From assembly GCF_900104725.1 (NCBI RefSeq), contig NZ_LT629758.1:3286001-3350000 (forward strand): 64,000 nucleotides of DNA, in the 5' to 3' direction. Every line of letters starts with the position of its first letter. Position 1 is the stretch's first letter. The DNA comes from Actinoplanes derwentensis (GTDB lineage: Bacteria > Actinomycetota > Actinomycetes > Mycobacteriales > Micromonosporaceae). The position numbers and the translations under genes were made by a program. The notes beneath the pieces were generated by a model. The model did not search any database, was not told the origin of the DNA, and was given only the letters and a program-made list of their open reading frames with translations. Positions 1-64,000 of this stretch are shown here, one piece after another.

Positions 1-209
1 TCCTCTGCCACCTCACGGAGATCGACGAGGAGATCCGGACCGTCGAGGCAATCACCGGGTTCAGCTGGGGATTCGGCATCGCGGGCGGTGCGGCGACCGT
101 CGAGCCCGCGCGCGCCCTTCAGCCCGCCGACTGGAACGGGCATCGGAAACTGCTCCACGCGCAGCACCCCGGCTGGCGGTTCCGCGACGGATTCCCGGCC
201 CGCCCCTGA
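1..209 (+). CDS. C-terminal end of an unidentified protein (partial)
   Basis: The window opens inside a reading frame: the third frame is open from base 3 to a TGA at 207-209, giving 68 residues. The end contains an acidic segment (EIDEEIRTVE) followed by a Gly/Ala-rich stretch and an Arg/Pro-rich tail. The start lies outside the window. I do not recognise the family. A GC-rich hairpin follows 9 bases after the stop, which supports this being a true gene end converging on the Spo0M gene. Confidence 0.55.
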   Translation, partial: LCHLTEIDEEIRTVEAITGFSWGFGIAGGAATVEPARALQPADWNGHRKLLHAQHPGWRFRDGFPARP

Positions 210-217
210 CAGCACTG

Positions 218-240
218 GGGGCGGGCAGCCCGCCCGCCCC
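218..240. terminator. GC-rich hairpin between convergent genes
   Basis: GGGGCGGGC at 218-226 pairs with GCCCGCCCC at 232-240, a 9-bp perfect stem with a 5-base loop. It sits between two genes that run toward each other (stops at 209 and 269), the expected place for a bidirectional terminator. There is no T-run, as is usual in high-GC actinomycetes. Confidence 0.6.
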
Positions 241-268
241 GAGGCGTCACGCCATCACCAGCATGAGG

Positions 269-1261
269 TCAGTCCTCGCCCTCGTCGTCTTCGAAGACCT
301 CGTCCATGATCTCGCCGGCCACGTAACCGGCGGCCAGACCGCCGACCACGCCCATCGCGACGCCGCCCATGCCCGAACCGCCGCCGTGCCCGTGACCGTG
401 GCCGTGGCTCTGCTGGTAGTGACCGTGGTGGCTGTAGGCGGGCTGCCCGTAACCCAGGCCGTGACCAGGGGCCTGCGGGGCGCTCTGCCGGTGCTCGACC
501 GCCTGCCGGACCCAGCCGTCGACGACCGATGTCCAGTCGGTGGTCTCGGCGTCGTTGTGGGACACCGTGTAACGGCCGAAGTTGTCGTGGCCGCCGCTGA
601 ACAGGCCGCCGCGCTTGTCGAACTCCAGGATCACGTCGACCTGCCGCGGGCTGGTCACGAAGGTCAGCTCGACCTCGTTGATCACGTGCGCGTACTGCTG
701 GGCCGGGAAGAACTCGATCTCCTGGTAGAACGGCAGGGCCTGGTGGACGCCGGCGATCTGCCCGTACTCCAGGTCGGCTGACTTGAAGACGAAACCGATC
801 TGGGCGAACGCGTCCAGGATCTTCTGCTGCACGGGCAGCGGGTGGATCTGGATCGGGTCGAGGTCGCCCTTGTCCAGCGCGCGGGCGATCGACACCTCGG
901 TGCGCACGCCCATCACCATGCCGCGCAGGGGCTGCCCGTACACCGCGGTGATCGGCGTCTCCCACGGCAGGATCAGCTGGAACGGCAGCGACAGGTGCTG
1001 CCCGGAGCCCAGTCGCATCGGCCCGCTCACGGTCAGCCGGTGGAACTCGCCGACCGCCTGCTGGTCGCCGCCGCCGTGCTCGACCTCCATCCGGGTGACC
1101 AGGCCGAGGGTGATGTGCTCGATGGCGGCGTCGCTGCTGCCGCCGACGAGGTTGACCTGCCCGGTGACCGATGCGCCCGGTTGCGCGCCGGGTTGGGACA
1201 GCACCGTGTCGACACTCGGGCCACCCACCCCGAAGGCACCCAGCATCTTCTTGAAAACCAC
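269..1261 (-). CDS. Spo0M-like sporulation-control protein
   Basis: A 330-residue protein of the Spo0M family, arrestin-like two-lobed proteins that influence sporulation control and cell-division morphology in Bacillus; the role in actinomycetes is less clear. The N-terminus (MVFKKMLGAFGVGGPSVDTV) is the family signature. The chosen GTG start at 1261 has GGAG five bases upstream; a longer reading frame from 1291 lacks this. The last 80 or so residues are a His/Gly-rich low-complexity stretch (HGHGHGHGG) followed by a Gly-rich hydrophobic segment (GVAMGVVGGLAAGYVAGEI) and an acidic end, a tail not seen in the short Bacillus form. The tail could bind metal or contact a membrane, which is inference. 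Confidence 0.85.
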   Translation of the reverse strand: MVFKKMLGAFGVGGPSVDTVLSQPGAQPGASVTGQVNLVGGSSDAAIEHITLGLVTRMEVEHGGGDQQAVGEFHRLTVSGPMRLGSGQHLSLPFQLILPWETPITAVYGQPLRGMVMGVRTEVSIARALDKGDLDPIQIHPLPVQQKILDAFAQIGFVFKSADLEYGQIAGVHQALPFYQEIEFFPAQQYAHVINEVELTFVTSPRQVDVILEFDKRGGLFSGGHDNFGRYTVSHNDAETTDWTSVVDGWVRQAVEHRQSAPQAPGHGLGYGQPAYSHHGHYQQSHGHGHGHGGGSGMGGVAMGVVGGLAAGYVAGEIMDEVFEDDEGED

Positions 1262-1352
1262 GTGATCTCCGATCAAAGCCCCAAACCACAATTAACGGTA
1301 CGGAAATTAACCGACCGTCCTGAGTGGTCGCTGAAAGTTCTGCCAGGGCCGA

Positions 1353-2654
1353 TCAGTCGCCCTTTGACGAAGCCACGCGCACCCGGACGCGGGTGATGGC
1401 CCGGCCGGTGATCTCGACGACCTCGGCGGTGTGCCCGTCGACGCGGACGCTCTCGCCGGTGGTGGTGGGGATGTGGCCGAGGTGGGCCAGGACCAGGCCG
1501 GCGACCGTGGTGTAGTCGCCCGCGTCCAGTTCCTCGGCTTCGATCTCGACGCCGATGTCCGGCAGGTCGTGGATCGGGAAGGTGCCGGGCAGCAGCATCG
1601 CGCCGTCCTCCTCGCGGACCACCGACTGCACGTCCCGGTCGGTCTCGTCGTAGATCTCGCCGACCACCTCCTCGACCAGGTCCTCCATCGTCACGATGCC
1701 GTCGATGGCACCGCGCTCGTCGACGACCATCGCGAACTGCTGGCGCTGCACCCGCAGTTGCCGCAGCGCGTCGGACACCTTGAGCGTCTCCGGCAGGAAC
1801 AGCGGCGTGAACATGTGGTCGCGGACCACGCCACCGGCGGTCACCAGGTCCCGCAGGTGCACCACGCCCAACACGTCGTCCAGTCCCATCGGGCCGGTCA
1901 CCGGAGCCCGCGAGTGACCGCCCTTGACCAGCCGGGCCAGACCTTCCGCAGCGGGGAGGCCGGCGGGGAGAACGAGCACGTCACGGCGGGGTACCAGGAT
2001 CTCGCGCAGGATCCGGTCGGCGATCTCGAAGGCGCCAGAGATGATCTCCCGTTGCTCGGCGGTGAAGTCCTGCTGGTTGGCGACCATGTCGCGGATCTCC
2101 TCGGTGGAGACCTCCTCCCGGCCCGCGTTCGGGTCGCCGCCGGCCAGCCGGACCACCCCGTCGGTGGACTTGCCCAGCAGCCAGATCACCGGCCGGGACA
2201 TGGTGGCCAGCACGTCCAGTGGACGGGCCACCAGCATCGCCCAGCCCTCGGCGCGCTGCATGGCGATCCGTTTCGGGGCCAGTTCGCCGACGACGAGTGT
2301 GAAGAACGTCAGGACCAGCGTGATCAGGAAGATCGACACCGGTTCGGCGGCGCTGCCGAGGAAGCCGAGCGGCTCGACCAGCGGTGCCGCGAGAGCGACC
2401 GCTGCGGCGGCCGAGGCGAGGAATCCCGCCAGGGTGATACCGATCTGAATGGTGGCCAGGAACCGGTTCGGGTCCCGCGCCAACTTGGCCAGGGTCCTAC
2501 CGGTGCGGGATTGCCGCTCCAGACGCTGCAACTGGCTCTCCCGCAGTGAGATGAGCGCCATCTCACTGCCCGAGAACGCCGCGTTGAGCAGCACCAGCAC
2601 CACTACCAGGACAACTTGCCAGCCATATCCGCCCACGGCGGACATCAACTCCAT
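1353..2654 (-). CDS. CNNM/CorC-HlyC family membrane protein with CBS domains
   Basis: A 433-residue protein of the hemolysin C/CorC/CNNM type, a family linked to divalent-cation (Mg/Co) efflux and homeostasis. Domains in order: an N-terminal DUF21 (CNNM) membrane domain (about 10-185) with hydrophobic spans near 11-31, 68-92, 103-128 and 135-160, including the conserved VGELAPKRIAMQRAE; a pair of CBS domains (about 205-340, with VPRRDVLVLP and GIVTMEDLVEEVVGEI); and a CorC/HlyC C-terminal domain (about 350-430). Length and order match the family. It stands alone and is divergent from the two-component system at 2904. The exact ion is not readable from sequence. Confidence 0.9.
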   Translation of the reverse strand: MELMSAVGGYGWQVVLVVVLVLLNAAFSGSEMALISLRESQLQRLERQSRTGRTLAKLARDPNRFLATIQIGITLAGFLASAAAAVALAAPLVEPLGFLGSAAEPVSIFLITLVLTFFTLVVGELAPKRIAMQRAEGWAMLVARPLDVLATMSRPVIWLLGKSTDGVVRLAGGDPNAGREEVSTEEIRDMVANQQDFTAEQREIISGAFEIADRILREILVPRRDVLVLPAGLPAAEGLARLVKGGHSRAPVTGPMGLDDVLGVVHLRDLVTAGGVVRDHMFTPLFLPETLKVSDALRQLRVQRQQFAMVVDERGAIDGIVTMEDLVEEVVGEIYDETDRDVQSVVREEDGAMLLPGTFPIHDLPDIGVEIEAEELDAGDYTTVAGLVLAHLGHIPTTTGESVRVDGHTAEVVEITGRAITRVRVRVASSKGD

Positions 2655-2903
2655 TCATTACTCGAAGCAATTTGGTCCCGGAACTGTATCCGAACGCTTT
2701 TGAACCGGCGACCTTTGTATTCGTACACAATGATTCCGCCGTTGATCTCCTGGCTTTTTCCTGGCGATTTCCTGGCCTGGCCCTGGCACAGAACTCGCCG
2801 TTTTCGAAGCCGACTCTCAGCGAGTGACGTGCGGCTCGTCGCCGTCTCGCCGGAGGGCTCCGGCTCCTATAGTCGTCAGCGGGCAGGCGGCGAAGGGATG
2901 AGG

Positions 2904-3587
2904 ATGCAGGTGCTTCTGGTCGAGGACGACGACTCGATCGCGGTGCCGTTGGTGGAGGGCCTGGCGCGCTACGGCATCGTCGCACGTCACGTCGGCACCG
3001 GCGCCGAGGCGCTGGCCGCCCCACCGGTCGACCTGGTGTTGCTCGACCTCGGGCTGCCCGACATCGACGGCGTCGACGTGTGCTGGGAGCTCAACCGGAC
3101 CCGCAACGTGCCGGTGATCATGCTCACCTCGCGGCGCGGGGAGGCCGAGCTGGTCCGCGGGCTGGAGGGCGGCGCCGACGACTACCTGGCGAAACCGTTC
3201 AGTCTGCGGGAGCTGGTGGCCCGGATCCGGGCCGTCGACCGGCGTTCCCGGGCGGCGGCGGTCCAGCGCGCCCCGGTGGGGGTGGCGGCCGAGCCCGACG
3301 TCCGCACCATCGGCGGCCTGGTCATCGACCGCACCACCCGCGAGGTCAGCGTCGGCGGGACCCCGGTGCCGCTGGCCCCTAAGGAGTACGACCTGCTGGC
3401 CATGCTCGCCGCCCGGCCCGGCGCGGTGGTGCTGCGGCAGCGACTGCTCGAGCAGGTGTGGGCGACCGCCGAGGGCCGCGGCAAGACGCTCGACTTCCAC
3501 ATCGCGGCGTTGCGGAAGAAGCTGGGCGATCCGGCCTGGATCGAGACCCGCCGCGGAGTGGGTTTCCGGCTGGTCGCGCTCGGCTGA
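2904..3587 (+). CDS. OmpR/PhoB-type response regulator
   Basis: A 227-residue DNA-binding response regulator. The receiver domain has the acidic pocket (Glu7, Asp8, Asp9), phospho-acceptor Asp48 (VLLDLG), Thr75 and Lys97 (AKPFS). The C-terminal winged helix (about 130-225) has the typical KEYDLLAML and RGVGFRLV. I chose the ATG at 2904 because the protein then starts MQVLLVEDD and AAGGG lies 6-8 bases upstream; an in-frame ATG at 2898 is possible. It ends 3 bases before the kinase gene, so the pair is co-transcribed. About 250 bases of non-coding sequence upstream separate it from the divergent CNNM gene and probably hold both promoters. Confidence 0.92.
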   Translation: MQVLLVEDDDSIAVPLVEGLARYGIVARHVGTGAEALAAPPVDLVLLDLGLPDIDGVDVCWELNRTRNVPVIMLTSRRGEAELVRGLEGGADDYLAKPFSLRELVARIRAVDRRSRAAAVQRAPVGVAAEPDVRTIGGLVIDRTTREVSVGGTPVPLAPKEYDLLAMLAARPGAVVLRQRLLEQVWATAEGRGKTLDFHIAALRKKLGDPAWIETRRGVGFRLVALG

Positions 3588-3590
3588 CAG

Positions 3591-4874
3591 ATGATCCGTC
3601 GCCTGCTCCTCAGCCACCTCAGCCTGGTGCTGATGGTCCTGGCCGCGCTCGCGGTCCCGCTCGGTTACCTCTTCCAGAGCAGCGAACAGCAGCAGGCACT
3701 CCGGCAGCTGGAGCGTGAGGCCGAGGTGCTGGCCGCCTACATCGACGCGGAACTGGACGAGGCCGACGCGGACGGCGCCGAGCAGATCGCGCACGCGTCG
3801 GCCGAGCGGTGGCGCGGCCAGGTCGAACTGTTCGACGACACCGGCCGCAGTGTCTTCAGCACGGCCGCGCCCGCAGCCGGGGTCTCACTGATGTCCGCGC
3901 AGGTTCCGGTCAACCCCGGCAAACCCTCCCTGGGTACGGTACGGGTGAGCGTCCCCTCCAGCACTCTCCTCGACCAGGTCCAGCAGTTCTGGGCGCTGCT
4001 CGCTGGTGCGTCGGTGGTGGTGCTGGCGGTGAGTGTGGCCGTCGCGTACGCGCTGGCCGCCTGGATCAGCAAACCGGTGCGCCTGCTCGAACACGCCACC
4101 CGGCAACTCGCCGACGACACCGGCCCGGCCGTCGTCCCCGGTGCGGCCGGGCCACCGGAGCTGCGCCGGCTCGCGGCGACGTTCAACCGGACCGCGGCCC
4201 GTCTGCACAGCGTCCTGGAGGCTCGCGGTTCCTTCGTGGAACACGCATCACACCAGCTCAAGAGCCCGCTCGCCGCGTTACGGCTGCGCCTGGAGAACCT
4301 GGAACCCGACGTCGCCCCGGCCGGAGCCGCCAACCTGGAAGCGGCTCTCGGCGAGACCGAGCGTCTCGACAAACTCGTCAACACGCTGCTCGACCTGACT
4401 CTGATCGAACGCCGTGAGGAGACCCCGGAGCCGGTCGACCTGGCCGCCGAGGCCGTCGAGCGCGCCGAGATCTGGCAGCCCCTGGCGGCGGAGCGGGGCG
4501 TGACCGTGCTGGCGCGTACCGCCGATCCGGTCTGGGTCTCGGTGGTCTCCGGCAGTGTCGAGCAGATCCTCGACAACCTGATCTCCAACGCCCTCAACGT
4601 GGCCCCGCCCGGCAGCGAGATCACCCTGACCGCTCTAGCCACCGGCGACCGAATCGAACTGCACGTCGTCGACGCCGGCCCCGGCCTGCCACCCGGCCAG
4701 CGCGAACAGGCCCTCGAACCGTTCTGGCGGGCCCCCGGCGCACCGAAGGGCGGCAGCGGCCTGGGCTTGGCCCTGGTCCGCAAACTGGCCGAAGCCGACG
4801 GCGGCACAGTGCGGCTGGACCCGGCCACCCCGACCGGCATCGACGCGGTCGTCACCCTGCCCCCGCCGCCTTAG
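3591..4874 (+). CDS. Sensor histidine kinase (HisKA), partner of the upstream regulator
   Basis: A 427-residue membrane kinase. A first hydrophobic span (5-28) and a second (137-158) bracket an extracytoplasmic sensor region of about 105 residues; a HAMP-like segment follows (WISKPVRLLEHATRQL). The H-box is EHASHQLKSPLAAL with phospho-His221; the ATPase domain shows an N-box (EQILDNLISNALN), DAGPGL and GSGLGLAL. The gene starts 3 bases after the response regulator stop. Its end overlaps the convergent PLP enzyme gene by four bases. The signal sensed is unknown. Confidence 0.92.
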   Translation: MIRRLLLSHLSLVLMVLAALAVPLGYLFQSSEQQQALRQLEREAEVLAAYIDAELDEADADGAEQIAHASAERWRGQVELFDDTGRSVFSTAAPAAGVSLMSAQVPVNPGKPSLGTVRVSVPSSTLLDQVQQFWALLAGASVVVLAVSVAVAYALAAWISKPVRLLEHATRQLADDTGPAVVPGAAGPPELRRLAATFNRTAARLHSVLEARGSFVEHASHQLKSPLAALRLRLENLEPDVAPAGAANLEAALGETERLDKLVNTLLDLTLIERREETPEPVDLAAEAVERAEIWQPLAAERGVTVLARTADPVWVSVVSGSVEQILDNLISNALNVAPPGSEITLTALATGDRIELHVVDAGPGLPPGQREQALEPFWRAPGAPKGGSGLGLALVRKLAEADGGTVRLDPATPTGIDAVVTLPPPP

Positions 4875-5920
4875 GTGTTCGCCCCGCGAGCGGTCACCGG
4901 CCAGCGGTCGACCACCTCGCCGCCGTCGACCACGATCAGTTCGTCGGCCAGGTTGACCGTGGCGCACACGTGGTTCGGGACGACCGCGAGACGAACGCCC
5001 AGTTTCGGCACGACATGGCCCGCCGGCAGCACCACCGTGGCGTGATGTTCGGACAGGGCGGTGATCCGGGCGTCCGGGTAAGCCGGCAGGCGGCCGCCGC
5101 CGGTCGCCCACGCCTGCTGGTCTGCGCCGAGGACCTTGCTGCCCGCGTCCAGGATGAACCGCTGCCCGGAACGGCTCACCACGGTCGCCGTCACGGTCAG
5201 CGCCACCTGCTCCCAGCCGCACGTGCCCAGCTCCACCTGCTGGGCGTCGCCGAAGACGTAGACACCGGGGCGGATCTCGGTCAGCGTGTCACCGGACAGC
5301 GCGGCCGTCGGGGTCGAACCGCCGCTGCGCACCGACGCGTCCAGGCCCCGGGCGGTGAGGGTCGCCGCGGCCTCGGACAGCGCTGCCGACTCCGCGTCCA
5401 CGGCCGGGCGTTGACGGTCCGGACCGTAGGAGTGCCCGGGGAACGTGAAGACACCCCGTACCAGCGATCCGGCCTTGTCCGCGGCGACCGCGACCGCACC
5501 GGCCTGGGCCGGGAGCACCCCGCTGCGGTGATGTCCGCTGTCCACTTCGACCAGCACCTCCAGGCCCGGCACCGCCCGGCCCAGCGCTTCCGCGCTCTCC
5601 GCCGAGTCCACCCCGACCCGCACCCCGGCCTGCTCGGTCAGTGCGCGCAGCCGGGCGGCCCGCTCGGGCGACGGCCAGATCGGGTAGGCGATGAAGAGGT
5701 CAGTCACCCCGCCGGCGGCGAAGATCTCCGCCTCGCTAACGGTCGCGACGGTCAAGCCCACCGCGCCCAGCGCGAGTTGGCGGCGGGCGATCTCCGGGGA
5801 CTTGTGGGTCTTGGCGTGCGGGCGCAGTGCGAGACCACGGGCGGTGGCGTGGTCCGCCATGGCCCGCAGGTTGGCGTCGAGCACGGTGACGTCGACGGTC
5901 ACGAAGGGCGTTGACAACAA
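4871..5920 (-). CDS. D-serine dehydratase/D-threonine aldolase-like PLP enzyme
   Basis: A 349-residue protein of the fold-type III (alanine-racemase-fold) metal-activated D-amino-acid enzymes, which act on D-threonine, D-serine or related beta-hydroxy D-amino acids. The PLP lysine is in RPHAKTHK (Lys37 with the chosen start). The C-terminal PNHVC (His317, Cys319) is the metal-binding signature of D-threonine aldolase and eukaryotic-type D-serine dehydratase, absent from true alanine racemases. I chose the TTG at 5920 because GGAG lies six bases upstream and the protein then begins MLSTPFVTVDV, like relatives; the frame is open to 5977. Substrate choice cannot be read from sequence. Confidence 0.85.
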   Translation of the reverse strand: MLSTPFVTVDVTVLDANLRAMADHATARGLALRPHAKTHKSPEIARRQLALGAVGLTVATVSEAEIFAAGGVTDLFIAYPIWPSPERAARLRALTEQAGVRVGVDSAESAEALGRAVPGLEVLVEVDSGHHRSGVLPAQAGAVAVAADKAGSLVRGVFTFPGHSYGPDRQRPAVDAESAALSEAAATLTARGLDASVRSGGSTPTAALSGDTLTEIRPGVYVFGDAQQVELGTCGWEQVALTVTATVVSRSGQRFILDAGSKVLGADQQAWATGGGRLPAYPDARITALSEHHATVVLPAGHVVPKLGVRLAVVPNHVCATVNLADELIVVDGGEVVDRWPVTARGANT

Positions 5921-6004
5921 GAAGAGCTCCCGATCGTCGTACGGGTTCAGCCGACCCCTCAGCCTGCCGCATCGCACCTCACGTCTTGAACGGGAGTAGC
6001 GTGA

Positions 6005-6488
6005 ATGTCAGAGCCGGTGCACATGGCTGACAGCGGCACCGAACCGGCTGTCCGGGGGCAGCGGGCGCAACAGACCCTGCTCGACGCCGAGGTCCGGGCC
6101 AGTCGCCGGGAGATCCCGGGCTACTTCCGGCAGCGTCCGCACGCCGACGCCGCGACCCTGACCGAAGAGGACTTCCTGGCCCTGGCCGACCGGGACGTGG
6201 TGCTGTCCGCCGTGGTGATCGCCGCACGGCGTGTCGCCGACGCCTGCTGTCTGCAGGTTCCCGGTCCCAGGCCGCCACCGCGCCGGGACCGGGACACACC
6301 CTCGTCATCGACCTGCGGGAACTGGATTTCCTCGCCGTCTCCGGTGCCTGGGCGCTGCTCGACGTCACCGCGCTGTGCCGGCCCGGGGTGTGGAGTGCCG
6401 TCTGGTGGCCGGGCTCCAGCACGAGGCTAGCGCGGTGCTCGGCCGGCTCGATGTCGCGCCGCCGCTGTGGTGGAGCCAGGAAGAGTGA
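6005..6488 (+). pseudogene. Decayed STAS-domain protein (two frameshifts)
   Basis: The ATG at 6005 (GGGAG about 9 bases upstream) opens a frame that looks coding up to about 6245 (AALTEEDFLALADRD-like segment and VVIAARRVADA). The similarity then jumps frame: bases 6301-6390 encode LVIDLRELDFLAVSGAWALL, a clear STAS beta-alpha core, and after about 6390 a third frame encodes VECRLVAGLQHEASAVLGRL and ends at the TGA 6486-6488. Each frame alone becomes Arg/Pro-rich nonsense outside its segment. The best reading is an anti-sigma-antagonist-like STAS gene broken by two frameshifts, either real decay or sequencing errors. Confidence 0.6.
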
Positions 6489-6549
6489 CGGTGCGCCGGG
6501 CGGGCACCCGCCAGGACCGTTGACGGTGCGCCGGGCGGGCGCCCGCCAG
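6486..6549. repeat. Two near-identical 29-bp units, period 35
   Basis: The unit starting TGACGGTGCGCCGGGCGGGC occurs at 6486-6514 and again at 6521-6549 with one mismatch (A/G). The second copy contains the 14-bp perfect palindrome GGCGGGCGCCCGCC at 6534-6547, and a further GC-rich arm follows. It lies between the decayed STAS gene and the convergent snapalysin gene and may act as a terminator. Confidence 0.6.
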
Positions 6550-6568
6550 TGCCCGCCCGGCGGGTCGG

Positions 6569-7099
6569 TCAGCCGGCCCAGACGTAGGACCGGGCGGTCA
6601 CTGCCGTCAGCGACGCGAAGTTGCTGTTCACGGTGGCCAGTTCGCGCGCGCTCGGGTAGGCGTTGGTGCAGCTCACCGGGGCGCTGCTGCCGGACATCAG
6701 GTCGCTGCAGAGGCCGGTCCGGTTGTCCGGGAGGCCGAGCAGGTGGCCGAGTTCGTGGGCGGCGATCCGCGGCGGGTGGTAGCCCTGGTTGACGGCCTGC
6801 CGGCCCATGTACCAGTAGCCGTTGCCGAGTGACTGGGTGTAGGCGCGGGGCCAGCCGTTGTCGGCGTACACCCGGATGTTGGGGGTGCGCCCGGAGGGCA
6901 CCGGTTCCAGGCGCACGTTTGTCGCCCGGCTGTTCCAGATCGCCGCGCCCTGGTCGGCGACGGCCTTGAACTCCTGAGCCTGGCTGGTGTCGTAGTAGAG
7001 GACTCGCGGTGCCGCGGCGGCCGGGGCGGCGGTGGCCACCTGGACGCCGCCGAGCGTGAGCACAGCGAGGACGGCCGCCGCGATTCTGCGGATCAGCAT
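6569..7099 (-). CDS. Snapalysin-type secreted zinc metalloprotease (M7)
   Basis: A 176-residue secreted neutral protease of the snapalysin family, small Streptomyces-type enzymes that hydrolyse proteins such as casein outside the cell. An N-terminal signal peptide (MLIRRIAAAVLAVLTLGGVQ, ending near APAAAAP) is followed directly by the catalytic domain with HELGHLLGLPDNRTG, the HExxHxxGxxD zinc site, then the LCSDLMSG turn typical of the family. The ATG at 7099 has GGGAGG four to nine bases upstream; the frame stays open to 7306 but without coding character. Snapalysins often have a divergent LysR regulator; here the divergent neighbour is a decayed esterase instead. Confidence 0.92.
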   Translation of the reverse strand: MLIRRIAAAVLAVLTLGGVQVATAAPAAAAPRVLYYDTSQAQEFKAVADQGAAIWNSRATNVRLEPVPSGRTPNIRVYADNGWPRAYTQSLGNGYWYMGRQAVNQGYHPPRIAAHELGHLLGLPDNRTGLCSDLMSGSSAPVSCTNAYPSARELATVNSNFASLTAVTARSYVWAG

Positions 7100-7259
7100 G
7101 GTTCCTCCCGGGGAACGGGGGTACGGATAACCTCCTTTGTATCGATGTACATAGATGGATGCGGCATATCGGTTCCGCCCTCTTCCGAACGTGATGACGC
7201 CTGAAACTTCTACCTGATGGCGTAACTTCCGGAGCCACCCCTTCCCCGAGGAGTCCCCG

Positions 7260-7793
7260 GTGACCAGAAAACGCATCCTCCTGGCCGCGCTGATCGTCCC
7301 CACCACCGCCTACGCCGAAGTCGATGATGGGCTGGGCCTCGGGCGTCAGCCGGATCATCGACGTCGTCGAAAAGTCCGGCACCGCGATCCTGAAAGCCAG
7401 CTCGCTCGGTGTCACCGGCTGCTCCCGCTACGGCAAAAAGACACTCGGCGCCGGGCCGAACATCACCTACTGGTCCGACGTCAACGACCGCACCTACTAC
7501 GCCTCCCGCAGCGAGTGGCGCACCCCGATCCCCTTTCCCCCTCGACACCGGCCGGCTGCACCGCGACCGCTACAACAGGTCAGTGCCGGTCACCGGCTCC
7601 ACAAGCTGGACGGTGACCATCGCGATCACCACACCCCAGCAGTCACCATCACGTGGAGCGCCACCGTCACCACCAGCGGCTCCACCCTGACGGTCCGCCC
7701 CAACGGCAGCGGCAACACGTTCGGGTTCAACACCATGACAACGGCAACAGCACCGCCCGCCCTCAAATCACCTCCTGCACCACGACCTGAGCC
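7260..7793 (+). pseudogene. Remnant of a secreted CE15 glucuronoyl esterase with a C-terminal binding module
   Basis: A GTG at 7260 with GAGGAG upstream opens a signal-peptide-like start (MTRKRILLAALIVPTTAYA). The frame then shifts, and bases 7324-7440 encode SRIIDVVEKSG and GVTGCSRYGK, which resembles the nucleophile-serine region of CE15 glucuronoyl esterases (GVTGCSRxGKGA). Later pieces in different frames give a Cys-initiated GCTATATT near 7555, SWTVTIAITTPQ, and TSGSTLTVRPNGSGNTFGFN, ending with TSCTTT if one more shift is allowed, like a disulfide-closed carbohydrate-binding module. Most of the esterase domain is missing. Family naming is from motif memory only. Confidence 0.5.
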
Positions 7794-7834
7794 CTCCGAT
7801 TCAAGACCAGACCCGGGTTCGTACGATCGGCGGC

Positions 7835-8353
7835 ATGACGTTCACGATCACCCGCAGTGCACTGATCATCGTGGACCTCATGCCGCGGCTCGTGGCCCAG
7901 AATTTCGGTCCGCACCGAGGCGTGGACGTGGTCGCCCGGGCCACCCGCCTGGCGGCCGCGTGGCGCCAGGCATGCGGAACAGTGGTGCTGGTGCGGGTGG
8001 ACCGGCCCGGTGTCGCCGAACAGCCGCCCGGCAGCGACTTCGTGCCGGAACTCCAGCCGCAGCCGGGCGACGTGGTCGTGGTGAAACGCACGATCGGAGC
8101 CTTCTACGGGACCGGCCTGGCCGACCGGTTGCACGAGCGCGCCGTCGACACCGTGGTCCTGGCAGGCCTGGCCACCACCATGGGCGTCGAATCCACCGCA
8201 CGGGCGGCAGCCGACCACGGTTTCCAGGTGCTGTTCGCCGCCGACGCGATGAGTGGCCTCACCGCGACCGAACACGATCACGCTTTGACCGTGGTTCTCC
8301 CCCGCTTCGGCGAGGTCCTGACCACCGACGCCCTGCTGTCCCGGATGCCCTGA
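7835..8353 (+). CDS. Isochorismatase-like hydrolase lacking the usual cysteine
   Basis: A 172-residue protein with the isochorismatase/cysteine-hydrolase fold. The triad Asp14 (ALIIVDLM) and Lys84 (VVKRTIGAF) are present, but the position that carries the nucleophilic Cys in nicotinamidases and carbamoylases is Gly117 (GLATTMGVESTARAA). Isochorismatases proper and a GVEST-type subgroup also lack this Cys, so the protein may be a lyase-like or non-hydrolytic member. The start ATG follows a 40-base leader after the esterase remnant. It converges on the minus-strand gene ending at 8361/8445. Confidence 0.8.
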   Translation: MTFTITRSALIIVDLMPRLVAQNFGPHRGVDVVARATRLAAAWRQACGTVVLVRVDRPGVAEQPPGSDFVPELQPQPGDVVVVKRTIGAFYGTGLADRLHERAVDTVVLAGLATTMGVESTARAAADHGFQVLFAADAMSGLTATEHDHALTVVLPRFGEVLTTDALLSRMP

Positions 8354-8360
8354 CCGATGG

Positions 8361-8870
8361 TCAGCCGACGGCCGGCCAGAAGCGGGCCAGGTATTCCTCC
8401 TCGACGTCGATCTCGTCGATGGCCCGGCGGCAGGCCGCGCTGTTTCACTCCTGTTCGGCGAACCGGGCCAGCACGCCGGTGTGGGCCTGCTCGGCCGCGG
8501 CACCGTTCCGGCGGGCAAGCCGGACGTGATAGCGGCCCTCCCGGCTGAGCGAGAAGTCGGTGTCCTTACCGCCGGCGGTGTTCTGGTCGAGGCGGAGTGT
8601 CTCCTCGGGGCCGGGGCAGTCCATGGCGACGGTGACGGCGGCGTCCCACCTTCCGCGGCCGTCGTCCGGTTCCGGGCCGGGCTCGCCGTCCCATTCCTGG
8701 AACGTCACCAGAGCGGTGATCCGGTCGTAGGGCGTTTTGATCAGGATGCCGGTCCCGTCCGTGCTCACCCAACCGTCGATCTCGCCCGGCACGAGACCGC
8801 CGGTGTACCCGCGACCGGCGATCACGAAAACGTGATGGTCGAGGTACGTGGTGGTGGTGACCGTGGTCAT
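8361..8870 (-). pseudogene. Unidentified protein interrupted by one in-frame TGA
   Basis: From the ATG at 8870 (GTG at 8882 is an alternative) the frame encodes 141 residues with regular coding character (DHHVFVIAGRGYTGG, YDRITALVTFQEWDG) and stops at a TGA at 8445-8447 after FAEQE. The same frame continues with 27 plausible residues (NSAACRRAIDEIDVEEEYLA, then RFWPAVG) to a TGA at 8361-8363. The tail keeps coding-like composition, so the first TGA looks like a recent nonsense change, possibly from TGG, or a sequencing error. No family is recognised; the protein is probably small, soluble and beta-rich. Confidence 0.5.
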
Positions 8871-8940
8871 GAACTCGCTCACCGTTGACGAATACCGGCT
8901 GCGCCGGTTCCGGACGGGTGGAATCGGCGGATACGTTGAG

Positions 8941-9521
8941 ATGATGCGAGTCGCGGCGTGTCAGACGGAGGAGATCTTCGGAGACGTGGGGGCGGCGGTG
9001 CGGGTCGTTCATGACTTCGCCGGGTGCACCGAGGCTGCTGGGTCTGATCTTCTGCTGTTTCCGGAGTGCTTTCTGCAGGGCTATCTGGTCACCGAGGAGC
9101 ATGTGCGTGGGCAGGCTCTCGCGGTCGGGTCGCCGGAGTGTGACGAGGTGCTGGCGCGGCTGGCCGGGATCCGGCCGATGCTGGTGTTCGGGATGATCGA
9201 GCGGGACGGTGGCGCCTTCTACAACACCGCCCTGGTGGTGGCGGGTGGGCGGGTGCTGGGCCGGTACCGCAAGATGTTCCTGACCGCCGGCGAGACCGTT
9301 TTCACCGCGGGCCGTGACTACCCGGTGTTCGACTGCGGCACAATCTGATCAGAACCGAGCGGGTTCGGGAGACCGGGATGTGGCTGGTCTCCGCCGACGT
9401 CACCGGCGAGCGCGACGGGACACGGCTCGGGCTGGGACCGACGTGCGTGATCGACCCGGCCGGGCGGGCCGTCGCTCAGGTGCCGGCCGGCACGACGGGG
9501 GTCGCCGCCGCTGAGGTGTAA
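8941..9521 (+). pseudogene. Nitrilase/carbon-nitrogen hydrolase with internal deletion
   Basis: ATG codons at 8941/8944 begin MMRVAACQTEEIFGDVGAAV, a nitrilase-superfamily N-terminus with the catalytic Glu in LLLFPECFLQGY and the Lys region GRYRKMFLTAGE. The frame ends at a TGA at 9346-9348 after DYPVFDCGTI. From about 9350 another frame encodes the typical C-terminus (ERVRETGMWLVSADVTGERD, GPTCVIDPAGRAVAQVP) to a TAA at 9519-9521. The segment that should carry the catalytic Cys, perhaps 70-90 residues, is missing between the two pieces, so the gene cannot make an active enzyme. Confidence 0.75.
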
Positions 9522-9567
9522 TACCAGGGCATCGTTGGACGGTCGGCGGCGTCGTACCGTCGTGGGT

Positions 9568-10467
9568 GTGGACAACCGTGTTGAAGTGCGTGAGTTCCTG
9601 ACCACGCGCCGGGCAAAGATCACTCCGGAGCGGGCCGGGCTTCCGGTGGTGGGGGCCCGTCGGGTGCCGGGGCTGCGGCGCGGTGAGGTGGCGGCGCTGG
9701 CCGGAGTCAGTGTCGAGTACTACGCGAAGCTGGAGCGTGGCTCGCTCGCCGGAGTGTCGCCGAGTGTGCTCGACGCGATCGCCGGGGCGCTGCGGCTCGA
9801 CGACGCCGAGCGGGCTCATCTGCTGCGGCTGGCTCAGCAGGCGAACGGCAGTGACGCCTTGGTCCGGCCGGCGCGCAGACCGAAGGCGTGGACCGTACGG
9901 CCGAGTCTGCAATGGTCCTTGGACGCGATCACCACGCCGGCCATCATCGTCAACCTGCGGCAGGATCTGGTGGCGGCGAACCTGCTGGGCCGGGCCATGT
10001 ACGCCGACGTCTACGCCGATCCGTCCGGCACGCCGAACTTCGGGCGGTTCACGTTCCTGGACAGCGCGGCCCGCCGGTTCCACCCGGACTGGAACCTGGC
10101 GGCCGACATGCTCGTCGCGAATCTGCGTACCGCCGCCGGTAAGGATCCGCACGACAAGTGCCTGCAGGAACTCGTCGGTGAACTGTCGACGCGCAGTGAG
10201 GACTTCCGCCGCCGGTGGGGTGCCCACAACGTGCGCTCGCACTCGTCGGGGGTGAAACATTTCCGGCATCACGTGGTCGGTGATCTGGAGGTCAACTACG
10301 AGACCATGGATCTGCGCGCCGAACCCGACCTGAACCTGACCATCTATGCCGCCGAGCCGGATTCACCGACCGCGAACGCCCTGCAACTGCTGGCGTCGTG
10401 GTCGGCGCAGGGGTGTATTGACAGTACGTCCCCCAGCAAGAACTCCCGGACGAGCCACCCCCTGTGA
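9568..10467 (+). CDS. XRE-family regulator with MmyB-like ligand-binding domain
   Basis: A 299-residue regulator. The N-terminal helix-turn-helix (about 5-75) has the actinomycete signature [20 protein letters not shown] and YYAKLERG. The C-terminal MmyB-like domain (about 105-275) carries [20 protein letters not shown] and [19 protein letters not shown]. Such genes usually sit beside an oxidoreductase they control, and here the zinc alcohol dehydrogenase begins 43 bases after the stop on the same strand. The GTG at 9568 is the most likely start; the frame is open from 9535. The last 15 residues, after the usual LLASW end, are Ser-rich and may be an extension through mutation. Confidence 0.85.
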
Positions 10468-10510
10468 TCTCGTAGAGGGGCACCACTCGAAAGACACACC
10501 GGAGGACACC

Positions 10511-11554
10511 ATTCTCACCGTCAACGCCATCGCCGCCCCTTCGGCCACCGAACCGCTCGTGCGCACCACGATCGAACGGCGTGACCTGGGCCCGCGCGAT
10601 GTCCTCATCGAGATCACCTATGCCGGCATCTGCCACTCCGACATCCACACCGTGCGCGGCGAGTGGGGCAAGGTGCCGTACCCGCTGACCGTCGGCCACG
10701 AGATCGTCGGACACGTCACCGAGGTCGGTGCCGAGGTCACCCTGCACACGGTCGGTGACCGGGTCGGTGTCGGCTGCATGGTCAACTCGTGCCGGGAGTG
10801 CGAGAACTGTCTCGCCGGCCACCAGCAGTACTGCGCGAAGGGCAACACCGGGACGTACGCGGCGGTCGACCGGGACGGCACCGTCACCCAGGGTGGCTAC
10901 TCGACCCACATCGTGGTCGTCGAGGACTTCGTGCTGCGGGTGCCGGAGTCGATCCCGCACGAGGCGGCCGCTCCGCTGCTGTGCGCGGGCATCACCACGT
11001 ACTCCCCGCTGTCGCATTGGAAAGCCGGCCCCGGCAAGAAGGTCGCCGTCGTCGGCCTCGGTGGCCTCGGCCACATGGGCGTCAAGATCGCGGTGGCGAT
11101 GGGCGCCGAGGTGACCGTGCTGTCGCAGACGCTGAGCAAGAAGGACGAGGGGCTCGGCTTCGGCGCCCAGCACTACTACGCCACCGGCGACCCGGCCACG
11201 TTCGAGACGCTGAAGAACAGCTTCGACCTGATCATCAACACGGTCAGCGCGCCGATCGACATGGGCGCCTACCTGAGCCTGCTGCGGCTCGACGGCACGT
11301 TCGTCAGCGTCGGCGCGCCGCCGGAGCCGCTTCCGATCCAGGTGTTCACGCTGTTCAACAACCGTCGGTCGTTCGCCGGTTCCAGCATCGGCGGCATCGC
11401 CGAGACCCAGGAGATGCTCGACTTCTGCGCCGAGCGCGGCATCGCCCCGCAGGTCGAGGTGATCAGCGCCGACGAGGTGAACGAGGCCTACGAGCGAGTC
11501 CTCAAGTCCGACGTCCGCTACCGGTTCGTGATCGACATCGCTTCACTGCGATAA
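10511..11554 (+). CDS. Zinc-dependent alcohol dehydrogenase (YahK/AdhC-like), apparent ATT start
   Basis: A 347-residue NAD(P)-dependent medium-chain alcohol/aldehyde reductase. Catalytic zinc ligands are in GICHSDIH and GHEIVGHV; structural zinc cysteines are in [15 protein letters not shown]; the Rossmann motif is [11 protein letters not shown]. The family N-terminus ([14 protein letters not shown]) requires initiation at base 10511, where a perfect GGAGG sits five bases upstream, but the codon there is ATT. No ATG, GTG or TTG is in frame between the XRE gene and this point. Either AUU is used as a rare start, or an ATG was mutated or misread. The gene is probably controlled by the preceding XRE regulator. 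A strong hairpin follows the stop. Confidence 0.88.
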
Positions 11555-11561
11555 ACCATTT

Positions 11562-11593
11562 GCGGGTACGGGGTCAGGTGGCCCCGTACCCGC
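11562..11593. terminator. 12-bp perfect hairpin between convergent genes
   Basis: GCGGGTACGGGG (11562-11573) pairs with CCCCGTACCCGC (11582-11593) around an eight-base loop. It lies between the dehydrogenase stop (11554) and the end of the minus-strand lipoprotein gene (11604), so it can terminate both. Confidence 0.85.
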
Positions 11594-11603
11594 GCTCGCT
11601 CGA

Positions 11604-12272
11604 TTATTTGATCTTGGCGGCCCGCTCCTCCGCCTTGGCGATCAGGTCGCGGACCAGCTGCTCCGAGCCGTCCATGTTCTCCCAGCCCAGATCGGCCACC
11701 ACGACGACCGCGTCGTTCACCGTCGACAGCGCCGCATAGTGGGCGACCGTCGCCGGATCCTCGTCGCCGTAGCTGACCTTCTGCTCGATCCTCACCAGCA
11801 TCGAGTCGGCGTCGGAATCGACGATCGTCCACTTGTGCTGGTCCTTGCCGAGTCCGCCGGGGCACTTCTCCAGAGCGGCACCGATCTCGGTGAACTGCGC
11901 GGCCGCCCCACCGGCCTGGTGCCTACCCACGAACTGCACCACCGTCGACGGCGTGCTCGCCTGCTCGGCCCCCGGAACGGTGTACCGCATCGCCACCACG
12001 TCGGTCCGGGTGCTGTCACTCGGATAGGGGGTGGCGCCACAGGGCCGCAACGGCCGCACATGTGGGAACACGCCCTGTTCCAGTGACTGGGCCTCGGCAC
12101 CGCGCGTGTCAGCGGATTGCAGCAGGGCCTCAGCGGGAATCCCGCTGACCGCGGCCGCAGTCGATGCCGATACTGCGACGGGCGACGGAACGGAGCTGCC
12201 CGAAGTCACCGTGCCGGACGCGCATCCGGCCAGGGAGACGGCTAGCAGACCGGCACCTGCGGCGAAACGCAT
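11604..12272 (-). CDS. Probable lipoprotein, function unknown
   Basis: A 222-residue exported protein. A short signal peptide (MRFAAGAGLLAVSLAGCAS) ends in the lipobox LAGC, followed by a Ser/Ala/Thr/Val-rich linker of about 25 residues. The rest is a mixed alpha/beta domain with conserved-looking WTIVDSDADSMLVRIEQ and VNDAVVVVADLGW, broadly like extracellular sensor domains of mycobacterial PknH-type proteins, which is a weak impression. The ATG at 12272 has GAGG nine bases upstream; ATGs at 12290 and 12287 are alternatives. It stands alone in its transcription unit. Confidence 0.75.
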   Translation of the reverse strand: MRFAAGAGLLAVSLAGCASGTVTSGSSVPSPVAVSASTAAAVSGIPAEALLQSADTRGAEAQSLEQGVFPHVRPLRPCGATPYPSDSTRTDVVAMRYTVPGAEQASTPSTVVQFVGRHQAGGAAAQFTEIGAALEKCPGGLGKDQHKWTIVDSDADSMLVRIEQKVSYGDEDPATVAHYAALSTVNDAVVVVADLGWENMDGSEQLVRDLIAKAEERAAKIK

Positions 12273-12331
12273 CGATGTTGTCCTCATCATCTTTTACTGC
12301 CCGGATTCCTTCCGAAAACACCTCGCCGGAC

Positions 12332-12694
12332 TCAGCGGCCCACGTCGTACGAGTGCCGGGCCTGTTCCACCTCGCCCAGGTGGGCGTCGGCCCAGTTGGA
12401 CAGGTGGGCGAAGAGCGGGCCGAGGCTGGCGCCCAGGTCGGTGATCTCATACTCCACCCGGGGCGGGACTTCGGCGTGGTAGGTGCGGGAGACCAGCCCG
12501 TCGCGTTCGAGCTGGCGCAGCCGCTGGGTGAGCACCTTCGGCGTGATGCCGGCCAGCCGGCGTTCCAGCTCCACGAACCGCTGACGGCCGAACTCGTGCA
12601 AGGCCCACAGGATCGGCGTCGTCCACCGGCTGAACACGATGTCGACAACCGGCGCGACCGGGCACGCCAGCTCGGGATCGACCGACTTCTGCAC
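12332..12694 (-). CDS. HxlR-family transcriptional regulator
   Basis: A 120-residue winged-helix regulator. An N-terminal Cys (ACPVAP) is positioned as in redox- or electrophile-sensing HxlR proteins; the DNA-binding region has FSRWTTPILWALHEFG, GITPKVLTQRLRQLERDGLV and the wing VPPRVEYEITDLG. It starts at a GTG (12694) with a G-rich run upstream and is divergent from an NmrA-type reductase gene 108 bases away, the classic HxlR arrangement in which the regulator represses or activates its neighbour. Confidence 0.92.
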   Translation of the reverse strand: MQKSVDPELACPVAPVVDIVFSRWTTPILWALHEFGRQRFVELERRLAGITPKVLTQRLRQLERDGLVSRTYHAEVPPRVEYEITDLGASLGPLFAHLSNWADAHLGEVEQARHSYDVGR

Positions 12695-12717
12695 GTGTCC
12701 CCCGTCACAAACCCATT

Positions 12718-12741
12718 ACTATCCTCTAGGTACCTACTATC
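12718..12741. promoter_or_regulatory. Candidate HxlR operator
   Basis: In the divergent region between the HxlR gene and the NmrA-type gene, the perfect palindrome TAGGTACCTA (12727-12736) is flanked by two direct copies of ACTATC (12718-12723 and 12736-12741). Tandem or palindromic GTA-containing elements are usual for HxlR regulators. The site is inferred from position and symmetry. Confidence 0.5.
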
Positions 12742-12802
12742 TCCACGCTACTAGCGTTCCCGTCAGCCGCTCGAACGACGCGGCGGAACGGGAGACAACG
12801 AC

Positions 12803-13642
12803 ATGTACGTCGTGACAGGCGCCACCGGTAACGTCGGCCGTACCCTCGTGTCGATCCTCGCGGCCGCCGGGGCCGAGGTGACCGCGGTGTCCCGGGGCCG
12901 GCACCCGGTCGCGGTGCCGGACGGGGTTCGCCATCACCGCGCCGACCTGACGGACCCGGCGAGCCTGCGGGATCCGCTCACCGGTGCCGACGGGATGTTC
13001 CTGCTGGTGGAGGGTGCCGGGGCGCACCTCGACATGGCCGAGATCCTGCGGGTCGCCACCGAGTCCGGAGTGAAACGTGTCGTCCTGCAGTCCTCGCAGG
13101 CGGTCGGCACCCGGCCGGAGTCGGCATCACACGCACCGTTGCACGCCATCGAGGAGCTGGTCCGCCGCTCCGGTCTCGGCTGGACGATCCTGCGGCCCGG
13201 CGGTTTCGCCTCCAACGCCTTCGCATGGGCCGAATCGGTCCGGACCACCCGGACGGTGGCCGCGCCGTTCGGTGAGGTCGGCCTGCCCGTGGTCGACCCG
13301 GACGACATCGCCGCGGTCGCCGCCGCCGCTCTGCGGCACGGTTTCCACGACGGCCGCACCTATGTGCTGACCGGCCCGGCGCTCAGCACACCCCGGCAGC
13401 GGGCCGCGGACCTCGCTAAGGCCCTCGGCGAACCGATCGCTTTCGTCGAGCAGACACCCGATCAGTCCCGCCAGCAGATGTTGCGGTTCATGCCCGCCCC
13501 GGTGGTCGAGGGCACCCTGTCCATCCTCGGCACCCCGACCGACCAGGAGCAGCGGATCAGCCCCGACGTGGCGGCAGTGCTGGGCCGGGAGCCCCAGCCG
13601 TTCGCCGCATGGGCGGCACGCAACATCGCCGCCTTCCGCTAG
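12803..13642 (+). CDS. NmrA/atypical SDR NAD(P)-dependent reductase
   Basis: A 279-residue single-domain protein of the NmrA-like atypical short-chain dehydrogenases (QOR2/azoreductase-like). The dinucleotide motif is VTGATGNVGRTL at the N-terminus; VVLQSSQAVG, LGWTILRPGGFASNAF and PVVDPDDIAAVAAAAL follow in family order. The catalytic tyrosine of classical SDRs is absent, as is usual here. The ATG at 12803 follows GGAGA by a normal distance. Divergence from HxlR suggests it handles quinone or electrophile stress, an inference from context. Confidence 0.88.
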   Translation: MYVVTGATGNVGRTLVSILAAAGAEVTAVSRGRHPVAVPDGVRHHRADLTDPASLRDPLTGADGMFLLVEGAGAHLDMAEILRVATESGVKRVVLQSSQAVGTRPESASHAPLHAIEELVRRSGLGWTILRPGGFASNAFAWAESVRTTRTVAAPFGEVGLPVVDPDDIAAVAAAALRHGFHDGRTYVLTGPALSTPRQRAADLAKALGEPIAFVEQTPDQSRQQMLRFMPAPVVEGTLSILGTPTDQEQRISPDVAAVLGREPQPFAAWAARNIAAFR

Positions 13643-13663
13643 ACAGCGTTCGCGAGGGCCGTT

Positions 13664-14896
13664 TCAGTGTGGTGAGTTCGGGTTCGATTCGCACCTCAGG
13701 TCACCACGCGAGGCCGGGCTGGCCTGACGCATCTCGGGGAGGGGCTGGGCGCTGCGGGCGACGTGCCCGATCCGGGAGGTCAGTCGGCGCAGCGCTCCGG
13801 TGCTGCCGATGCGGGCGCCCAGCCGGAGGGCACGCACTCCGGCGGCGGACCGGGGGTAGAACAGTGCGGGTGTGCCCGGCGGCAGCTTCTGCGCGTCGTC
13901 GACGAGCGGCCGCATCCACTGCTCGTACCGGGCGAACGCCGGTCCGTCCTGGGTCAGGTAGGCGGCCAGGACGTAGCCGCCGACCATGGCCAGCGAGGTC
14001 CCGCCGCCACCGAGCGGAGTCACGCACCAGGCCGAGTCTCCGGTGACGACGACCCGGCCCGCCGACCAGGACGGCATGACGATCTGCGTGAGGTAGTCGA
14101 CGTAGACGTCACTGGAGGTGCTGAACCCGTCCACGACCCGCCCGGCCTGCCATCCGGCGTCGTGGAAGGTGTCGCGCAGGGCCTCCCGGGCCTGGTCGAG
14201 CGGCAGTTCGGCGAGGTTGCGGACGCTGTCGAGGAAGGCCAGGGTCGCACGGACCGTGCCGACTCCGTCGGGGCGCAGGGTGATCTGCCGGCCGCCCTCG
14301 GTCGAGTACCACCGCCACCAGCGGTCGTCGCCGTCGATCCGGGGGATGGTTCCGTAAGCCATGTTGACGCCCAGTTCGCGGCGGGTGACAGCGGATCCGA
14401 AGACGAGTTCGCGGGTCCGGGAGCGGACCCCCTCGGCGATGATCAGGACGTCGTAACGCTCGGTGGCACCCGCGGCGAACGTCACGTCGACCGCGGTGCC
14501 GTCGTCGTGCACCGCCCGGACATGGTCGCCGTAACGCACGGCGACGGTGTCCGGCAGCGCGTCGAGGATGATCCGGGCCAGGTCACCCCGGAGGATCTCC
14601 AGCTCCGCCGTGGGCCCGTCGGCGTCCTCCACCGGGAACCGCGCGACGGCCCGGCCGGCACCGTCGAGGATCGCGGTGCCCTCCTCGGTCGTGCCACGGC
14701 TGCGGACCGCTTCCTCGAGGCCCATCCGGCTCAGCACCTCGCGTGCCGTGCCCCGGATGTCGAGGTTCTGCCCGCCGTCGCGGAAGGCGTCGAAGCGTTC
14801 GACGACGGTGACGTCCCAACCGGCTCGGGCGAGCCAGAAGGCGGTGCTGAGTCCGGCGATACCGGCCCCGGAGATGAGCGCTCGGGAAGTTGTCAT
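13664..14896 (-). CDS. FAD-dependent monooxygenase (TetX/PHBH-like)
   Basis: A 410-residue class A flavin monooxygenase. It shows the FAD Rossmann motif at the N-terminus (LISGAGIAGLSTAFWLARAG, then VVERFDAFRDGGQ), a mid-protein DG-like region (YDVLIIAEGVRSRTRELVFG) and the second FAD motif (VVVTGDSAWCVTPLGGGGTS). Related proteins hydroxylate aromatic or polyketide compounds or inactivate tetracyclines or rifamycins. The ATG at 14896 is divergent from the MarR regulator, with a MarR-type palindrome between them, so drug- or phenol-responsive expression is likely. Confidence 0.88.
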   Translation of the reverse strand: MTTSRALISGAGIAGLSTAFWLARAGWDVTVVERFDAFRDGGQNLDIRGTAREVLSRMGLEEAVRSRGTTEEGTAILDGAGRAVARFPVEDADGPTAELEILRGDLARIILDALPDTVAVRYGDHVRAVHDDGTAVDVTFAAGATERYDVLIIAEGVRSRTRELVFGSAVTRRELGVNMAYGTIPRIDGDDRWWRWYSTEGGRQITLRPDGVGTVRATLAFLDSVRNLAELPLDQAREALRDTFHDAGWQAGRVVDGFSTSSDVYVDYLTQIVMPSWSAGRVVVTGDSAWCVTPLGGGGTSLAMVGGYVLAAYLTQDGPAFARYEQWMRPLVDDAQKLPPGTPALFYPRSAAGVRALRLGARIGSTGALRRLTSRIGHVARSAQPLPEMRQASPASRGDLRCESNPNSPH

Positions 14897-14919
14897 GGCA
14901 AAACTTCTACCATGAAACC

Positions 14920-14934
14920 GTTTGATCATCAAAC
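14920..14934. promoter_or_regulatory. Candidate MarR operator
   Basis: GTTTGATCATCAAAC is a perfect 15-bp palindrome (7-bp arms around one base) between the divergent monooxygenase (start 14896) and MarR genes. MarR-family sites are typically 15-20 bp palindromes of this kind. It lies 24 bases upstream of the monooxygenase start. Its position also argues that MarR translation begins downstream (14961), not at the TTG in 14922-14924. Confidence 0.65.
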
Positions 14935-14960
14935 TATTAGACCGTGATACGGTTCCGGCC

Positions 14961-15434
14961 GTGGAAGACGCGGAGAGTGGGCGGCGGGAACGCCTCCAAC
15001 AAGCGTTTCGGGGGCATGGCACCGCCTACGCCGAACTCGGCCGGTTCTTCGGCGCGCGGATGGGCCTGCACACCACCGACGCCGGAGCCCTGGTGGAGAT
15101 CCTGTCGGCGCAGGACCGCGGCGCACCGCTGACCCAGGCCGCCCTCAGCCAGCGGGTCGGCCTCACCCCCGGCGCGACGTCCTCACTGCTCAACCGTCTC
15201 GAAAAGGCCGGTCACGTGGCCCGGTCCCGGGACAGTGCGGACCGCCGGGTCGTCACTCTCCGGGCGACCGACGGCGTCGACACGATGGTGGACGACTTCT
15301 TCGCGCCGCTCCTCGCCCGGATCGACGCGATGATGGCGAACCACTCACCGGAGGCCCTGGCCCACGCCGAGCGTTTCCTCACCGACTACGTGGCGACCAT
15401 GAACGGTTACCTAGCCGACCTCGCCGCCCGGTGA
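14961..15434 (+). CDS. MarR-family transcriptional regulator
   Basis: A 157-residue winged-helix regulator. The DNA-binding part has LTQAALSQRVGLTPGATSSL and LNRLEKAGHVARSRDSADRR, the classic MarR helix and wing, followed by a C-terminal dimerisation helix pair (about 110-155). The GTG at 14961 is the preferred start because the upstream TTG lies inside the palindromic operator. It is divergent from the flavin monooxygenase it probably represses. The 3' end overlaps the convergent glycosyltransferase gene by 24 bases. Confidence 0.9.
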   Translation: MEDAESGRRERLQQAFRGHGTAYAELGRFFGARMGLHTTDAGALVEILSAQDRGAPLTQAALSQRVGLTPGATSSLLNRLEKAGHVARSRDSADRRVVTLRATDGVDTMVDDFFAPLLARIDAMMANHSPEALAHAERFLTDYVATMNGYLADLAAR

Positions 15435-16226
15435 ACGCCGCCCGGTGACCCGCGCCCGGGCGGCTCGGGTGAACTGGTCGTCCCAGCGGCGCGGAAACGG
15501 GAGCATCAGGTGCTTCGAACGCCACCGGGCGGTCTGGCGGACCGCGTTGAAACCGGCGGCGGTGACGATGCGGGCGGCAGAGAAGAACAACGGCCAGGCG
15601 GGGTACGGGTCGACGTGCTCGACGTCGGCGGGCAGATCGGCGGGCCGGACCGGGGCGGCCAGGACCAGCCGGGGCTGGAGTCGTTCGGCTTCGGCGCACT
15701 CCCTGGCGTACGACAGCAGCTCGTGAATCTCGCTCGCCGGGCCGGAATGCAGGACCAGCCAGGAATCGGGGGCCAGGTCGGGGAGCGCCGGAGCCGGCGG
15801 GTCGGTCAGGGTCAGCGGGGCGGTCTCGCCGGTCAGGTGGGCGCGATGGGCGGGTTCGAGGTCTTCGAGCAGCCACGTCCGGTCGAAACGGATCGGGGTT
15901 TGCGGGAGCAGCGGGCGGTAGGCGTCCCAGCGCAGCAGCCGGGCCAGGTGGACCGTGTTGGTGCCGGGCGGAACCGACCCGGCGGTCAGTTCACCGGTCA
16001 GGCCGCCCGGGAAGGCGTCCACCACCAGCAGCGACGGCTTCAGCTCGTGCAGCACCGTTGCCGGGTCGCCGTGCAGCAGGCGGTGCGGGCCCAGTACCCG
16101 CGGGTCGGCGGCGAACGGCGAGGTGGTGAGCAGGGTCGCGGGTTCGCCGGCGTGGACGGTGTGCAGGTAGGCACGGATGCGGGTGAGGTGGCCGAGACCG
16201 CCACCCTGGGCGTAACAGACGATCAC
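15411..16226 (-). CDS. MurG-like (GT-B fold) glycosyltransferase
   Basis: A 271-residue protein with a nucleotide-sugar transferase look: the N-terminal loop CYAQGGGLGHLTRIRAYL matches the Gly-rich motif of MurG and UDP-glycosyltransferases, and near the C-terminus TAAGFNAVRQTARW and HLMLPFPRRWDDQF resemble the sugar-nucleotide-binding end of GT28 proteins. It is shorter than MurG (about 350-370 residues) and has an Arg-rich tail. It overlaps the upstream GT4 gene by ATGA (16223-16226), so the two are coupled. The acceptor is unknown. Confidence 0.75.
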   Translation of the reverse strand: MIVCYAQGGGLGHLTRIRAYLHTVHAGEPATLLTTSPFAADPRVLGPHRLLHGDPATVLHELKPSLLVVDAFPGGLTGELTAGSVPPGTNTVHLARLLRWDAYRPLLPQTPIRFDRTWLLEDLEPAHRAHLTGETAPLTLTDPPAPALPDLAPDSWLVLHSGPASEIHELLSYARECAEAERLQPRLVLAAPVRPADLPADVEHVDPYPAWPLFFSAARIVTAAGFNAVRQTARWRSKHLMLPFPRRWDDQFTRAARARVTGRRSPGGEVG

Positions 16227-17320
16227 CGCGCGGCCGTCAGGACCTTCAGGTAACCCTCGGTCTCGGCTTCGACGGTGAACCGTTCCCGGACCCGGCGGGC
16301 CGCCGCCGCACCCAGTACCGCCAGCTCCTCGCCGGTGGCCTGGGCGGCCCGGTGCACGGCGGCCCGGCAGGCGTGCGGGTCACCGGCCGGGAAACGGAAG
16401 CCGATGTCGTCGTCGACCAGGTCTGCGAGTCCACCGGCGTCCGAGGTGAGCAGGGGGACGCCGAGAGCGGCGGCTTCCAGGGCCACATTGGGCAGCCCGT
16501 CGTAGAACGACGGCAGGGCGACGAGATCACAGGCCGCGTAGACGCCGAGGAGCTGATACCGATCTTGAAAAGGCAGGATGTGGTACGTGATCTCGGGGTG
16601 CGCGGCCAGCCACACCTCGACACTCGGCTCCAGCTCCCCGGCCAGGACCAGGTGGAAACGCTCCAGGTTCCGGCCGAGTGACAGCGCGTCCAGCAGCAAC
16701 TGGACGCCTTTCTTGCTTTTGAGCTGCCCGATCACCCCGATGGTCCGGCGGCCCTCGGCGACGTTCCCGGTGCGCCAAAGTTGAGCTTTCCGCCGCTCCG
16801 ACGGCAGCAACGCCCATTCTCCGGTGTCGATCCCATTGGCGACCCAGGTGACCGGGGTGGACGGCGCGACCCGGGACACCAGAGGCGCGGTCCCGGAGGC
16901 CACCACACAAACGTGCGCGGACGCCCGTAAGGCTTCCAGGACCACACTCTGCCTGCGCAGCGAGAACATTCCGGTGTCGAAATCGTTGCCCCGCAACAGG
17001 GTGACCAACGGCAGTTCGGCCCAGGCGGCATAAACGGGTGCCGACAGCATCGGATAGGTGCCGCCGAACGCGACCACATGCGTGTAGGCGCCCATCGACG
17101 GTGCGAGCACCGTCCACAACTGCCGTAACGCGTGTTCCGGGTCGTCACCGAGCGGCACCACCCGAACCCCGTCGAGCTGCCGCGACGACGATCGGCGGCT
17201 GAGATGAACCACGTCCACCTCGACACCCGCCGACCGCAGTCCCCGGACGATCCGGTCGCACGAGTTGGCCATTCCACCGGGGCTGGGCGGGAAATTCTCC
17301 GTCACCCAGAGCAACCGCAT
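16223..17320 (-). CDS. GT4 family glycosyltransferase
   Basis: A 365-residue retaining glycosyltransferase. The N-terminal domain starts MRLLWVTENFPPSPGGMANS, the usual acceptor-loop pattern; the C-terminal domain has GVIGQLKSKKGVQLLLDAL and the EX7E-type donor site in YDGLPNVALEAAALGVPLLT. It is cytoplasmic or membrane-associated and probably adds a hexose to a lipid-linked or secreted glycan. It is coupled on both sides: its start overlaps the preceding zinc-ribbon gene by one base and its stop overlaps the MurG-like gene by four. Confidence 0.9.
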   Translation of the reverse strand: MRLLWVTENFPPSPGGMANSCDRIVRGLRSAGVEVDVVHLSRRSSSRQLDGVRVVPLGDDPEHALRQLWTVLAPSMGAYTHVVAFGGTYPMLSAPVYAAWAELPLVTLLRGNDFDTGMFSLRRQSVVLEALRASAHVCVVASGTAPLVSRVAPSTPVTWVANGIDTGEWALLPSERRKAQLWRTGNVAEGRRTIGVIGQLKSKKGVQLLLDALSLGRNLERFHLVLAGELEPSVEVWLAAHPEITYHILPFQDRYQLLGVYAACDLVALPSFYDGLPNVALEAAALGVPLLTSDAGGLADLVDDDIGFRFPAGDPHACRAAVHRAAQATGEELAVLGAAAARRVRERFTVEAETEGYLKVLTAAR

Positions 17321-17658
17321 CAGCTGTCCACCAAGGCGTCGTCGCCGTCGTCGCGATAGTCCTGGTTCGCACCGGCGGCCGGGTCGAAAGCGGCCCGGTC
17401 ATAGGAGTCGAAAGTCGTGTACCAGATCGGGTCGGAATAGTTCTGGCTGGACGCCTGCCGAAACCTGCGGCGCCGGAAAGCGGAAGCCGAAGCCGGATGT
17501 GCGAACTGATTACGGGCCGCCGCGCACTCCGGGCACAACCCGCCGTCGGCCACGTGATCAGCGCAGAGGGCACGCCCACAGGACGGGCACCCGGCGACCG
17601 CCATCTGCCCGCATTTGCCCAGCGTGAAGAACCCGGTGGTGACAGCGCACGGCGTCAT
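17320..17658 (-). CDS. Small cysteine-rich (zinc-ribbon-like) protein
   Basis: A 112-residue protein of unknown function. Residues 16-45 hold several Cys/His residues (GKCGQMA, AGCPSCGRALCADHV, GLCPECAAARN), which look like one or two CxxC zinc ribbons. The C-terminal half is Arg-rich, then acidic (SYDRAAFDPAAGANQDY). The ATG at 17658 overlaps the stop of the upstream gene by ATGA, and its stop overlaps the GT4 start, so it belongs to the glycan operon. The longer open frame upstream (to 18213) is an antisense or out-of-frame shadow of the neighbouring gene. Confidence 0.75.
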   Translation of the reverse strand: MTPCAVTTGFFTLGKCGQMAVAGCPSCGRALCADHVADGGLCPECAAARNQFAHPASASAFRRRRFRQASSQNYSDPIWYTTFDSYDRAAFDPAAGANQDYRDDGDDALVDS

Positions 17659-18371
17659 GACAGTCCTCGCAGGGTCCAGCGGAACGGTTCGGTGGCGACG
17701 GTGAGAATCCGGTCGAGTTGTTCCGGACCGTTCTGCGGCAGCCGGTCGAACTTGGCCGACGCCAGAATCGAACGCCGTTCCCCGTCCCGGATCGTGACGG
17801 CCATCCAGCGGGGTGGCGGTGTGGACGGCCGCATTCCCCGGACCGCGGGCGCCAGCTTCCGGCGTACTCTGATCATCTGCAGATTCTTGAATTTGCTCTT
17901 GGTCTTCGTCTTGTTGCGGAAGTTGCGTTTGGTGATCCGCCGATGCCGTTCCCGGTCGACGACCAGGATCTCCAGCGTGCTGCCGTCCCGCAAATCGGCA
18001 CGCAACCGCAGCCACGGATCCACACTCCACGTCTCGGCGACCGATTTGACCGGCGGCCGGACCGGCAGATGACGCGGCGGGTGACTCTTTCCGGGTGCTC
18101 TCACACCACGCAGATCGGCGACGACCGACAACATGCCCTTCGGGCCGAGATCGGAGCAGATCTCCACGATCAACGGCACGAGCACATCGAGAGTACGGGG
18201 TGGAAGCGCCCATTTCGCCCGGCGCACCGCCTCGCCATGCCGTCCGAGACTCGCCGTCAGAGCGAGCCAGACGGCCGCCGGCTGGGTGGCCGCGAAAGCA
18301 CGCTCGTGAATGAGGGCCTGGTGCAACCCAGGGAACTCCGCGATGGCGGCCTTCTGCTTGCGCCAGAACAT
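17655..18371 (-). CDS. Unidentified basic protein in the glycan cluster
   Basis: A 238-residue soluble protein with no family I can name. The N-terminal half (MFWRKQKAAIAEFPGLHQAL) is helical; the middle has a very basic patch (KRNFRNKTKTKSKFKNLQ) flanked by beta-type segments (LEILVVDRERH, WMAVTIRDGERR). It has no signal peptide and no membrane span. It is placed between two GT4 genes: 13 bases after one and overlapping the zinc-ribbon gene by four. Co-translation suggests a shared job, perhaps as a partner of the small Cys-rich protein, but this is inference. Confidence 0.7.
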   Translation of the reverse strand: MFWRKQKAAIAEFPGLHQALIHERAFAATQPAAVWLALTASLGRHGEAVRRAKWALPPRTLDVLVPLIVEICSDLGPKGMLSVVADLRGVRAPGKSHPPRHLPVRPPVKSVAETWSVDPWLRLRADLRDGSTLEILVVDRERHRRITKRNFRNKTKTKSKFKNLQMIRVRRKLAPAVRGMRPSTPPPRWMAVTIRDGERRSILASAKFDRLPQNGPEQLDRILTVATEPFRWTLRGLS

Positions 18372-18384
18372 GATCGGGACGCTA

Positions 18385-19542
18385 TCAGCGGGCGGCCATC
18401 CGGTCGTATACGCCGGACAGCCGATCCCTCGCGTGTTTCCAGGTGAATCCGTTCTGCACGTGTTCGCGGGACCGTTCCCCCATTTCCCGGCACATGTCCG
18501 GGTACTCCAGCAGCACCCGGATCGCCCGCGCCAACTCGGCCGGGCGATCCGGCGGGACCAGGCGGCCGTACTCCCCCAGCACCTCGCGGATCACCGGTAG
18601 ATCCGAGGCCACCACGGCGGTCCCGGCCGCCATCGACTCCCACACCTTGATCGGGCTGCAGCCCTGCTCCAGGTTGCGGGATGTGGCGGTCAGCGGGGCG
18701 ACCGACAGTTCGGCGTGCGCGAGCCAGGCGGCGACCTCGTCATGCGGCAGCATGTGCTGCCAGTGGATTCTCTCCCGCAAGTCCAGTCGCTCGGCCAGGC
18801 GAAGCAGTGGACGGCACCGCGCCGGCGACACCGACGAGCAGATCACCAGCGACAGATCGGTCACGTCGGCCAGCCGGGCGAACGCGCGCAACAGCACGTC
18901 CAGGCCCTGCCACGGCTGGACCGCACCGACGTAGATCAGGTAGCGGCCGGGGGCGGCGGCGGGGCGCGGCAGGCCGGCCGGCACCGGGTCCGCACCGTTC
19001 GGGACCAGGAACACGCGGTCCGGTGCGACGCCGCGGGCGGTCACCGCCTGCTCGATGACGGACGACGGGACGACCACCGCGTCCGCCGCGGTCAGACAGT
19101 GTTCCTCAAGTTCACGGACCTTGCCGAGGGTGGCCGGGGCGGCTTGGGGCCAGGCGTACGGCAGCTCGATCGACGGCAGTCCGTTGGCCTCGTAGACCAG
19201 GCGCGCCCCGGTGCCGAGCGCGGGCAGGGCACTCCACGGATCGCGGACGTGACAGAGTTCCAGAGTGTCGTGATGTGGTGCGAGCTGCTCGGACACCCAG
19301 GCCGAGAACGCCTGTGCCCGGTCCAGGAGGTTCGGGACGACCTCGGTGAAACGTACGATCTCGACGTCGCCCTCCCGCTGGTAAGCGGGTAGCCCGCCGC
19401 CACCGAGCACACACAGCAGCCCGCCCCGGTGACGTTCGAACAGTTCCGCGGCCATGTGCCGGATGTGCACGGCCGAGCCCTTGGCCGACGGGAACCGGTC
19501 GAACGCGATGTAGGCGGCCCGATGCCCGCCCTGGTCAGCCAT
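18385..19542 (-). CDS. GT4 family glycosyltransferase
   Basis: A 385-residue retaining glycosyltransferase. N-terminal segment YIAFDRFPSAKGSAVHIRHM is the acceptor-domain start of a polysaccharide GT4; the C-terminal domain has RYLIYVGAVQPWQGLDVLLR and the donor site NLEQGCSPIKVWESMAAGTA. It starts at an ATG (19542) that overlaps the end of the upstream epimerase by eight bases. With the second GT4 and the MurG-like enzyme it forms a three-transferase set, probably for a surface oligosaccharide or glycolipid. Confidence 0.9.
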   Translation of the reverse strand: MADQGGHRAAYIAFDRFPSAKGSAVHIRHMAAELFERHRGGLLCVLGGGGLPAYQREGDVEIVRFTEVVPNLLDRAQAFSAWVSEQLAPHHDTLELCHVRDPWSALPALGTGARLVYEANGLPSIELPYAWPQAAPATLGKVRELEEHCLTAADAVVVPSSVIEQAVTARGVAPDRVFLVPNGADPVPAGLPRPAAAPGRYLIYVGAVQPWQGLDVLLRAFARLADVTDLSLVICSSVSPARCRPLLRLAERLDLRERIHWQHMLPHDEVAAWLAHAELSVAPLTATSRNLEQGCSPIKVWESMAAGTAVVASDLPVIREVLGEYGRLVPPDRPAELARAIRVLLEYPDMCREMGERSREHVQNGFTWKHARDRLSGVYDRMAAR

Positions 19543-20380
19543 GTCGCCGCTCCCGGTGCCAGGCGATCTGCTGTTGCAGACCCTCGTCCAGGCCGGTGCT
19601 CGCGGTCCAGCCGAGCAGGGCGGTGGCGCGGTCCGTCCCGGCCCAGGTGCGGTTCACGTCGCCGGGCGCCGGATCCTTGGTCACGGTCGGTGGCGCGGTG
19701 CCGAGCAGCACGGTGATCCGGTCGAGGGCGTCCCGGATCGTGGTGGTCGCCGGAGTGCCGACGTTGAGGATCGTGCCGCTGGGCAGCGGCGTCTCGGCGG
19801 CCCGGATCGTCGCGTCGACCACATCGCCCACGAAGGTGAACGACCGGCTCTGCCCGCCGTCGCCGTAGAGCGGAGCCGGAATCCCGTCGAGCCCTGCCTC
19901 GATGAACCGGTGGAACGCCATGTCCGGGCGCTGCCGGGGCCCGTAGACCGAGAAGTAACGCAGGATCACCCCGTTACCGGCGGCCAGGACGAGTTGCTCG
20001 GCCTCGGCTTTCGACTGCGCGTAGGGGCTGCGCGGATCGACCGGGTCGTCCTCGGTGCAGGGCCGGGTGGCGTCCCCGTAGACCGACGAACTGGACGCGA
20101 ACACGAACCGGGTCCCCGCGCGGGCCTCCAGCAGCCGCCGGGTCGCCACCACGTTGTCCCGGTGAGCCTCGGCCGCACCCGGCCCCCACGAACTGCGCAC
20201 GCCAGGCCGCCCCGCCAGGTGCAGGATCACGTCGGTGTCCACGAGCGGCGCCAGATCGGCTTCCGTCAGGTCGACGCCGTCTTTCACGTCGACCCCGGTC
20301 ACGTCGTGGCCCGCCCGGACGAGAGCGTCGACGAGATGACTGCCGATGAAGCCCGCAGCTCCGGTGACCAGTACCCGCAC
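19535..20380 (-). CDS. NAD-dependent sugar-nucleotide epimerase/dehydratase
   Basis: A 281-residue extended SDR, slightly short for the family. VLVTGAAGFIGSHLVDALV is the NAD-binding motif, FASSSSVYGD and PYAQSKAEAEQLV give the catalytic Ser and YxxxK, and FSVYGPRQRPDMAFHRFIE is the sugar-nucleotide loop. It likely makes an activated sugar for the downstream glycosyltransferases. The GTG at 20380 gives the family N-terminus; the frame opens at 20401. It is the first gene of the minus-strand glycan operon, with its promoter probably in 20381-20423. Confidence 0.88.
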   Translation of the reverse strand: MRVLVTGAAGFIGSHLVDALVRAGHDVTGVDVKDGVDLTEADLAPLVDTDVILHLAGRPGVRSSWGPGAAEAHRDNVVATRRLLEARAGTRFVFASSSSVYGDATRPCTEDDPVDPRSPYAQSKAEAEQLVLAAGNGVILRYFSVYGPRQRPDMAFHRFIEAGLDGIPAPLYGDGGQSRSFTFVGDVVDATIRAAETPLPSGTILNVGTPATTTIRDALDRITVLLGTAPPTVTKDPAPGDVNRTWAGTDRATALLGWTASTGLDEGLQQQIAWHRERRHG

Positions 20381-20423
20381 AGCCGGACAATAGCCGACCA
20401 CCGCGGCCGGCCGGTTCCGGACG

Positions 20424-20648
20424 TCAGCCGCGATTACGTGGATGATTCTTCGCGGCCCGCTCGTTGCCGTGCCGGTAGTTGCCGGTCAGCCGGGCCATCA
20501 GCTCCTGCGGATCCTCCTGGTCCACGTCGACCAGGAACCGGGCCGCCTTGGCCCCTCGCAACACCCCGGCCGGGCGGCCGTGATGCAGCATCTCGATGTC
20601 GCCGCTCTTACGCACGCGGTAGGTGAATCCGTCCGGGGTATTGGTCAT
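20424..20648 (-). CDS. Small hypothetical protein (74 residues)
   Basis: A short protein beginning MTNTPDGFTYRVRKSGDIEM, with a C-terminal basic, helical part (MARLTGNYRHGNERAAKNHP). The start ATG at 20648 has GAGG eight bases upstream. It reads like a small actinomycete housekeeping-type hypothetical protein (HHGRPAGVLRGAKAARFL in the middle), with no membrane span. It is separated from the divergent zinc dehydrogenase by 54 bases. A longer open frame over the dehydrogenase gene is a shadow. Confidence 0.65.
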   Translation of the reverse strand: MTNTPDGFTYRVRKSGDIEMLHHGRPAGVLRGAKAARFLVDVDQEDPQELMARLTGNYRHGNERAAKNHPRNRG

Positions 20649-20702
20649 CTCCGGATCCTCGCGTGACGGGCCCTGCGGACGCCATCGAATTCTGCTGGCA
20701 GG

Positions 20703-21749
20703 ATGGCGTACGTGCGAGCCGTGGTCTTCGATGACATCCGTTCCCAGCCCGAGGTCCGGGAGGTCGCCGAGCCGATCGCCCCCGACGACGGGGTGGTGGT
20801 CCGGGTGATGGCCACCGGCATGTGCCGCAGTGACTGGCACGCCTGGGCGGGTCACGACGAGATCGCGCTGCCGCATGTGCCCGGCCACGAACTGGCCGGG
20901 GTGATCTCGTCGGTGGGCGCCGCGGTGACCCGCTGGCAGCCCGGCGACCGGGTGACCGTGCCGTTCGTCTGCGGGTGCGGCCGCTGTTCCTGGTGTCTCA
21001 GCGGGCAGGCCCAGGTCTGCCCCGACCAGCAGCAGCCCGGGTTCACCCACTGGGGTTCGTTCGCCGAGTCGGTGGCCCTGCACGCCGCCGACACCAACCT
21101 GGTCGCCCTCCCGCCGTCGGTCGACTACGCGGCGGCGGCTGCTCTGGGCTGCCGGTTCGCGACGGCGTACCGCGCCTTGGCCGGCCGGGCCCGGGTCCTC
21201 GACGGCGAGTGGGTGACGGTGATCGGCGCCGGCGGGGTGGGCCTGAGCGCGGTGATGATCGCCCGTGCGCTCGGTGCCCGGGTGATCGCGGTGGACCGCA
21301 ATCCGCAGGCTCTGGCCGTCGCCGCCACTCTGGGCGTGACCCACACGCTGCTCACCGATCTCGTCGACGTCCCGGCGACCGTCGCCGACTTCACCGGCGG
21401 CGGCAGTCACGTCTCGGTCGACGCGGTCGGCAGCGAGCAGACGTGCGCCGACGCGATCCTCAGCCTGCGCCGCCGCGGCCGTCACGTACAGATCGGACTG
21501 CTGCCCCCGATCGACGGCCAACCGCGGGTCCCGATGGCCCGGGTGATCGGCTGGGAACTGGACGTTCTCGGCAGCCACGGCATGGCCGCCGCCGACTATC
21601 CGGAGATGATGGCCCTGATCGAACAGGGCCGTCTGGAGCCCCAGCACCTGATCGAACGCACCATCGGCCTCGCCGAGGCGGCCGCTCTGCTGCCCGGGTT
21701 CGACAACGCCACGGTCGCCGGCATGACCATGATCGACCCGGCCCGCTGA
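20703..21749 (+). CDS. Zinc-dependent alcohol dehydrogenase
   Basis: A 348-residue medium-chain dehydrogenase. Catalytic zinc ligands are in TGMCRSDWHAWAGHD and VPGHELAG; the structural zinc cysteines are in CGCGRCSWCLSGQAQVC; the cofactor motif is VIGAGGVGLSAVMIARALGA. The C-terminal region shows GSHGMAAADYPEMMALIEQG, typical of sugar- or threonine-type dehydrogenases. It is a distant relative of the gene at 10511, not a recent copy. The ATG at 20703 is used; a GTG at 20715 is possible. It is probably monocistronic. Confidence 0.9.
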   Translation: MAYVRAVVFDDIRSQPEVREVAEPIAPDDGVVVRVMATGMCRSDWHAWAGHDEIALPHVPGHELAGVISSVGAAVTRWQPGDRVTVPFVCGCGRCSWCLSGQAQVCPDQQQPGFTHWGSFAESVALHAADTNLVALPPSVDYAAAAALGCRFATAYRALAGRARVLDGEWVTVIGAGGVGLSAVMIARALGARVIAVDRNPQALAVAATLGVTHTLLTDLVDVPATVADFTGGGSHVSVDAVGSEQTCADAILSLRRRGRHVQIGLLPPIDGQPRVPMARVIGWELDVLGSHGMAAADYPEMMALIEQGRLEPQHLIERTIGLAEAAALLPGFDNATVAGMTMIDPAR

Positions 21750-21813
21750 TCCACCTTCGAACACCGGCTCCAGGTGTCGGATGTTTCACAGCCCGATGTC
21801 GTATCGTCGGGCG

Positions 21814-22509
21814 GTGCCCGATTCCGTGACGAGCCGCAGCAGCGCGGCCACCAGACAGCCGCGCCAGAGTCCCGGCCAGCCACTCAAGACGAAAGCCGAG
21901 AAGCGAGCCGAGGCCAAGGCCAACAAGGCGCGCGCCCGGGCGCTGGCGAAACGCCGCCAGATGCTGACCGTGGCCGGCGCCGCCGCCGCGGTGATCGCCG
22001 TGGTCGTCGGTCTGGTCCTGTGGGTCGGCAACACGTCCCCGACCGACACGGTCAACACGAGCGCGAGTGCCGCGGCCACCACCGCCGCCGACACCGCCTC
22101 GGAGACGGCCGCGTTCCCGCCGCTGCCGGACGGCGCCGACCCTGCTCTGGGCACGAAGCCGGCCGCGACCGCGGGCAAGGGCACTCTGACCGAACTCAAG
22201 GCGACGACCCTGATCGAGGGCAAGGGCGCGGCGGTCCAGTCCGGCCAGACGATCAACGTGAACTACGTCGGCGTCACCTACCAGGGCGGCGAGGAGTTCG
22301 ACTCGTCCTGGAAGCGTTCGGAGCCGTTCAGCTTCCAGGTCGGTACCGGCGGCGTCATCAAGGGCTGGGACCAGGGTCTGCTCGGCGCGAAGGTGGGCAG
22401 CCGGGTCCAGCTCGACATCCCCGCCGACCTGGCCTACGGCGAGAACCCGACCGGCGGCCAGCCGGCCGGCGCCCTCCGCTTCGTCGTCGACGTCCTGTCC
22501 GCTGCCTGA
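21814..22509 (+). CDS. Membrane-anchored FKBP-type peptidyl-prolyl isomerase
   Basis: A 231-residue protein: a basic cytoplasmic N-terminus rich in Lys/Ala/Arg (TKAEKRAEAKANKARARAL), one transmembrane span (about 51-72, VAGAAAAVIAVVVGLVLWVG), an Ala/Thr-rich linker, and an extracytoplasmic FKBP domain (about 130-231) with VNYVGVTYQGGEEFDSS, GGVIKGWDQGLLGAKVGSR and IPADLAYGENPTGG. It catalyses prolyl isomerisation and assists folding of exported proteins. A GTG at 21814 is chosen; ATGs at 21781 and 21796 are alternatives. A strong hairpin follows the stop. Confidence 0.88.
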   Translation: MPDSVTSRSSAATRQPRQSPGQPLKTKAEKRAEAKANKARARALAKRRQMLTVAGAAAAVIAVVVGLVLWVGNTSPTDTVNTSASAAATTAADTASETAAFPPLPDGADPALGTKPAATAGKGTLTELKATTLIEGKGAAVQSGQTINVNYVGVTYQGGEEFDSSWKRSEPFSFQVGTGGVIKGWDQGLLGAKVGSRVQLDIPADLAYGENPTGGQPAGALRFVVDVLSAA

Positions 22510-22517
22510 TCGTCTTC

Positions 22518-22551
22518 GTAGGTCACTCCGGCATCTGCCGGGGTGACCTAC
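22518..22551. terminator. Long hairpin shared by convergent genes
   Basis: GTAGGTCAC (22518-22526) pairs with GTGACCTAC (22543-22551), with an inner CCGGC/GCCGG stem continuing inside (one unpaired base on each side) and a small loop. It lies just after the FKBP stop and overlaps the last codons of the convergent SMI1-type gene, so it can end transcription from both sides. Confidence 0.85.
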
Positions 22552-23117
22552 GACTGGTCGTTCATTCTGCGCAGAACATCCGTCAGTTCCTCAACTGACG
22601 GATGCGCGCTGAACACCCGCTCCGGCGACGGGAAATCGTCGGGGAAGAACGGCATCCGGAGATCCTCGACGTATACCGCGAACAGGAAGTCGACGATTCC
22701 GCCCGGAAATTCCAGCCATTCCTCGCGACTCGAGTTGTTGATCGTCAGGGACCAGTGCGCGGGAGAATCCGCCGGGACCATCACCCAGGAGATCACGTCG
22801 CCGTCCTCCGTCCGGGCCACCGGCAGGAGAATATCCGGATCATGCGGCAGCACCCGGCCGCTGGCGATCTGAGCCGACAGACGCTCCCGGTACGCCCCGG
22901 AGAACGACACCAACCGGATCGGCGGGAACTTCGATTTCGGCTGGAGCACGTGCAGGAAGTCGTCAAAGACCCCCGGCCCGTAGCCATCAACGAGCAGGCG
23001 ATAGTCGGGAGGAAGAGCGCCACCGACGCGCCGCTCCAGTTCGCCCCACTCCGGAAACCCCGATACCGGAACCGGCGGCTTCACCACGGCACGAAGCCGC
23101 TCGAACTTGTCCGTCAC
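22548..23117 (-). CDS. SMI1/KNR4 (SUKH) family immunity protein
   Basis: A 189-residue soluble protein. The N-terminal part FPEWGELERRVGGALPPDYR and LLVDGYGPGVFDDFLHVLQP is the SUKH signature (helix, LPxDY, then GxG). SUKH proteins neutralise nuclease-type tips of polymorphic toxins. Its ATG overlaps the stop of the large RHS toxin gene by ATGA (23114-23117), so it is translated right after the toxin, as expected for an immunity gene. No signal peptide is present, consistent with protecting the cytoplasm. Confidence 0.88.
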   Translation of the reverse strand: MTDKFERLRAVVKPPVPVSGFPEWGELERRVGGALPPDYRLLVDGYGPGVFDDFLHVLQPKSKFPPIRLVSFSGAYRERLSAQIASGRVLPHDPDILLPVARTEDGDVISWVMVPADSPAHWSLTINNSSREEWLEFPGGIVDFLFAVYVEDLRMPFFPDDFPSPERVFSAHPSVEELTDVLRRMNDQS

Positions 23118-26100
23118 CAGTCCTCATCCCCGAAGCCGAACATGCCAGCCGGGTTGTTCAACTCGAACTCCTTGACCACGAGCGGGTTCGGCCCATTCCC
23201 ATAAGCGCTGATTCGCAATGCTCGCGGGGTGTCCGACTTCCCTACATAGACCGGCTCGATGGAATATTGCACGACCTGCCCGCCGTCCACCGCATCATAG
23301 ACGGTCTGCTCGATCCCATCGCGCATGATCGGCGAGTTGACCGGGTCCTGCGTAAGGGCGACGAGGTTCTTCTTGTTCCTCTTCCCACCGAGTCGATCAG
23401 CAAGAAGATGCCCTCTCGCAAGATTGAGCAGGGTCCCCATGCCCTTGGGCAGCCCTTCGATCTTCAAACCGCCCGGGGACTGGCCCTTGTGGAGCATGTC
23501 CTTCGTGACTGTCGCCCAGACTCCGGTGGGCCGGTCGTACTTGTCCAGGGCTCCGTATCGGACCTGACCGCCGAAGTCGTAGGAGTCTTGAGTCAGGCAG
23601 TTGTGGACCAGGACCGGCTCGGTGCCGGCGAGGACGTAGTACGTGTGGATGACGTCGACCGTGAGGTCGAGCATTCGTTTGGCACCGGTGAAGGTGCGGA
23701 CCGCGGTGACGTGGACGGTGGCGCCGTCGGCGGTGAGCAGGGTGGACTTGCCGGGTTCCAGGTCTCCCGCGCCGACCCACTGCTTGGCGGTGTCGTCCCA
23801 GAACGGGTGGTTCCCGGTGGTCTTGAGGACCGTCGGGCCTCGGGTGGAACGGCCGCCCTTGCCCTCGCCGGTCTCCGCAGTGACGTTGGAAGGAGTGTCG
23901 CTGACGGTGACATCGGCGAGCTCGGTGTCCAGGTTGTGGTGCAGCACCGTCACCGGCTGGGACGTGGTCTCACCGGTTTCCGGGTCGGTCGTCTTGACCT
24001 CGTCACCGAGTTCGACCTCGGCGATCGGCTTGGTCGTGCCGTCGGCCATCAGCACCCGGGTGACGGGGTCGAAGCTGTGCCCGGGGCAGGTGCCGTAGTC
24101 GGTGCGGTTGTCGTAGCCGATGTCGTTGCCGTCGAGGACCCGGGCGGTGGGCAGTTCGAGGCGCGGCTCGGGGGCCGTCTCCTTGACGGGGGTCGACTTG
24201 ACCGGGGTCTTTCCGGTGCCCTTCGGCTTGGTCGTGGTCTTCTTCGGGGTCTTGGTCTTGGCCTTGGTGTTCTTCTTCTTGCTCTTGGTCTTCTTGGTGC
24301 TGTTCGAACTCTTCTTCTTCTTGGTGCTCTTCTTCGTGCTGTTGGAGCTCTTCTTCTTGGTCTTGGCCTTCGTCTTCTTCTTCTCGGACTTCGGCTTGCT
24401 GGCCTTCTTCGGCTTCTTGGTGCCGCTGTTGCCGCTGCCGCTGCTGCTCTTCTTGCGCCGGTCCGGTAGGCCGAACCGTTTCAGCAGGCTGGTGATCCGG
24501 TTCGCGACTCGGGAGACGACCGCGCCGGCCCCGACCGTGACCAGGGCTTTCACCGCGTCGGCGAGGAGGCCGCCGACGGCTTCGGCGCAGCCGTTCTTAC
24601 CGCCACTGTTGTAGTTCAGACAGTCGTAGATGATTTGGCAGACGCCGCTGAGGGCGCAGGCCCAGCCACCGACGGTGGCCACCTTGCTCACGATGTTGTT
24701 GCACGTCGACTCCCGCATCGGCACCCACCAGGCGCCGCAGTCGAACTTGTCGTGAATGACGTTGCTGATCGTGGTCTTCCAGTTGTTGGCGTCGGTGACC
24801 ATGCCGCCGATGAAACGGTTGATGGTTCCGCTCAGGTCACCGAAGGCGTCGATGACACTGCTGGCCATGCCGATCACGTCGAACGAGTTCACGAACCCCT
24901 GTACCAGGCAGGTCCACGTGGTGTTGCAGCCGCTGATCGACATCGACCAGTGGCCGGTGGGGTCGATGTTGGAGAGCGGGTTGGCGTTGCCGTAGCCGTA
25001 GCGGTTGGCGTTGCCGGAGTTGCCGACCGGGCTCAGGCCGGCGGTGTCGCGGGTGTCGAACTGGCCGGTCTCCGGGTTGTACCAGCGGGCGTGCATGTTG
25101 ACCCGGCCGGTCGACTGTTCGGTGTATTCCTGCTGGAAGCCGAGGTTGCCGATGACACCGGCCCGGGTGACCACGTTGCCGAGCGGGTCGTAGGTGGTGG
25201 AGCCGGAGAGGCTGGCGCCGGTGGCGGTGAACTGGGCGACCAGGTCGGTGTGCCGGTCGGTCCAGGCGTAGAGGCCCTGGACGCCGAGCAGGCCGCCGCC
25301 GGGGTCCCGGGTGTAGGTGGAGGTGCCGTCGGTGGCCAGGTCGTTCTCGAGACCGGTGTAGGCGAAACCGGTCTTCACCACGCGGCCGAGACCGTCGTAC
25401 TGATAGTTCTCGAAGGTATTGTCGCCGGACTGCTGACGGATGATCTGCCCGAACGCGTCGGCGGTCGTCTCATAGCCGACGGTGCCCGACAAGGTGCGGC
25501 GCAGGGTGCCGCGGGCGGTGTACTCGTAGCTGTCGCCCTGCGACGAGGTGAGCAGGCGGTTGCGGTCGTCGTAGGTGAACGTCTTGGTTCCGGCCCGGGT
25601 CCGGTTGCCGGACCGGTCGTACTCGTACCCGACCGTGGTCGTCCCGTTGTTCCAGCTGGTCAGCCGGTTAGCCAGGTCGTAGGTGTAGGAGTTGGCGGTC
25701 GCTCCGGCGAACCCGGTGGTGGTCTTCGACGTCAGGTTCGAGTTCTGGTCGTAGCCGTAGGAGATGCGGGCGACACTCGCGCCGGCCGTCGTCTTCAGTT
25801 CGTCGGTGGTCAGACGGTGCAGGCTGTCGTACCCGAGGTTGCGGGTGTTGCCGTTCGTCCCGTAAGTGACCTTGGTGACCTGGGACAGCGCGTCGTAGCC
25901 GACGGTCTCCTGGATCCCGGTCGACGGGTTGGCGATCGTGGACAGCCGGCCCGCCGGGTCGTAACCGTAGGTGGTGGTGCCGGCCGCGTCGACGCGGGTC
26001 TTGGTCTGCCCGTCACCGGTGTAGGTGAACGAGCTGTTCCCGGACGGGCCGGTGACCGAGGTCAACAGGCTCCGGTCGTCCCAGGCGAGCGTGTTGTCGC

Positions 26101-29100
26101 CGCCGGGACCGGACAGTTCGGTGACCCGGCCGGCGAGGTCGTAGGCGTACTCCCGGTCGGTGGTCTGCGCCTCGGCCCCGCTGCCGGACGAACGGGTCAC
26201 CTGGCCCATCTCGTCGTAGGTGTTGACCACCTCCACCCCGCCCGGCTGGATCTGCCGGACCGGCAGCCCGGCCAGGTCGTAGACGGTGGTGAAGGTGCGG
26301 TCCGCCTCGGCCGGGTGCGCGGTGGTGGCCGGCTCGATCGTGGACTCCGGCAGACCCCATGTGTTGTAGGTGGTCCAGAACGCGTTGCCGCGGCCGTCGG
26401 TGAACCGGGTCGGCCGGCCCGCCGCGTCGTACCCGAACGAGGTGCCGATCGACGTGGTACCGGCGACGACCGGCTCGTCCTGCGCGGTCAGCAGACCCGC
26501 CGCGTCGTAGGTGAACTTGGTGGTAGCGCCCCGGGCGTCGGTCGCGGCGACCACGTTGCTCGCCCGGTCGTAGGTGACCCCGGTGCTGGTCAGCAGCGTG
26601 CCCGCCGCGTCGTAGCTCTGCGCCGCGGTCGGCCGGCTGGCCAGGTCGTACGTGGTGGTCTGGTAGGTGTTGTCGGCCAGCGTGGTGCGCAGCAGATCAC
26701 CGGCGCCGCCGTACTGGTAGGTGGTGGTCGCGTTCGCGCTGTCGGTGCTGGTCAGCGTCTCGCCGAGGGCGTTGTAGGTGTACTTCTCGGTCGCCTTGTC
26801 CGGGCTGGTCGCCTGAGACAGCCAGCCACCCGGGCCGTACGTGTAGGTGCTGGTGTGGGCGGCGCCGGTCTGCCGGACGATCTGGGTCTCGGTCTCGGTG
26901 CGGCCGAGGTAGTCGTAGGTCGACGTCTGCTTGGCGCCGGTCGGATCGGTAACCGACAGGACGTTGCCGAGCCGGTCGTACGTGTACCGGACCAGTCCGC
27001 CGTCCGCGTTCGTCACCTTGGTGACCCGGCCGAGGGCGTCGTAGGTCAGCGACGTCTCGTTGCCGGCCGCGTCGATCACCTTGGAGACCTCACCGGTGAC
27101 CGCGTCGTACTGGGTGGTCTCCTCCGGCCACAGCGCCGTGGCCGAGCCCTTGGCGGTGTAGGACGGGTAGATCGTCTTCACCGGCCGGCCACCGGCGTCG
27201 TACCGGGTGGTCGTGGTGTTGCCGGTCGGGTCGCGCTCCTCGGTCAGTTCACCGAACGTGTTGTAGCCGGCGTAACTGATCGACCGGGTGGTGACCGGCG
27301 CGCTGTCGTACCGCTCGGTGGTCGTCGGCGGGTCGATGGTGAGGGCCATCCGCCCGGCCTCGTCGTACTGGTAGTAGGTGCGTTCGCCGTTCGGGTCGAG
27401 TTCCGAGGTGATGGTGCCGTCGGTGTCGCGTTCGAACGACTCGCGGATCAGTTTGGCGCCGGCCCAGGTGGAGCTGCCGTCGTAGACCGCGGTGACGTCG
27501 GCGTCGGAGAGGACCCGCTGGTACGCCTGGACGTCGGCGAGGTTGCCGGCCCATTCGGCGGTGAGCCAGCCGTCCCACTTGCTGCCGCCGATCGCGAAGG
27601 TGCCGTTGACCGTGTTCGCGGCGCAGCACCAGGCGACGGTGTTCTGCAGGGTGCCGTTGACGTAGAGCTTCACCGTCTTGGCGGCGGCGTCGTAGACCCC
27701 GGTCAGGTGGGTCCAGGCGTCGGTGGCCGCGGTCTGGGTGGACTCGGCGGAGGTGCAGTTGACACCACCGTTGTCGCAGACCGCCATCCACCACGACTTG
27801 CTGTCGTGGGTGTAGCCGAGCACGAACGCCGACGACTGGCCGCTCTCCTGCGAGACCGCGGCGTGGTTCTGGGTCGGGTTCTTGAGTTTCACCCAGGCCG
27901 AGACGGAGTAGGAGCGGGCCGCGTCCACCACCGGGACCGGCGTGGTGAGCTGCTCGTACGTGTCCGCTTCGGTCATCTGCACGGAACCGGTGAGGTCGGT
28001 GCGGGACGCGGGTTTGTCGGTGGACCACTGGGTGGCCGCCCAGCTCGGGAACTCCGCCGGGGTGTTGCCGGCCGTGTCGGCGCCGACGGTACCGGTGGTC
28101 TCGCCGAGTTTCCAGCGGCCGGCCGGACCGTTCGTGGAACCGGAGAAGGTGGTGTTGACCAGGTCGTTCCCGGCCGGGTCGTAGATCGTCTCGTTCTGGG
28201 CGACCACGGTGCCGGCGCTGTCGCGCACGGTGCTGGCGAGGACCAGGTCGTCCGGGCTGAGCACGTTGGTGACCTTGCGGTTCACTCCGGTCGGGTCGAC
28301 GGTGACCTGGTAGGGACGGGCCGCCGCGTCGATGGTGTACGCCGTGGTGGTCCGGCCGTCGTTGGTCACCTGCTTGAGCAGGTTGCCGGCGAGGTCGTAG
28401 GTGTTGTCCTCGAGGACGAACCGGGTCGCCGCCGTCGCACCGATCTGGGTCGCGGTCTTCAGCAGGTTGTTGCTGGTGTAGGCGTACTCGGTCGACCAGC
28501 CTTCGGCGTCGGTGCTGCGGATCAGCCGGCCGCCCGGGTCGTACGCCCGCGATTCGGTGACGACGTCGGCCGCGGCCTTCGGGTCGTCGGGATCACCGGT
28601 GTAGTTCTTGAACCGTACCGACAGGATCTGGCCTTCGCTGTCGTACTCGGTGGCCACGGTGGTGCCCGCGTCGTCGGTGGCGGTCAGCACCTCACCGAAC
28701 AGGTCGTAGGTGTAGGCGGTGGCCGTACCGTCCGGTTCGGTCTCCCGTTTGACCTGGCCCAGTGTGTTGTATTCGGTGGTGGTCTGCCGGGCGGTGTCAC
28801 CACCGGTGGTGTCCGTGACGCTGATCGCCGTGGACTGGCCGTCGACGTTGTACTGGTAGGTGGTGACGGCCGTGTGGGTGGCCCCGGTGACCCGGTTCAG
28901 CACGCCGGGCTGGGTCAAGGTCAAGATCCGACCCAGCTTGTCGTACGTGTAACCGCTGGTCAGCCCGTTCGGGTTGGTCTTGGAGACCTCGGTGCTGGTG
29001 AGGACCCGCCCGAGCTGGTCGTACGTCAGCCGGGTGATCTTGCCGGCCGGGTCGGTCACCGCGGTGATGTCCCCGTTGGCCGCGAACTCGGTGGTGGTCA

Positions 29101-32100
29101 CCGACCCGCCCGGGCTGACCTGCCGGGTCGCCAGGCCGGCGGGCGCTCCCGTGGTGCCGTCGGAGTGGACCGTGGTGGTGACCCGGCCGAGCGGATCGGT
29201 CACCGCCGTGGTGTTGCCGCGGGTGTCGTAGGTGTACGTCGTGCGGTAGGTGCCGTCGGTCCGGCCGTCCTGCACCGTCAGGATCTTGTCGTTGCGCGGG
29301 TCCGGGGCCGGGTTGGTGCTGGTCGCGTCCGGGAAGTAGGTGAACCGCGTGGTGGACCTGGTGGCGGTGTCGGTCTGGTCCGGCCAGGTGGTCTGCGACA
29401 GGACGTTGCCCCGGACGTCGTACGCCAGCTCGGTCTTGTTGCCGTTGGGGTCGACCTTGAGCGTCATCGCGCCGGTGGTGCCGTCGTACCCGAACTGGGT
29501 GAGGTTGCCGAGGGTGTCGGTGTCGGCGATCTGCTGCCCGGTGTACAGGTTGAACAGCTGGGTGCTGTTCTTCGCCGTCGGCCCGGTCACCGCGATCGAC
29601 TTCGCCGGCATGGCCACGCCGGTGGCACTGCGGTCGGCCGAGTTGAACTGGGCGAGGATCTCGGCGTCGGTGAGTCTGGCCTGGTAGGTGGCGATCTCGG
29701 CGACGCGGCCCTTCCACAGGTCGCAGTTCACCGCGTTGTGGAAGCAGTGACCGGCGACCAGGGTGGAACCGGCCCACAGCGTGTGTGTCAGAACGGCCGT
29801 CTTCTCCAGCACGCCGTTGACGTAGAGCCGCATCGTCTTGGTCGGGGCGTCGAACGTCGCGGCCAGATGCGTCCAGGTGTTGGCCACCGGTGTGCTGGTG
29901 GACGCGGTCCGGGGACACGTCGAGCCGGTGACGTCGGCGGAGCACATCACCGCCGCCCACTTGTTCGTGGCCTTGTCGTAACTGAGCATGAAGGCCGTCG
30001 ACTGGGCCGCGCCGGTGATCGCGACGGCGGCCCGGTTGACGGTCAGGTCGGCGGCGTTCAGCCAGGTCGAGACGCTGAACGACTGGGCGGTGCTGACCGA
30101 GGCGGTGTCGCCGGTGATCTCGCTGCCGGCCACCCCGCTGAACAACGGGGCGGTGGTGTCCTTGAACGGTCCGTCGGTACCGGGGGTGCCGCCGAGGGTG
30201 ACGCTGGAGTAGGTGGCGGTGTTGCCGTTGACCTCGTTGTACGGCTCGGTGGTGCCGGGCAGGTCGTTGAGACGCCAGTAGTCGACCGGATTGTCACCGA
30301 GCACCGCGGACGCGTACACCTGCGACGAGCCCTTGACCTGCGGGTCGGCGAGCGTCCAGGAACCGTTGTCGCCGTCGGTGACCTTGCGGACCCGGCCGGA
30401 GACCGGGTCGTAGGCGACCTTCGCGGTGACCGCGCCGCTGGGCCGGGTGATCTGTGACAGCAGCTTGCGTGAGGCGCGGGCACCGTAGAGTTCGGTGACC
30501 CGGTCGGCGGTCAGCGGCTGGTCGAAGACGGCGACGTCGCTGAGCGCGCCGCTGTAGTAGTCCGGGGAGCCGTTGTTCTTGTAGGCGACCGCGTTGTCCT
30601 GGGCGGTCCAGGTGCCACCGAGGTGACCGGCGCCGAGGTACTGGTAGCGCGGCTGGATGTCGGTGACCACCACCCCGGTCTGGGTGGCCTTGGCGACACC
30701 GTCGACGTAGAGGGTCTGCCGGTCACCGGCGGCCGAGAGCACCGCGTGGTGCCAGTTGCCGTCGTTGACCGCGGTCGCCGAGGCCAGCGTCGAATGGTTC
30801 TGGGTGGAGAAGGTCTGGACCGCGGTGTACGGGCGGCCACACGGCCAGATGGTCATCACCGTGCCGTTCACGGTGCCGTTGCCGTACGGGTTGACGCACA
30901 TGCCGGATTCCTGCGACACGATCCGGCCGTCGCCGGTCAGGCGCCACTTCTGGTTGGCCGCCGTCGCGCTGCAGTCCTGCACGTCGACGCCGGAACCGGC
31001 CTCGGTGCCCTCCTCCCGCATGCAGCGGGTGGCCAGCCCGTTCTGGTGCAACTGGCCGGCGGCGGTCAGCTTCCAGATCTGCTTACCGGCGCCGGTGCAG
31101 TCCTGCAGGATCACGTTGGAGCCGTTGCTGAGGCCGTCGTTCTCGGCGTCGAGACACCGGCCCGAGGCGCTGCCGAGGAAGGAGCCGAGGGTGGTTCCGG
31201 CGGCCGGCAGGGTCGGGAAACTGCCGTAGAGCTGGCCGTTGGTGCCGACATAGAGCACCGGCTGGTACGGGTTGGCGGTGCTCGCCGTCGTGATCGGATC
31301 CCAGCTCTGGCTGTAGAGCACATGATCGCCGGCGGCCGACGTCTTGAACCACATCGACACCGACTGGTAGCCGGCCTGCGACACGGTCTTGGCCGGCAGC
31401 GCGGTCCGCGAGGTGGTGCCGTTGTAGGTGGCGGCCGTCGCGGTCGAGCCGGGCAGCGCCCCGGAACCGGCGGTGCCGAGCGTGACGTTGGTGTGGGTGC
31501 CGTAGTCGGCCTTCATCCGCTCGGTCGCGGCGCTGGCGGCCTGCGCGACACCGGACGCCTCGCCGAGACGCCAGTACGAGTAGGCGTCCAGGTTCTCCAC
31601 CGTGGTCGGGTAGAGATTGCCGTCGGTGTAGGTGTACTGGGTGCAGGCGGTCGCCGAGGTCGGCGGGCACACCTTGGCCAGCTGGTCGCCGCTGTAGGTG
31701 TAGGACCAGGTGGCCGCGGTGGCCGCGTCACCGGCCACGGCCGGGTCGGTGACGACACTCGCGACGTGCGCACCGGACCAGGTCAGGAACAGGTTGCGCT
31801 TGCTCGCCGCCGACGTCACCTGGGTGACCTTGCCGCCGGTCCAGGTCAGGTTCAGCGGTCGGCCGTTGGTGTCGGTGACCGAGGTCAGCCCGTACACCCC
31901 GGTCGTGCCGGTCGCGCTGGTGAACAGGTAGCCGACACCGGACTTGTCGGTGAGCTGGTAACCGCCGGTGACCGCGGCGAACTTGGCGTACCGGCCGAGT
32001 CCCGCGGACCAGGTGCCGTCGGCGTTACGGCCGTAGGCGACCGTCTGCCCGGTCGGGTAGGTGACCTCGGCGACGGTCAGCGCGCCGGTGGCGTCCTTGC

Positions 32101-34234
32101 GTTCGGTCACCTTGGCGTCCACCAGCGACGACCAGCCCGCGCCGAACGCCCCGGACAGCCGGGTGTCGACCGAGTTGTAGGTGCGGGCGATCTCCAGCGC
32201 CGGGCCCACCGAGCTGACCTGGGCGTCGACGGCCGAGCTGGTGTAGGTGCCGGAGCCGGGCGCGAAGCCGGCGTCACCGTGCTGTTCCAGGCTCGCGGTC
32301 AGCGGTGACTGTGGCACCGGTGTGGTGAGCAGGAATCGCCAGGACGGTGACCAGGTGTAGGAGGCGACGCCCTCGTTGTTACGGCCGTCGTTGAGGGTCA
32401 CCTGCCAGCGATAACGCCCGCCCCATTTCAGGGTGCCGGCCGGCACGGTCCACGTCTTGTCGGTGCGCCACCCCGACTCCTTGATCTTCGTCTGGGTGCC
32501 GGTCGCCGACTCCTGGAAGACCTCGAAGTTGTACTCCAGGGTCGCCGGGAAACCGTCCGGGTCGTAGCCGTCCGCGATCAGCTGCGGCGTCAGTGACGGC
32601 GACTGCGTGCCGGACGGCGGGAACAGCGTGTTGACCTGCGGCGCGACGTTGTTCGCGTAGGTGACTTCCAGGTACGCCTTGTAGGCGTCGCTGTAGTTGC
32701 CGGAGGTGAACCGCTTCCACGAGTTGGTCGCCACCTCGTCGCCGGTGATCGCCAGGCCCTGGTCCCAGTTCGCGCTGCCCCGGTTGGTGGCCCAGTCGTG
32801 CAGCGTCGTCGGGTCCAGGGTGACCGCGTGCCACTGGCCGACCGAGCGGTCCTTGACCGTGTTGGTGCAGCCCGGCGTGTGGTCGGTGATCTTCAGGGTG
32901 CCGATCGGCGCGGTCACCGACGGCCCGGCTGCCAGGGCCGCGGTGTCCAGGTCGCCGACCAGCCACGGGGTGGTGACCTTACGGACGTAGATGTTGCTGT
33001 AGACGTCGCAGGTGTACGCGTACGTCAGGTACGCCCACAACTTCGCCCCGGTGATCCGCTTGCCGACGAACCCGTCGGTGTCGAAGTCCTGGAACTTCAT
33101 GTACGAGCGGGCGATGACGTTCTCGTACCGGCCGACCGCGATCGAGCTGCCGTTCTGCTCGTCCGCGCCGGTGGTCGTGTCGTTGTCGACGTAGACGTCG
33201 CCCTCGTTCATCGTCTTCGCGGTGTAGACCGTCGGGTCGATCTCGATCGGCCAGACCCGCTTCGGGTCGTCGATCCACGCGTCGTCGGCGGTGACCTTCA
33301 GCGCCGGAGTCCCGTCGACGTCGATCAGGGAGTACCCGATCGCGTACGACTTGGGCCGGCTGCCGGTCCCGTCGAGCGGGCTGGAGTCCTCCATGAACGG
33401 CCGCGGCACCGTCAGCACGACCTCGTTCGCCGCGTCGCGCAGTGCGAGCCCACCGTCGGCGGTGAGGTCCGCGGTCAGGCCCGTCAGCTCCAGCGGGAAC
33501 ACGAACTCCCGGGTCGCCGCCGGGCTCTTCAGGACGATCGTCTCCTTGACGCTGTTCGTCAGCGTCTGGAGCCGCACGTCGACACCGGGAAGGATCTCGG
33601 CGTAGGTGCTCTTGTCGCCGTCGACCGCCGGGGTCACCGCCAGCGCGTCCTGCAGCCGGTAGGCGAACACCTCACCGGTCGGGAGCGTGATCCGGGCCAG
33701 GTCCTCGGCGGCCTGCCGGGCGGCGCTCTTGGCTTGCGGCGCCGCGAGGGAGACCCCGAAGGAGTTCGCCTTGGTCTTCAGCCGGCCGTCGGTGCCCCGG
33801 CTCAGCGAGGTGTCGATCGGCCGCCACTTGCCGTCCGCACCCCGGTAGTTGACCCGGCCGGTGGAGACCTTGGCGGTCTGCGAGCCGTCCGGGTTCTCGA
33901 ACACGTCCGTCGTGGAACTCGACCGGCCGGTGACCTTCTTCGAGTCCGCCGGGTCGAACGAGTCCGCGCCGACGGCCTCGTCCGCGGTCCAGGGCTTGCG
34001 CTTGACCGGTTCCGGCTGGGTGAACCCGGCCTTCTTCCCGCCGTAGTGCCCGTCCGCGCCGGGGCCCTGCTTCTGCACCGGGAGACTGACGTACGCTGCG
34101 GCGGCCTGCGTCCAGGACAGCCGGAAATCCAGCCAGCCCAGGGGGAGGTCACCCTTCAGCCCGCTGGGGATCCCCATCGAGGCGACGAGTGTGAGGACGA
34201 GAAAGACCGCGAGGCGACGGGCGTGGCGACCCAC
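23114..34234 (-). CDS. Giant secreted RHS polymorphic toxin (LamG, ricin-type lectin, RHS/YD repeats, Hint, nuclease tip)
   Basis: A protein of 3,706 residues from a GTG at 34234 (GGGGG four bases upstream; frame open to 34273). Order, by bases from high to low: export signal (VFLVLTLVASMGI); DNRLRE-type module (about 33240-32650); fibronectin-like region; RHS start; LamG domain with a ricin-type lectin inside it (about 31580-30480); second LamG (30295-29640); YD repeats; third LamG (28130-27470); more YD repeats; RHS core end (MHARWYNPETGQFDTRDTAG, near 25100); hydrophobic/Cys-rich segment; Lys-rich linker (about 24470-24170); Hint self-cleavage domain (HSFDPVTRVLMADGTTKPI to VLVHNC, about 24090-23597); and a 160-residue tip with RGHLLADRLGGKRNKKNLVA, a DNA/RNA non-specific endonuclease (NS_2-like) motif. 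The downstream SUKH gene should be its antidote. Confidence 0.9.
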   Translation of the reverse strand: MGRHARRLAVFLVLTLVASMGIPSGLKGDLPLGWLDFRLSWTQAAAAYVSLPVQKQGPGADGHYGGKKAGFTQPEPVKRKPWTADEAVGADSFDPADSKKVTGRSSSTTDVFENPDGSQTAKVSTGRVNYRGADGKWRPIDTSLSRGTDGRLKTKANSFGVSLAAPQAKSAARQAAEDLARITLPTGEVFAYRLQDALAVTPAVDGDKSTYAEILPGVDVRLQTLTNSVKETIVLKSPAATREFVFPLELTGLTADLTADGGLALRDAANEVVLTVPRPFMEDSSPLDGTGSRPKSYAIGYSLIDVDGTPALKVTADDAWIDDPKRVWPIEIDPTVYTAKTMNEGDVYVDNDTTTGADEQNGSSIAVGRYENVIARSYMKFQDFDTDGFVGKRITGAKLWAYLTYAYTCDVYSNIYVRKVTTPWLVGDLDTAALAAGPSVTAPIGTLKITDHTPGCTNTVKDRSVGQWHAVTLDPTTLHDWATNRGSANWDQGLAITGDEVATNSWKRFTSGNYSDAYKAYLEVTYANNVAPQVNTLFPPSGTQSPSLTPQLIADGYDPDGFPATLEYNFEVFQESATGTQTKIKESGWRTDKTWTVPAGTLKWGGRYRWQVTLNDGRNNEGVASYTWSPSWRFLLTTPVPQSPLTASLEQHGDAGFAPGSGTYTSSAVDAQVSSVGPALEIARTYNSVDTRLSGAFGAGWSSLVDAKVTERKDATGALTVAEVTYPTGQTVAYGRNADGTWSAGLGRYAKFAAVTGGYQLTDKSGVGYLFTSATGTTGVYGLTSVTDTNGRPLNLTWTGGKVTQVTSAASKRNLFLTWSGAHVASVVTDPAVAGDAATAATWSYTYSGDQLAKVCPPTSATACTQYTYTDGNLYPTTVENLDAYSYWRLGEASGVAQAASAATERMKADYGTHTNVTLGTAGSGALPGSTATAATYNGTTSRTALPAKTVSQAGYQSVSMWFKTSAAGDHVLYSQSWDPITTASTANPYQPVLYVGTNGQLYGSFPTLPAAGTTLGSFLGSASGRCLDAENDGLSNGSNVILQDCTGAGKQIWKLTAAGQLHQNGLATRCMREEGTEAGSGVDVQDCSATAANQKWRLTGDGRIVSQESGMCVNPYGNGTVNGTVMTIWPCGRPYTAVQTFSTQNHSTLASATAVNDGNWHHAVLSAAGDRQTLYVDGVAKATQTGVVVTDIQPRYQYLGAGHLGGTWTAQDNAVAYKNNGSPDYYSGALSDVAVFDQPLTADRVTELYGARASRKLLSQITRPSGAVTAKVAYDPVSGRVRKVTDGDNGSWTLADPQVKGSSQVYASAVLGDNPVDYWRLNDLPGTTEPYNEVNGNTATYSSVTLGGTPGTDGPFKDTTAPLFSGVAGSEITGDTASVSTAQSFSVSTWLNAADLTVNRAAVAITGAAQSTAFMLSYDKATNKWAAVMCSADVTGSTCPRTASTSTPVANTWTHLAATFDAPTKTMRLYVNGVLEKTAVLTHTLWAGSTLVAGHCFHNAVNCDLWKGRVAEIATYQARLTDAEILAQFNSADRSATGVAMPAKSIAVTGPTAKNSTQLFNLYTGQQIADTDTLGNLTQFGYDGTTGAMTLKVDPNGNKTELAYDVRGNVLSQTTWPDQTDTATRSTTRFTYFPDATSTNPAPDPRNDKILTVQDGRTDGTYRTTYTYDTRGNTTAVTDPLGRVTTTVHSDGTTGAPAGLATRQVSPGGSVTTTEFAANGDITAVTDPAGKITRLTYDQLGRVLTSTEVSKTNPNGLTSGYTYDKLGRILTLTQPGVLNRVTGATHTAVTTYQYNVDGQSTAISVTDTTGGDTARQTTTEYNTLGQVKRETEPDGTATAYTYDLFGEVLTATDDAGTTVATEYDSEGQILSVRFKNYTGDPDDPKAAADVVTESRAYDPGGRLIRSTDAEGWSTEYAYTSNNLLKTATQIGATAATRFVLEDNTYDLAGNLLKQVTNDGRTTTAYTIDAAARPYQVTVDPTGVNRKVTNVLSPDDLVLASTVRDSAGTVVAQNETIYDPAGNDLVNTTFSGSTNGPAGRWKLGETTGTVGADTAGNTPAEFPSWAATQWSTDKPASRTDLTGSVQMTEADTYEQLTTPVPVVDAARSYSVSAWVKLKNPTQNHAAVSQESGQSSAFVLGYTHDSKSWWMAVCDNGGVNCTSAESTQTAATDAWTHLTGVYDAAAKTVKLYVNGTLQNTVAWCCAANTVNGTFAIGGSKWDGWLTAEWAGNLADVQAYQRVLSDADVTAVYDGSSTWAGAKLIRESFERDTDGTITSELDPNGERTYYQYDEAGRMALTIDPPTTTERYDSAPVTTRSISYAGYNTFGELTEERDPTGNTTTTRYDAGGRPVKTIYPSYTAKGSATALWPEETTQYDAVTGEVSKVIDAAGNETSLTYDALGRVTKVTNADGGLVRYTYDRLGNVLSVTDPTGAKQTSTYDYLGRTETETQIVRQTGAAHTSTYTYGPGGWLSQATSPDKATEKYTYNALGETLTSTDSANATTTYQYGGAGDLLRTTLADNTYQTTTYDLASRPTAAQSYDAAGTLLTSTGVTYDRASNVVAATDARGATTKFTYDAAGLLTAQDEPVVAGTTSIGTSFGYDAAGRPTRFTDGRGNAFWTTYNTWGLPESTIEPATTAHPAEADRTFTTVYDLAGLPVRQIQPGGVEVVNTYDEMGQVTRSSGSGAEAQTTDREYAYDLAGRVTELSGPGGDNTLAWDDRSLLTSVTGPSGNSSFTYTGDGQTKTRVDAAGTTTYGYDPAGRLSTIANPSTGIQETVGYDALSQVTKVTYGTNGNTRNLGYDSLHRLTTDELKTTAGASVARISYGYDQNSNLTSKTTTGFAGATANSYTYDLANRLTSWNNGTTTVGYEYDRSGNRTRAGTKTFTYDDRNRLLTSSQGDSYEYTARGTLRRTLSGTVGYETTADAFGQIIRQQSGDNTFENYQYDGLGRVVKTGFAYTGLENDLATDGTSTYTRDPGGGLLGVQGLYAWTDRHTDLVAQFTATGASLSGSTTYDPLGNVVTRAGVIGNLGFQQEYTEQSTGRVNMHARWYNPETGQFDTRDTAGLSPVGNSGNANRYGYGNANPLSNIDPTGHWSMSISGCNTTWTCLVQGFVNSFDVIGMASSVIDAFGDLSGTINRFIGGMVTDANNWKTTISNVIHDKFDCGAWWVPMRESTCNNIVSKVATVGGWACALSGVCQIIYDCLNYNSGGKNGCAEAVGGLLADAVKALVTVGAGAVVSRVANRITSLLKRFGLPDRRKKSSSGSGNSGTKKPKKASKPKSEKKKTKAKTKKKSSNSTKKSTKKKKSSNSTKKTKSKKKNTKAKTKTPKKTTTKPKGTGKTPVKSTPVKETAPEPRLELPTARVLDGNDIGYDNRTDYGTCPGHSFDPVTRVLMADGTTKPIAEVELGDEVKTTDPETGETTSQPVTVLHHNLDTELADVTVSDTPSNVTAETGEGKGGRSTRGPTVLKTTGNHPFWDDTAKQWVGAGDLEPGKSTLLTADGATVHVTAVRTFTGAKRMLDLTVDVIHTYYVLAGTEPVLVHNCLTQDSYDFGGQVRYGALDKYDRPTGVWATVTKDMLHKGQSPGGLKIEGLPKGMGTLLNLARGHLLADRLGGKRNKKNLVALTQDPVNSPIMRDGIEQTVYDAVDGGQVVQYSIEPVYVGKSDTPRALRISAYGNGPNPLVVKEFELNNPAGMFGFGDEDW

Positions 34235-34457
34235 TGTTCCCCCAAGATCGAGCGACAAGATCCTGAGGAACATAGGTGAAGATCATCGATCTCCGATATA
34301 CCCGTTCTCCACACTGGATGCGCCGGCCGAGACACTGGACGACCGAGCCGAGCGCAACCTCACAGCATCTCCACAGCCCAAGGCCCTTGCAGGTCCAAGC
34401 TGGAGCCCGTCGATCCCGGCCAGAATATGACCGAGATCACACAGCGTTCCGGGTTTA

Positions 34458-34940
34458 CTACTCCTCGAACTGGTCGGTCAACAGCGCGTAGACGGCCCCT
34501 TCCGCTCCGTCGACCACGGCGACGTTAGCCGCCGTAGCCGCACCGCCGACCACCACGAACCGCTGCTTCGGGTACTTCGCCGCCACCGCGGTCACCGCGG
34601 TCACCGGCGCCTCGTCGACCGCGATCAGCAGATCGCACTGCTGCTGCAGCAGGCCGCCGAGATACGTGGCGGCGTTCTGCGCCGTCGGGGCACCGATCGC
34701 CGCCAGGTACGTCACCTGCACCCGCGTCTGCGCCGACGCCCGTTGCATCCCGGCCCACACCGGCACCGCGGCCGGGCCCCGCAGCCCCTGATCACCGGTG
34801 AACAGACAGGCCGACTCGGCGCGGTACCGCCGTTCCCGCACCGGGTCGTCCTCCGGCCCGAAGACCAGCCACCCGGCCGTACCCAGAATCCCCAGCCCCG
34901 CCACCGCAGTCGCGGCCCAAACCATCCAGCGCTTCCGCAC
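34458..34940 (-). CDS. Membrane-anchored protein resembling a BMP-type binding domain
   Basis: A 160-residue protein with an N-terminal membrane anchor (MRKRWMVWAATAVAGLGILG) and an extracytoplasmic domain. Segments TRVQVTYLAAIGAPTAQNAA, LLQQQCDLLIAVDEAPVTAV and AAKYPKQRFVVVGGAATAAN resemble one lobe of BMP/Med-type periplasmic binding proteins, but only about half of one is present. The GTG at 34940 has AGAGGGG five bases upstream; the frame opens at 34955. It lies between the RHS toxin and the ABC transporter, facing neither promoter directly. Function unknown. Confidence 0.7.
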   Translation of the reverse strand: MRKRWMVWAATAVAGLGILGTAGWLVFGPEDDPVRERRYRAESACLFTGDQGLRGPAAVPVWAGMQRASAQTRVQVTYLAAIGAPTAQNAATYLGGLLQQQCDLLIAVDEAPVTAVTAVAAKYPKQRFVVVGGAATAANVAVVDGAEGAVYALLTDQFEE

Positions 34941-34991
34941 GCTCACCCCTCTCAAGCCGCGACAGCCTACCGACGTCGATGTCGCCGCGGG

Positions 34992-37445
34992 TCACTCCTT
35001 GATGCCCATGTGTTCGATCGGCGGGATCCGCAGCAGACGGGCGACCGGCAGGATCGTGGTGGCCAGGGCCAGGATCGTGGTGCCGCCGAGGACGGTCAGC
35101 CAGCCGAGCGGTGGCACGTACGGCAGGAAGCTTCCGGTCAGAGCCCGGACCACACAGCTCAGGGTGAGTGCCGCGATCGTGCCACCGAGGAGGACCGCGG
35201 TGCCGAGCAGCCCCACCTGTTCGGCGTTGATCATGCGCTTGACCTGGCGGCTGGTGACGCCGGTCAGGCGCAGCACGGCCAGTTCGCGGCGGCGGGCCAG
35301 GGCTGCCATCACCATCGTGTTGGCGGCGGCGACCGCCGTGTAACCGACCATCACGGCGATCAGCAGCCGGTTCAGCCAGGCGCTCAGGGCCAGATCCTCG
35401 GCGAGGCCGCCGGTCAGGGCATCGGTGCCGACCAGAGTGGCGCCGGGGATCTTGCGCAGCACGGCGTCAGCCGACGGGGACGCGCTGATCAGCATCTCGT
35501 CGTCGAGGCCGCTCGCGGTGTGACCGTCGACGGTGGCACGGGACAGGATGACATCACCGAAACCGAGGCCGCGCTGGTAGACGGCGACGATCCGCAGGTC
35601 CACCGGAGTGCCGTCGCCGAGCCGGACGGGGACGCTCGCACCGATCTCCCCGCCGAAGGTCTCCGAGACGGCCATCGTCGTGGCATCCAGGGCGGCCAGG
35701 TCACCGGCAGTGACCCCGAGGTCGAGGGTGTCCGCCAGGCCGGCCGGGTCGACGGCTCGGGCGCCGACGACCTCACCGTCCCCCATCGTGGACACCACGA
35801 TGCTGGTGTGCCGGACGGGAGTCGCCGCCCGTACCCCAGCGATCGCCCGGACCTGAGCCACCGCCGACTCGGGCAGCCCGGCGACCGAGACCAGGGCCCG
35901 CGTCGCGAGAAGCCCCTCCCGGGTCTGCGTGACCGCTTGTCGTTCCAGGTTGTCCTGCAGGAACCAGACCGAACCGCCGAAGCCGACCGCGAGAACCAGC
36001 GAGGTGAGCACGGTGGCGGTGCCACGGGCGTTGGCCCGCAGGTTGGCGGCGGCCAGGTACCCGCTGACGCCGAAGACCGCCCGCAACGGCCCGGCGAGCA
36101 GCCGGGCGGCGGCGGTGATGATCCAGGGGGCGAGCAGAGCGACCGCGAGCACGAACAGGTAGAGCATGCCGAGGGCGGCACCGAGCGCGGTCTGCCCGCT
36201 GACGGAGACCGCCGCGCCCGCTGACGCACCGGCCGCGACCAGGGTGATCAGACCACTGATCAGGCGGCCTCTGCCGGCGGTGCCGGGTTCGATCGCGGCC
36301 TCGCCGAGGGCTTCGGCGGGCCGGATGGCGGTGACCCGGCGGGCGGCGAGGAGCCCGGCGAGGACGGCCGACACCACGATGATCGCGGCGGCGGCCGGGG
36401 CGGCGAGGGCTCCGGGCCGCATCGGGAAGGCGCCGGGCAGGAAACCGCGGCTGGTCAGTTCACCGGTGAGCCAGCCGGCGGCGGCCAATCCGGCGGGCAC
36501 ACCCAACCCCGAGGCGAGCACGCTGAGCAACGCGGACTCCACCATGATCATGCGGCGGACCTGGCCGGGCGTGGCGGCGACGGCCCGGATCAGGGCCAGA
36601 TCGCGGCGGCGGTGGCGCACGCTGAGGCCGACGGTCGCGGCGACCACGAAGACGATCAGCATGATCACATAGCCGCCGAACGACGCGCCGACCTGTACCA
36701 GCAGGGTCGCGGCGGCCCGATCGGCGGAGCGTTCGGCCACGCCGCTGCCGGCGCCGGTCAGCACTTGCGCGTCACCGGCGAGCCCCTGGATCCGGCTCTG
36801 CAACGCGGCTAGATCGGTACCGGGCTCGGCGATCACGCCGATCGCGCGGACCGTGCCGCGATGCGGCGAGAGAGCGGCGGCCTCGGCGTCGGCGAAGAAG
36901 GCCACGGCCGGACCCCGGACCACACCACTGACTGTGTACGACCGCAGCGTCCCGCCGATCAGAAACTGCACCGTCTGCCCGGCCTCGGCGGGGCCGGCAC
37001 TCAGCACGACCTGCCCGGCGGACTTCGGCGGCGTACCGGAGACCAGCTCGTAAGGGGTGAGCACCGCGCTCCCCCAGCCCCGGCCCGGCACGGTGACGCC
37101 GGTGGTGGTGACGACCGGGATGTCCTCGTCCACCGCGACGGTGGCGACCCCGTCGACGCCGAGGATCTCGCCGGTCAGGTCGAGCGGCACGGTGCCGCCC
37201 TCGGGCAGCGCGACCGTGCTGGTGTAGACCTCGCCGTCGAACTCCTTACTGGTGAACGTGGTGTCGGGCCGGGCCACCACCAGGTCGGCGGCGGTGTACC
37301 GGACCGGCGCCGGGTGATATCGGAGCCCCGACTCGACGAGGATCCCCATCGCGGTCAGGATCAGCGCCCCGAGGGCGAGCGCCAGCACTGTCGCGATCGA
37401 CGAGCCGGGCCGATGGCGCAGCAGACGTGCGGCGAGCGCGGTCAT
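34992..37445 (-). CDS. FtsX/MacB-type ABC transporter permease
   Basis: An 817-residue permease with duplicated FtsX domains. The N-terminal membrane span (SSIATVLALALGALILTAMG) precedes a large extracytoplasmic MacB-like domain (about 45-245), then three spans with LALIRAVAATPGQVRRMIMV, a second extracytoplasmic domain, and a C-terminal FtsX core (LAVLRLTGVTSRQVKRMINA). Such systems act as mechanotransmitters or export lipids, peptides or antibiotics, often in resistance. The ATG at 37445 overlaps the ATPase stop by ATGA. The open frame reaches 37826 over the ATPase gene but is not coding there. Confidence 0.92.
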   Translation of the reverse strand: MTALAARLLRHRPGSSIATVLALALGALILTAMGILVESGLRYHPAPVRYTAADLVVARPDTTFTSKEFDGEVYTSTVALPEGGTVPLDLTGEILGVDGVATVAVDEDIPVVTTTGVTVPGRGWGSAVLTPYELVSGTPPKSAGQVVLSAGPAEAGQTVQFLIGGTLRSYTVSGVVRGPAVAFFADAEAAALSPHRGTVRAIGVIAEPGTDLAALQSRIQGLAGDAQVLTGAGSGVAERSADRAAATLLVQVGASFGGYVIMLIVFVVAATVGLSVRHRRRDLALIRAVAATPGQVRRMIMVESALLSVLASGLGVPAGLAAAGWLTGELTSRGFLPGAFPMRPGALAAPAAAAIIVVSAVLAGLLAARRVTAIRPAEALGEAAIEPGTAGRGRLISGLITLVAAGASAGAAVSVSGQTALGAALGMLYLFVLAVALLAPWIITAAARLLAGPLRAVFGVSGYLAAANLRANARGTATVLTSLVLAVGFGGSVWFLQDNLERQAVTQTREGLLATRALVSVAGLPESAVAQVRAIAGVRAATPVRHTSIVVSTMGDGEVVGARAVDPAGLADTLDLGVTAGDLAALDATTMAVSETFGGEIGASVPVRLGDGTPVDLRIVAVYQRGLGFGDVILSRATVDGHTASGLDDEMLISASPSADAVLRKIPGATLVGTDALTGGLAEDLALSAWLNRLLIAVMVGYTAVAAANTMVMAALARRRELAVLRLTGVTSRQVKRMINAEQVGLLGTAVLLGGTIAALTLSCVVRALTGSFLPYVPPLGWLTVLGGTTILALATTILPVARLLRIPPIEHMGIKE

Positions 37446-38200
37446 CGGACGGCCCCCGCCGGGCGGCGGCCGAGAGCGGCCAGGTGTTCGGCGATGCGGC
37501 CGGCGCCCGGCTGTGGCATGTCGTGCACGAGGTGCCCGTCGGCGAGGACCAGGACCCGGTCGGCGTACGAGGCCGCAACCGGATCGTGGGTGACCATCAC
37601 GACGGTCTGCCCGTGGTCGTCGACGATGCCCCGCAGCAGGGTCAGCACCTCGGCGGCCGTGGTGGTGTCGAGCGCGCCGGTCGGTTCGTCGCAGAAGATG
37701 ACCTGTGGGCGGGCGGCGAGGGCGCGGGCGATGGCGACCCGCTGCTGCTGACCGCCGGACAGTGCCGACGGCCGGTGCCGCAGCCGCTGACCGAGGCCGA
37801 CCCGGTCGACGACCGTGGCGATCCACTCGCGGTCCGGGCGTACTCCCGCCAGTTTCAGCGGCAGCAGGATGTTCTCCTCGACGGTGAGCGCGCCGATCAG
37901 GTTGAACGCCTGGAAGACGAAACCGATCCGGTCGCGGCGCAGCTCGGTCAGTTTCGTCTCGGACAGCGTCGACAGTTCGGTGTCGCCGATCCGGACGCTG
38001 CCCTCGGTGGGCCGGTCCAGTCCGGCGGCGGCCTGCAGCAGGGTGCTCTTGCCGGAGCCGGACGGGCCCATGATCGCGGTGAAGGTGCCGCGGTGGAAGG
38101 TGGCGTCGACTCCGGCGAGGGCCCGAACCGGTTCACCGTCGGCTTGGTGGACACGGGTGAGCCCGTGCACTCGGACCGCGGGTTCGCTCTGGACGGACAT
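37442..38200 (-). CDS. MacB/LolD-type ABC transporter ATPase
   Basis: A 252-residue ATP-binding subunit with Walker A (GPSGSGKST), Q-loop (FVFQAFNLIGALTVEENILL), signature (LSGGQQQRVAIARALA), Walker B (VIFCDEPTGALD) and H-loop (VVMVTHDP). It pairs with the overlapping permease. The start is 93 bases downstream of the NarL-type regulator gene on the same strand, so the two-component system probably controls this transporter, the usual layout for antimicrobial-peptide response modules. Confidence 0.93.
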   Translation of the reverse strand: MSVQSEPAVRVHGLTRVHQADGEPVRALAGVDATFHRGTFTAIMGPSGSGKSTLLQAAAGLDRPTEGSVRIGDTELSTLSETKLTELRRDRIGFVFQAFNLIGALTVEENILLPLKLAGVRPDREWIATVVDRVGLGQRLRHRPSALSGGQQQRVAIARALAARPQVIFCDEPTGALDTTTAAEVLTLLRGIVDDHGQTVVMVTHDPVAASYADRVLVLADGHLVHDMPQPGAGRIAEHLAALGRRPAGAVR

Positions 38201-38293
38201 CTATCGACCTCTCTGCCGTGGATGCACAGAAGTCTGCTGCTCAGAGGCGGTCGCCGAAATGAAGGCTGCTGGACGATCGAGGTACAGCCAGCA

Positions 38294-38947
38294 CTACTTC
38301 CGCTGGTCGTCGAGGTAGTGCAGGACGGCGGTGACCCGGCGGTCGGCGCGGTCGTCGGGGGCGAGATCGAGCTTGGCGAAGATGCTGCGGATGTGTTTGT
38401 GGACGGCGCCGTCGGTGACGAACAGCTTCTCGGCGATCGCCGTGTTGCCGAGCCCTTCGGCCATCAGGGCGAGCACGTCGCGTTCGCGGGCGCTGAGCCG
38501 GCTGACCGGGCTGTCCGGGCGGGTCCGGGCCAGGAGCTGGCCGATCACCTCCGGGTCCACGGCGGTGCCCCCATCGGCGACCCGGTGCAGGGCGGTCAGG
38601 AACTCGTCGACCCGGCCGACCCGCTCCTTGAGCAGGTACCCGAGACCGGCCGAACCGCGGGCCAGCAGATCGGTGGCGAAGGCCTGCTCGACGTAGGCGG
38701 ACAGCACCAGAACCGCCAGCCCCGGCTGCCGCTTACGGGCCTCGACAGCGGCGACGATGCCCTCGTCGGTGTGTGTCGGCGGCATCCGGACGTCGACGAT
38801 CGCGACGTCCGGCCGGTGCTCGTCGATCGCGGTGAGGAAGGTGCCGGGCGCGTCGGCGGTGGCCACCACGTCCAGGCCCTCGGCCCGCAGCAGCAGTGCC
38901 AGCCCTTCCCGCAGCAGTGCGTCGTCCTCGGCGATCACGATCCGCAC
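38294..38947 (-). CDS. NarL/LuxR-type response regulator
   Basis: A 217-residue regulator. The receiver domain has IVIAEDDALLREGLALLL, phospho-Asp in VAIVDVRMPPTHTDEG and Lys in GYLLKERVGRVDEF. The C-terminal LuxR helix-turn-helix has LSARERDVLALMAEGLGNTA and VHKHIRSIFAKL. The GTG at 38947 overlaps the 3' end of the kinase gene by 13 bases, so the pair is translationally coupled. It probably controls the ABC transporter genes that follow. Confidence 0.93.
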   Translation of the reverse strand: MRIVIAEDDALLREGLALLLRAEGLDVVATADAPGTFLTAIDEHRPDVAIVDVRMPPTHTDEGIVAAVEARKRQPGLAVLVLSAYVEQAFATDLLARGSAGLGYLLKERVGRVDEFLTALHRVADGGTAVDPEVIGQLLARTRPDSPVSRLSARERDVLALMAEGLGNTAIAEKLFVTDGAVHKHIRSIFAKLDLAPDDRADRRVTAVLHYLDDQRK

Positions 38948-40155
38948 GGCAGCTCCACGTCCATCCTCGTCGGCCCACCGGCTGGGCTCGACATCACGAA
39001 ACGGCCATCGTAGGCGGCCACTCGCTGCCGGATCCCGCCCAGCCCACTGCCGCCGGTCTCGTCGGCACCACCCTTGCCGTCGTCGGTGACGCTCAACAAC
39101 AGACGATCACCCGCCCGCCGTACGACCACCCGCGCCGAGCTGGCACCACTGTGCTTGGCGATGTTGGTCAGTGCCTCGGCCACCACGAAGTAGGCGGTCG
39201 CCTCCACCGACACCGCACACCGCCCCGGCACGTCCACCTCCAGCTCACAAGGCACCACGCAGGTCCCGGCCAGTCCGGCGAGCGCCCCGTCCAGACCACG
39301 GTCGTCGAGCACCGGCGGAAGAATGCCGCGAACCACCGACCGCAGTTCGGCGAGCGCCTGCTCGGTGGCCTCCTGAGCCCGGTCCAGGATGTCGGCGACC
39401 ACGGCGGGATCACGCTGCTGGGCCCGGCGGGCGGCACCGATCAGCACGTTCACCGCGACCAGGCGGTTCTGGGTGCCGTCGTGCAGGGACCGTTCGATGC
39501 GGCGCAGTTCGACGGCGTGCGCGTCGAGGGCGGCGGCCCGGGTGAGGGTCAGCTCGGCCACCCGCAGGGACAGGTCCACGTCGCCGGACGGAGCCAGCAG
39601 GCGCCGCCCGGCGAAAGCTTGCAGACGGGCGATGCCGGGACCGAACCCGATGGTGATCACGACGAACAGCACCCCGATCAGCCACACCACCGCCGCGTCG
39701 GCGAACCCGTCGATGCGCCACATCACAAAACCGGGGCCGCCCTCCTCGGGGTCGAGCGCCCGGTACCACAGCGGGAACGACGCGTACTCCACCGCGTAGA
39801 TCGGCAGCGAGATCCCGACGGCACCGAGCAGGAGACCGGCGGTGCCGTGCACACCGGCCCAGGCCGCCTCCCGGCGCACCGACGGGTCCCGCAACGCCTC
39901 CCGGGTGGTGCCCGGCAGCGGCGGCGGCCCGACGACGGCCGGTCCCCAGCGGGTCAGCCGGGCGCGCTCCCGGTCGGCGACCGCCCGCAGCACCCGCGGA
40001 ACGGTCGGCGCCAGCAGCAGACCGACCCCGAGCACAGAGGCCGCGGCCACCAGCAGCGACCAGGCCAGGGCGACCACGGCCAGCAGCGCGGTGCCGAAGC
40101 CACCGACGATGTGTTCCAGCCCGTCGACGGCCATCCGTAGTCGTTGGATCCGCAT
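38935..40155 (-). CDS. NarL-family sensor histidine kinase (HisKA_3)
   Basis: A 406-residue membrane kinase. Hydrophobic spans near 15-50, 102-125 and 150-172 form the sensor part, with an extracytoplasmic stretch EYASFPLWYRALDPEEGGPG. The dimerisation/phospho-acceptor helix is RRIERSLHDGTQNRLVAVNV with the phospho-His; the ATPase domain shows EALTNIAKHSGASSARVVV and DDGKGG...GSGLGGIRQRV. The ATG at 40155 is chosen; the open frame reaches 40428 without coding character. It is coupled to the response regulator. Confidence 0.92.
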   Translation of the reverse strand: MRIQRLRMAVDGLEHIVGGFGTALLAVVALAWSLLVAAASVLGVGLLLAPTVPRVLRAVADRERARLTRWGPAVVGPPPLPGTTREALRDPSVRREAAWAGVHGTAGLLLGAVGISLPIYAVEYASFPLWYRALDPEEGGPGFVMWRIDGFADAAVVWLIGVLFVVITIGFGPGIARLQAFAGRRLLAPSGDVDLSLRVAELTLTRAAALDAHAVELRRIERSLHDGTQNRLVAVNVLIGAARRAQQRDPAVVADILDRAQEATEQALAELRSVVRGILPPVLDDRGLDGALAGLAGTCVVPCELEVDVPGRCAVSVEATAYFVVAEALTNIAKHSGASSARVVVRRAGDRLLLSVTDDGKGGADETGGSGLGGIRQRVAAYDGRFVMSSPAGGPTRMDVELPCGS

Positions 40156-40266
40156 CCGTCCGACGATAGTGAGCAGGTCTGCCGGGCGCAGTAGCGCTGG
40201 CTGTACCTTCAGAAGTGCCCCTGGCGGGATGGTCGCGGCCGGTGCCGGATTCCTAGCGTCGAGCCC

Positions 40267-40440
40267 ATGAACGACAACCTTCGCCCGGTCCTGTGGCTTC
40301 TGCTGATCGTCGGCCTGGCCGCCAACGCGGTCACCTCGGCGGCCGGTGTCAACGAGTTCGTCAGCGCCGGTTTCGGCCTGCTGGCCCTGGTCAGCGGCAC
40401 CGGCCTCGCCGTCCACCACTACCGTCACCGCAGGCAGTGA
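40267..40440 (+). CDS. Small two-span membrane protein (57 residues)
   Basis: An ATG at 40267 opens a short gene encoding two hydrophobic segments (VLWLLLIVGLAANAVTSAAG, and FVSAGFGLLALVSGTGLAVH) and ending in a basic HHYRHRRQ tail at the TGA 40438-40440. Codon third positions are almost all G/C. It is divergent from the kinase gene, with 111 bases between starts, which fits a small target or accessory of the two-component/ABC module. Its last 16 bases overlap the 3' end of the interrupted hydrolase gene on the other strand. No named family. Confidence 0.7.
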   Translation: MNDNLRPVLWLLLIVGLAANAVTSAAGVNEFVSAGFGLLALVSGTGLAVHHYRHRRQ

Positions 40441-41069
40441 GCAAGCGTGCGGGGGCGGCTCAGGGCCGGGGTGTGCCCGCCGTCGATCTCGACCGGGGTC
40501 ACCCCCAGCCGCTCCCGCACGACCCGGCGCAGATAGGCGGGCGGAAACAGCCGGTCATCACGACAGATCAACACCTGCGTGGGTACGGCGGGTCACTCCC
40601 GCATCGGCGTCGCCTCCCCCATCCGCACCTCGGACTGCGCCCGCCCCCGCCGGCGCGCCTCAGCGGCCAGTTCCGGGGGCACGTCCTGATAGAAGGGGTC
40701 ACCGGTCGTCTCGTGGCGGTTCCCGGTGTTCGCCTCGTCGCGGTACCCGGTGTTCGCGAAGTACTCGGTGACCGCCTCACCCGGCGCCGGGATCATCGGC
40801 GCCACCAGCACCAGCCGGTCCACCGGCACCCGCTCGCAGACCAGCGGCGCGACGAACCCGCCGAGCGACTGCCCGACCACCACCAGCCCCGTCCGGTCCC
40901 CGATCGCGGCGACCACGGTGTCGGCATACTCCACCAGCCCCGCGGAGTCGTCGTCACACGGCAGGTCCGGCGCGACGGTGTCATGCCCGAGGGCCCGTAG
41001 CTCGGCTTCGACGAGATGCCAGTACCACCCGACGTCCCCGGCCCCGTGAATCAGCACAAAGGCGGCCAC
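40425..41069 (-). pseudogene. Alpha/beta hydrolase interrupted by one in-frame TGA
   Basis: From the ATG at 41069 the frame encodes a typical small alpha/beta hydrolase (FVLIHGAGDVGWYWH oxyanion loop; nucleophile Ser in VVVGQSLGGF) for 158 residues to a TGA at 40593-40595. The same frame then continues without a break for 55 residues to a TGA at 40425-40427, and this part holds the remaining triad: Asp in LICRDDRLFP and His in EIDGGHTPALSRP. The stop therefore removes two catalytic residues. Relatives have a PWP-type segment at this point, so the TGA may come from TGG or from a small deletion. Confidence 0.65.
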
Positions 41070-41078
41070 CCCACCACC

Positions 41079-41331
41079 CTAGAGCCCCCACAGCGCGTCC
41101 AGGTGGAGTGCCGCCCGGGACTGGGCACAGTGGTCGATGACAGATCCGGTCACCGCCGTGATCGCGGCGCCGACCCCGATCCCCTGCCAGAACGGCGCAC
41201 TGACCAGGCAGCGCCACCTCCTCACGCCGCAGCCCCGGAATCCGGCGCCGCCCACCATCCGGAAGCCCCGCAGCCGCGGGACTCACCTGACGGCGCCGGG
41301 CCTTCAGGAAGTCCCCCAGTTCGCTACTCAT
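41079..41331 (-). pseudogene. Remnant of an XRE-family regulator joined to another fragment
   Basis: The ATG at 41331 begins MSSELGDFLKARRRQVSPAA and RRRIPGLRREEVA, the N-terminal half of an XRE helix-turn-helix of the same type as the gene at 9568. The similarity stops at about 41210. A different frame then reads LVSAPFWQGIGVGAAITAVT and runs to a TAG at 41079-41081, which is not part of an XRE protein. Most of the regulator is gone. It is divergent from the intact hydrolase at 41421, the place where its regulator would normally sit. Confidence 0.55.
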
Positions 41332-41420
41332 GGGATCGAGTGTCGCACCGCGGCCACCCCGGCGCCTGGGCCAGTTCTGTCCCCTTTTCCCAGCGTGCAG
41401 CGTTGGAAAGAGTCAAGGCC

Positions 41421-42341
41421 ATGAAGACACACGTGACCTTCCTCAGCAGCGGCCTCCAGCTCGCCGGCATCCTCTTCCTGCCGGAGACTCCGCCCACCCA
41501 GCGGCTGCCGGCGGCCTTGCCGGACACTCCGGCCGCCCAGCGCCGGCCCGCCATCGTCGTCGGCCATCCGGGCAGCGGCGTGAAGGAACAATCCGCCAGC
41601 CTGTACGCCGAACGCCTGGCCGATGCGGGCTTCGCCGTGCTGGTCTACGACGCCGCTTACCAGGGCGAGAGCGAGGGCGAACCGCGCGGTCTGGAGAACC
41701 CGTTCCAGCGCGCGGAGGACATCAAGTCCGCGGTGAGTTTCCTGACCACCCGCCACGAGATCGACGCCGACCGGATCGGTGCCCTGGGCATCTGCGCCTC
41801 CGGCGGTTACGTAGCCTGGGCCACCCAGACCGACGTGCGGATCAAGGCGGTCGCCACGATCAGCGCGAGCGACCTGGGCGCGGTGATGCGCGACGGTCTC
41901 GGCGGTGGCCAGGACCCCGAGGTGCTGCGCACGATGCTCGCACTGAGCGCGGCCGCCCGAACAGCGGAAGCACGCGGCGCGGGCGTCCAGCGCCAGGAGT
42001 GGATCACCGAGGCAGTGGACGACGAGACCCGCGAGTACTACCGCACCCCGCTCGGACAGCACCCCCGAGCTGGCGGAACCTGGCCGGTCCGCAGCCTGGA
42101 CCAGGTGATCCAGTCCGACATGTTCGCCATGATCGAACTCATCGCACCGCGCCCACTCCTGATGATCATCGGATCGATGGCGAACACGGCCTACATGAGC
42201 CGCAACGCGATAGCGAGGGCGGCCGAGCCCAAGGAACTGTTCGTGGTCGATGGCGGCACCCACATCTCGATGTACCACCAGAACGACCACGTGACCCAGG
42301 CCGTAGCCAAACTCACGACCTTCTTCGGACAACTCGCCTAA
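41421..42341 (+). CDS. Alpha/beta hydrolase (YcjY/DLH-like)
   Basis: A 306-residue hydrolase. IVVGHPGSGVKEQSASLYAE is the oxyanion-hole region, and the nucleophile elbow is GALGICASGGYVAW, where Cys or Ser could be the nucleophile as in the dienelactone-hydrolase branch. The acid/base residues are probably in LLMIIGSMANTAY and VVDGGTHISMY. An insertion of about 20 residues after the first strand (PPTQRLPAALPDTPAAQRRP) contains an imperfect internal repeat. The ATG at 41421 is chosen; longer frames upstream lack coding character. Substrate unknown. Confidence 0.85.
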   Translation: MKTHVTFLSSGLQLAGILFLPETPPTQRLPAALPDTPAAQRRPAIVVGHPGSGVKEQSASLYAERLADAGFAVLVYDAAYQGESEGEPRGLENPFQRAEDIKSAVSFLTTRHEIDADRIGALGICASGGYVAWATQTDVRIKAVATISASDLGAVMRDGLGGGQDPEVLRTMLALSAAARTAEARGAGVQRQEWITEAVDDETREYYRTPLGQHPRAGGTWPVRSLDQVIQSDMFAMIELIAPRPLLMIIGSMANTAYMSRNAIARAAEPKELFVVDGGTHISMYHQNDHVTQAVAKLTTFFGQLA

Positions 42342-42518
42342 ATATGCCCAGGCGGTGTGCGTTCAGCGCGAAGTCAGGAACTCCCGCTGAACGACAGCAC
42401 TCCCTTCAAGCGATCGATCAATTCCGTGGGTAAGATCCACTTTCACGAAGAGAGGAATCGGCGGTTTGGCATGATCATCCGCTTACACTTCTCTGAAGGG
42501 GTGCGGAAGAATCAGCGC

Positions 42519-43553
42519 ATGAGTCAGCCAGCGTTGTTCAGCATTTCCGGAATGCGTGACCGAACCAAGGCAAAGAACCACTCCCCCAGCCGCGACGCAT
42601 TTCGCCGCGACCACGAGATCCGTCGCGCTTGGGGCCTTCAACGCCGCCACGCCGAAAAACTCCGCCGCATCCACGAACGCGACTCCATGCCCCTCTTCCA
42701 AGAGGACCGAGAATGGCTGGCCTCCCTCGCACCCCAACCCCGACCCACGCCGGCGCCACCCCAGACTCCACCCACACCGCAACTGCCAGCACCAGCACCG
42801 AGGCCTGCACCCGCACCTACACCTGTGCAGCCTTTGTCCGTACCTCCGGCCTCCGACGCGGCAGGTGCTCAGCCGACACCGACGACTCCGGCCTCGCCGT
42901 CGCCGCTCGGCGCCTCCATTCGCCGATCCGCGAGCACAGACCAGCGAACAGGTCCCACTCTTATCCCCATCGACCATCAGCTGGTGATGCCTCTGTTCCA
43001 GTCGAGCCGGGGCGGACTCTTATTGAATTATCATGGTGCTGGTCGAGCGCCAGTCACGGTGACACTCGGCGTGCTTCCGGACGACCGTGTCAGCGGTGGT
43101 CACCGTGCGATGGCCGAGGAATATCCATGCAGAACTTCGTCGGATTCCCTGTGTTTTGCGTGGGGATCACCGAGGATAATTCTGCCGAAGGAAATCGGAC
43201 ATCGCGGTCGCCGACGTGAGGTCGGCAGTGTCCGAGCAATCGGTACCTCCGCTGTTCCGGGTCAGGCCTCCCGAATTCACCTTGTCGCGCCGGTGAGGAA
43301 AATCGTCATCGCAATAGCGATGGGTTCGGGAAATACCTACGGCCGAACCCAAACCCGAACGCATCGCCACCGGGCCACGGGCCACCGGGCCACCGCTTCT
43401 CGAGCCCAGAGGTCCAGGCTCTCCGCCCACCGACCACATCCGACTCACCAACCTCAACCACCCATGATCGGGTCCGAGGAAGACAACCGCCCAGGCCAGC
43501 GCCCTCGTCGGGCAACCCGCGCGGCTCGGCTCGGCGGATCGCGTGTTGGGTGA
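42519..43553 (+). CDS. Doubtful protein with basic helical N-terminus and Pro-rich middle
   Basis: This 1.2-kb stretch (42342-43565) has weak coding signal. The best frame starts at the ATG 42519: residues 12-70 (MRDRTKAKNHSPSRDAFRRD, AWGLQRRHAEKLRRIHERD) look like a real basic, helical actinomycete protein, followed by a Pro/Ala/Thr-rich stretch (about 72-140). Beyond about 43000 the base composition is less GC-rich and the reading loses third-position bias, so the true gene may end or be broken near there. Bases 43367-43394 carry short tandem GCCACCGGGCCAC repeats. No function can be named. Confidence 0.3.
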   Translation: MSQPALFSISGMRDRTKAKNHSPSRDAFRRDHEIRRAWGLQRRHAEKLRRIHERDSMPLFQEDREWLASLAPQPRPTPAPPQTPPTPQLPAPAPRPAPAPTPVQPLSVPPASDAAGAQPTPTTPASPSPLGASIRRSASTDQRTGPTLIPIDHQLVMPLFQSSRGGLLLNYHGAGRAPVTVTLGVLPDDRVSGGHRAMAEEYPCRTSSDSLCFAWGSPRIILPKEIGHRGRRREVGSVRAIGTSAVPGQASRIHLVAPVRKIVIAIAMGSGNTYGRTQTRTHRHRATGHRATASRAQRSRLSAHRPHPTHQPQPPMIGSEEDNRPGQRPRRATRAARLGGSRVG

Positions 43554-43565
43554 TCGCATGGTTCT

Positions 43566-44366
43566 CTATGGGCGGCGGTCGATCTTCAGGTCTCGTTCGA
43601 GGTCGGTTATTGCGGAGCGTAGGTCGTCCAGGCGTTGGCTGATCATGATGCGGTCGATTTCGTCGGGGATGCCGTCGTGGTCTTCGTCGGTGGCCATGTG
43701 GGTGGTCATCTCCAGGCGGCGGGCTTCCTCCATCGAGTTCACGATGACCGCTATCAGGATGTTGACCAGCACGTTCACGGTGATCAGTACGTAGCTGACG
43801 TAGTAGACGAGCGTCCACGGGGACAGGTCCAGGCCCTGGCCGATCAAGTCGGGCAGGGTTTCCAGGGAGAGTAGGACGAAGAGGGTCAGGACTGCCGCGC
43901 CCAGCGTGCCGTACTCCTCGGGGTAAGTGGTGCCGAAGATCAGCCAGCCGGCCATGCCGTAGACGTAGAGGGTGACCAGGGCCAGGGCCAGGAAACCGCC
44001 GACGCCGGGCAGGCTGCGCAGCAGGGCCGTGACGATGGTTCGCAAGCCGGGTGAGAAGCGCACCAGGCGGATCACCCGGGCGATTCGGATCACCCGCAGG
44101 GCGGCCGTGTCGCCGTGCAGGCCGGGCAGGAAGACGGCGGCGATGACGATGAAGTCGAAGACGTTCCAGCCGTGCCGGAAGAACTCTCGTGGGGTGCGGC
44201 CGTGCGCCAGGATCCGGACGGTGATCTCCGCTACGAAGAAGGCCCGGAAGACGTACTCGACACGGCGATCTCGAAGGCGCGGGATTCGGCGATCCGGTGG
44301 CAGCGGTGGGCTACCGGGCTCAGCCGGCCGACAGCAGTTGATCTTTGAGGGCTCGGCACCGTCACA
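43566..44366 (-). pseudogene. Voltage-gated-type ion channel with S1 region deleted and frame shifted
   Basis: Bases 44260 down to 43566 encode most of a single-domain six-helix cation channel: EYVFRAFFVAEITVRILAHG (S2), NVFDFIVIAAVFL (S3), RVIRIARVIRLVRFSPGLR (S4 with regular arginines), pore FVLLSLETLPDLIG, S6 VLVNILIAVIVNSMEEARR, then DEDHDGIPDEIDR and a coiled-coil end. Upstream, another frame from a GTG at about 44366 encodes the expected N-terminus (HRIAESRAFEIAV). The two join at about 44258-44261, with most of S1 and the S1-S2 loop missing and the frame changed. The ATG at 44093 could still give a 175-residue S4-pore fragment. Confidence 0.65.
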
Positions 44367-44382
44367 GCCTACGAAGCCGGCG

Positions 44383-45204
44383 TCAGCGGAGTTGACCCGC
44401 TGCGAGGCCGGACTGGACCTGGCGGTGGAAGAGCAGGTAGCCGAACAGGACCGGGAGCATGGCGATGGTCATGCCGGCGAACAGGCCGCTGAAGTCGCCC
44501 CGGTAGCCCTCGCTCACGGCCAGGGCGGTCAGGCCTTGGGCCAGAACCCAACGTTGCTCGGCGTCCGAGCCCTGCATGAGGACGATCGGCAGGACGTACT
44601 GGTTCCACTGGAACAGGAAGTTGAAGATGCCGACGCTGATCAGGCCGGGGCGGGCCATCGGCAGCATGACGCGGAAGAACAGGCCGAAGTGGCCGCAACC
44701 GTCGACCATCGCGGCTTCGGCGACCGTGGTGGGCAGGGTGCGGAAGAACGCGGTCAGGAAGAAGACCGTGAACGGCAGCGAGTAGGCCGCATAGACCAGG
44801 GTCAGGCCGGGCAGGGTGCCGAGCAGGCCCAGATTGCGGACCACGAAGAACAGTGGCACCAGGGCCAGGAAGACCGGGAACATCATGCCGCCGACGAATG
44901 TGTAGTAGACGATCCGGTTGCCGCGGAACTTGTAGCGGGCCAGCACGTACGCGGCCATCGCCCCGAACAGCATGGTCAGGGTGAGGGCGCCGGTGACGAC
45001 GACGGCACTGTTGAGGAAGTAGCGGCCGATGTGCGCGGACGTCCAGGCTCGGGCCCAGTTCTCCCAGCGCAGGCGGGAGGGCAGGCTCCACGGATCGGTG
45101 AGGATCTCGTCGTCGCTCTTGAACGAGCTGAGCACCGCCCACACCAGCGGCAGCGTGGTGAGCAGGGCCCAGCCGATCAGGAAGACGTGCGGGAGGCGTT
45201 TCAC
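44383..45204 (-). CDS. Carbohydrate ABC transporter permease (MalG/NgcG type)
   Basis: A 273-residue CUT1-family inner subunit with six spans. The EAA loop that contacts the ATPase is EAAMVDGCGHFGLFFRVMLP. The GTG at 45204 overlaps the stop of the other permease (GTGA). It is last in the four-gene operon amidase-like hydrolase, binding protein, permease, permease. No ATPase gene is present; actinomycetes usually share one MsiK-type ATPase among several sugar importers. Context suggests an amino-sugar substrate such as MurNAc. Confidence 0.92.
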   Translation of the reverse strand: MKRLPHVFLIGWALLTTLPLVWAVLSSFKSDDEILTDPWSLPSRLRWENWARAWTSAHIGRYFLNSAVVVTGALTLTMLFGAMAAYVLARYKFRGNRIVYYTFVGGMMFPVFLALVPLFFVVRNLGLLGTLPGLTLVYAAYSLPFTVFFLTAFFRTLPTTVAEAAMVDGCGHFGLFFRVMLPMARPGLISVGIFNFLFQWNQYVLPIVLMQGSDAEQRWVLAQGLTALAVSEGYRGDFSGLFAGMTIAMLPVLFGYLLFHRQVQSGLAAGQLR

Positions 45205-46073
45205 CACTCGACCTGTTCGCGGCGGGTCACCTGGAGGAACATCGCCGCCACGGTGAGGGTCAGAAAGAACATGGCGACGCCGATCGCGGAGGCGTACCCG
45301 AACTGGCCGTCGCCGAAGGCGGTCTTGTAGAGGCGCAGGCCGACCACGTCGGAGGAGGAACTGGGGCCGCCGTCGGTGATGATCTGCACGATGGCGAACC
45401 CGTCGATGGCGATGATCGCGAGGTAGACCCAGGCGACCTGGATGGTGTCCCACAGCAGTGGCACGGTGATCCGGACCAGGGTGGTGAGCCGGTCGGCGCC
45501 GTCCAGAGCCGCGGCCTCGTACAACTCCCGGGGTATCGCCTGCATGGCAGCACTGAACAGGACGACGTAAAAACCGACGTTCATCCAGATCAGTACGACC
45601 AGAACGCACCAGAACGCGAACCGTGGATCACCCAGCCAGGCGACCGCCAGACCGTCCAGGCCCACGCCCCGGAGCAGACCGTTGATCATGCCGGTGTGCG
45701 GGGCGTACATCTCCTTCCACAGCACTCCGATGATCGCCACCGACAGGACCTGTGGAAAGAAGTAGACGACCCGGTAGAACCCGGCGCCGCGTACACCATG
45801 CACAGTGATCATCGACGCCAGGAACAGCCCGAACAGGATCGTCACCACCGGCAGGAACAGCAGCAGCAGTCCGTTGTGGCGCAGCGCGTTCCAGAAGTAA
45901 CCGTCCCCGAGCAGCCGCCGGAAGTTGTCCAGCCCGGCGAACTCGAACGTCGGCGACAGCCCGCTCCAGTTCGTACCGGCGATCTGGAACGCCTGCGCGT
46001 ACGGCGAAACGACGAACAGCCCGTACAGCAGCAGGGGCGGGACCAGGAACGTGAGGATGAACAGTCGCCGCAT
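45201..46073 (-). CDS. Carbohydrate ABC transporter permease (MalF/NgcF type)
   Basis: A 290-residue CUT1-family permease with six spans. The EAA loop is YEAAALDGADRLTTLVRITV. The ATG at 46073 overlaps the binding-protein stop by one base (TGATG), and its stop overlaps the next permease start. It forms the membrane channel with that subunit. The substrate is inferred from the binding protein and neighbouring cell-wall sugar genes. Confidence 0.93.
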   Translation of the reverse strand: MRRLFILTFLVPPLLLYGLFVVSPYAQAFQIAGTNWSGLSPTFEFAGLDNFRRLLGDGYFWNALRHNGLLLLFLPVVTILFGLFLASMITVHGVRGAGFYRVVYFFPQVLSVAIIGVLWKEMYAPHTGMINGLLRGVGLDGLAVAWLGDPRFAFWCVLVVLIWMNVGFYVVLFSAAMQAIPRELYEAAALDGADRLTTLVRITVPLLWDTIQVAWVYLAIIAIDGFAIVQIITDGGPSSSSDVVGLRLYKTAFGDGQFGYASAIGVAMFFLTLTVAAMFLQVTRREQVEW

Positions 46074-47476
46074 CAGACCCGCTTGTACTTCTTGATCGCC
46101 GGATCCTTCGCGAACTCGTCGGCGGATTTCTGCACCTTGTCGCACCATTGCGTAGCGTTGAGGCGTTTGGCGTACAGCTCGGCACTGGCCCCGTCGACCC
46201 GCTCACGTTCGAGCTTGCGGTAGTACGACGAGTACAGCCAGGTGAACGCGCCACCGCCGGAGGCGTCGATGAGTTCGGTGACCGAGGTGAGGCCGGGCCC
46301 CAGCGAGAGGCCGGAGGCAGAACCCTGCACACACGTCAGGCTGCTGACTCGGCGGGTGAAGTCGGAAGCTGCGGCCCGAGACAGCATGACCCGCAGATAT
46401 TCCAGTCCACCGCGCGTGTTCTTGCCTCGGGACGGGACGATGAACGGCTCACTCCCGGTGCCGCGGAACGTCTCGTACGGCAGCTTGTCCGATTTTGTCA
46501 GTGCCGGTGTGGGGGCGACTGCCATCCGGAAGTCGGCCGGGGTGACCGCCTTCTGCTCGTTCTCCAGCCAGGAGCCGCACGAAAGGAACGCGGCGTTGCC
46601 CCGGCACCACTCGGTCTGTGACTGCACGTGGTCCATGCCTTCGGCGCCCGGCTGCAGGAAACCGTCGACGGCGAGCTGGTAGTACGCCTCGGCGGCGGCC
46701 ACCACGGCCGGATGCTTCCACGCGTTCGGTTCCAGATTGTCGATCGCCAGGATGACTTCGTGGCCGCCGAGTTTCGCCGCCGACGCGAGGATCGGCCAGC
46801 TCATGTAGCGGGAGTGTTTGCCGGGATAGGTCCACGGCGCGATCCCGGCCGCCTTGATCGTCCGGCACAGGGCGATCATGTCGTCCCAGGTCTTCGGATA
46901 CTCCCAGCCACGGGACTCGAAAAGTTTGCGCGAATACCAGATGCCGTAGGCCGAATAGGCGTAATTCAAGGACAGGAACTTGCCGTCGTACGAGCCCACG
47001 TCCACGATTCCGGGCAGCAATGTGTCCCGGACCTTCTTCGCCGGGTCGTCGAGACTTGGCGCGTCGAGGAGTTCATCCAGGTCGGTGAGGGCGCCCTGGG
47101 AGACGAGACCGTTGAAGTCGATCTGGCTGCCGCCGGAGTTGTTCACCACGTCCGGCGGATCCCCGGCGACGAACCGGGGCTGCAGCGTCTCCGCGATCTG
47201 CTGAGTGGCCGAGTGTTTGATCGTCGCTTTCGGATAGCGCTGCCGGTACATCGCTTGATGCGCCTTGGCGTAGTCCTCACCGAACCCGCCGTTGAAGATG
47301 ACCACTTCGAGGGCGGCGTCCTGTTTGACCCCGAGCGGATTGTTCGCACTGGTCTCGCCCTTGGCGCCCTCGCCGGCCGGACCGCCGCCGCCCATCGCGC
47401 AGCCGGCGAGACCACTTGCCGCCGCAGCACCCGCGGCTCCCTGGAGGAGGCCGCGCCGGCTGATCGCAGATGTCAT
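46073..47476 (-). CDS. Sugar ABC transporter binding protein, NgcE-like
   Basis: A 467-residue solute-binding lipoprotein with a twin-arginine-type signal (SRRGLLQGAAGAAAASGLAG) ending in lipobox LAGC. Mature segments such as LEVVIFNGGFGEDYAKAHQA, RFVAGDPPDVVNNSGGSQID, LSLNYAYSAYGIWYSRKLFE and LSCGSWLENEQKAVTPADFR match NgcE, the N-acetylglucosamine/diacetylchitobiose-binding protein of Streptomyces. It starts 15 bases after the hydrolase gene with GGAG upstream. Because the locus encodes MurNAc-releasing enzymes and MurQ, I infer that it binds MurNAc or a muramyl disaccharide rather than chitobiose. Confidence 0.9.
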   Translation of the reverse strand: MTSAISRRGLLQGAAGAAAASGLAGCAMGGGGPAGEGAKGETSANNPLGVKQDAALEVVIFNGGFGEDYAKAHQAMYRQRYPKATIKHSATQQIAETLQPRFVAGDPPDVVNNSGGSQIDFNGLVSQGALTDLDELLDAPSLDDPAKKVRDTLLPGIVDVGSYDGKFLSLNYAYSAYGIWYSRKLFESRGWEYPKTWDDMIALCRTIKAAGIAPWTYPGKHSRYMSWPILASAAKLGGHEVILAIDNLEPNAWKHPAVVAAAEAYYQLAVDGFLQPGAEGMDHVQSQTEWCRGNAAFLSCGSWLENEQKAVTPADFRMAVAPTPALTKSDKLPYETFRGTGSEPFIVPSRGKNTRGGLEYLRVMLSRAAASDFTRRVSSLTCVQGSASGLSLGPGLTSVTELIDASGGGAFTWLYSSYYRKLERERVDGASAELYAKRLNATQWCDKVQKSADEFAKDPAIKKYKRV

Positions 47477-47491
47477 CTTCGACTCCGTCCG

Positions 47492-49165
47492 TCATAACTG
47501 TTGAGGGGTCCACCCGTCGGCGGCGTCGACATGACCGATTCCGGCGACGAGCACGCCGCGACCCTGCGAGGCGGCGTCGGTGCGGTAGGTGAAACGAAGA
47601 GCCGACCCCGGCGGTACGGCGGAAGTCACCGTCCACCAGTGCCGGCCGCCGAAGCCGCTGACCACTCCGTCGCTGGTGGCACGCTCGTAACCGGAGCGCA
47701 GCGTGAGTGCCACAGGCTTCCAAGCGGCCTCGGCGGCCGGGGCCGAACCAGCGGAGACCGAACCGGCGAAGGACTCGACGGTCAGCGTGTCGAGGCCGGG
47801 CTGGGTGTCGTACCAGAGCTGGAACGGACCCTGACTCGCGCTCGCGGTGAGTGTCATGACCGCGCCGTCGCGAAGTTCGGTCCGCCAGACCTCTCCCCCG
47901 CCGGGCGGCGCCCCGATCGGACGGGCCGCGGCGAACGCCCTGGCCAGCGCGCGCCGGGCCACCGTGTTGGTGCCCCACGCGCGGTCCGGGTGGACCCGGT
48001 TGCTGAGCAGGACGAGGAACGACTGGTCGAGCGGGTCGATGACGACCGAGGTGCCGGTGAATCCGGTGTGCCCGAACGTGACCGGCGAGGTCATGCCGTC
48101 CATGTACGAGTGTTTGGCCAGTTCGAACCCGAGTCCGCGGCTGCTGTCCGGATACTGCGGCAGCAGGTCGGCGTTGTAGTTCACCAGCGCGGCACGGACC
48201 GTCCGTGCCGACAGGATCCGGGTTCCCCGGTAGATGCCGCCGTTGAGCAGGGTCTGGCACAGGATCGCCAGGTCGTCGACGGTGGAGAAGATTCCGGCGT
48301 GCCCGGCGACACCACCGAGCGACCAGGCGTTCTCGTCGTGCACCTCACCACGGACCAGGCCCCGGCCCGCGTACGGCTGGAACTCGGTCGCCGCGGTCCG
48401 GTCGACGATCGTGGGGCGATAGCCGGTGTCGCGCATCCGCAGCGGCTCGGTGATTCCGGCGCGAACGGCGTCGGCGAGTGGTTTCCCGGTGACCCGTTCG
48501 GCAAGCACTCCGAGTGCGATCAGTCCGATGTCGGAGTAGGTGTACTGCTTGCCGGGGGTGGTGCCGGCGTCAGCCGGGGTTGCCTGAGCTACGGCTAGCC
48601 GTAGCTCAGGTGTGGAATCGGTGGAGTAGAACGGGCGAAAGGCGGGCAAACCTGATGTGTGCGTGAGCAGGTGCCGGGCAGTCACTCCGGCAGCCGCGAA
48701 TCCCGGCAGATACCTGGTGACCGGGGCGTCCAGATCAACCCGGCCCGCCTCGACCTGCTGAAGCACCACGATCGTGGTGAACAGCTTCGAAATTGAAGCC
48801 AGATCCCACAGCGTGTCCACCCGAGCCGGAACACGCCGCTCCACCGGCAGTTCCTCAGTGGGACTGGCATACCGAACCGCGTCCCCGACGGCGAACCGCG
48901 ACACCACGATCCCGTGCCGAGCGGCCAGCACCGCAGCCCCCGCATACGCCGGATGCCCCGGATGGTCCGCTGTCGGCGTCAGGTAGGAGGCCGCGATGAC
49001 CGGAAGTGACTCGATCGGGCCGGGCAGTAGACCCGCTTGACGGGGATTTCCAGGGCGCAGCACGTCACTCCGAAAGGTGATTTCGTCCGGGCTGACGGCT
49101 CGCACGGGTGAACCGATCAGGAGACCGGTAACCACGCCGAACAGCACGAACCGAAGCTTGATCAT
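47492..49165 (-). CDS. Secreted beta-lactamase-family hydrolase, YbbE/AmiE-like
   Basis: A 557-residue exported serine hydrolase. A signal peptide (LRFVLFGVVTGLLIGSPVRA) is followed by a class C beta-lactamase fold: SxxK in WDLASISKLFTTIVV, YxN-equivalent YSDIGLIALGVLAERVTG, and FGHTGFTGTSVVIDP. A C-terminal beta-sandwich extension of about 130 residues follows. In Bacillus subtilis the homologous position in the mur/ybb cluster is AmiE (YbbE), an N-acetylmuramyl-L-alanine amidase; that role fits here but is inferred from context. The ATG at 49165 has GAGGGG five bases upstream. First gene of the importer operon. Confidence 0.82.
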   Translation of the reverse strand: MIKLRFVLFGVVTGLLIGSPVRAVSPDEITFRSDVLRPGNPRQAGLLPGPIESLPVIAASYLTPTADHPGHPAYAGAAVLAARHGIVVSRFAVGDAVRYASPTEELPVERRVPARVDTLWDLASISKLFTTIVVLQQVEAGRVDLDAPVTRYLPGFAAAGVTARHLLTHTSGLPAFRPFYSTDSTPELRLAVAQATPADAGTTPGKQYTYSDIGLIALGVLAERVTGKPLADAVRAGITEPLRMRDTGYRPTIVDRTAATEFQPYAGRGLVRGEVHDENAWSLGGVAGHAGIFSTVDDLAILCQTLLNGGIYRGTRILSARTVRAALVNYNADLLPQYPDSSRGLGFELAKHSYMDGMTSPVTFGHTGFTGTSVVIDPLDQSFLVLLSNRVHPDRAWGTNTVARRALARAFAAARPIGAPPGGGEVWRTELRDGAVMTLTASASQGPFQLWYDTQPGLDTLTVESFAGSVSAGSAPAAEAAWKPVALTLRSGYERATSDGVVSGFGGRHWWTVTSAVPPGSALRFTYRTDAASQGRGVLVAGIGHVDAADGWTPQQL

Positions 49166-49206
49166 CAACGCCCCTCAATACGCCGACTTGTCGAGGATGA
49201 ATGTTT

Positions 49207-49240
49207 CCTTCACGACTCGCAAGAGGAGTGAAGGTTATTG
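49207..49240. promoter_or_regulatory. Inverted repeat with candidate MurR motif
   Basis: In the 109-base divergent region between the hydrolase and nagZ genes, CCTTCAC (49207-49213) and GTGAAGG (49228-49234) form a perfect inverted repeat with a 14-base spacer. The right arm extends to TGAAGGTTATTG (49229-49240), which matches 11 of 12 bases of a site in front of the kinase/murR genes. This is a candidate operator for the local RpiR/MurR protein. Confidence 0.5.
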
Positions 49241-49274
49241 CCATCCGTCGACCACACGGCTACCTTCCGACATC

Positions 49275-50957
49275 ATGCGAACGCGTACGGTCGCTTTCCT
49301 TGCTGTCGCCGCTTTGGGGATCGGGTTGCCCACCCCAGCGGTGGCGAAGCCGCACCCGATCAACGCCCTGATCGCCCGGATGACACTGCCGGAGAAGGTC
49401 GGGCAGCTCTTCACCACCTATGTGCACGGCACCGCCGCGACCACGCCTTCGAGCGACAACAAGCGGCTGTACGGGGTGGACACGCCCGCCGAGGTGGTCG
49501 CCAAGTACCACCTCGGCGGAGTCGTCTACTTCTCCTGGACGAACAGCCTGCAGAACCCGCGCCAGATCACCACGCTCAGCAACGGACTCCAGGCGGCGTC
49601 GAAGAAGGTGCCGCTGATGATCTCCACCGATCAGGAGCACGGCGTGGTCACCCGGATGCCGGCGCCCGCCACCCGGTTCCCCGGCGCGATGGCCCTCGGC
49701 GCCGGTCGTGACCCGGCCGGCGCCTACCGCACCGGGCAGGTCACCGGCGTCGAACTGCGCGCGGTCGGCATCCGCCAGGCCTGGGCCCCGGTCGCCGACG
49801 TCAACGTGAACCCGGCCAACCCGGTCATCGGCGTCCGCTCGTTCAGCAGCGACCCCACCTTGACCGGCACCCTGGCCGCGAACCAGATCCGCGGTCTCCA
49901 ACAGGGCGCCGGTATTTCAGCGAGCGCCAAACACTTCCCCGGGCACGGCGACACCGCCACCGACAGTCACACCGGCCTGCCCGTCATCAACCACACCCGG
50001 GCGCAGTGGCAGCGGATCGACGCGCCACCGTTCCGGGCCGCGATCGCTGCCGGCGTCGACACGATCATGAGCGCGCACATCGTGGTCCCGGCTCTCGATC
50101 CGACCGGCGATCCGGCCACTCTGTCGAACCCGATCATCACCGGGCTGCTGCGCGGGGAATTCGGTTATCGCGGTGTGATCGTCACCGATTCTCTGGAGAT
50201 GCAGGGCGTCCGGGAGAAGTACGGTGACGCGCGGGTGCCGGTGCTCGCCCTGAAAGCCGGCATCGACGTACTGCTGATGCCACCGAACCTGGACGTGGCC
50301 TACAGAGCGGTGCTGAAGGCGGTGGCCGACGGGGAACTCACCGAGTCCCGCATCGACGAGTCGGTGCGCCGGATCCTCACCCTCAAACAGAAGCGTGGCC
50401 TGCTGCGATGGACACCGGCCGACCCGGCCGCGGCACAACGGATCGTCGGCTCGGCGGCCCACCGGCGTACCGCGCAGTCGGTCACCGACCGCACGGTGAC
50501 CGTGATCCGCAACGACGCCCGGCTGCTGCCACTGGCGACGAAGGGCAAGAGGATCCTGGTCACCGGATGGACCTCCAGTACGTACGACACGATCGGCGTG
50601 CTGGCCCGGGAACTCACCGCGACTGCTCTGCCCACGACCGTTCCGGATCAGGCGGCAGCCGCGGCCCGTGAACACGACCTGACCGTGGTGCTGAGCAACA
50701 ACGGTCAGCAGCAGGCGCTGCTCGCGGCACTACTGAAGACCGGGAAGCCGATCGTGGTGGTGGCGGTGCGTAACCCCTACGACCTGACCGCGCTACCCGG
50801 CGTCACCACCTATCTGGCCACCTACAGCTACACGGATGTCTCGATGCGCGCTCTCGCCAAGGTTCTGACCGGTGTCACGCCACCCCGCGGGAGACTGCCC
50901 GTGGCGATACCGGGGCTCTACCCGTACGGCCATGGCCTGTCCTGGGGTGTGAAATGA
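49275..50957 (+). CDS. nagZ: Secreted beta-N-acetylhexosaminidase (GH3)
   Basis: A 560-residue exported glycosidase that removes N-acetylglucosamine from GlcNAc-MurNAc fragments. Signal peptide MRTRTVAFLAVAALGIGLPT ends near AVAKP. The GH3 barrel has PLMISTDQEHGVVTRMP, the NagZ-specific general acid loop SASAKHFPGHGDTATDSHTG and the nucleophile Asp in VIVTDSLEMQGV. A C-terminal alpha/beta domain (about 400-560) is present, as in Bacillus NagZ (YbbD), unlike the short cytoplasmic proteobacterial form. The stop overlaps the namZ start by ATGA. Divergent from the importer operon. Confidence 0.93.
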   Translation: MRTRTVAFLAVAALGIGLPTPAVAKPHPINALIARMTLPEKVGQLFTTYVHGTAATTPSSDNKRLYGVDTPAEVVAKYHLGGVVYFSWTNSLQNPRQITTLSNGLQAASKKVPLMISTDQEHGVVTRMPAPATRFPGAMALGAGRDPAGAYRTGQVTGVELRAVGIRQAWAPVADVNVNPANPVIGVRSFSSDPTLTGTLAANQIRGLQQGAGISASAKHFPGHGDTATDSHTGLPVINHTRAQWQRIDAPPFRAAIAAGVDTIMSAHIVVPALDPTGDPATLSNPIITGLLRGEFGYRGVIVTDSLEMQGVREKYGDARVPVLALKAGIDVLLMPPNLDVAYRAVLKAVADGELTESRIDESVRRILTLKQKRGLLRWTPADPAAAQRIVGSAAHRRTAQSVTDRTVTVIRNDARLLPLATKGKRILVTGWTSSTYDTIGVLARELTATALPTTVPDQAAAAAREHDLTVVLSNNGQQQALLAALLKTGKPIVVVAVRNPYDLTALPGVTTYLATYSYTDVSMRALAKVLTGVTPPRGRLPVAIPGLYPYGHGLSWGVK

Positions 50958-52186
50958 ACCGGCGGGGCCTGCTCGCCGGCGGGGCGGGAGTCCTGCTGCC
51001 GGTGCCGGTCAGCCTGGGCACGCCGCTGCGGACCGGCCTGGAGAAGCTCGCGGACGACGGATGGGCCGCCGTCCGCGGGGAACGAATCGGTGTCGTCTCC
51101 AACCCGACCGGCGTGGACCGTGACTACCGGCATCTCGTCGACCGGATGCACGCCGACAAGGTCACCATCGGCGGCGTCTTCGGCCCCGAGCACGGTTTCC
51201 GCGGGTCGGCGCAGGCGGGCGCCGCCGAGGGCACGAGCACCGACGCCCGCACCGGCGTGACCGTCTACGACGCCTATCTCGCCACCGCGGCGAAGTGGGA
51301 GCAGATGTTCACCGCGGCCGGGGTGCGCGTCATCGTCTTCGACATCCAGGACGTGGGCGCGCGGTTCTACACCTACATCTACACGCTGTACGACTCGATG
51401 GCCGCCGCCGCCCGCCTCGGCCTGCGTTACGTCGTGCTGGACCGGCCGAATCCGGCGGGCGGGAGCGCGTACGGGCCGATGATGACCGGCGGGTTCACCT
51501 CCGGGGTCGGCCGGCTCGAGATCGTGCAGCAGCACGGCATGACCGTCGGTGAACTGGCCCGGTTCTACAACGGCGAGTTCCTGGGCGGCAAGGTCGAGCT
51601 GGAGGTGATCGGCTGTCAGGGCTGGCACGGGCGGATGTTCGGCCGGGACCTGGACCTGCCGTGGGTGCTGCCCAGCCCCAACATGCCCACCCCGGACACC
51701 GCCCTGGTCTACCCCGGTACCGGCATGTTCGAAGGCGTGGCCGCGCTCTCCGAGGGCCGCGGCACCACCCGCCCGTTCGAACTGATCGGCGGCCCCGGCT
51801 TCGACTACCGCTGGTGTGACCGGGTGGCCGCGCTCGACCTGCCCGGAGTGCGGTTCCGGGAGGCCTACTTCACGCCCACGTTCAACAAGTTCGCTGATCA
51901 GTTGTGTGCCGGCATCGAGGTCAAAATCGTCGACCCGCGGCGGTACGACCCGATCCGCACCGCCGTGGCCATGCTCGTCGAGGCGCGTAAGGAGAAGGCG
52001 TTCGGCTGGCGTGCCGACAACGGCACCCGGTACTTCATCGATCTGCTCACCGGCTCGTCCCGCCTGCGCACGATGATCGACGCCCGTGCCTCGGCCCGCG
52101 AGGTGGTCGAGGCGTGGTCCGGTGAACTGGCCGCTTTCGACCGGCGGCGACGGCCGTACCTGCTCTACTCCCGGCCCGGCTCCTGA
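50954..52186 (+). CDS. namZ: Exo-beta-N-acetylmuramidase NamZ (DUF1343, GH171)
   Basis: A 410-residue exported enzyme that cleaves terminal MurNAc from non-reducing ends of peptidoglycan fragments. An N-terminal signal (MNRRGLLAGGAGVLLPVPVS) is Tat-like. Family motifs in order: GVVSNPTGVDRDYRHLVDRM, GVFGPEHGFRG, VFDIQDVGARFYTYIYTLYD, VVLDRPNPAGG, LPSPNMPTPDTALVYPGTGM and EGRGTTRPFELIGGPG. Translationally coupled to nagZ, as ybbC/ybbD are neighbours in Bacillus subtilis. The two enzymes together strip disaccharide chains into free GlcNAc and MurNAc. It converges on the kinase gene with a 22-base overlap. Confidence 0.93.
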   Translation: MNRRGLLAGGAGVLLPVPVSLGTPLRTGLEKLADDGWAAVRGERIGVVSNPTGVDRDYRHLVDRMHADKVTIGGVFGPEHGFRGSAQAGAAEGTSTDARTGVTVYDAYLATAAKWEQMFTAAGVRVIVFDIQDVGARFYTYIYTLYDSMAAAARLGLRYVVLDRPNPAGGSAYGPMMTGGFTSGVGRLEIVQQHGMTVGELARFYNGEFLGGKVELEVIGCQGWHGRMFGRDLDLPWVLPSPNMPTPDTALVYPGTGMFEGVAALSEGRGTTRPFELIGGPGFDYRWCDRVAALDLPGVRFREAYFTPTFNKFADQLCAGIEVKIVDPRRYDPIRTAVAMLVEARKEKAFGWRADNGTRYFIDLLTGSSRLRTMIDARASAREVVEAWSGELAAFDRRRRPYLLYSRPGS

Positions 52187-53142
52187 TGGGTGAGCTTGGC
52201 ATGGATCACCGGCGCCACGGGGGCGCCGGTGATCCGGGAGATCGCCAGAGCCGCGGCGCCGGCGGCACCGTCGAGCGCGCTCCGGGGCTGCACTCCGGTG
52301 CGGGCCAGCAGACCGGCGCGCACCTGCCGCGCGATCGGGCCGGGCGTGAGCAGCACCGATCCTGCGAGCACCACGACCGCGGCGGATGGCGGGCCGACCC
52401 GGTCGAAGGTGTGCAGGAGGCGACCGGTGGCCGCGGCGCAGATTCGCGCGGCCACCGCGTCGTCCTGCTCGGCGGCGGCACTCACCGCGGGCGCGAAGCC
52501 GCCCAGCAGCGCGGGCGGCACCGCGAACGTGGCGGCGACCAGCCCCTGGGCCGCCTCCTCGGGATCAGCCGGAGGCACCCGGAAATGAGTGCGCGCGGCC
52601 TCCACCAGCACCGTCGGCTCACCGCGGCCGTCCAGAGCGGCCAGCACCGCGCGCAACGCCCGCACCCCGATCCACACCGCGGAACCCTCGTCGCCGAGCA
52701 GCCACCCGTAGCCGTCGCACCGGCGATCCAGCACCCCACCGGCGAACCGGGCGGCCAGCGCGCCGGTGCCGGCCAGCAGCAGCACCCCGTCGCGGTCCGG
52801 GGTGCCGGCCGCGAACGCCACCTCCAGATCGGTCACCGTGCCCATCTCACCGGTCAGTCCGGCCGCCCGCCAGGCCCGCCCCGCCTCCGCCCGGAACGCG
52901 TCCCGGCCGAGGCCCGACGATCCCGCGGCACCGAGGACCCCGGCTGTTATCGCGGCCCGGTCGACCGACCGCAGCGCCCCGGTCAGGGCCGTCTCGATGC
53001 TCGCGCTCACTTCGCCGCCACTGCTGTTACGGTTCGCTCCGCCGCCCGCGCCCCGGCCGACCACCGTGCCGTCGACCGTCGCGACCACACATCGCGTGGT
53101 CGTGGCGCCCGCGTCGACGCCGATCACCATCCCCGTACCCAT
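52165..53142 (-). CDS. BadF/NagK-type amino-sugar kinase (MurK-like)
   Basis: A 325-residue ASKHA-fold kinase. Phosphate-1 loop VIGVDAGATTTRCVVATVDG, GGGANRNSSGG, phosphate-2/adenosine regions LLLAGTGALAARF and GYGWLLGDEGSAVWIGVRAL match N-acetylglucosamine kinases of the BadF/BadG family; Clostridium MurK, which phosphorylates MurNAc and GlcNAc, belongs here. An ABC importer delivers unphosphorylated sugar, and MurQ needs MurNAc 6-phosphate, so this kinase fills the gap that the PTS fills in Bacillus. The ATG at 53142 is chosen (53130 possible). Divergent from murR. Confidence 0.82.
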   Translation of the reverse strand: MGTGMVIGVDAGATTTRCVVATVDGTVVGRGAGGGANRNSSGGEVSASIETALTGALRSVDRAAITAGVLGAAGSSGLGRDAFRAEAGRAWRAAGLTGEMGTVTDLEVAFAAGTPDRDGVLLLAGTGALAARFAGGVLDRRCDGYGWLLGDEGSAVWIGVRALRAVLAALDGRGEPTVLVEAARTHFRVPPADPEEAAQGLVAATFAVPPALLGGFAPAVSAAAEQDDAVAARICAAATGRLLHTFDRVGPPSAAVVVLAGSVLLTPGPIARQVRAGLLARTGVQPRSALDGAAGAAALAISRITGAPVAPVIHAKLTHQEPGRE

Positions 53143-53145
53143 GGA

Positions 53146-53157
53146 TGAAGGATATTG
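53146..53157. promoter_or_regulatory. Second copy of candidate MurR motif
   Basis: TGAAGGATATTG lies in the 48-base gap between the divergent kinase and RpiR genes and differs by one base from TGAAGGTTATTG at 49229-49240. It overlaps a TTGACG promoter-like hexamer (53155-53160) for the RpiR gene. A regulator bound here could block both directions. Confidence 0.45.
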
Positions 53158-53190
53158 ACGATCTGTGCCGAGCAAAGGAAAGATTTCTCC

Positions 53191-54084
53191 ATGACAGAGC
53201 GGAAGCGCGGCACAGCCGAAACGGTGGTCCGGGCCCGGGGCCTGCTGCCGTCGCTGTCCCCGGCCGAGCAGCGGGTCGCGCGGGTGATCATCGAGGAGGC
53301 GGCCACCGCGTCCCGGCTCACCATCACCGACCTCGCCGAGCGGGCCGGTTCCAGCGAGACCACGGTGATCCGGTTCTGCCGGGCGATGGGCTTCGCCGGC
53401 TACTCCGAGCTGCGGCTGACCCTGGCCGCCGAGTCCGGCCGCCGCGACGACACCACCGAAGCGATCGGCAGCGACATCAGCCCCGGTGACGACCTCGCCG
53501 AGGTGGTCAAGAAGATCGCCTTCGCGGACGCCCGCGCCGTCGAGGAGACCGCCTCCCAGATCGACATCGCCGTGCTCGGACAGGTCGTCGAGCTGTTGGC
53601 CGAGGCGCGCCGGGTGGACATCTACGGCGTCGGAGCCAGCGCCTTCGTCGCCACCGACTTCCAGCACAAACTGCACCGCATCGGCCGGGTCGCGTTCGCC
53701 TGGAGCGACACCCACGTGGCGATGAGCAGCGCCGCCCTGCTCGACGAGCGCGACGTCGCCTTCGGCATCTCGCACACCGGCACCACCAGCGACACCATCG
53801 ACGCGTTCACCGAGGCCAAACGGCACGGGGCTCGCACGGTGGCACTCACCAACTTCCCCCGGTCGCCGATCACCACGCTCGCCGACCTGGTGCTCACCAC
53901 CGCGGCCCGGGAGACGACGTACCGGTCCGGGGCCATGTCCAGCCGCTTGGCCCAGCTCACCGTCATCGACTGCGTGTTCGTCGGCGTCGCGCAGCGCACG
54001 TACCAGCAGACCCGGACCGCACTCGACGCCACCTACGCGGCCGTGCGCGACCGGCGCATCAGCACTGACCGGAGGCGCACATGA
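53191..54084 (+). CDS. murR: RpiR-family regulator, MurR-type
   Basis: A 297-residue regulator. The N-terminal RpiR helix-turn-helix has LSPAEQRVARVIIEEAATAS, LTITDLAERAGSSETTVIRF and CRAMGFAGYSELRL. The C-terminal SIS domain (about 115-260) has RRVDIYGVGASAFVATDFQH, AFGISHTGTTSDTIDAFTEA and ALTNFPRSP, which bind phosphosugars. In E. coli MurR binds MurNAc 6-phosphate. The stop overlaps murQ by ATGA, giving the murR-murQ operon. It is the obvious controller of the locus. The ATG at 53191 is chosen by AGGAAAG upstream. Confidence 0.88.
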   Translation: MTERKRGTAETVVRARGLLPSLSPAEQRVARVIIEEAATASRLTITDLAERAGSSETTVIRFCRAMGFAGYSELRLTLAAESGRRDDTTEAIGSDISPGDDLAEVVKKIAFADARAVEETASQIDIAVLGQVVELLAEARRVDIYGVGASAFVATDFQHKLHRIGRVAFAWSDTHVAMSSAALLDERDVAFGISHTGTTSDTIDAFTEAKRHGARTVALTNFPRSPITTLADLVLTTAARETTYRSGAMSSRLAQLTVIDCVFVGVAQRTYQQTRTALDATYAAVRDRRISTDRRRT

Positions 54085-55049
54085 CAACCAGCCCGTCGCA
54101 ACTATCCCTGGCAGCGCCGCCGACTTCGCCGCAGCTCTCCGCGCCGCCTTCGCCGCTGTCCCGGACCGAGGAGCGTAATCCGCGCAGTGCCGGGATCGAC
54201 CGGATGTCCACCCTCGAACTGCTGCATCTGATCAACAGCGAGGACCGGCACGTCCCGGAAGCCGTCGCGCAGGTGCTGCCGCAGCTCGCCGCCGCCGTTG
54301 AACTCGCGGTGACGGCCCTGTCCGGCGGCAACCGGGTGCACTACGTCGGGGCCGGCACGTCCGGCCGGATCGCGGTCCTCGACGCGGCCGAGCTGATCCC
54401 CACGTTCGGCCTGGAACCGGACCGGGTGATCGCGCACATCGCCGGTGGCCCGCCCGCGCTGACCCGGCCGTCCGAAGCCGCCGAGGACGACGAGACCGCC
54501 GGTTCGGCGGTGGTCACCGCAGTCGAGGCGGGCGACGTCGTCGTCGGCGTCACCGCCAGCGGCCGTACGCCGTACGTCCACGCCGCCCTGACCACCGCCC
54601 GCACGCTGGGTGCCCACACGGTGCTGATCTCGGCGAACCCGGCGTCCCCGATCTCGGCGGCCGCGGACGTCCACATCGCCCCCGACACCGGCCCCGAGGT
54701 GCTGACCGGATCCACCCGGATGAAGGCCGGCACCGCCCAGAAGCTGATCCTGAACGCGTTCTCCACGGCGACGATGGTCCGGCTGGGCCGCACCTACTCC
54801 AACCTGATGACCGACATGCTCGCCACCAACGCCAAACTGAAGGACCGCCGCCTGCGCATCCTGGCCGAAGCCACCGGCGCGGACCTGACCGAATGCGGTC
54901 ACGCTCTGCGATCCGCCGACGGCAACGCGAAGGTCGCCCTGCTCACGCTGCTGGCCGGGAGCAGCCCCGACACCGCCGCACGAGCGCTGGCCGTCACCGA
55001 GGGCCACGTGACCCGGGCCCTGCGCCTGCTGGCGGTGAACGGAACCTAG
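54081..55049 (+). CDS. murQ: N-acetylmuramic acid 6-phosphate etherase
   Basis: A 322-residue cytoplasmic lyase that splits MurNAc 6-phosphate into GlcNAc 6-phosphate and D-lactate. Family motifs: TEERNPRSAGIDRMSTLELL, VHYVGAGTSGRIAVLDAAEL with the catalytic Glu, EDDETAG, VVVGVTASGRTPYVHAALTT, VLTGSTRMKAGTAQKLILNA and FSTATMVRLGRTYSNLMTDM. The first 28 residues are a Pro/Ser-rich extension absent from E. coli MurQ. GGAGG lies five bases before the ATG. Last gene of the salvage locus. Confidence 0.95.
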   Translation: MTTSPSQLSLAAPPTSPQLSAPPSPLSRTEERNPRSAGIDRMSTLELLHLINSEDRHVPEAVAQVLPQLAAAVELAVTALSGGNRVHYVGAGTSGRIAVLDAAELIPTFGLEPDRVIAHIAGGPPALTRPSEAAEDDETAGSAVVTAVEAGDVVVGVTASGRTPYVHAALTTARTLGAHTVLISANPASPISAAADVHIAPDTGPEVLTGSTRMKAGTAQKLILNAFSTATMVRLGRTYSNLMTDMLATNAKLKDRRLRILAEATGADLTECGHALRSADGNAKVALLTLLAGSSPDTAARALAVTEGHVTRALRLLAVNGT

Positions 55050-55146
55050 ATTTCTCCGGCGATCGTGTCGAGAACGGTCCGGCGGCTCCGTCCTTGGTGT
55101 GAACGCGACGACAATGGGTCGTACCAGCATCGAGGAGAAGCACATC

Positions 55147-55554
55147 ATGGCCAAGTACCTGCTGCTCAAGCACTACCGCGGTGGCCCCGAGCCGCTGTTC
55201 GACCTGCCGATCGACAAGTGGGCGCCGGAGGAGATCACCGCCCACGTCCAGTACATGAACGACTTCGCGGCCCGGCTCCAGGAGAACGGCGAGTTCGTCG
55301 ACGCGCAGGCGCTCGCCCCGGGTGGCACGTTCGTCCGCTACGACGGTGAGGGCCAGCCGCCGGTCACCGACGGCCCGTTCGCCGAGACCAAGGACCTGAT
55401 CGCCGGCTGGATGGTGATCGACGTGGACACCTACGAGCGGGCCGTGGAACTCGCCGCCGAACTGTCCGCGGCTCCCGGCGCCGGTGGCGAGCCGCTGCGC
55501 GAGTGGCTCGAACTGCGGCCGTTCCTGACCGAGCCGCCGACCGTCACCGAGTGA
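55147..55554 (+). CDS. DGPF/YCII-related protein, partner of the ECF42 sigma factor
   Basis: A 135-residue soluble protein of the YCII/DGPF superfamily. The hallmark DGPF appears in PPVTDGPFAETKDLIAGWMV; the N-terminus is KYLLLKHYRGGPEPLFDLP. In ECF42-type systems a DGPF gene sits next to the sigma gene and may modulate it or act in the same stress response. Its stop overlaps the sigma gene start by GTGA, so both are made together. Confidence 0.88.
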   Translation: MAKYLLLKHYRGGPEPLFDLPIDKWAPEEITAHVQYMNDFAARLQENGEFVDAQALAPGGTFVRYDGEGQPPVTDGPFAETKDLIAGWMVIDVDTYERAVELAAELSAAPGAGGEPLREWLELRPFLTEPPTVTE

Positions 55555-56684
55555 ACGACGCGCTGCTCCGGGGCCTGACCCCGGCGGTGCTGGGCATTCT
55601 CGTCCGCCGCGGAGCCGACTTCGCGGCGGCCGAGGACGCCGTCCAGGACGCCATGGTCGAAGCGTTGCGCACCGATGCCCGGCCGGCCGACCCGAAGGGG
55701 TGGCTGATCACGGTGGCGTGGCGGCGCTACCTCGACGCCGTCCGGGCCGACACGGCCCGCCGGCGGCGTGAGGAGTCGCCGTCGACGCCACCCGGCCCAG
55801 TACCGTCCACCGACGACACCCTGCAGCTCTACTTCCTGTGCGCGCACCCGTCGCTGCCGCCCGCGTCGGCGGTCGCGCTCACGCTGCGGGCCGTCGGCGG
55901 GCTGACCACACGGCAGATCGCGGCGGCCTACCTGGTGCCCGAGACGACCATGGCCCAGCGGATCAGCCGGGCGAAGAAGACGATCGCGGGGGTACGTCTG
56001 GACAAGGCGGCCGACGTGTCCACCGTCCTGCGGGTGCTGTACCTGGTGTTCAACGAGGGCTACAGCGGCGACGTCGACCTCGCCACCGAGGCGATCCGGC
56101 TGACCCGTCAACTCGCCGCCGTGATCGACCATCCCGAGGTGTCCGGGCTGCTCGCACTGATGCTGTTGCATCATGCGCGGCGCTCCGCCCGTACCGCCGC
56201 TGGGGTAGGTCTCGTGTCCCTCGCCGACCAGGACCGCAACCGGTGGGACACCGCCCTGATCGCCGAAGGCGTCACGATCCTGCAGACCGCCCTCGCCCGG
56301 GACCGGCTCGGCCAGTTCCAGGCCCAGGCCGCGGTGGCGGCCCTGCACGCCGACGCGCCGTCCACGGCGGAGACCGACTGGGTGCAGATCGTCGAGTGGT
56401 ACGACGAGTTGGCCCGCCTCACCGACAGTCCGGTGGTCCGGTTGAACCGGGCCGTCGCGGTGGGTGAGGCCGACGGCCCGCACGCCGGACTCGCCGCCCT
56501 GGCCGGGCTGGACCCGGCCCTGCCCCGCTATCAGGCGGTCGCCGCTCACCTGCACGAACGCACCGGCGACCCGGTCACGGCGGCCCGGTTGTACGCGGTC
56601 GCCGCGAGCCAGGCCACCAACACCGCCGAACGCGACCATCTGCACCGGCAGGCCGCCCGGTTGAACGCTCTCCGGGGGCCGTGA
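55551..56684 (+). CDS. ECF42-type RNA polymerase sigma factor
   Basis: A 377-residue sigma factor: region 2 (GADFAAAEDAVQDAMVEALR, GWLITVAWRRYLDAVRAD), region 4 (VGGLTTRQIAAAYLVPETTM, AQRISRAKKTI) and the long C-terminal TPR-like extension typical of ECF42 (LRVLYLVFNEGYSGDVDLAT, LMLLHHARRSARTA, LNRAVAVGEADGPHAGLAAL). No anti-sigma gene is present, consistent with control through the extension. The GTG at 55551 overlaps the DGPF gene. Confidence 0.92.
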   Translation: MNDALLRGLTPAVLGILVRRGADFAAAEDAVQDAMVEALRTDARPADPKGWLITVAWRRYLDAVRADTARRRREESPSTPPGPVPSTDDTLQLYFLCAHPSLPPASAVALTLRAVGGLTTRQIAAAYLVPETTMAQRISRAKKTIAGVRLDKAADVSTVLRVLYLVFNEGYSGDVDLATEAIRLTRQLAAVIDHPEVSGLLALMLLHHARRSARTAAGVGLVSLADQDRNRWDTALIAEGVTILQTALARDRLGQFQAQAAVAALHADAPSTAETDWVQIVEWYDELARLTDSPVVRLNRAVAVGEADGPHAGLAALAGLDPALPRYQAVAAHLHERTGDPVTAARLYAVAASQATNTAERDHLHRQAARLNALRGP

Positions 56685-56693
56685 GGCTGCAAC

Positions 56694-56705
56694 CGTTCGC
56701 GAACG
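56694..56705. promoter_or_regulatory. 12-bp perfect palindrome upstream of the CAP gene
   Basis: CGTTCGCGAACG is a perfect palindrome located ten bases after the sigma factor stop and about 100 bases before the likely CAP start. It could be an operator, but GC-rich palindromes of this length can arise by chance in such a genome. Confidence 0.25.
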
Positions 56706-56802
56706 ATCACGCACCAGATCTGCGATCATCGCGCCCCGGTGCCCGTCGAAGTCAATGGTGAGCCCGCAGACAGCGGGTACCGCACTTCGAAAGGGCCACC
56801 TC

Positions 56803-57651
56803 TTGCGCCAGCTTCTTCGCCGCCTCGCTGTCTCCGCCCTGCTCGCCCCGGTCGCCGCCATCGGCGTCACCACGCTGATCACGAGCCCGGCCCAGGCCTC
56901 CGCGTCGAAGCCCGGCCCGTCGCAGCCCGGTTCGTGGCTGCCCGGCTCGGCGCAGGACGGCACCTGGCTGCTGAACCCGGCGCAGCCGGGCACCTGGTTC
57001 CCCGGCACGTCGATCCCCGGCACGTCGCAGCCCGGTTCGTCGCAGCCCGGCTCTTGGATGCCGGACTCGGGTCAGTGGAAGTCCAACCCGTGGAAGTCGC
57101 AGCCCGGTTCGCGTAAGCCCCGCCCGTGGACCCCCGGATCGTCGTCGCCGACCCAGCCCACCCAGCCGACCACGCCTGTCCCGGCCCAGCCCACGCCGGC
57201 TCAGCCGACCCCTGCGCAGCCCGCCCCGACCACGCCCGCCCCCAACGGCGGCACCCCGGCGAAGTCCAACGAGCAGACGCTGCAGACCGAGATCAACCGG
57301 CTGATCAACGTCCAGCGCACCAGCAACGGCTGTGCCGCGCTGACCGTCAACGACCAGCTCACCACGGCGGCCCGCGATCACAGCGCGTGGATGGCCCAGA
57401 CCGGCACGTTCTCGCACACCGGCAGTGGCGGTTCCTCCTTCGTCACCCGGGCGAAGGCCGCCGGTTACGCCAAGCCGTCCGCCGAGAACATCGCCATGGG
57501 CTACCGCTCCGCCGCCCAGGTCGTCGACGGCTGGATGAACAGCCCCGGCCACCGCGCCAACATCGTGAACTGCCAGTCCAAGACCGTTGGTGTCGGCGTC
57601 GTCTTCGCCGCGGACGGCTCCCCCTACTACACCCAGGTCTTCGGCTACTGA
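56803..57651 (+). CDS. Secreted CAP/SCP-domain protein with Pro-Gly-rich repeats
   Basis: A 282-residue exported protein. Signal peptide RQLLRRLAVSALLAPVAAIG ends near QASA. Residues 35-105 hold repeated PGS/PGT units followed by Trp, Ser or Gln (QPGSWLPGSAQ, QPGTWFPGTS, QPGSSQPGSWMP). A Pro/Thr/Gln linker (SPTQPTQPTTPVPAQPTPAQ) follows, then a CAP domain (about 160-282) with LTTAARDHSAWMAQTGTFSH, SAENIAMGYRSAAQVVDGWM and NSPGHRANI, the bacterial YkwD-like pattern. The TTG at 56803 has AAAGGG seven bases upstream; an ATG at 56755 is in frame. A hairpin terminator follows. Role unknown, perhaps cell-wall associated. Confidence 0.88.
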   Translation: MRQLLRRLAVSALLAPVAAIGVTTLITSPAQASASKPGPSQPGSWLPGSAQDGTWLLNPAQPGTWFPGTSIPGTSQPGSSQPGSWMPDSGQWKSNPWKSQPGSRKPRPWTPGSSSPTQPTQPTTPVPAQPTPAQPTPAQPAPTTPAPNGGTPAKSNEQTLQTEINRLINVQRTSNGCAALTVNDQLTTAARDHSAWMAQTGTFSHTGSGGSSFVTRAKAAGYAKPSAENIAMGYRSAAQVVDGWMNSPGHRANIVNCQSKTVGVGVVFAADGSPYYTQVFGY

Positions 57652-57665
57652 CCCACCGGAACGCC

Positions 57666-57704
57666 GTGACGCCCCGACAGCTCCCCGAGTTGTCGGGGCG
57701 TCAC
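57666..57704. terminator. 14-bp perfect hairpin after the CAP gene
   Basis: GTGACGCCCCGACA (57666-57679) pairs with TGTCGGGGCGTCAC (57691-57704) around an 11-base loop. It lies between the CAP stop (57651) and the convergent LysR gene end (57822). Confidence 0.88.
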
Positions 57705-57821
57705 TGTCGGGCCTGGTTCAGGTTCGACTGGTGGGCACCGGCGTCGGTGCCGTAGCGCGGCACGTCACAGAACCGGGAATGCCAGAGCCGGATGCGACCC
57801 GCCACACGTGTCCGGCCGACG

Positions 57822-58730
57822 TCAGCGGACGGCGATTGCCAGCATCTCGGCGGCCAGCGCGGTCGGGGTCCGGCCCAGCCAGAGGGCGTGCAACGGCCGG
57901 GTCAGGGGCAAGCCGTCGACGTGTAGTTCGACCAGTTCACCGGCGGTGACCGCGGCGGCGGCCGCCCGGGAGCTGATCACGCCGATGCCGCCGCCGGCCC
58001 GGACCGTGGCCAGGATCGTGGTGGTGGAGCCGAGACTGATGGCGTGCGGCAGCACCGGCGCGTACCCGAGTGCCTGTTCGAGGCGGCTGAGGAACGTGTC
58101 GCGAGTGCCGGAACCCGGCTCGCGCAGCAGCAGTGGCTGGTCGGCCAGGTCGGTGGGGCGCAGCGCCCGGCCGGCGCGGGCGGCGAGCGGGTAGCCGGCG
58201 TCGACCACGAGCACCAGCCGGTCCTCGCCGACCGGGCGGGACCCCAGGTCGGCGGGAATGTGCGGGGACTCGACGAACCCCAGGTCGGCGGTGCCGGAAC
58301 GGACCGCTTCGACGACATCGTGACTGTTCGCCACGTGGGCGGAGATGTCCAGGCCGGGATGGGTGCGGCGCAGCGCCAGTAGCCAGGCCGGGAGCAGGTG
58401 CTCGGCGACGGTGAGGCTGGCCGAGACGTGCAGCCGGGCCTGCCGGTCGGCGCGCAGTGTCAGAACCCCGTCGGCGAGGGTCCGCGCGGCGTCGACGACG
58501 CCGTGCGACCACGCGACGACGGCTTCCCCGGCCGGGGTGAGCAGGCTGCCTTTCCGGGACCGGACCAGCAGCGGTACGCCCAGCCGCCGCTCCAGTTTCG
58601 TCAGCCGGGCGCTCGCGCTGGGCTGGGTGATGCCGTGCGCGTGCGCCGCGCGCCCGACACTGCCCGTCTCGGCCACCGAGATCAGCAGGTCGAGCGCCGG
58701 CAGATCGCTGATCCAGGGCGGCAGTGGCAT
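57822..58730 (-). CDS. LysR-family transcriptional regulator
   Basis: A 302-residue LysR regulator. The N-terminal helix-turn-helix has LDLLISVAETGSVGRAAHAH, GITQPSASARLTKLERRLGV; the effector domain shows VSASLTVAEHLLPAWLLALR and a periplasmic-binding-like fold. It lies 13 bases after the YeiH-type gene on the same strand, so both are co-transcribed. LysR partners of YeiH homologues (YeiE/CysB-like) respond to sulfur oxyanions in enterobacteria; the same may hold here. Confidence 0.9.
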   Translation of the reverse strand: MPLPPWISDLPALDLLISVAETGSVGRAAHAHGITQPSASARLTKLERRLGVPLLVRSRKGSLLTPAGEAVVAWSHGVVDAARTLADGVLTLRADRQARLHVSASLTVAEHLLPAWLLALRRTHPGLDISAHVANSHDVVEAVRSGTADLGFVESPHIPADLGSRPVGEDRLVLVVDAGYPLAARAGRALRPTDLADQPLLLREPGSGTRDTFLSRLEQALGYAPVLPHAISLGSTTTILATVRAGGGIGVISSRAAAAAVTAGELVELHVDGLPLTRPLHALWLGRTPTALAAEMLAIAVR

Positions 58731-58743
58731 CGCCCGCAGTCTG

Positions 58744-59751
58744 TCACGGACCGATCGGCAGTAGGTGTTGCAGGGCCAGGCTGGTGGCGACGACCGCGAC
58801 CCAGAGCAGCAGGCCGAGCAACAGTGGGCGGGAGCCGGTTCGCCGCAGCGCGGCCACGTCGGTGCGCAGCCCGATGGCGGCCATCGCGACCGCGATGAAC
58901 AGCAGCGCCACCTGGTGCAGTACCGGCTGGGCGGCGGGCGGGATCAGCCCACCGGTGTTGAGCGCGGCCACGGCCAGGAAACCGACGAGGAACCAGGGCA
59001 CGAGCCGGGCCCGCTGGACCTGTGGGCCACGGTTGCGCAGGGACAACACCAGCACCACCGGGATGATCATCAGGGAGCGGGCGAGTTTGACGACCACGGC
59101 GTGGCGTACCGCCTCGGGTCCGTAGGCTCCGGCGGCCGCCAGCACCGAGCTGGTGTCGTTGACGGCCGTCCCGGCGAGCAGCCCGAACGCCTCCTGGCTG
59201 AGCCCCAGCACGTGCCCGATCTGCGGCAGGAGCAGCACGGCGGCCACGTTGAAGAGAAAGATCGTCGAGATGGCGTACGCCACGTCGTCGCTCTTGGCCC
59301 GGATCGCCGGGGTGGCCGCCGCGATCGCCGAGGCGCCGCAGATGCCGGTGCCGACGCCGATCAGGGTTCGCAGGTCGCGAGGGACGCCGAGCCAGTGCCC
59401 GGCCGTCCACGCCAGCAGCAGGCAGACACCGAGGGTGCCGAGCATCACCGGTAACGATCGGGCGCCGACCGTCAGCACCTCCCCCAGTGACAGCTGGGCA
59501 CCGAACAGGACCACGGAGAGTTGCAGCACCGGCCCGCCGGCCAGGTCCAGGCCGGGGCGAAGTTCGGCGGCGCGGCGGCGGGCGAGCGGGCTGAGCAGCA
59601 CTCCACCGACAATCGCGAAGACCGGCGCTCCGACCAGTGGAAACAGCAGTCCGGCGGTGGTCGCGACGAGGCCCAGCACCACCGCCGCCGCGATCCCGGC
59701 ACTGTGGACGGGCCGGCGATTGCGGGACGGGTGAAGAGCGATGGCGGTCAC
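58744..59751 (-). CDS. YeiH-type putative sulfate exporter (UPF0324)
   Basis: A 335-residue integral membrane protein with about ten hydrophobic spans. Family motifs are PVFAIVGGVLLSPLARRR, LQLSVVLFGAQLSLGEVLTV, LIGVGTGICGASAIAAATPA, AGTAVNDTSSVLAAAGAYG and AVALIGLRTDV-like AAIGLRTDVAALRRTG. The family is annotated as a putative sulfate exporter; transport is not proven for most members. I chose the GTG at 59751: the frame is open to 59811, but that start lies inside the inverted repeat taken as the LysR operator. Confidence 0.85.
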   Translation of the reverse strand: MTAIALHPSRNRRPVHSAGIAAAVVLGLVATTAGLLFPLVGAPVFAIVGGVLLSPLARRRAAELRPGLDLAGGPVLQLSVVLFGAQLSLGEVLTVGARSLPVMLGTLGVCLLLAWTAGHWLGVPRDLRTLIGVGTGICGASAIAAATPAIRAKSDDVAYAISTIFLFNVAAVLLLPQIGHVLGLSQEAFGLLAGTAVNDTSSVLAAAGAYGPEAVRHAVVVKLARSLMIIPVVLVLSLRNRGPQVQRARLVPWFLVGFLAVAALNTGGLIPPAAQPVLHQVALLFIAVAMAAIGLRTDVAALRRTGSRPLLLGLLLWVAVVATSLALQHLLPIGP

Positions 59752-59805
59752 CGTTCCAGGTTTCGCCCCGGGCGACTTCACCGGTAGTGACCAATACCGG
59801 TCCAG

Positions 59806-59828
59806 GGTCATAGGCGATGGCTATGACC
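59806..59828. promoter_or_regulatory. Candidate LysR operator upstream of the exporter gene
   Basis: GGTCATAG (59806-59813) and CTATGACC (59821-59828) form a perfect inverted repeat with a seven-base spacer. It contains the T-N11-A core of LysR-type binding sites and lies 55 bases upstream of the exporter GTG, in the only promoter region of the exporter-LysR operon. Confidence 0.6.
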
Positions 59829-59970
59829 GGCGGAACGGGACAGTGACAGGCTCCGATTGCCCCGAAGCAGCCGGACGCGCCGGAGCAGGACCCGGCCGCC
59901 CCAGCGCCCCCGGCCGTCTGAGGCCAGATCTCCCGGCCGGGTGCGATTCGCGCCCGGCCGGCACCGGCGA

Positions 59971-60786
59971 TCAGGGCTTGCGGCCGACGGCGGTCCACAG
60001 GTTGATGTCGGTGCGGGGCGGGATCTCGCTGCCCGGCTCGGGGCGCCACTCGCTGGCCGGGACCACTCCCGGTTCGACCAGGTCGAGACCTTCGAACAGG
60101 GCGGCGAACTCGTCGTACGGCCGGGTCCACACGTCGGAGCGACCGGTCTGTACGAGCTGCTGGTAGAGCGCCTGCTGCTCCGGACTGCCGAAGTCAGAGG
60201 TGGCGTGCGTGGCGACCAGGTAGCTCCCGGGCGGCAGCGCGTCCAGCAGTCGGCGCACGATCGGCTGGGCAGCCCCCGCACCGTGTAGGAAGTGCAGCAC
60301 CGCGATCAGCATCAGCCCGACCGGCTGTGTCAGGTCCAGGGTGTCGGCCAGCACCGGGTGCTTCAGGATCGCCTCGGGGTCGTTCAGGTCGGCCTCGATG
60401 TAAGAGGTACGGCCTTCGGGGCTGCTGTTGAGCAGGGCCCGGGCGTGCACCATGACGAGCGGGTCGTTGTCGACGTAGACCACCCGGCTGTCCGGGGCGA
60501 GCCGCTGCGCCACCTGGTGGGTGTTGTCGGCGGTCGGCAGGCCGGTGCCGATGTCAAGAAATTGGCGGATGCCCGCTTCGGCTGCCAGGAAACCGGTGGC
60601 CCGCTGCAGGAGGGCCCGGTTGGCGAGCGCACCCAGCCGTACTTTAGGGAAGTGTTTCTCCAGCTCGTCGCCGGAGGCGCGGTCGGCGGCGAAGTTGTCC
60701 TTGCCACCGAGCCAGTAGTTGTAGCGCCGGGCCGGATGCGGCTGCGTCGGGTCGATTCCGTGGGGGGCTGCGCTGCTGTCGTCCAC
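59971..60786 (-). CDS. SAM-dependent methyltransferase (DUF574/PF04672 type)
   Basis: A 271-residue protein of the actinomycete SAM-methyltransferase family. Hallmarks are the N-terminal ARRYNYWLGGKDNFAADRAS, FLDIGTGLPTADNTHQVAQR (the SAM loop), VVYVDNDPLVMVHARALL and VGLMLIAVLHFLHGAG. These proteins occur in many copies in actinomycetes and their substrates are mostly unknown. The GTG at 60786 gives the family start; the frame opens at 60837. Divergent from the aldo/keto reductase with 36 bases between starts. Confidence 0.88.
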   Translation of the reverse strand: MDDSSAAPHGIDPTQPHPARRYNYWLGGKDNFAADRASGDELEKHFPKVRLGALANRALLQRATGFLAAEAGIRQFLDIGTGLPTADNTHQVAQRLAPDSRVVYVDNDPLVMVHARALLNSSPEGRTSYIEADLNDPEAILKHPVLADTLDLTQPVGLMLIAVLHFLHGAGAAQPIVRRLLDALPPGSYLVATHATSDFGSPEQQALYQQLVQTGRSDVWTRPYDEFAALFEGLDLVEPGVVPASEWRPEPGSEIPPRTDINLWTAVGRKP

Positions 60787-60822
60787 GCGGCTATCCAACA
60801 CCGACAGTGAAGATCGCGCCAG

Positions 60823-61734
60823 ATGGTGTTGGATCATCTCGTGGATCTCTTCGACGACTTCACCGGCGTGGCCCGGATCGGTCTGGGACTGGCCGCGGTG
60901 GGCCGCCCCGGCTACATCAACCTCGGCCGGACCCGGGACCTACCGCCGGACCGCACCACCGAGGCGATGCGGGACCGGGCCCACGACCTGATGGACCGGG
61001 CGTACGCCGCCGGGGTCCGCTATTTCGACGCGGCCCGCTCGTACGGCCGGGCCGAGGAGTTCCTGGCGAGCTGGCTACCCGGCCATGATCGCGCGGTGGC
61101 CGGCAGCAAGTGGGGTTACACCTACACCGCGGACTGGCGGGTGACCGCCGACGTGCACGAGGTCAAGGACCACGGGGTCGCCGCGTTCGACCGGCAGATC
61201 ACCGAGAGCCGGGCCCTGCTCGGCGACGGTCTGGCCCTCTACCAGATCCACTCGGTCACCCCCGACAGCCCAGCGCTCACCGACCGGGAGTTGCACCGTC
61301 GGCTGGCCGGTCAGGGTGCCGTGGTCGGCCTGTCCACCAGCGGCCCCGCGCAGGCCGACGCGATCCGGGCCGCCCTGGCGATCGAGGTCGACGGCCACTC
61401 CCTGTTCCGCAGCGTCCAGGCCACCTGGAACCTCCTGGAACCCAGCGCCGGTCCCGCCCTGGCCGAGGCTCACGCCGCCGGTGTCGCGGTGATCGTGAAG
61501 GAGGCGATGGCCAACGGCCGCCTGGCCGACCGCGACACGACAGCACTGGCCGCCGCCCTGCACCAGCCGTGGGCGACGATCGTCCTGTCCGGCGCCGCCA
61601 CCACCGCCCAGCTCGACTCCAACCTGCAAGCCGCCACCGTCACCCTGAGCGACACCGACCTGGAGCAGCTGAACACCCTCGCCGAACCGGCCGCCGACTA
61701 CTGGAAGACCCGGTCCGGCCTGCCCTGGACCTGA
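60823..61734 (+). CDS. Aldo/keto reductase
   Basis: A 303-residue NADPH-dependent oxidoreductase with a TIM-barrel fold. The tetrad Asp-Tyr-Lys-His is visible as YFDAARSYGRAEEFL (Asp, Tyr), VAGSKWGYTYTADW (Lys) and ALYQIHSVTP (His); cofactor region GVAVIVKEAMANGRL and TIVLSGAATTAQLDSNLQ. The N-terminus GVARIGLGLAAVGRPGYI is typical of the YdhF/oxidoreductase branch. ATG 60823 is used; GTG 60841 is possible. Substrate unknown. Confidence 0.9.
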   Translation: MVLDHLVDLFDDFTGVARIGLGLAAVGRPGYINLGRTRDLPPDRTTEAMRDRAHDLMDRAYAAGVRYFDAARSYGRAEEFLASWLPGHDRAVAGSKWGYTYTADWRVTADVHEVKDHGVAAFDRQITESRALLGDGLALYQIHSVTPDSPALTDRELHRRLAGQGAVVGLSTSGPAQADAIRAALAIEVDGHSLFRSVQATWNLLEPSAGPALAEAHAAGVAVIVKEAMANGRLADRDTTALAAALHQPWATIVLSGAATTAQLDSNLQAATVTLSDTDLEQLNTLAEPAADYWKTRSGLPWT

Positions 61735-61858
61735 CCCGTCCCGCCTCTGTTCTCCGGTGGCCGCGGTGTGGCGAACGGAAGTAACAGGGTTGTCATGTGG
61801 GGTAAACGGCGTCCCCATAGGAACGTTGATCATCGATGTTCTTTCGAGGAGGCCGGAC

Positions 61859-63178
61859 ATGCACAAGGTCAGGGATGCGCTGATCGCGGCGCTGGGGCGG
61901 CGGACCTTTCTGCGGGCGGTGGCCGCGGTCGGCGCCGGCGGTGCCGCAGCCGGGACGATCGCGGCTCCGGCGATGGCCGGGACCTCGCCGGGGGCGATTC
62001 TGCAGCCGGGGAAGGGGCCGATCCACGGGCGGCACTATCTGCGGTCGCGGCCGGATCAGGTGCGGTGGGGGTATGTGCCGTCGACCGGGAGTGCGCCGGT
62101 GCTGCGGATGCGGTCCGGGGAGACGGTCACCGTGGACACCGTGTCGCACGAGGGCATCCTTGAGGATCAGGGGCGGGATCCGGTCACCTGGTTCGCCGAG
62201 CGCGGGGTGAAACGGGGTGACGTGCTGACCGACGCCGTCGACATCGCGCGTGGCTACACCCGTACGACACGCAATTTTGACGTTGATGGTCCGCATGTGG
62301 TGACCGGGCCGATCCATGTCGACGGGGCGGCTCCGGGCGACGTGCTCAAGGTGGAGATCCTGTCGGCGCTGCCCCGGGTGCCGTACGGCGTCATCTCCAG
62401 CCGGCACGGGAAGGGTGCCCTGCCGCGCCTCGCCGGTGGGGCGGTCCCGGCGGGCATCGCGGAGTCCGAGATCATGCCGCCGGTGGCCACCGACGGCCGG
62501 GCCACCGGTGATCCGCGCCGGTACGGCAACGTCTCGGTCTTCACTCCGGTCCGCACTTCGCGTCGTGGTGACCTGACCGGGGTGCTGCCGCGCGGCCGGG
62601 GGAAACAGGTCACGTTCCCGCTCAATCCGTTCATGGGGATGATGGGAGTGGCTTTCGCGGACGCGGCGGCGCTGACCGATCCGGCCCTCAACTCGATCCC
62701 GCCGACGCTCGGCGGCGGCAACATCGACATCAATCTGCTGGGCCGTGGGTCGACGTTCTACCTGCCGGTCTTCGCCGAAGGTGCACTGTTCTACGTCGGC
62801 GACCCGCACATGGCGATGGGTAACGGCGAGGTGGCCCTGACCGCGATGGAGGGGTCGCTGCGGGCCACCTACCGGCTGACCGCGGTCAAGAAGGGCGCGC
62901 CGTCGGTGGCGTTCCGCTATCCGTTCGCGGAGACGCCGGACGCGTGGGTGCCGATCGGGCTCTCCGACCCGGACGGCTCGCAGGGTGGCCAGGGCAACGA
63001 CCTGGACGTCGCGATGCGGCGGGCGGTGGTCAACGCGCTGGACTTCCTGGAGCACGACCTGGGCATGAATCGGGCGATCGCGTACGCCTACCTCTCCGCC
63101 GCGGCCGACTTCCACGTGTCGCAGGTGGTGGACCGGACGGTCGGGGTGCACGCCGTCATCCCCAAGACACACTTCTGA
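61859..63178 (+). CDS. Acetamidase/formamidase-family protein with Tat signal
   Basis: A 439-residue protein. The N-terminus has the twin-arginine motif [20 protein letters not shown] ending near PAMAG, so the enzyme is exported folded. The mature part is an acetamidase/formamidase-type beta-sandwich: [56 protein letters not shown] and [20 protein letters not shown]. Family members hydrolyse short amides to ammonia and acid, usually in the cytoplasm. GAGGAGG lies six bases before the ATG. The next gene starts 25 bases downstream. Confidence 0.9.
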
Positions 63179-63203
63179 CACCGCCCGGTGTAGAAACATG
63201 TTC

Positions 63204-64000
63204 ATGAGCGACACGGATGACTTGCGCGAGGCGATCGACCAGGGGCGGACCGCGCTCGGGATCGAGCTGGGGTCGACCCGCATCAAGGCGGTGCTGACCG
63301 GGCCGGACCACTCGGCGATCGCGGTCGGCAGTCACGACTGGGAGAACCAGTTCGTCGACCGGACCTGGACGTACTCCCTGGAGGCCGTCTGGGAAGGGCT
63401 GCAGGGCTGTTTCGCCGCGCTGGCCGCCGACGTCAAGGCCAAGTTCGGCACCGAGCTGCGGACCACGGGGGCGCTCGGCGTCTCCGCGATGATGCACGGC
63501 TACCTGGCGTTCGACGGTGACGGTGAGCTGCTGACCCCGTTCCGGACGTGGCGCAACACCAACACCGGTGACGCGTCCGAGCAGCTCAGCGAGCTGTTCG
63601 GGCACAACATCCCGCATCGGTGGTCGATCGCGCACCTCTACCAGGCGGTGCTGAACAGTGAGGAGCACCTGCCCCGGCTGGCACACGTCACCACGCTCGC
63701 CGGGTACGTGCACTGGAAGCTGACCGGCCGTCAGGTGCTCGGTGTCGGCGACGCCAGCGGGGTGTTCCCGATCGACGTGACGACCGGTGGTTACGACACC
63801 CGGATGCTGACCCAGTTCGACGAGTTGGCCGCCGGGCGGGTGCCGCGGAAGCTGGCCGAGTTGCTGCCGGCGGTGCTGCCCGCGGGTGAGGCGGCCGGCA
63901 CCCTGACCGAAGCCGGCGCGCGGCTGCTGGACCCGAGCGGCACTCTGCAGCCGGGTGCGGTGCTGGCCCCGCCGGAGGGCGACGCCGGGACCGGCATGGT
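63204..64000 (+). CDS. FGGY-family carbohydrate kinase (partial, runs off the window)
   Basis: At least 265 residues of a sugar kinase of the FGGY (xylulokinase/fuculokinase-like) family. ATP loop [20 protein letters not shown] is at the N-terminus; the family segments [52 protein letters not shown] and [20 protein letters not shown] follow. The second, ATP-binding domain lies outside the window. The ATG at 63204 is used; an ATG at 63198 is in frame. It phosphorylates a pentose or deoxysugar, but which one cannot be told from this half. Confidence 0.88.

Follow-up and report, generated by a model that had tools for sequence, protein, structure and literature searches.

A candidate PTS-free MurNAc salvage locus with an NgcE-type ABC importer and a BadF-type kinase in the Actinoplanes group

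Genes and predicted operators of the cluster

The window, i.e., the whole 64-kb stretch of DNA analyzed, comes from an Actinoplanes-group genome and harbors a predicted MurNAc salvage locus of nine genes at positions 44383 to 55049 (Table 1). Profile searches recovered the complete gene set named in a preliminary description of this DNA, i.e., the hydrolase, the sugar-binding protein (SBP), the permeases, NagZ, NamZ, the BadF kinase, the RpiR regulator, and MurQ. The arrangement in two divergent blocks proposed there has to be revised: the kinase gene lies on the minus strand, and the cluster therefore changes strand three times, not once. This gene overlaps the end of namZ and is divergent from murR-murQ, and nagZ and namZ overlap by 4 bases. 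Two plus-strand open reading frames (52186..53148 and 52386..53489) were considered for the kinase and rejected as spurious, being in the wrong frame and matching no Pfam family. The internal starts given in Table 1 for both permeases, nagZ, and murR are likely ones, judged by eye from the translations.

Table 1. Positions of the genes and predicted operators within the window
Feature	Position	Strand	Evidence and remarks
ABC permease 2 (NgcG-like)	44383..45204	-	PF00528, 58 bits; ORF 44383..45609, true start likely ~45204
ABC permease 1 (NgcF-like)	45201..46073	-	PF00528, 51 bits; ORF 45201..46148, true start likely ~46073
NgcE-type SBP	46073..47476	-	TIGR03851; twin-arginine and lipobox-like leader RR..LAGC (by eye)
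AmiE/YbbE/PBP4B-like hydrolase	47492..49168	-	PF00144, 205 bits; export leader (by eye)
Predicted MurR operator, amiE-nagZ gap (AAGGAAACATTCATCC)	49195..49210	-	Top motif match in 64 kb
NagZ (GH3, two domains)	49275..50957	+	PF00933, 305 bits; PF01915, 55 bits; export leader (by eye); inside ORF 49077..50957, start likely ~49275
NamZ exo-beta-N-acetylmuramidase	50954..52186	+	NamZ_N, 229 bits; NamZ_C, 165 bits; over cut-offs; RR-type leader (by eye)
BadF/NagK-type sugar kinase, predicted MurNAc kinase	52165..53142	-	PF01869, 88.8 bits
Predicted MurR operator at murR start (AAGGAAAGATTTCTCC)	53175..53190	+	Third-best match, same motif
MurR-like RpiR regulator	53155..54084	+	HTH_6 PF01418, 62 bits; SIS PF01380, 94 bits; start probably ~53191
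MurQ, MurNAc 6-phosphate etherase	54081..55049	+	TIGR00274, 326.9 bits versus cut-off 302

The AmiE-like hydrolase has the beta-lactamase fold (PF00144), and its gene, linked to nagZ and namZ, is presumed to be the first of the importer operon; the PBP4B model reached 157 bits on this protein, below its cut-off of 385. The NagZ motif KHFPGHGDT..DSH was spotted by eye in the translation. Promoter-like TTGAC elements were likewise spotted by eye. No ATPase gene was seen within the cluster; three matches to ATPases with an OB_MalK domain were found elsewhere in the genome, as was NagA. The single PTS EIIC match of the genome (PF02378) is of the mannitol type (TIGR00851, 486 bits versus a cut-off of 468), and MurP is therefore missing; specifically, no EIIC of the MurP/NagE kind was found in the profile search of the genome. 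These findings agree with the earlier proposal that a kinase and an ABC importer take the place of a PTS, as does PDB 8zo3, the best match of the kinase among solved structures, which is named a MurNAc/GlcNAc kinase (72 bits, with only query residues 6-180 aligned).

The motif behind the two operator predictions was trained on other genera, using 43 sites from 46 murR regions (L174 upward); the regular expression that picked these sites was written after all regions, those of Actinoplanes included, had been viewed. Among all positions of the window, it placed the amiE-nagZ gap first and the murR site third, and of 2000 column-permuted control motifs, 5 ranked the two regions among their top 3. 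When the whole genome was searched with the pattern AAGGAAANNTTYHTCC, allowing at most one mismatch, only the two cluster sites were matched, and the backward control gave one match; since this pattern was written from the same two sites, the motif trained elsewhere alone counts as a test. The scores per locus (kinMurR) are low and were left unused because, for most Actinoplanes loci, the murR region as extracted ends before the site. One operator is thereby predicted to be common to both divergent promoter regions, which would tie the halves of the cluster together.

Association of the binding protein and the kinase with murQ

The SBP scores 608 bits on the NgcE model TIGR03851 (cut-off, 399.65), and characterized NgcE proteins are described as binding GlcNAc and (GlcNAc)2 (PMC6167110). 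By this name, the importer could be an ordinary GlcNAc/chitobiose system of the NgcEFG type and the kinase a GlcNAc kinase, with NagZ supplying GlcNAc and MurNAc entering by an unlinked carrier; importer and kinase would then adjoin murQ owing to the common end point of the two routes, GlcNAc 6-phosphate. We consider this unlikely. The clade of the SBP is present in 23 of 67 genomes of the genus Actinoplanes and lies within 9 kb of murQ in all 23 (at most 8.7 kb away), whereas murQ was found within this distance for none of the 102 NgcE-like paralogues in the 67 genomes. A second NgcE-type locus in the same genome (C1:5450103) may also speak against an ordinary GlcNAc/chitobiose importer. The linkage of importer and murQ in relatives, on which the preliminary description had made its reading depend, is thus conserved within the genus. 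Among the 44 genomes of the genus without a clade SBP, murQ was found in five, and NamZ is absent from 2 of the 23 clade loci.

Beyond the family, 20 NgcE loci were examined in other families of the class, and MurQ was found at none, although two of the contigs were shorter than 7 kb. The class gave 94 NgcE matches, of which these 20 came from the top of the score list; three more, from two genomes, were added later. In an SBP tree of 53 rows (L158-L169 dropped as repeat species), the murQ-linked SBPs (n = 31) form one group at 93/99. Clade members also occur in Plantactinospora. Genome G028, from another genus of the family, encodes an SBP that belongs to the clade judging from its 62% identity and its Arg223, with no MurQ match in the 17 kb examined. 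At locus L154 (G070, another genus of the family), NgcEFG, an RpiR regulator, and a kinase lie beside MurQ-MurR-NagZ. This was considered as a second independent linkage and is counted as adjacency only because a similar NgcEFG, RpiR, and kinase set lacks MurQ in G015 and G028 of the family, where related kinases (38-40%) adjoin NgcE; such sets fit a GlcNAc/chitobiose role.

Outside the genus, MurQ is present at 66 of 80 kinase loci (some of the 14 without it are on cut contigs, and a 44-bit MurQ match at L204 was treated as a cross-hit), and the two genes are on opposite strands at all 66. An NgcE-type importer accompanies 22 of these and another importer of the same superfamily 5, and 39 show no match to either. 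The gene set recurs in relatives, so that the cluster is not a chance assembly, but many of the kinase-murQ loci show no match to such an importer. In a tree of the window's kinase and kinases from 46 loci, chosen by hand from those with a kinase match, the former joins murQ-linked kinases at 98/99, while the L134 kinase falls in the other group. Most members of the joined group have no NgcE nearby and come from families lacking this importer in the vicinity, which argues against a kinase belonging to a GlcNAc/chitobiose route. NamZ was tried as a pathway marker and rejected; it often accompanies murR-murQ but without this importer, and the importer does not follow NamZ. Of the order's 298 genomes, 77 have NamZ, with MurQ at 51 of its 78 loci there (one of them, L049, with a 23% SBP match) and this kinase at none of the 78.

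Residues and gene sets bearing on the imported sugar

Arg223 of the SBP maps to Trp213 of the chitobiose binder NagB1, a residue described as interacting with the first GlcNAc (PMC8233162). Arg is found at this position in 31 of 31 murQ-linked SBPs; the 16 unlinked NgcE proteins have Tyr (15) or Phe (1). Excluded from this count were L154 and the SBPs of L252, L256, L257, L258, and L262, all five of them distant. The replacement of an aromatic residue by Arg in the pocket is a further argument against the ordinary GlcNAc/chitobiose importer and would be expected to favor an acidic sugar.

In the kinase, D10 and G12 of the DxGxT motif and the catalytic D105 are invariant in 12 aligned rows. The MurK kinase of Clostridium acetobutylicum, which we take to be the protein of 8zo3, reportedly phosphorylates MurNAc and GlcNAc. 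A dual specificity, with the importer carrying and the kinase phosphorylating both sugars, is a tentative possibility that overlaps the main explanation. The name given to the 8zo3 kinase would fit it, NagZ and NamZ would free both sugars, and Streptomyces NgcE is described as binding the monosaccharide GlcNAc (PMC6167110); against it stands the preference for an acidic sugar expected from Arg223, with otherwise no direct counter-evidence. Unbulky residues at positions 133-135 of TfMurK are described as leaving room for the lactyl group (PMC10465942). In our own alignment, the corresponding place reads Asp-Gly-Tyr in the present kinase, and the Gly is common to human NagK and 8zo3; the TfMurK positions do not separate MurNAc from GlcNAc kinases here and were rejected as a discriminator.

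Solved relatives of the SBP are described as binding disaccharides and longer sugars, as would suit an importer of a larger muropeptide (GlcNAc-MurNAc or MurNAc-peptide), in which case the hydrolases would act on other material. This we hold to be very unlikely. Export leaders seem by eye to be present on NagZ, NamZ, and the AmiE-like protein, and cleavage would therefore take place outside. Five Dactylosporangium loci, moreover, carry kinase-SBP-permease-permease facing murR-murQ, and the examined stretch gave no match to NamZ, NagZ, or AmiE there; a set that has MurQ, the kinase, and the importer but not the hydrolases suits a free sugar.

Proposed pathway and comparison with known systems

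We infer that the cluster probably encodes a PTS-free pathway by which members of the Actinoplanes group salvage MurNAc. The exported AmiE-like hydrolase, NagZ, and NamZ would cut peptidoglycan fragments outside the membrane and so release MurNAc and GlcNAc, as their families and leaders suggest. Unphosphorylated MurNAc, perhaps also GlcNAc, would then be imported by the NgcE-type lipoprotein and the two permeases, powered by a shared ATPase whose gene lies elsewhere. The BadF kinase would convert MurNAc to MurNAc 6-phosphate. Enzymes of the MurQ family split MurNAc 6-phosphate into GlcNAc 6-phosphate and lactate, and NagA would continue from there. MurR may repress both divergent promoter regions via the predicted common operator. 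Import followed by phosphorylation, as already put forward in the preliminary description, is supported by comparative genomics, namely, the murQ linkage, the kinase grouping, and the operator prediction.

With about even odds in our estimation, the NgcE lineage of Micromonosporaceae would be the first ABC-type MurNAc importer described, its pocket aromatic changed to an Arg gripping the lactyl carboxylate, and actinobacteria without MurP would combine murR-murQ and a MurNAc kinase of the BadF type with any CUT1 importer available. A distant CUT1 importer (SBP 22-26% identical) follows murR-murQ at five loci, from Actinoallomurus, Murinocardiopsis, Marinitenerispora, and another actinomycete, and is possibly a second, independent recruitment. 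No report of an ABC-type MurNAc importer was found in the titles, abstract openings, and selected passages of the mainly open-access papers covered. In mycobacteria, a preprint of 2026 continues to speak of an unknown transporter (PMC13041923). The locus provides a concrete candidate importer and kinase, a predicted regulon, and a one-residue specificity hypothesis (Arg223), and the database name "N-acetylglucosamine/diacetylchitobiose" could be corrected for the whole SBP clade.

For the comparison with Bacillus subtilis, we take its ybbC to be namZ. The cluster murQ-murR-murP-amiE-nagZ-ybbC described for this organism (PMC5061867) likewise brings together AmiE, NagZ, NamZ, MurQ, and a regulator of the MurR type, but its transporter is the PTS protein MurP, in place of which the present locus has an NgcE-type ABC importer and a BadF kinase. 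Streptomyces coelicolor is also a MurP-less actinobacterium; it carries SCO4307 (murQ)-SCO4308 (murR) and is described as recycling MurNAc despite the absence of a MurP ortholog, the passages on it in PMC5061867 naming neither importer nor kinase. Streptomyces NgcEFG-MsiK shares the SBP and permease family and an ATPase encoded elsewhere, but is described as binding GlcNAc and (GlcNAc)2 (PMC6167110), whereas in the Actinoplanes clade the aromatic residue of the pocket is replaced by Arg. The 8zo3 kinase is of the BadF type as well, but aligns with only part of the Actinoplanes enzyme, a predicted MurNAc kinase. Tannerella forsythia MurT-MurK, finally, is described as a MurNAc transporter with a separate MurNAc kinase (PMC5790795; PMC10465942), a division of tasks as proposed here; the carrier there is another one, whereas the Actinoplanes locus has an ABC system with a binding protein, accompanied by MurQ and by hydrolases that are exported.

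Gene layout and predicted regulation

The genes listed in the preliminary description were all correct, and its layout of two divergent blocks was revised: the gene for the kinase (BadF/NagK type, predicted to act on MurNAc) points toward namZ and away from murR-murQ. Because the gaps and overlaps between genes are short, the sequence suggests four transcripts, namely, amiE-SBP-permease-permease (SBP, NgcE-type sugar-binding protein), nagZ-namZ, the kinase alone, and murR-murQ.

Features of the window, with cluster genes in order along the plus coordinate, and of two further loci
Feature	Location	Coordinates	Strand	Description
Window	single contig of 10.65 Mb	3286001-3350000		
Motif site	window	17287		score 12.06 (second); outside cluster
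RHS-type ORF	window	23114-34273	-	3719 aa
Ion_trans ORF	window	43569-44093	-	short, ion-channel-like, 175 aa; adjoins cluster
Permease 2	window		-	
Permease 1	window		-	
SBP	window		-	NgcE type
AmiE	window		-	AmiE/PBP4B-like hydrolase
Motif site	window	49195		score 18.1 (first); amiE-nagZ gap
NagZ	window		+	
NamZ	window		+	
Kinase	window		-	BadF
Motif site	window	53173		score 12.0 (third); murR start
MurR	window		+	
MurQ	window		+	
Sigma-70-family factor	window	55503-56684	+	with DUF6596; downstream of murQ
MFS transporter gene	L187 (Thermobifida fusca)	11453-13252		downstream of kinase, opposite murR-murQ
Short SIS_2 protein	L265	12268-13017		between RpiR gene and second NgcE-like SBP, beside a kinase

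An operator motif with a core around GAAA(A/C)TTTC was built from 43 sites (19 of them distinct) lying upstream of murR at 46 loci that do not belong to the Actinoplanes group, and both strands of the 64-kb window were scanned with it. In a column-permuted control (n = 2,000), the amiE-nagZ gap came first in 25 cases, and both gaps were among the top three in 5. The two-site consensus, allowing at most one mismatch, had no further occurrence in the window genome, a result that is partly circular in that the consensus was drawn from these sites. The motif predicts one small regulon spanning the hydrolases, the importer, the kinase side, and murQ.

Elsewhere in the window, the RHS-type ORF combines RHS repeats, three laminin-G-like stretches, a ricin-B lectin domain, a pretoxin HINT domain, and a C-terminal nonspecific endonuclease. 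The ORF resembles a polymorphic RHS-type bacterial toxin and is probably responsible for the strong AT skew at 24 to 32 kb.

Linkage of the importer to murQ within the genus

NamZ was present in 33 of 67 genus genomes, and 20 of the 32 other NamZ loci also carried the SBP, both permeases, AmiE, MurR, and MurQ. The kinase occupied the same place in 18 of these 20 full loci; it was on the distal side of the permeases in L134 and had no match at L147, while NagZ was unmatched in three (L128, L130, and L147). For a sharper test independent of NamZ, SBP and MurQ were each searched in the 67 genomes. SBP matches of at least 67% identity occurred in 23 genomes, two of them without NamZ (G307 and G319), and all 23 lay within 8.7 kb of MurQ. 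None of the 102 paralogues of at most 51% identity lay within 10 kb of MurQ, the shortest distance on a shared contig being 708 kb; many of the genomes are drafts, in which contig breaks can conceal linkage. All 23 genomes with the clade SBP had MurQ, as did 5 of the 44 without it, 28 in total (Fisher P = 1.9e-13, shared ancestry ignored). The importer-murQ linkage, on whose conservation the earlier proposal depended, is thus kept in the genus.

In the SBP tree, murQ-linked SBPs from the window's family (n = 31) formed one group (93/99) separate from the 21 unlinked rows, which include a second NgcE of the window genome itself (L018); the SBP of L154 was placed elsewhere.

The kinase-murQ pair beyond the genus

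When species genomes were scanned with the kinase alignment, 80 of 150 relatives were kept. MurQ was found by tblastn at 66 of the 80 kinase loci, on the strand opposite the kinase in all 66. The importer was conserved in part: an NgcE-type SBP was present at 22 of the 66 loci (Actinoplanes group, Virgisporangium, Nucisporomicrobium, Dactylosporangium, and Planosporangium), and 39 had no match to either importer type in the stretch examined, the search being limited to these importer proteins. The remaining five (L181, L186, L190, L198, and L221, in Murinocardiopsis, Actinoallomurus, an actinomycete, and Marinitenerispora) carried a different importer of the CUT1 type, encoded past murQ and on its strand, with SBPs 22 to 26% identical; against the NgcE model, the SBPs of L181 and L198 scored 73 and 77 bits (cutoff, 400). 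This is possibly a second MurNAc importer. At the Thermobifida fusca locus, one of the 39, the MFS protein could serve as carrier for MurNAc.

Five Dactylosporangium loci have the SBP and permease genes immediately after the kinase gene, opposite murR-murQ, and gave no match to NamZ, NagZ, or AmiE; Nucisporomicrobium (L173) lacks NamZ and AmiE but has a NagZ gene separating the kinase from the SBP. Other genes intervene between kinase and murR in the Nocardiopsidaceae loci and L188. In Actinomadura macra (L216), which had no importer match, the kinase lies opposite murR-murQ, adjoining a penicillin-binding transglycosylase/transpeptidase and a GH3 gene.

In the kinase tree, the window kinase fell inside a group of 37 rows (98/99) spanning Micromonosporaceae, Thermomonosporaceae, Nocardiopsidaceae, Streptosporangiaceae, and one member of the Streptomycetaceae; 14 had MurQ and NgcE nearby, 16 had MurQ without NgcE, and for 7, some on cut contigs, no MurQ was counted. 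The NgcE-accompanying kinases without MurQ (L257, L258, L262, L264, and L265) lay outside this group, as did that of L134. The kinase thus tracks murQ rather than NgcE.

Among 78 fetched NamZ loci of the order, 51 had MurQ, mostly in one family (f15) as nagZ-namZ-amiE-murR-murQ; none of the 78 had a kinase of this type, and only one of the 51 had an SBP match (L049, 23% identity). NgcE loci of other families in the class (n = 20) had no MurQ; two of these loci lie on contigs 6.7 and 4.2 kb long. RpiR was matched at five of the 20, and the window kinase was weakly matched at two or three.

Proposed route and comparison with known systems

The sole match to PF02378 (PTS EIIC) in the whole window genome was a mannitol-type EIIC (TIGR00851, 486 bits; cutoff, 468), and no MurP- or NagE-type EIIC was found, in agreement with the proposed replacement of the PTS. 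The genome has three ATPases with an OB_MalK domain, the best being UgpC/MalK-like, versus 19 SBPs matched by the NgcE model at an E-value threshold of 0.001, which fits an ATPase common to several importers. It also holds one NagA copy over the cutoff and one MurQ match at E = 1e-60.

The cluster is probably best read as a MurNAc route composed of ABC importer, kinase, and MurQ. Because this MurNAc route would also accommodate use of GlcNAc, our confidences in the rival readings overlap with that in the main one. The Streptomyces NgcE ligands are GlcNAc and (GlcNAc)2 (PMC6167110), Streptomyces coelicolor recycles MurNAc although a MurP ortholog is absent (PMC5061867), a 2026 preprint on mycobacteria posits the transporter as unknown (PMC13041923), and MurNAc kinases are known from Tannerella and, as cited there, Clostridium (PMC10465942). 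Every protein family of the cluster is already known; what is new, as far as the literature was searched, is how they are combined, the linkage specific to this clade, and a proposed switch in specificity (Arg223 of the clade SBP at the place of Trp213 of the chitobiose binder NagB1).
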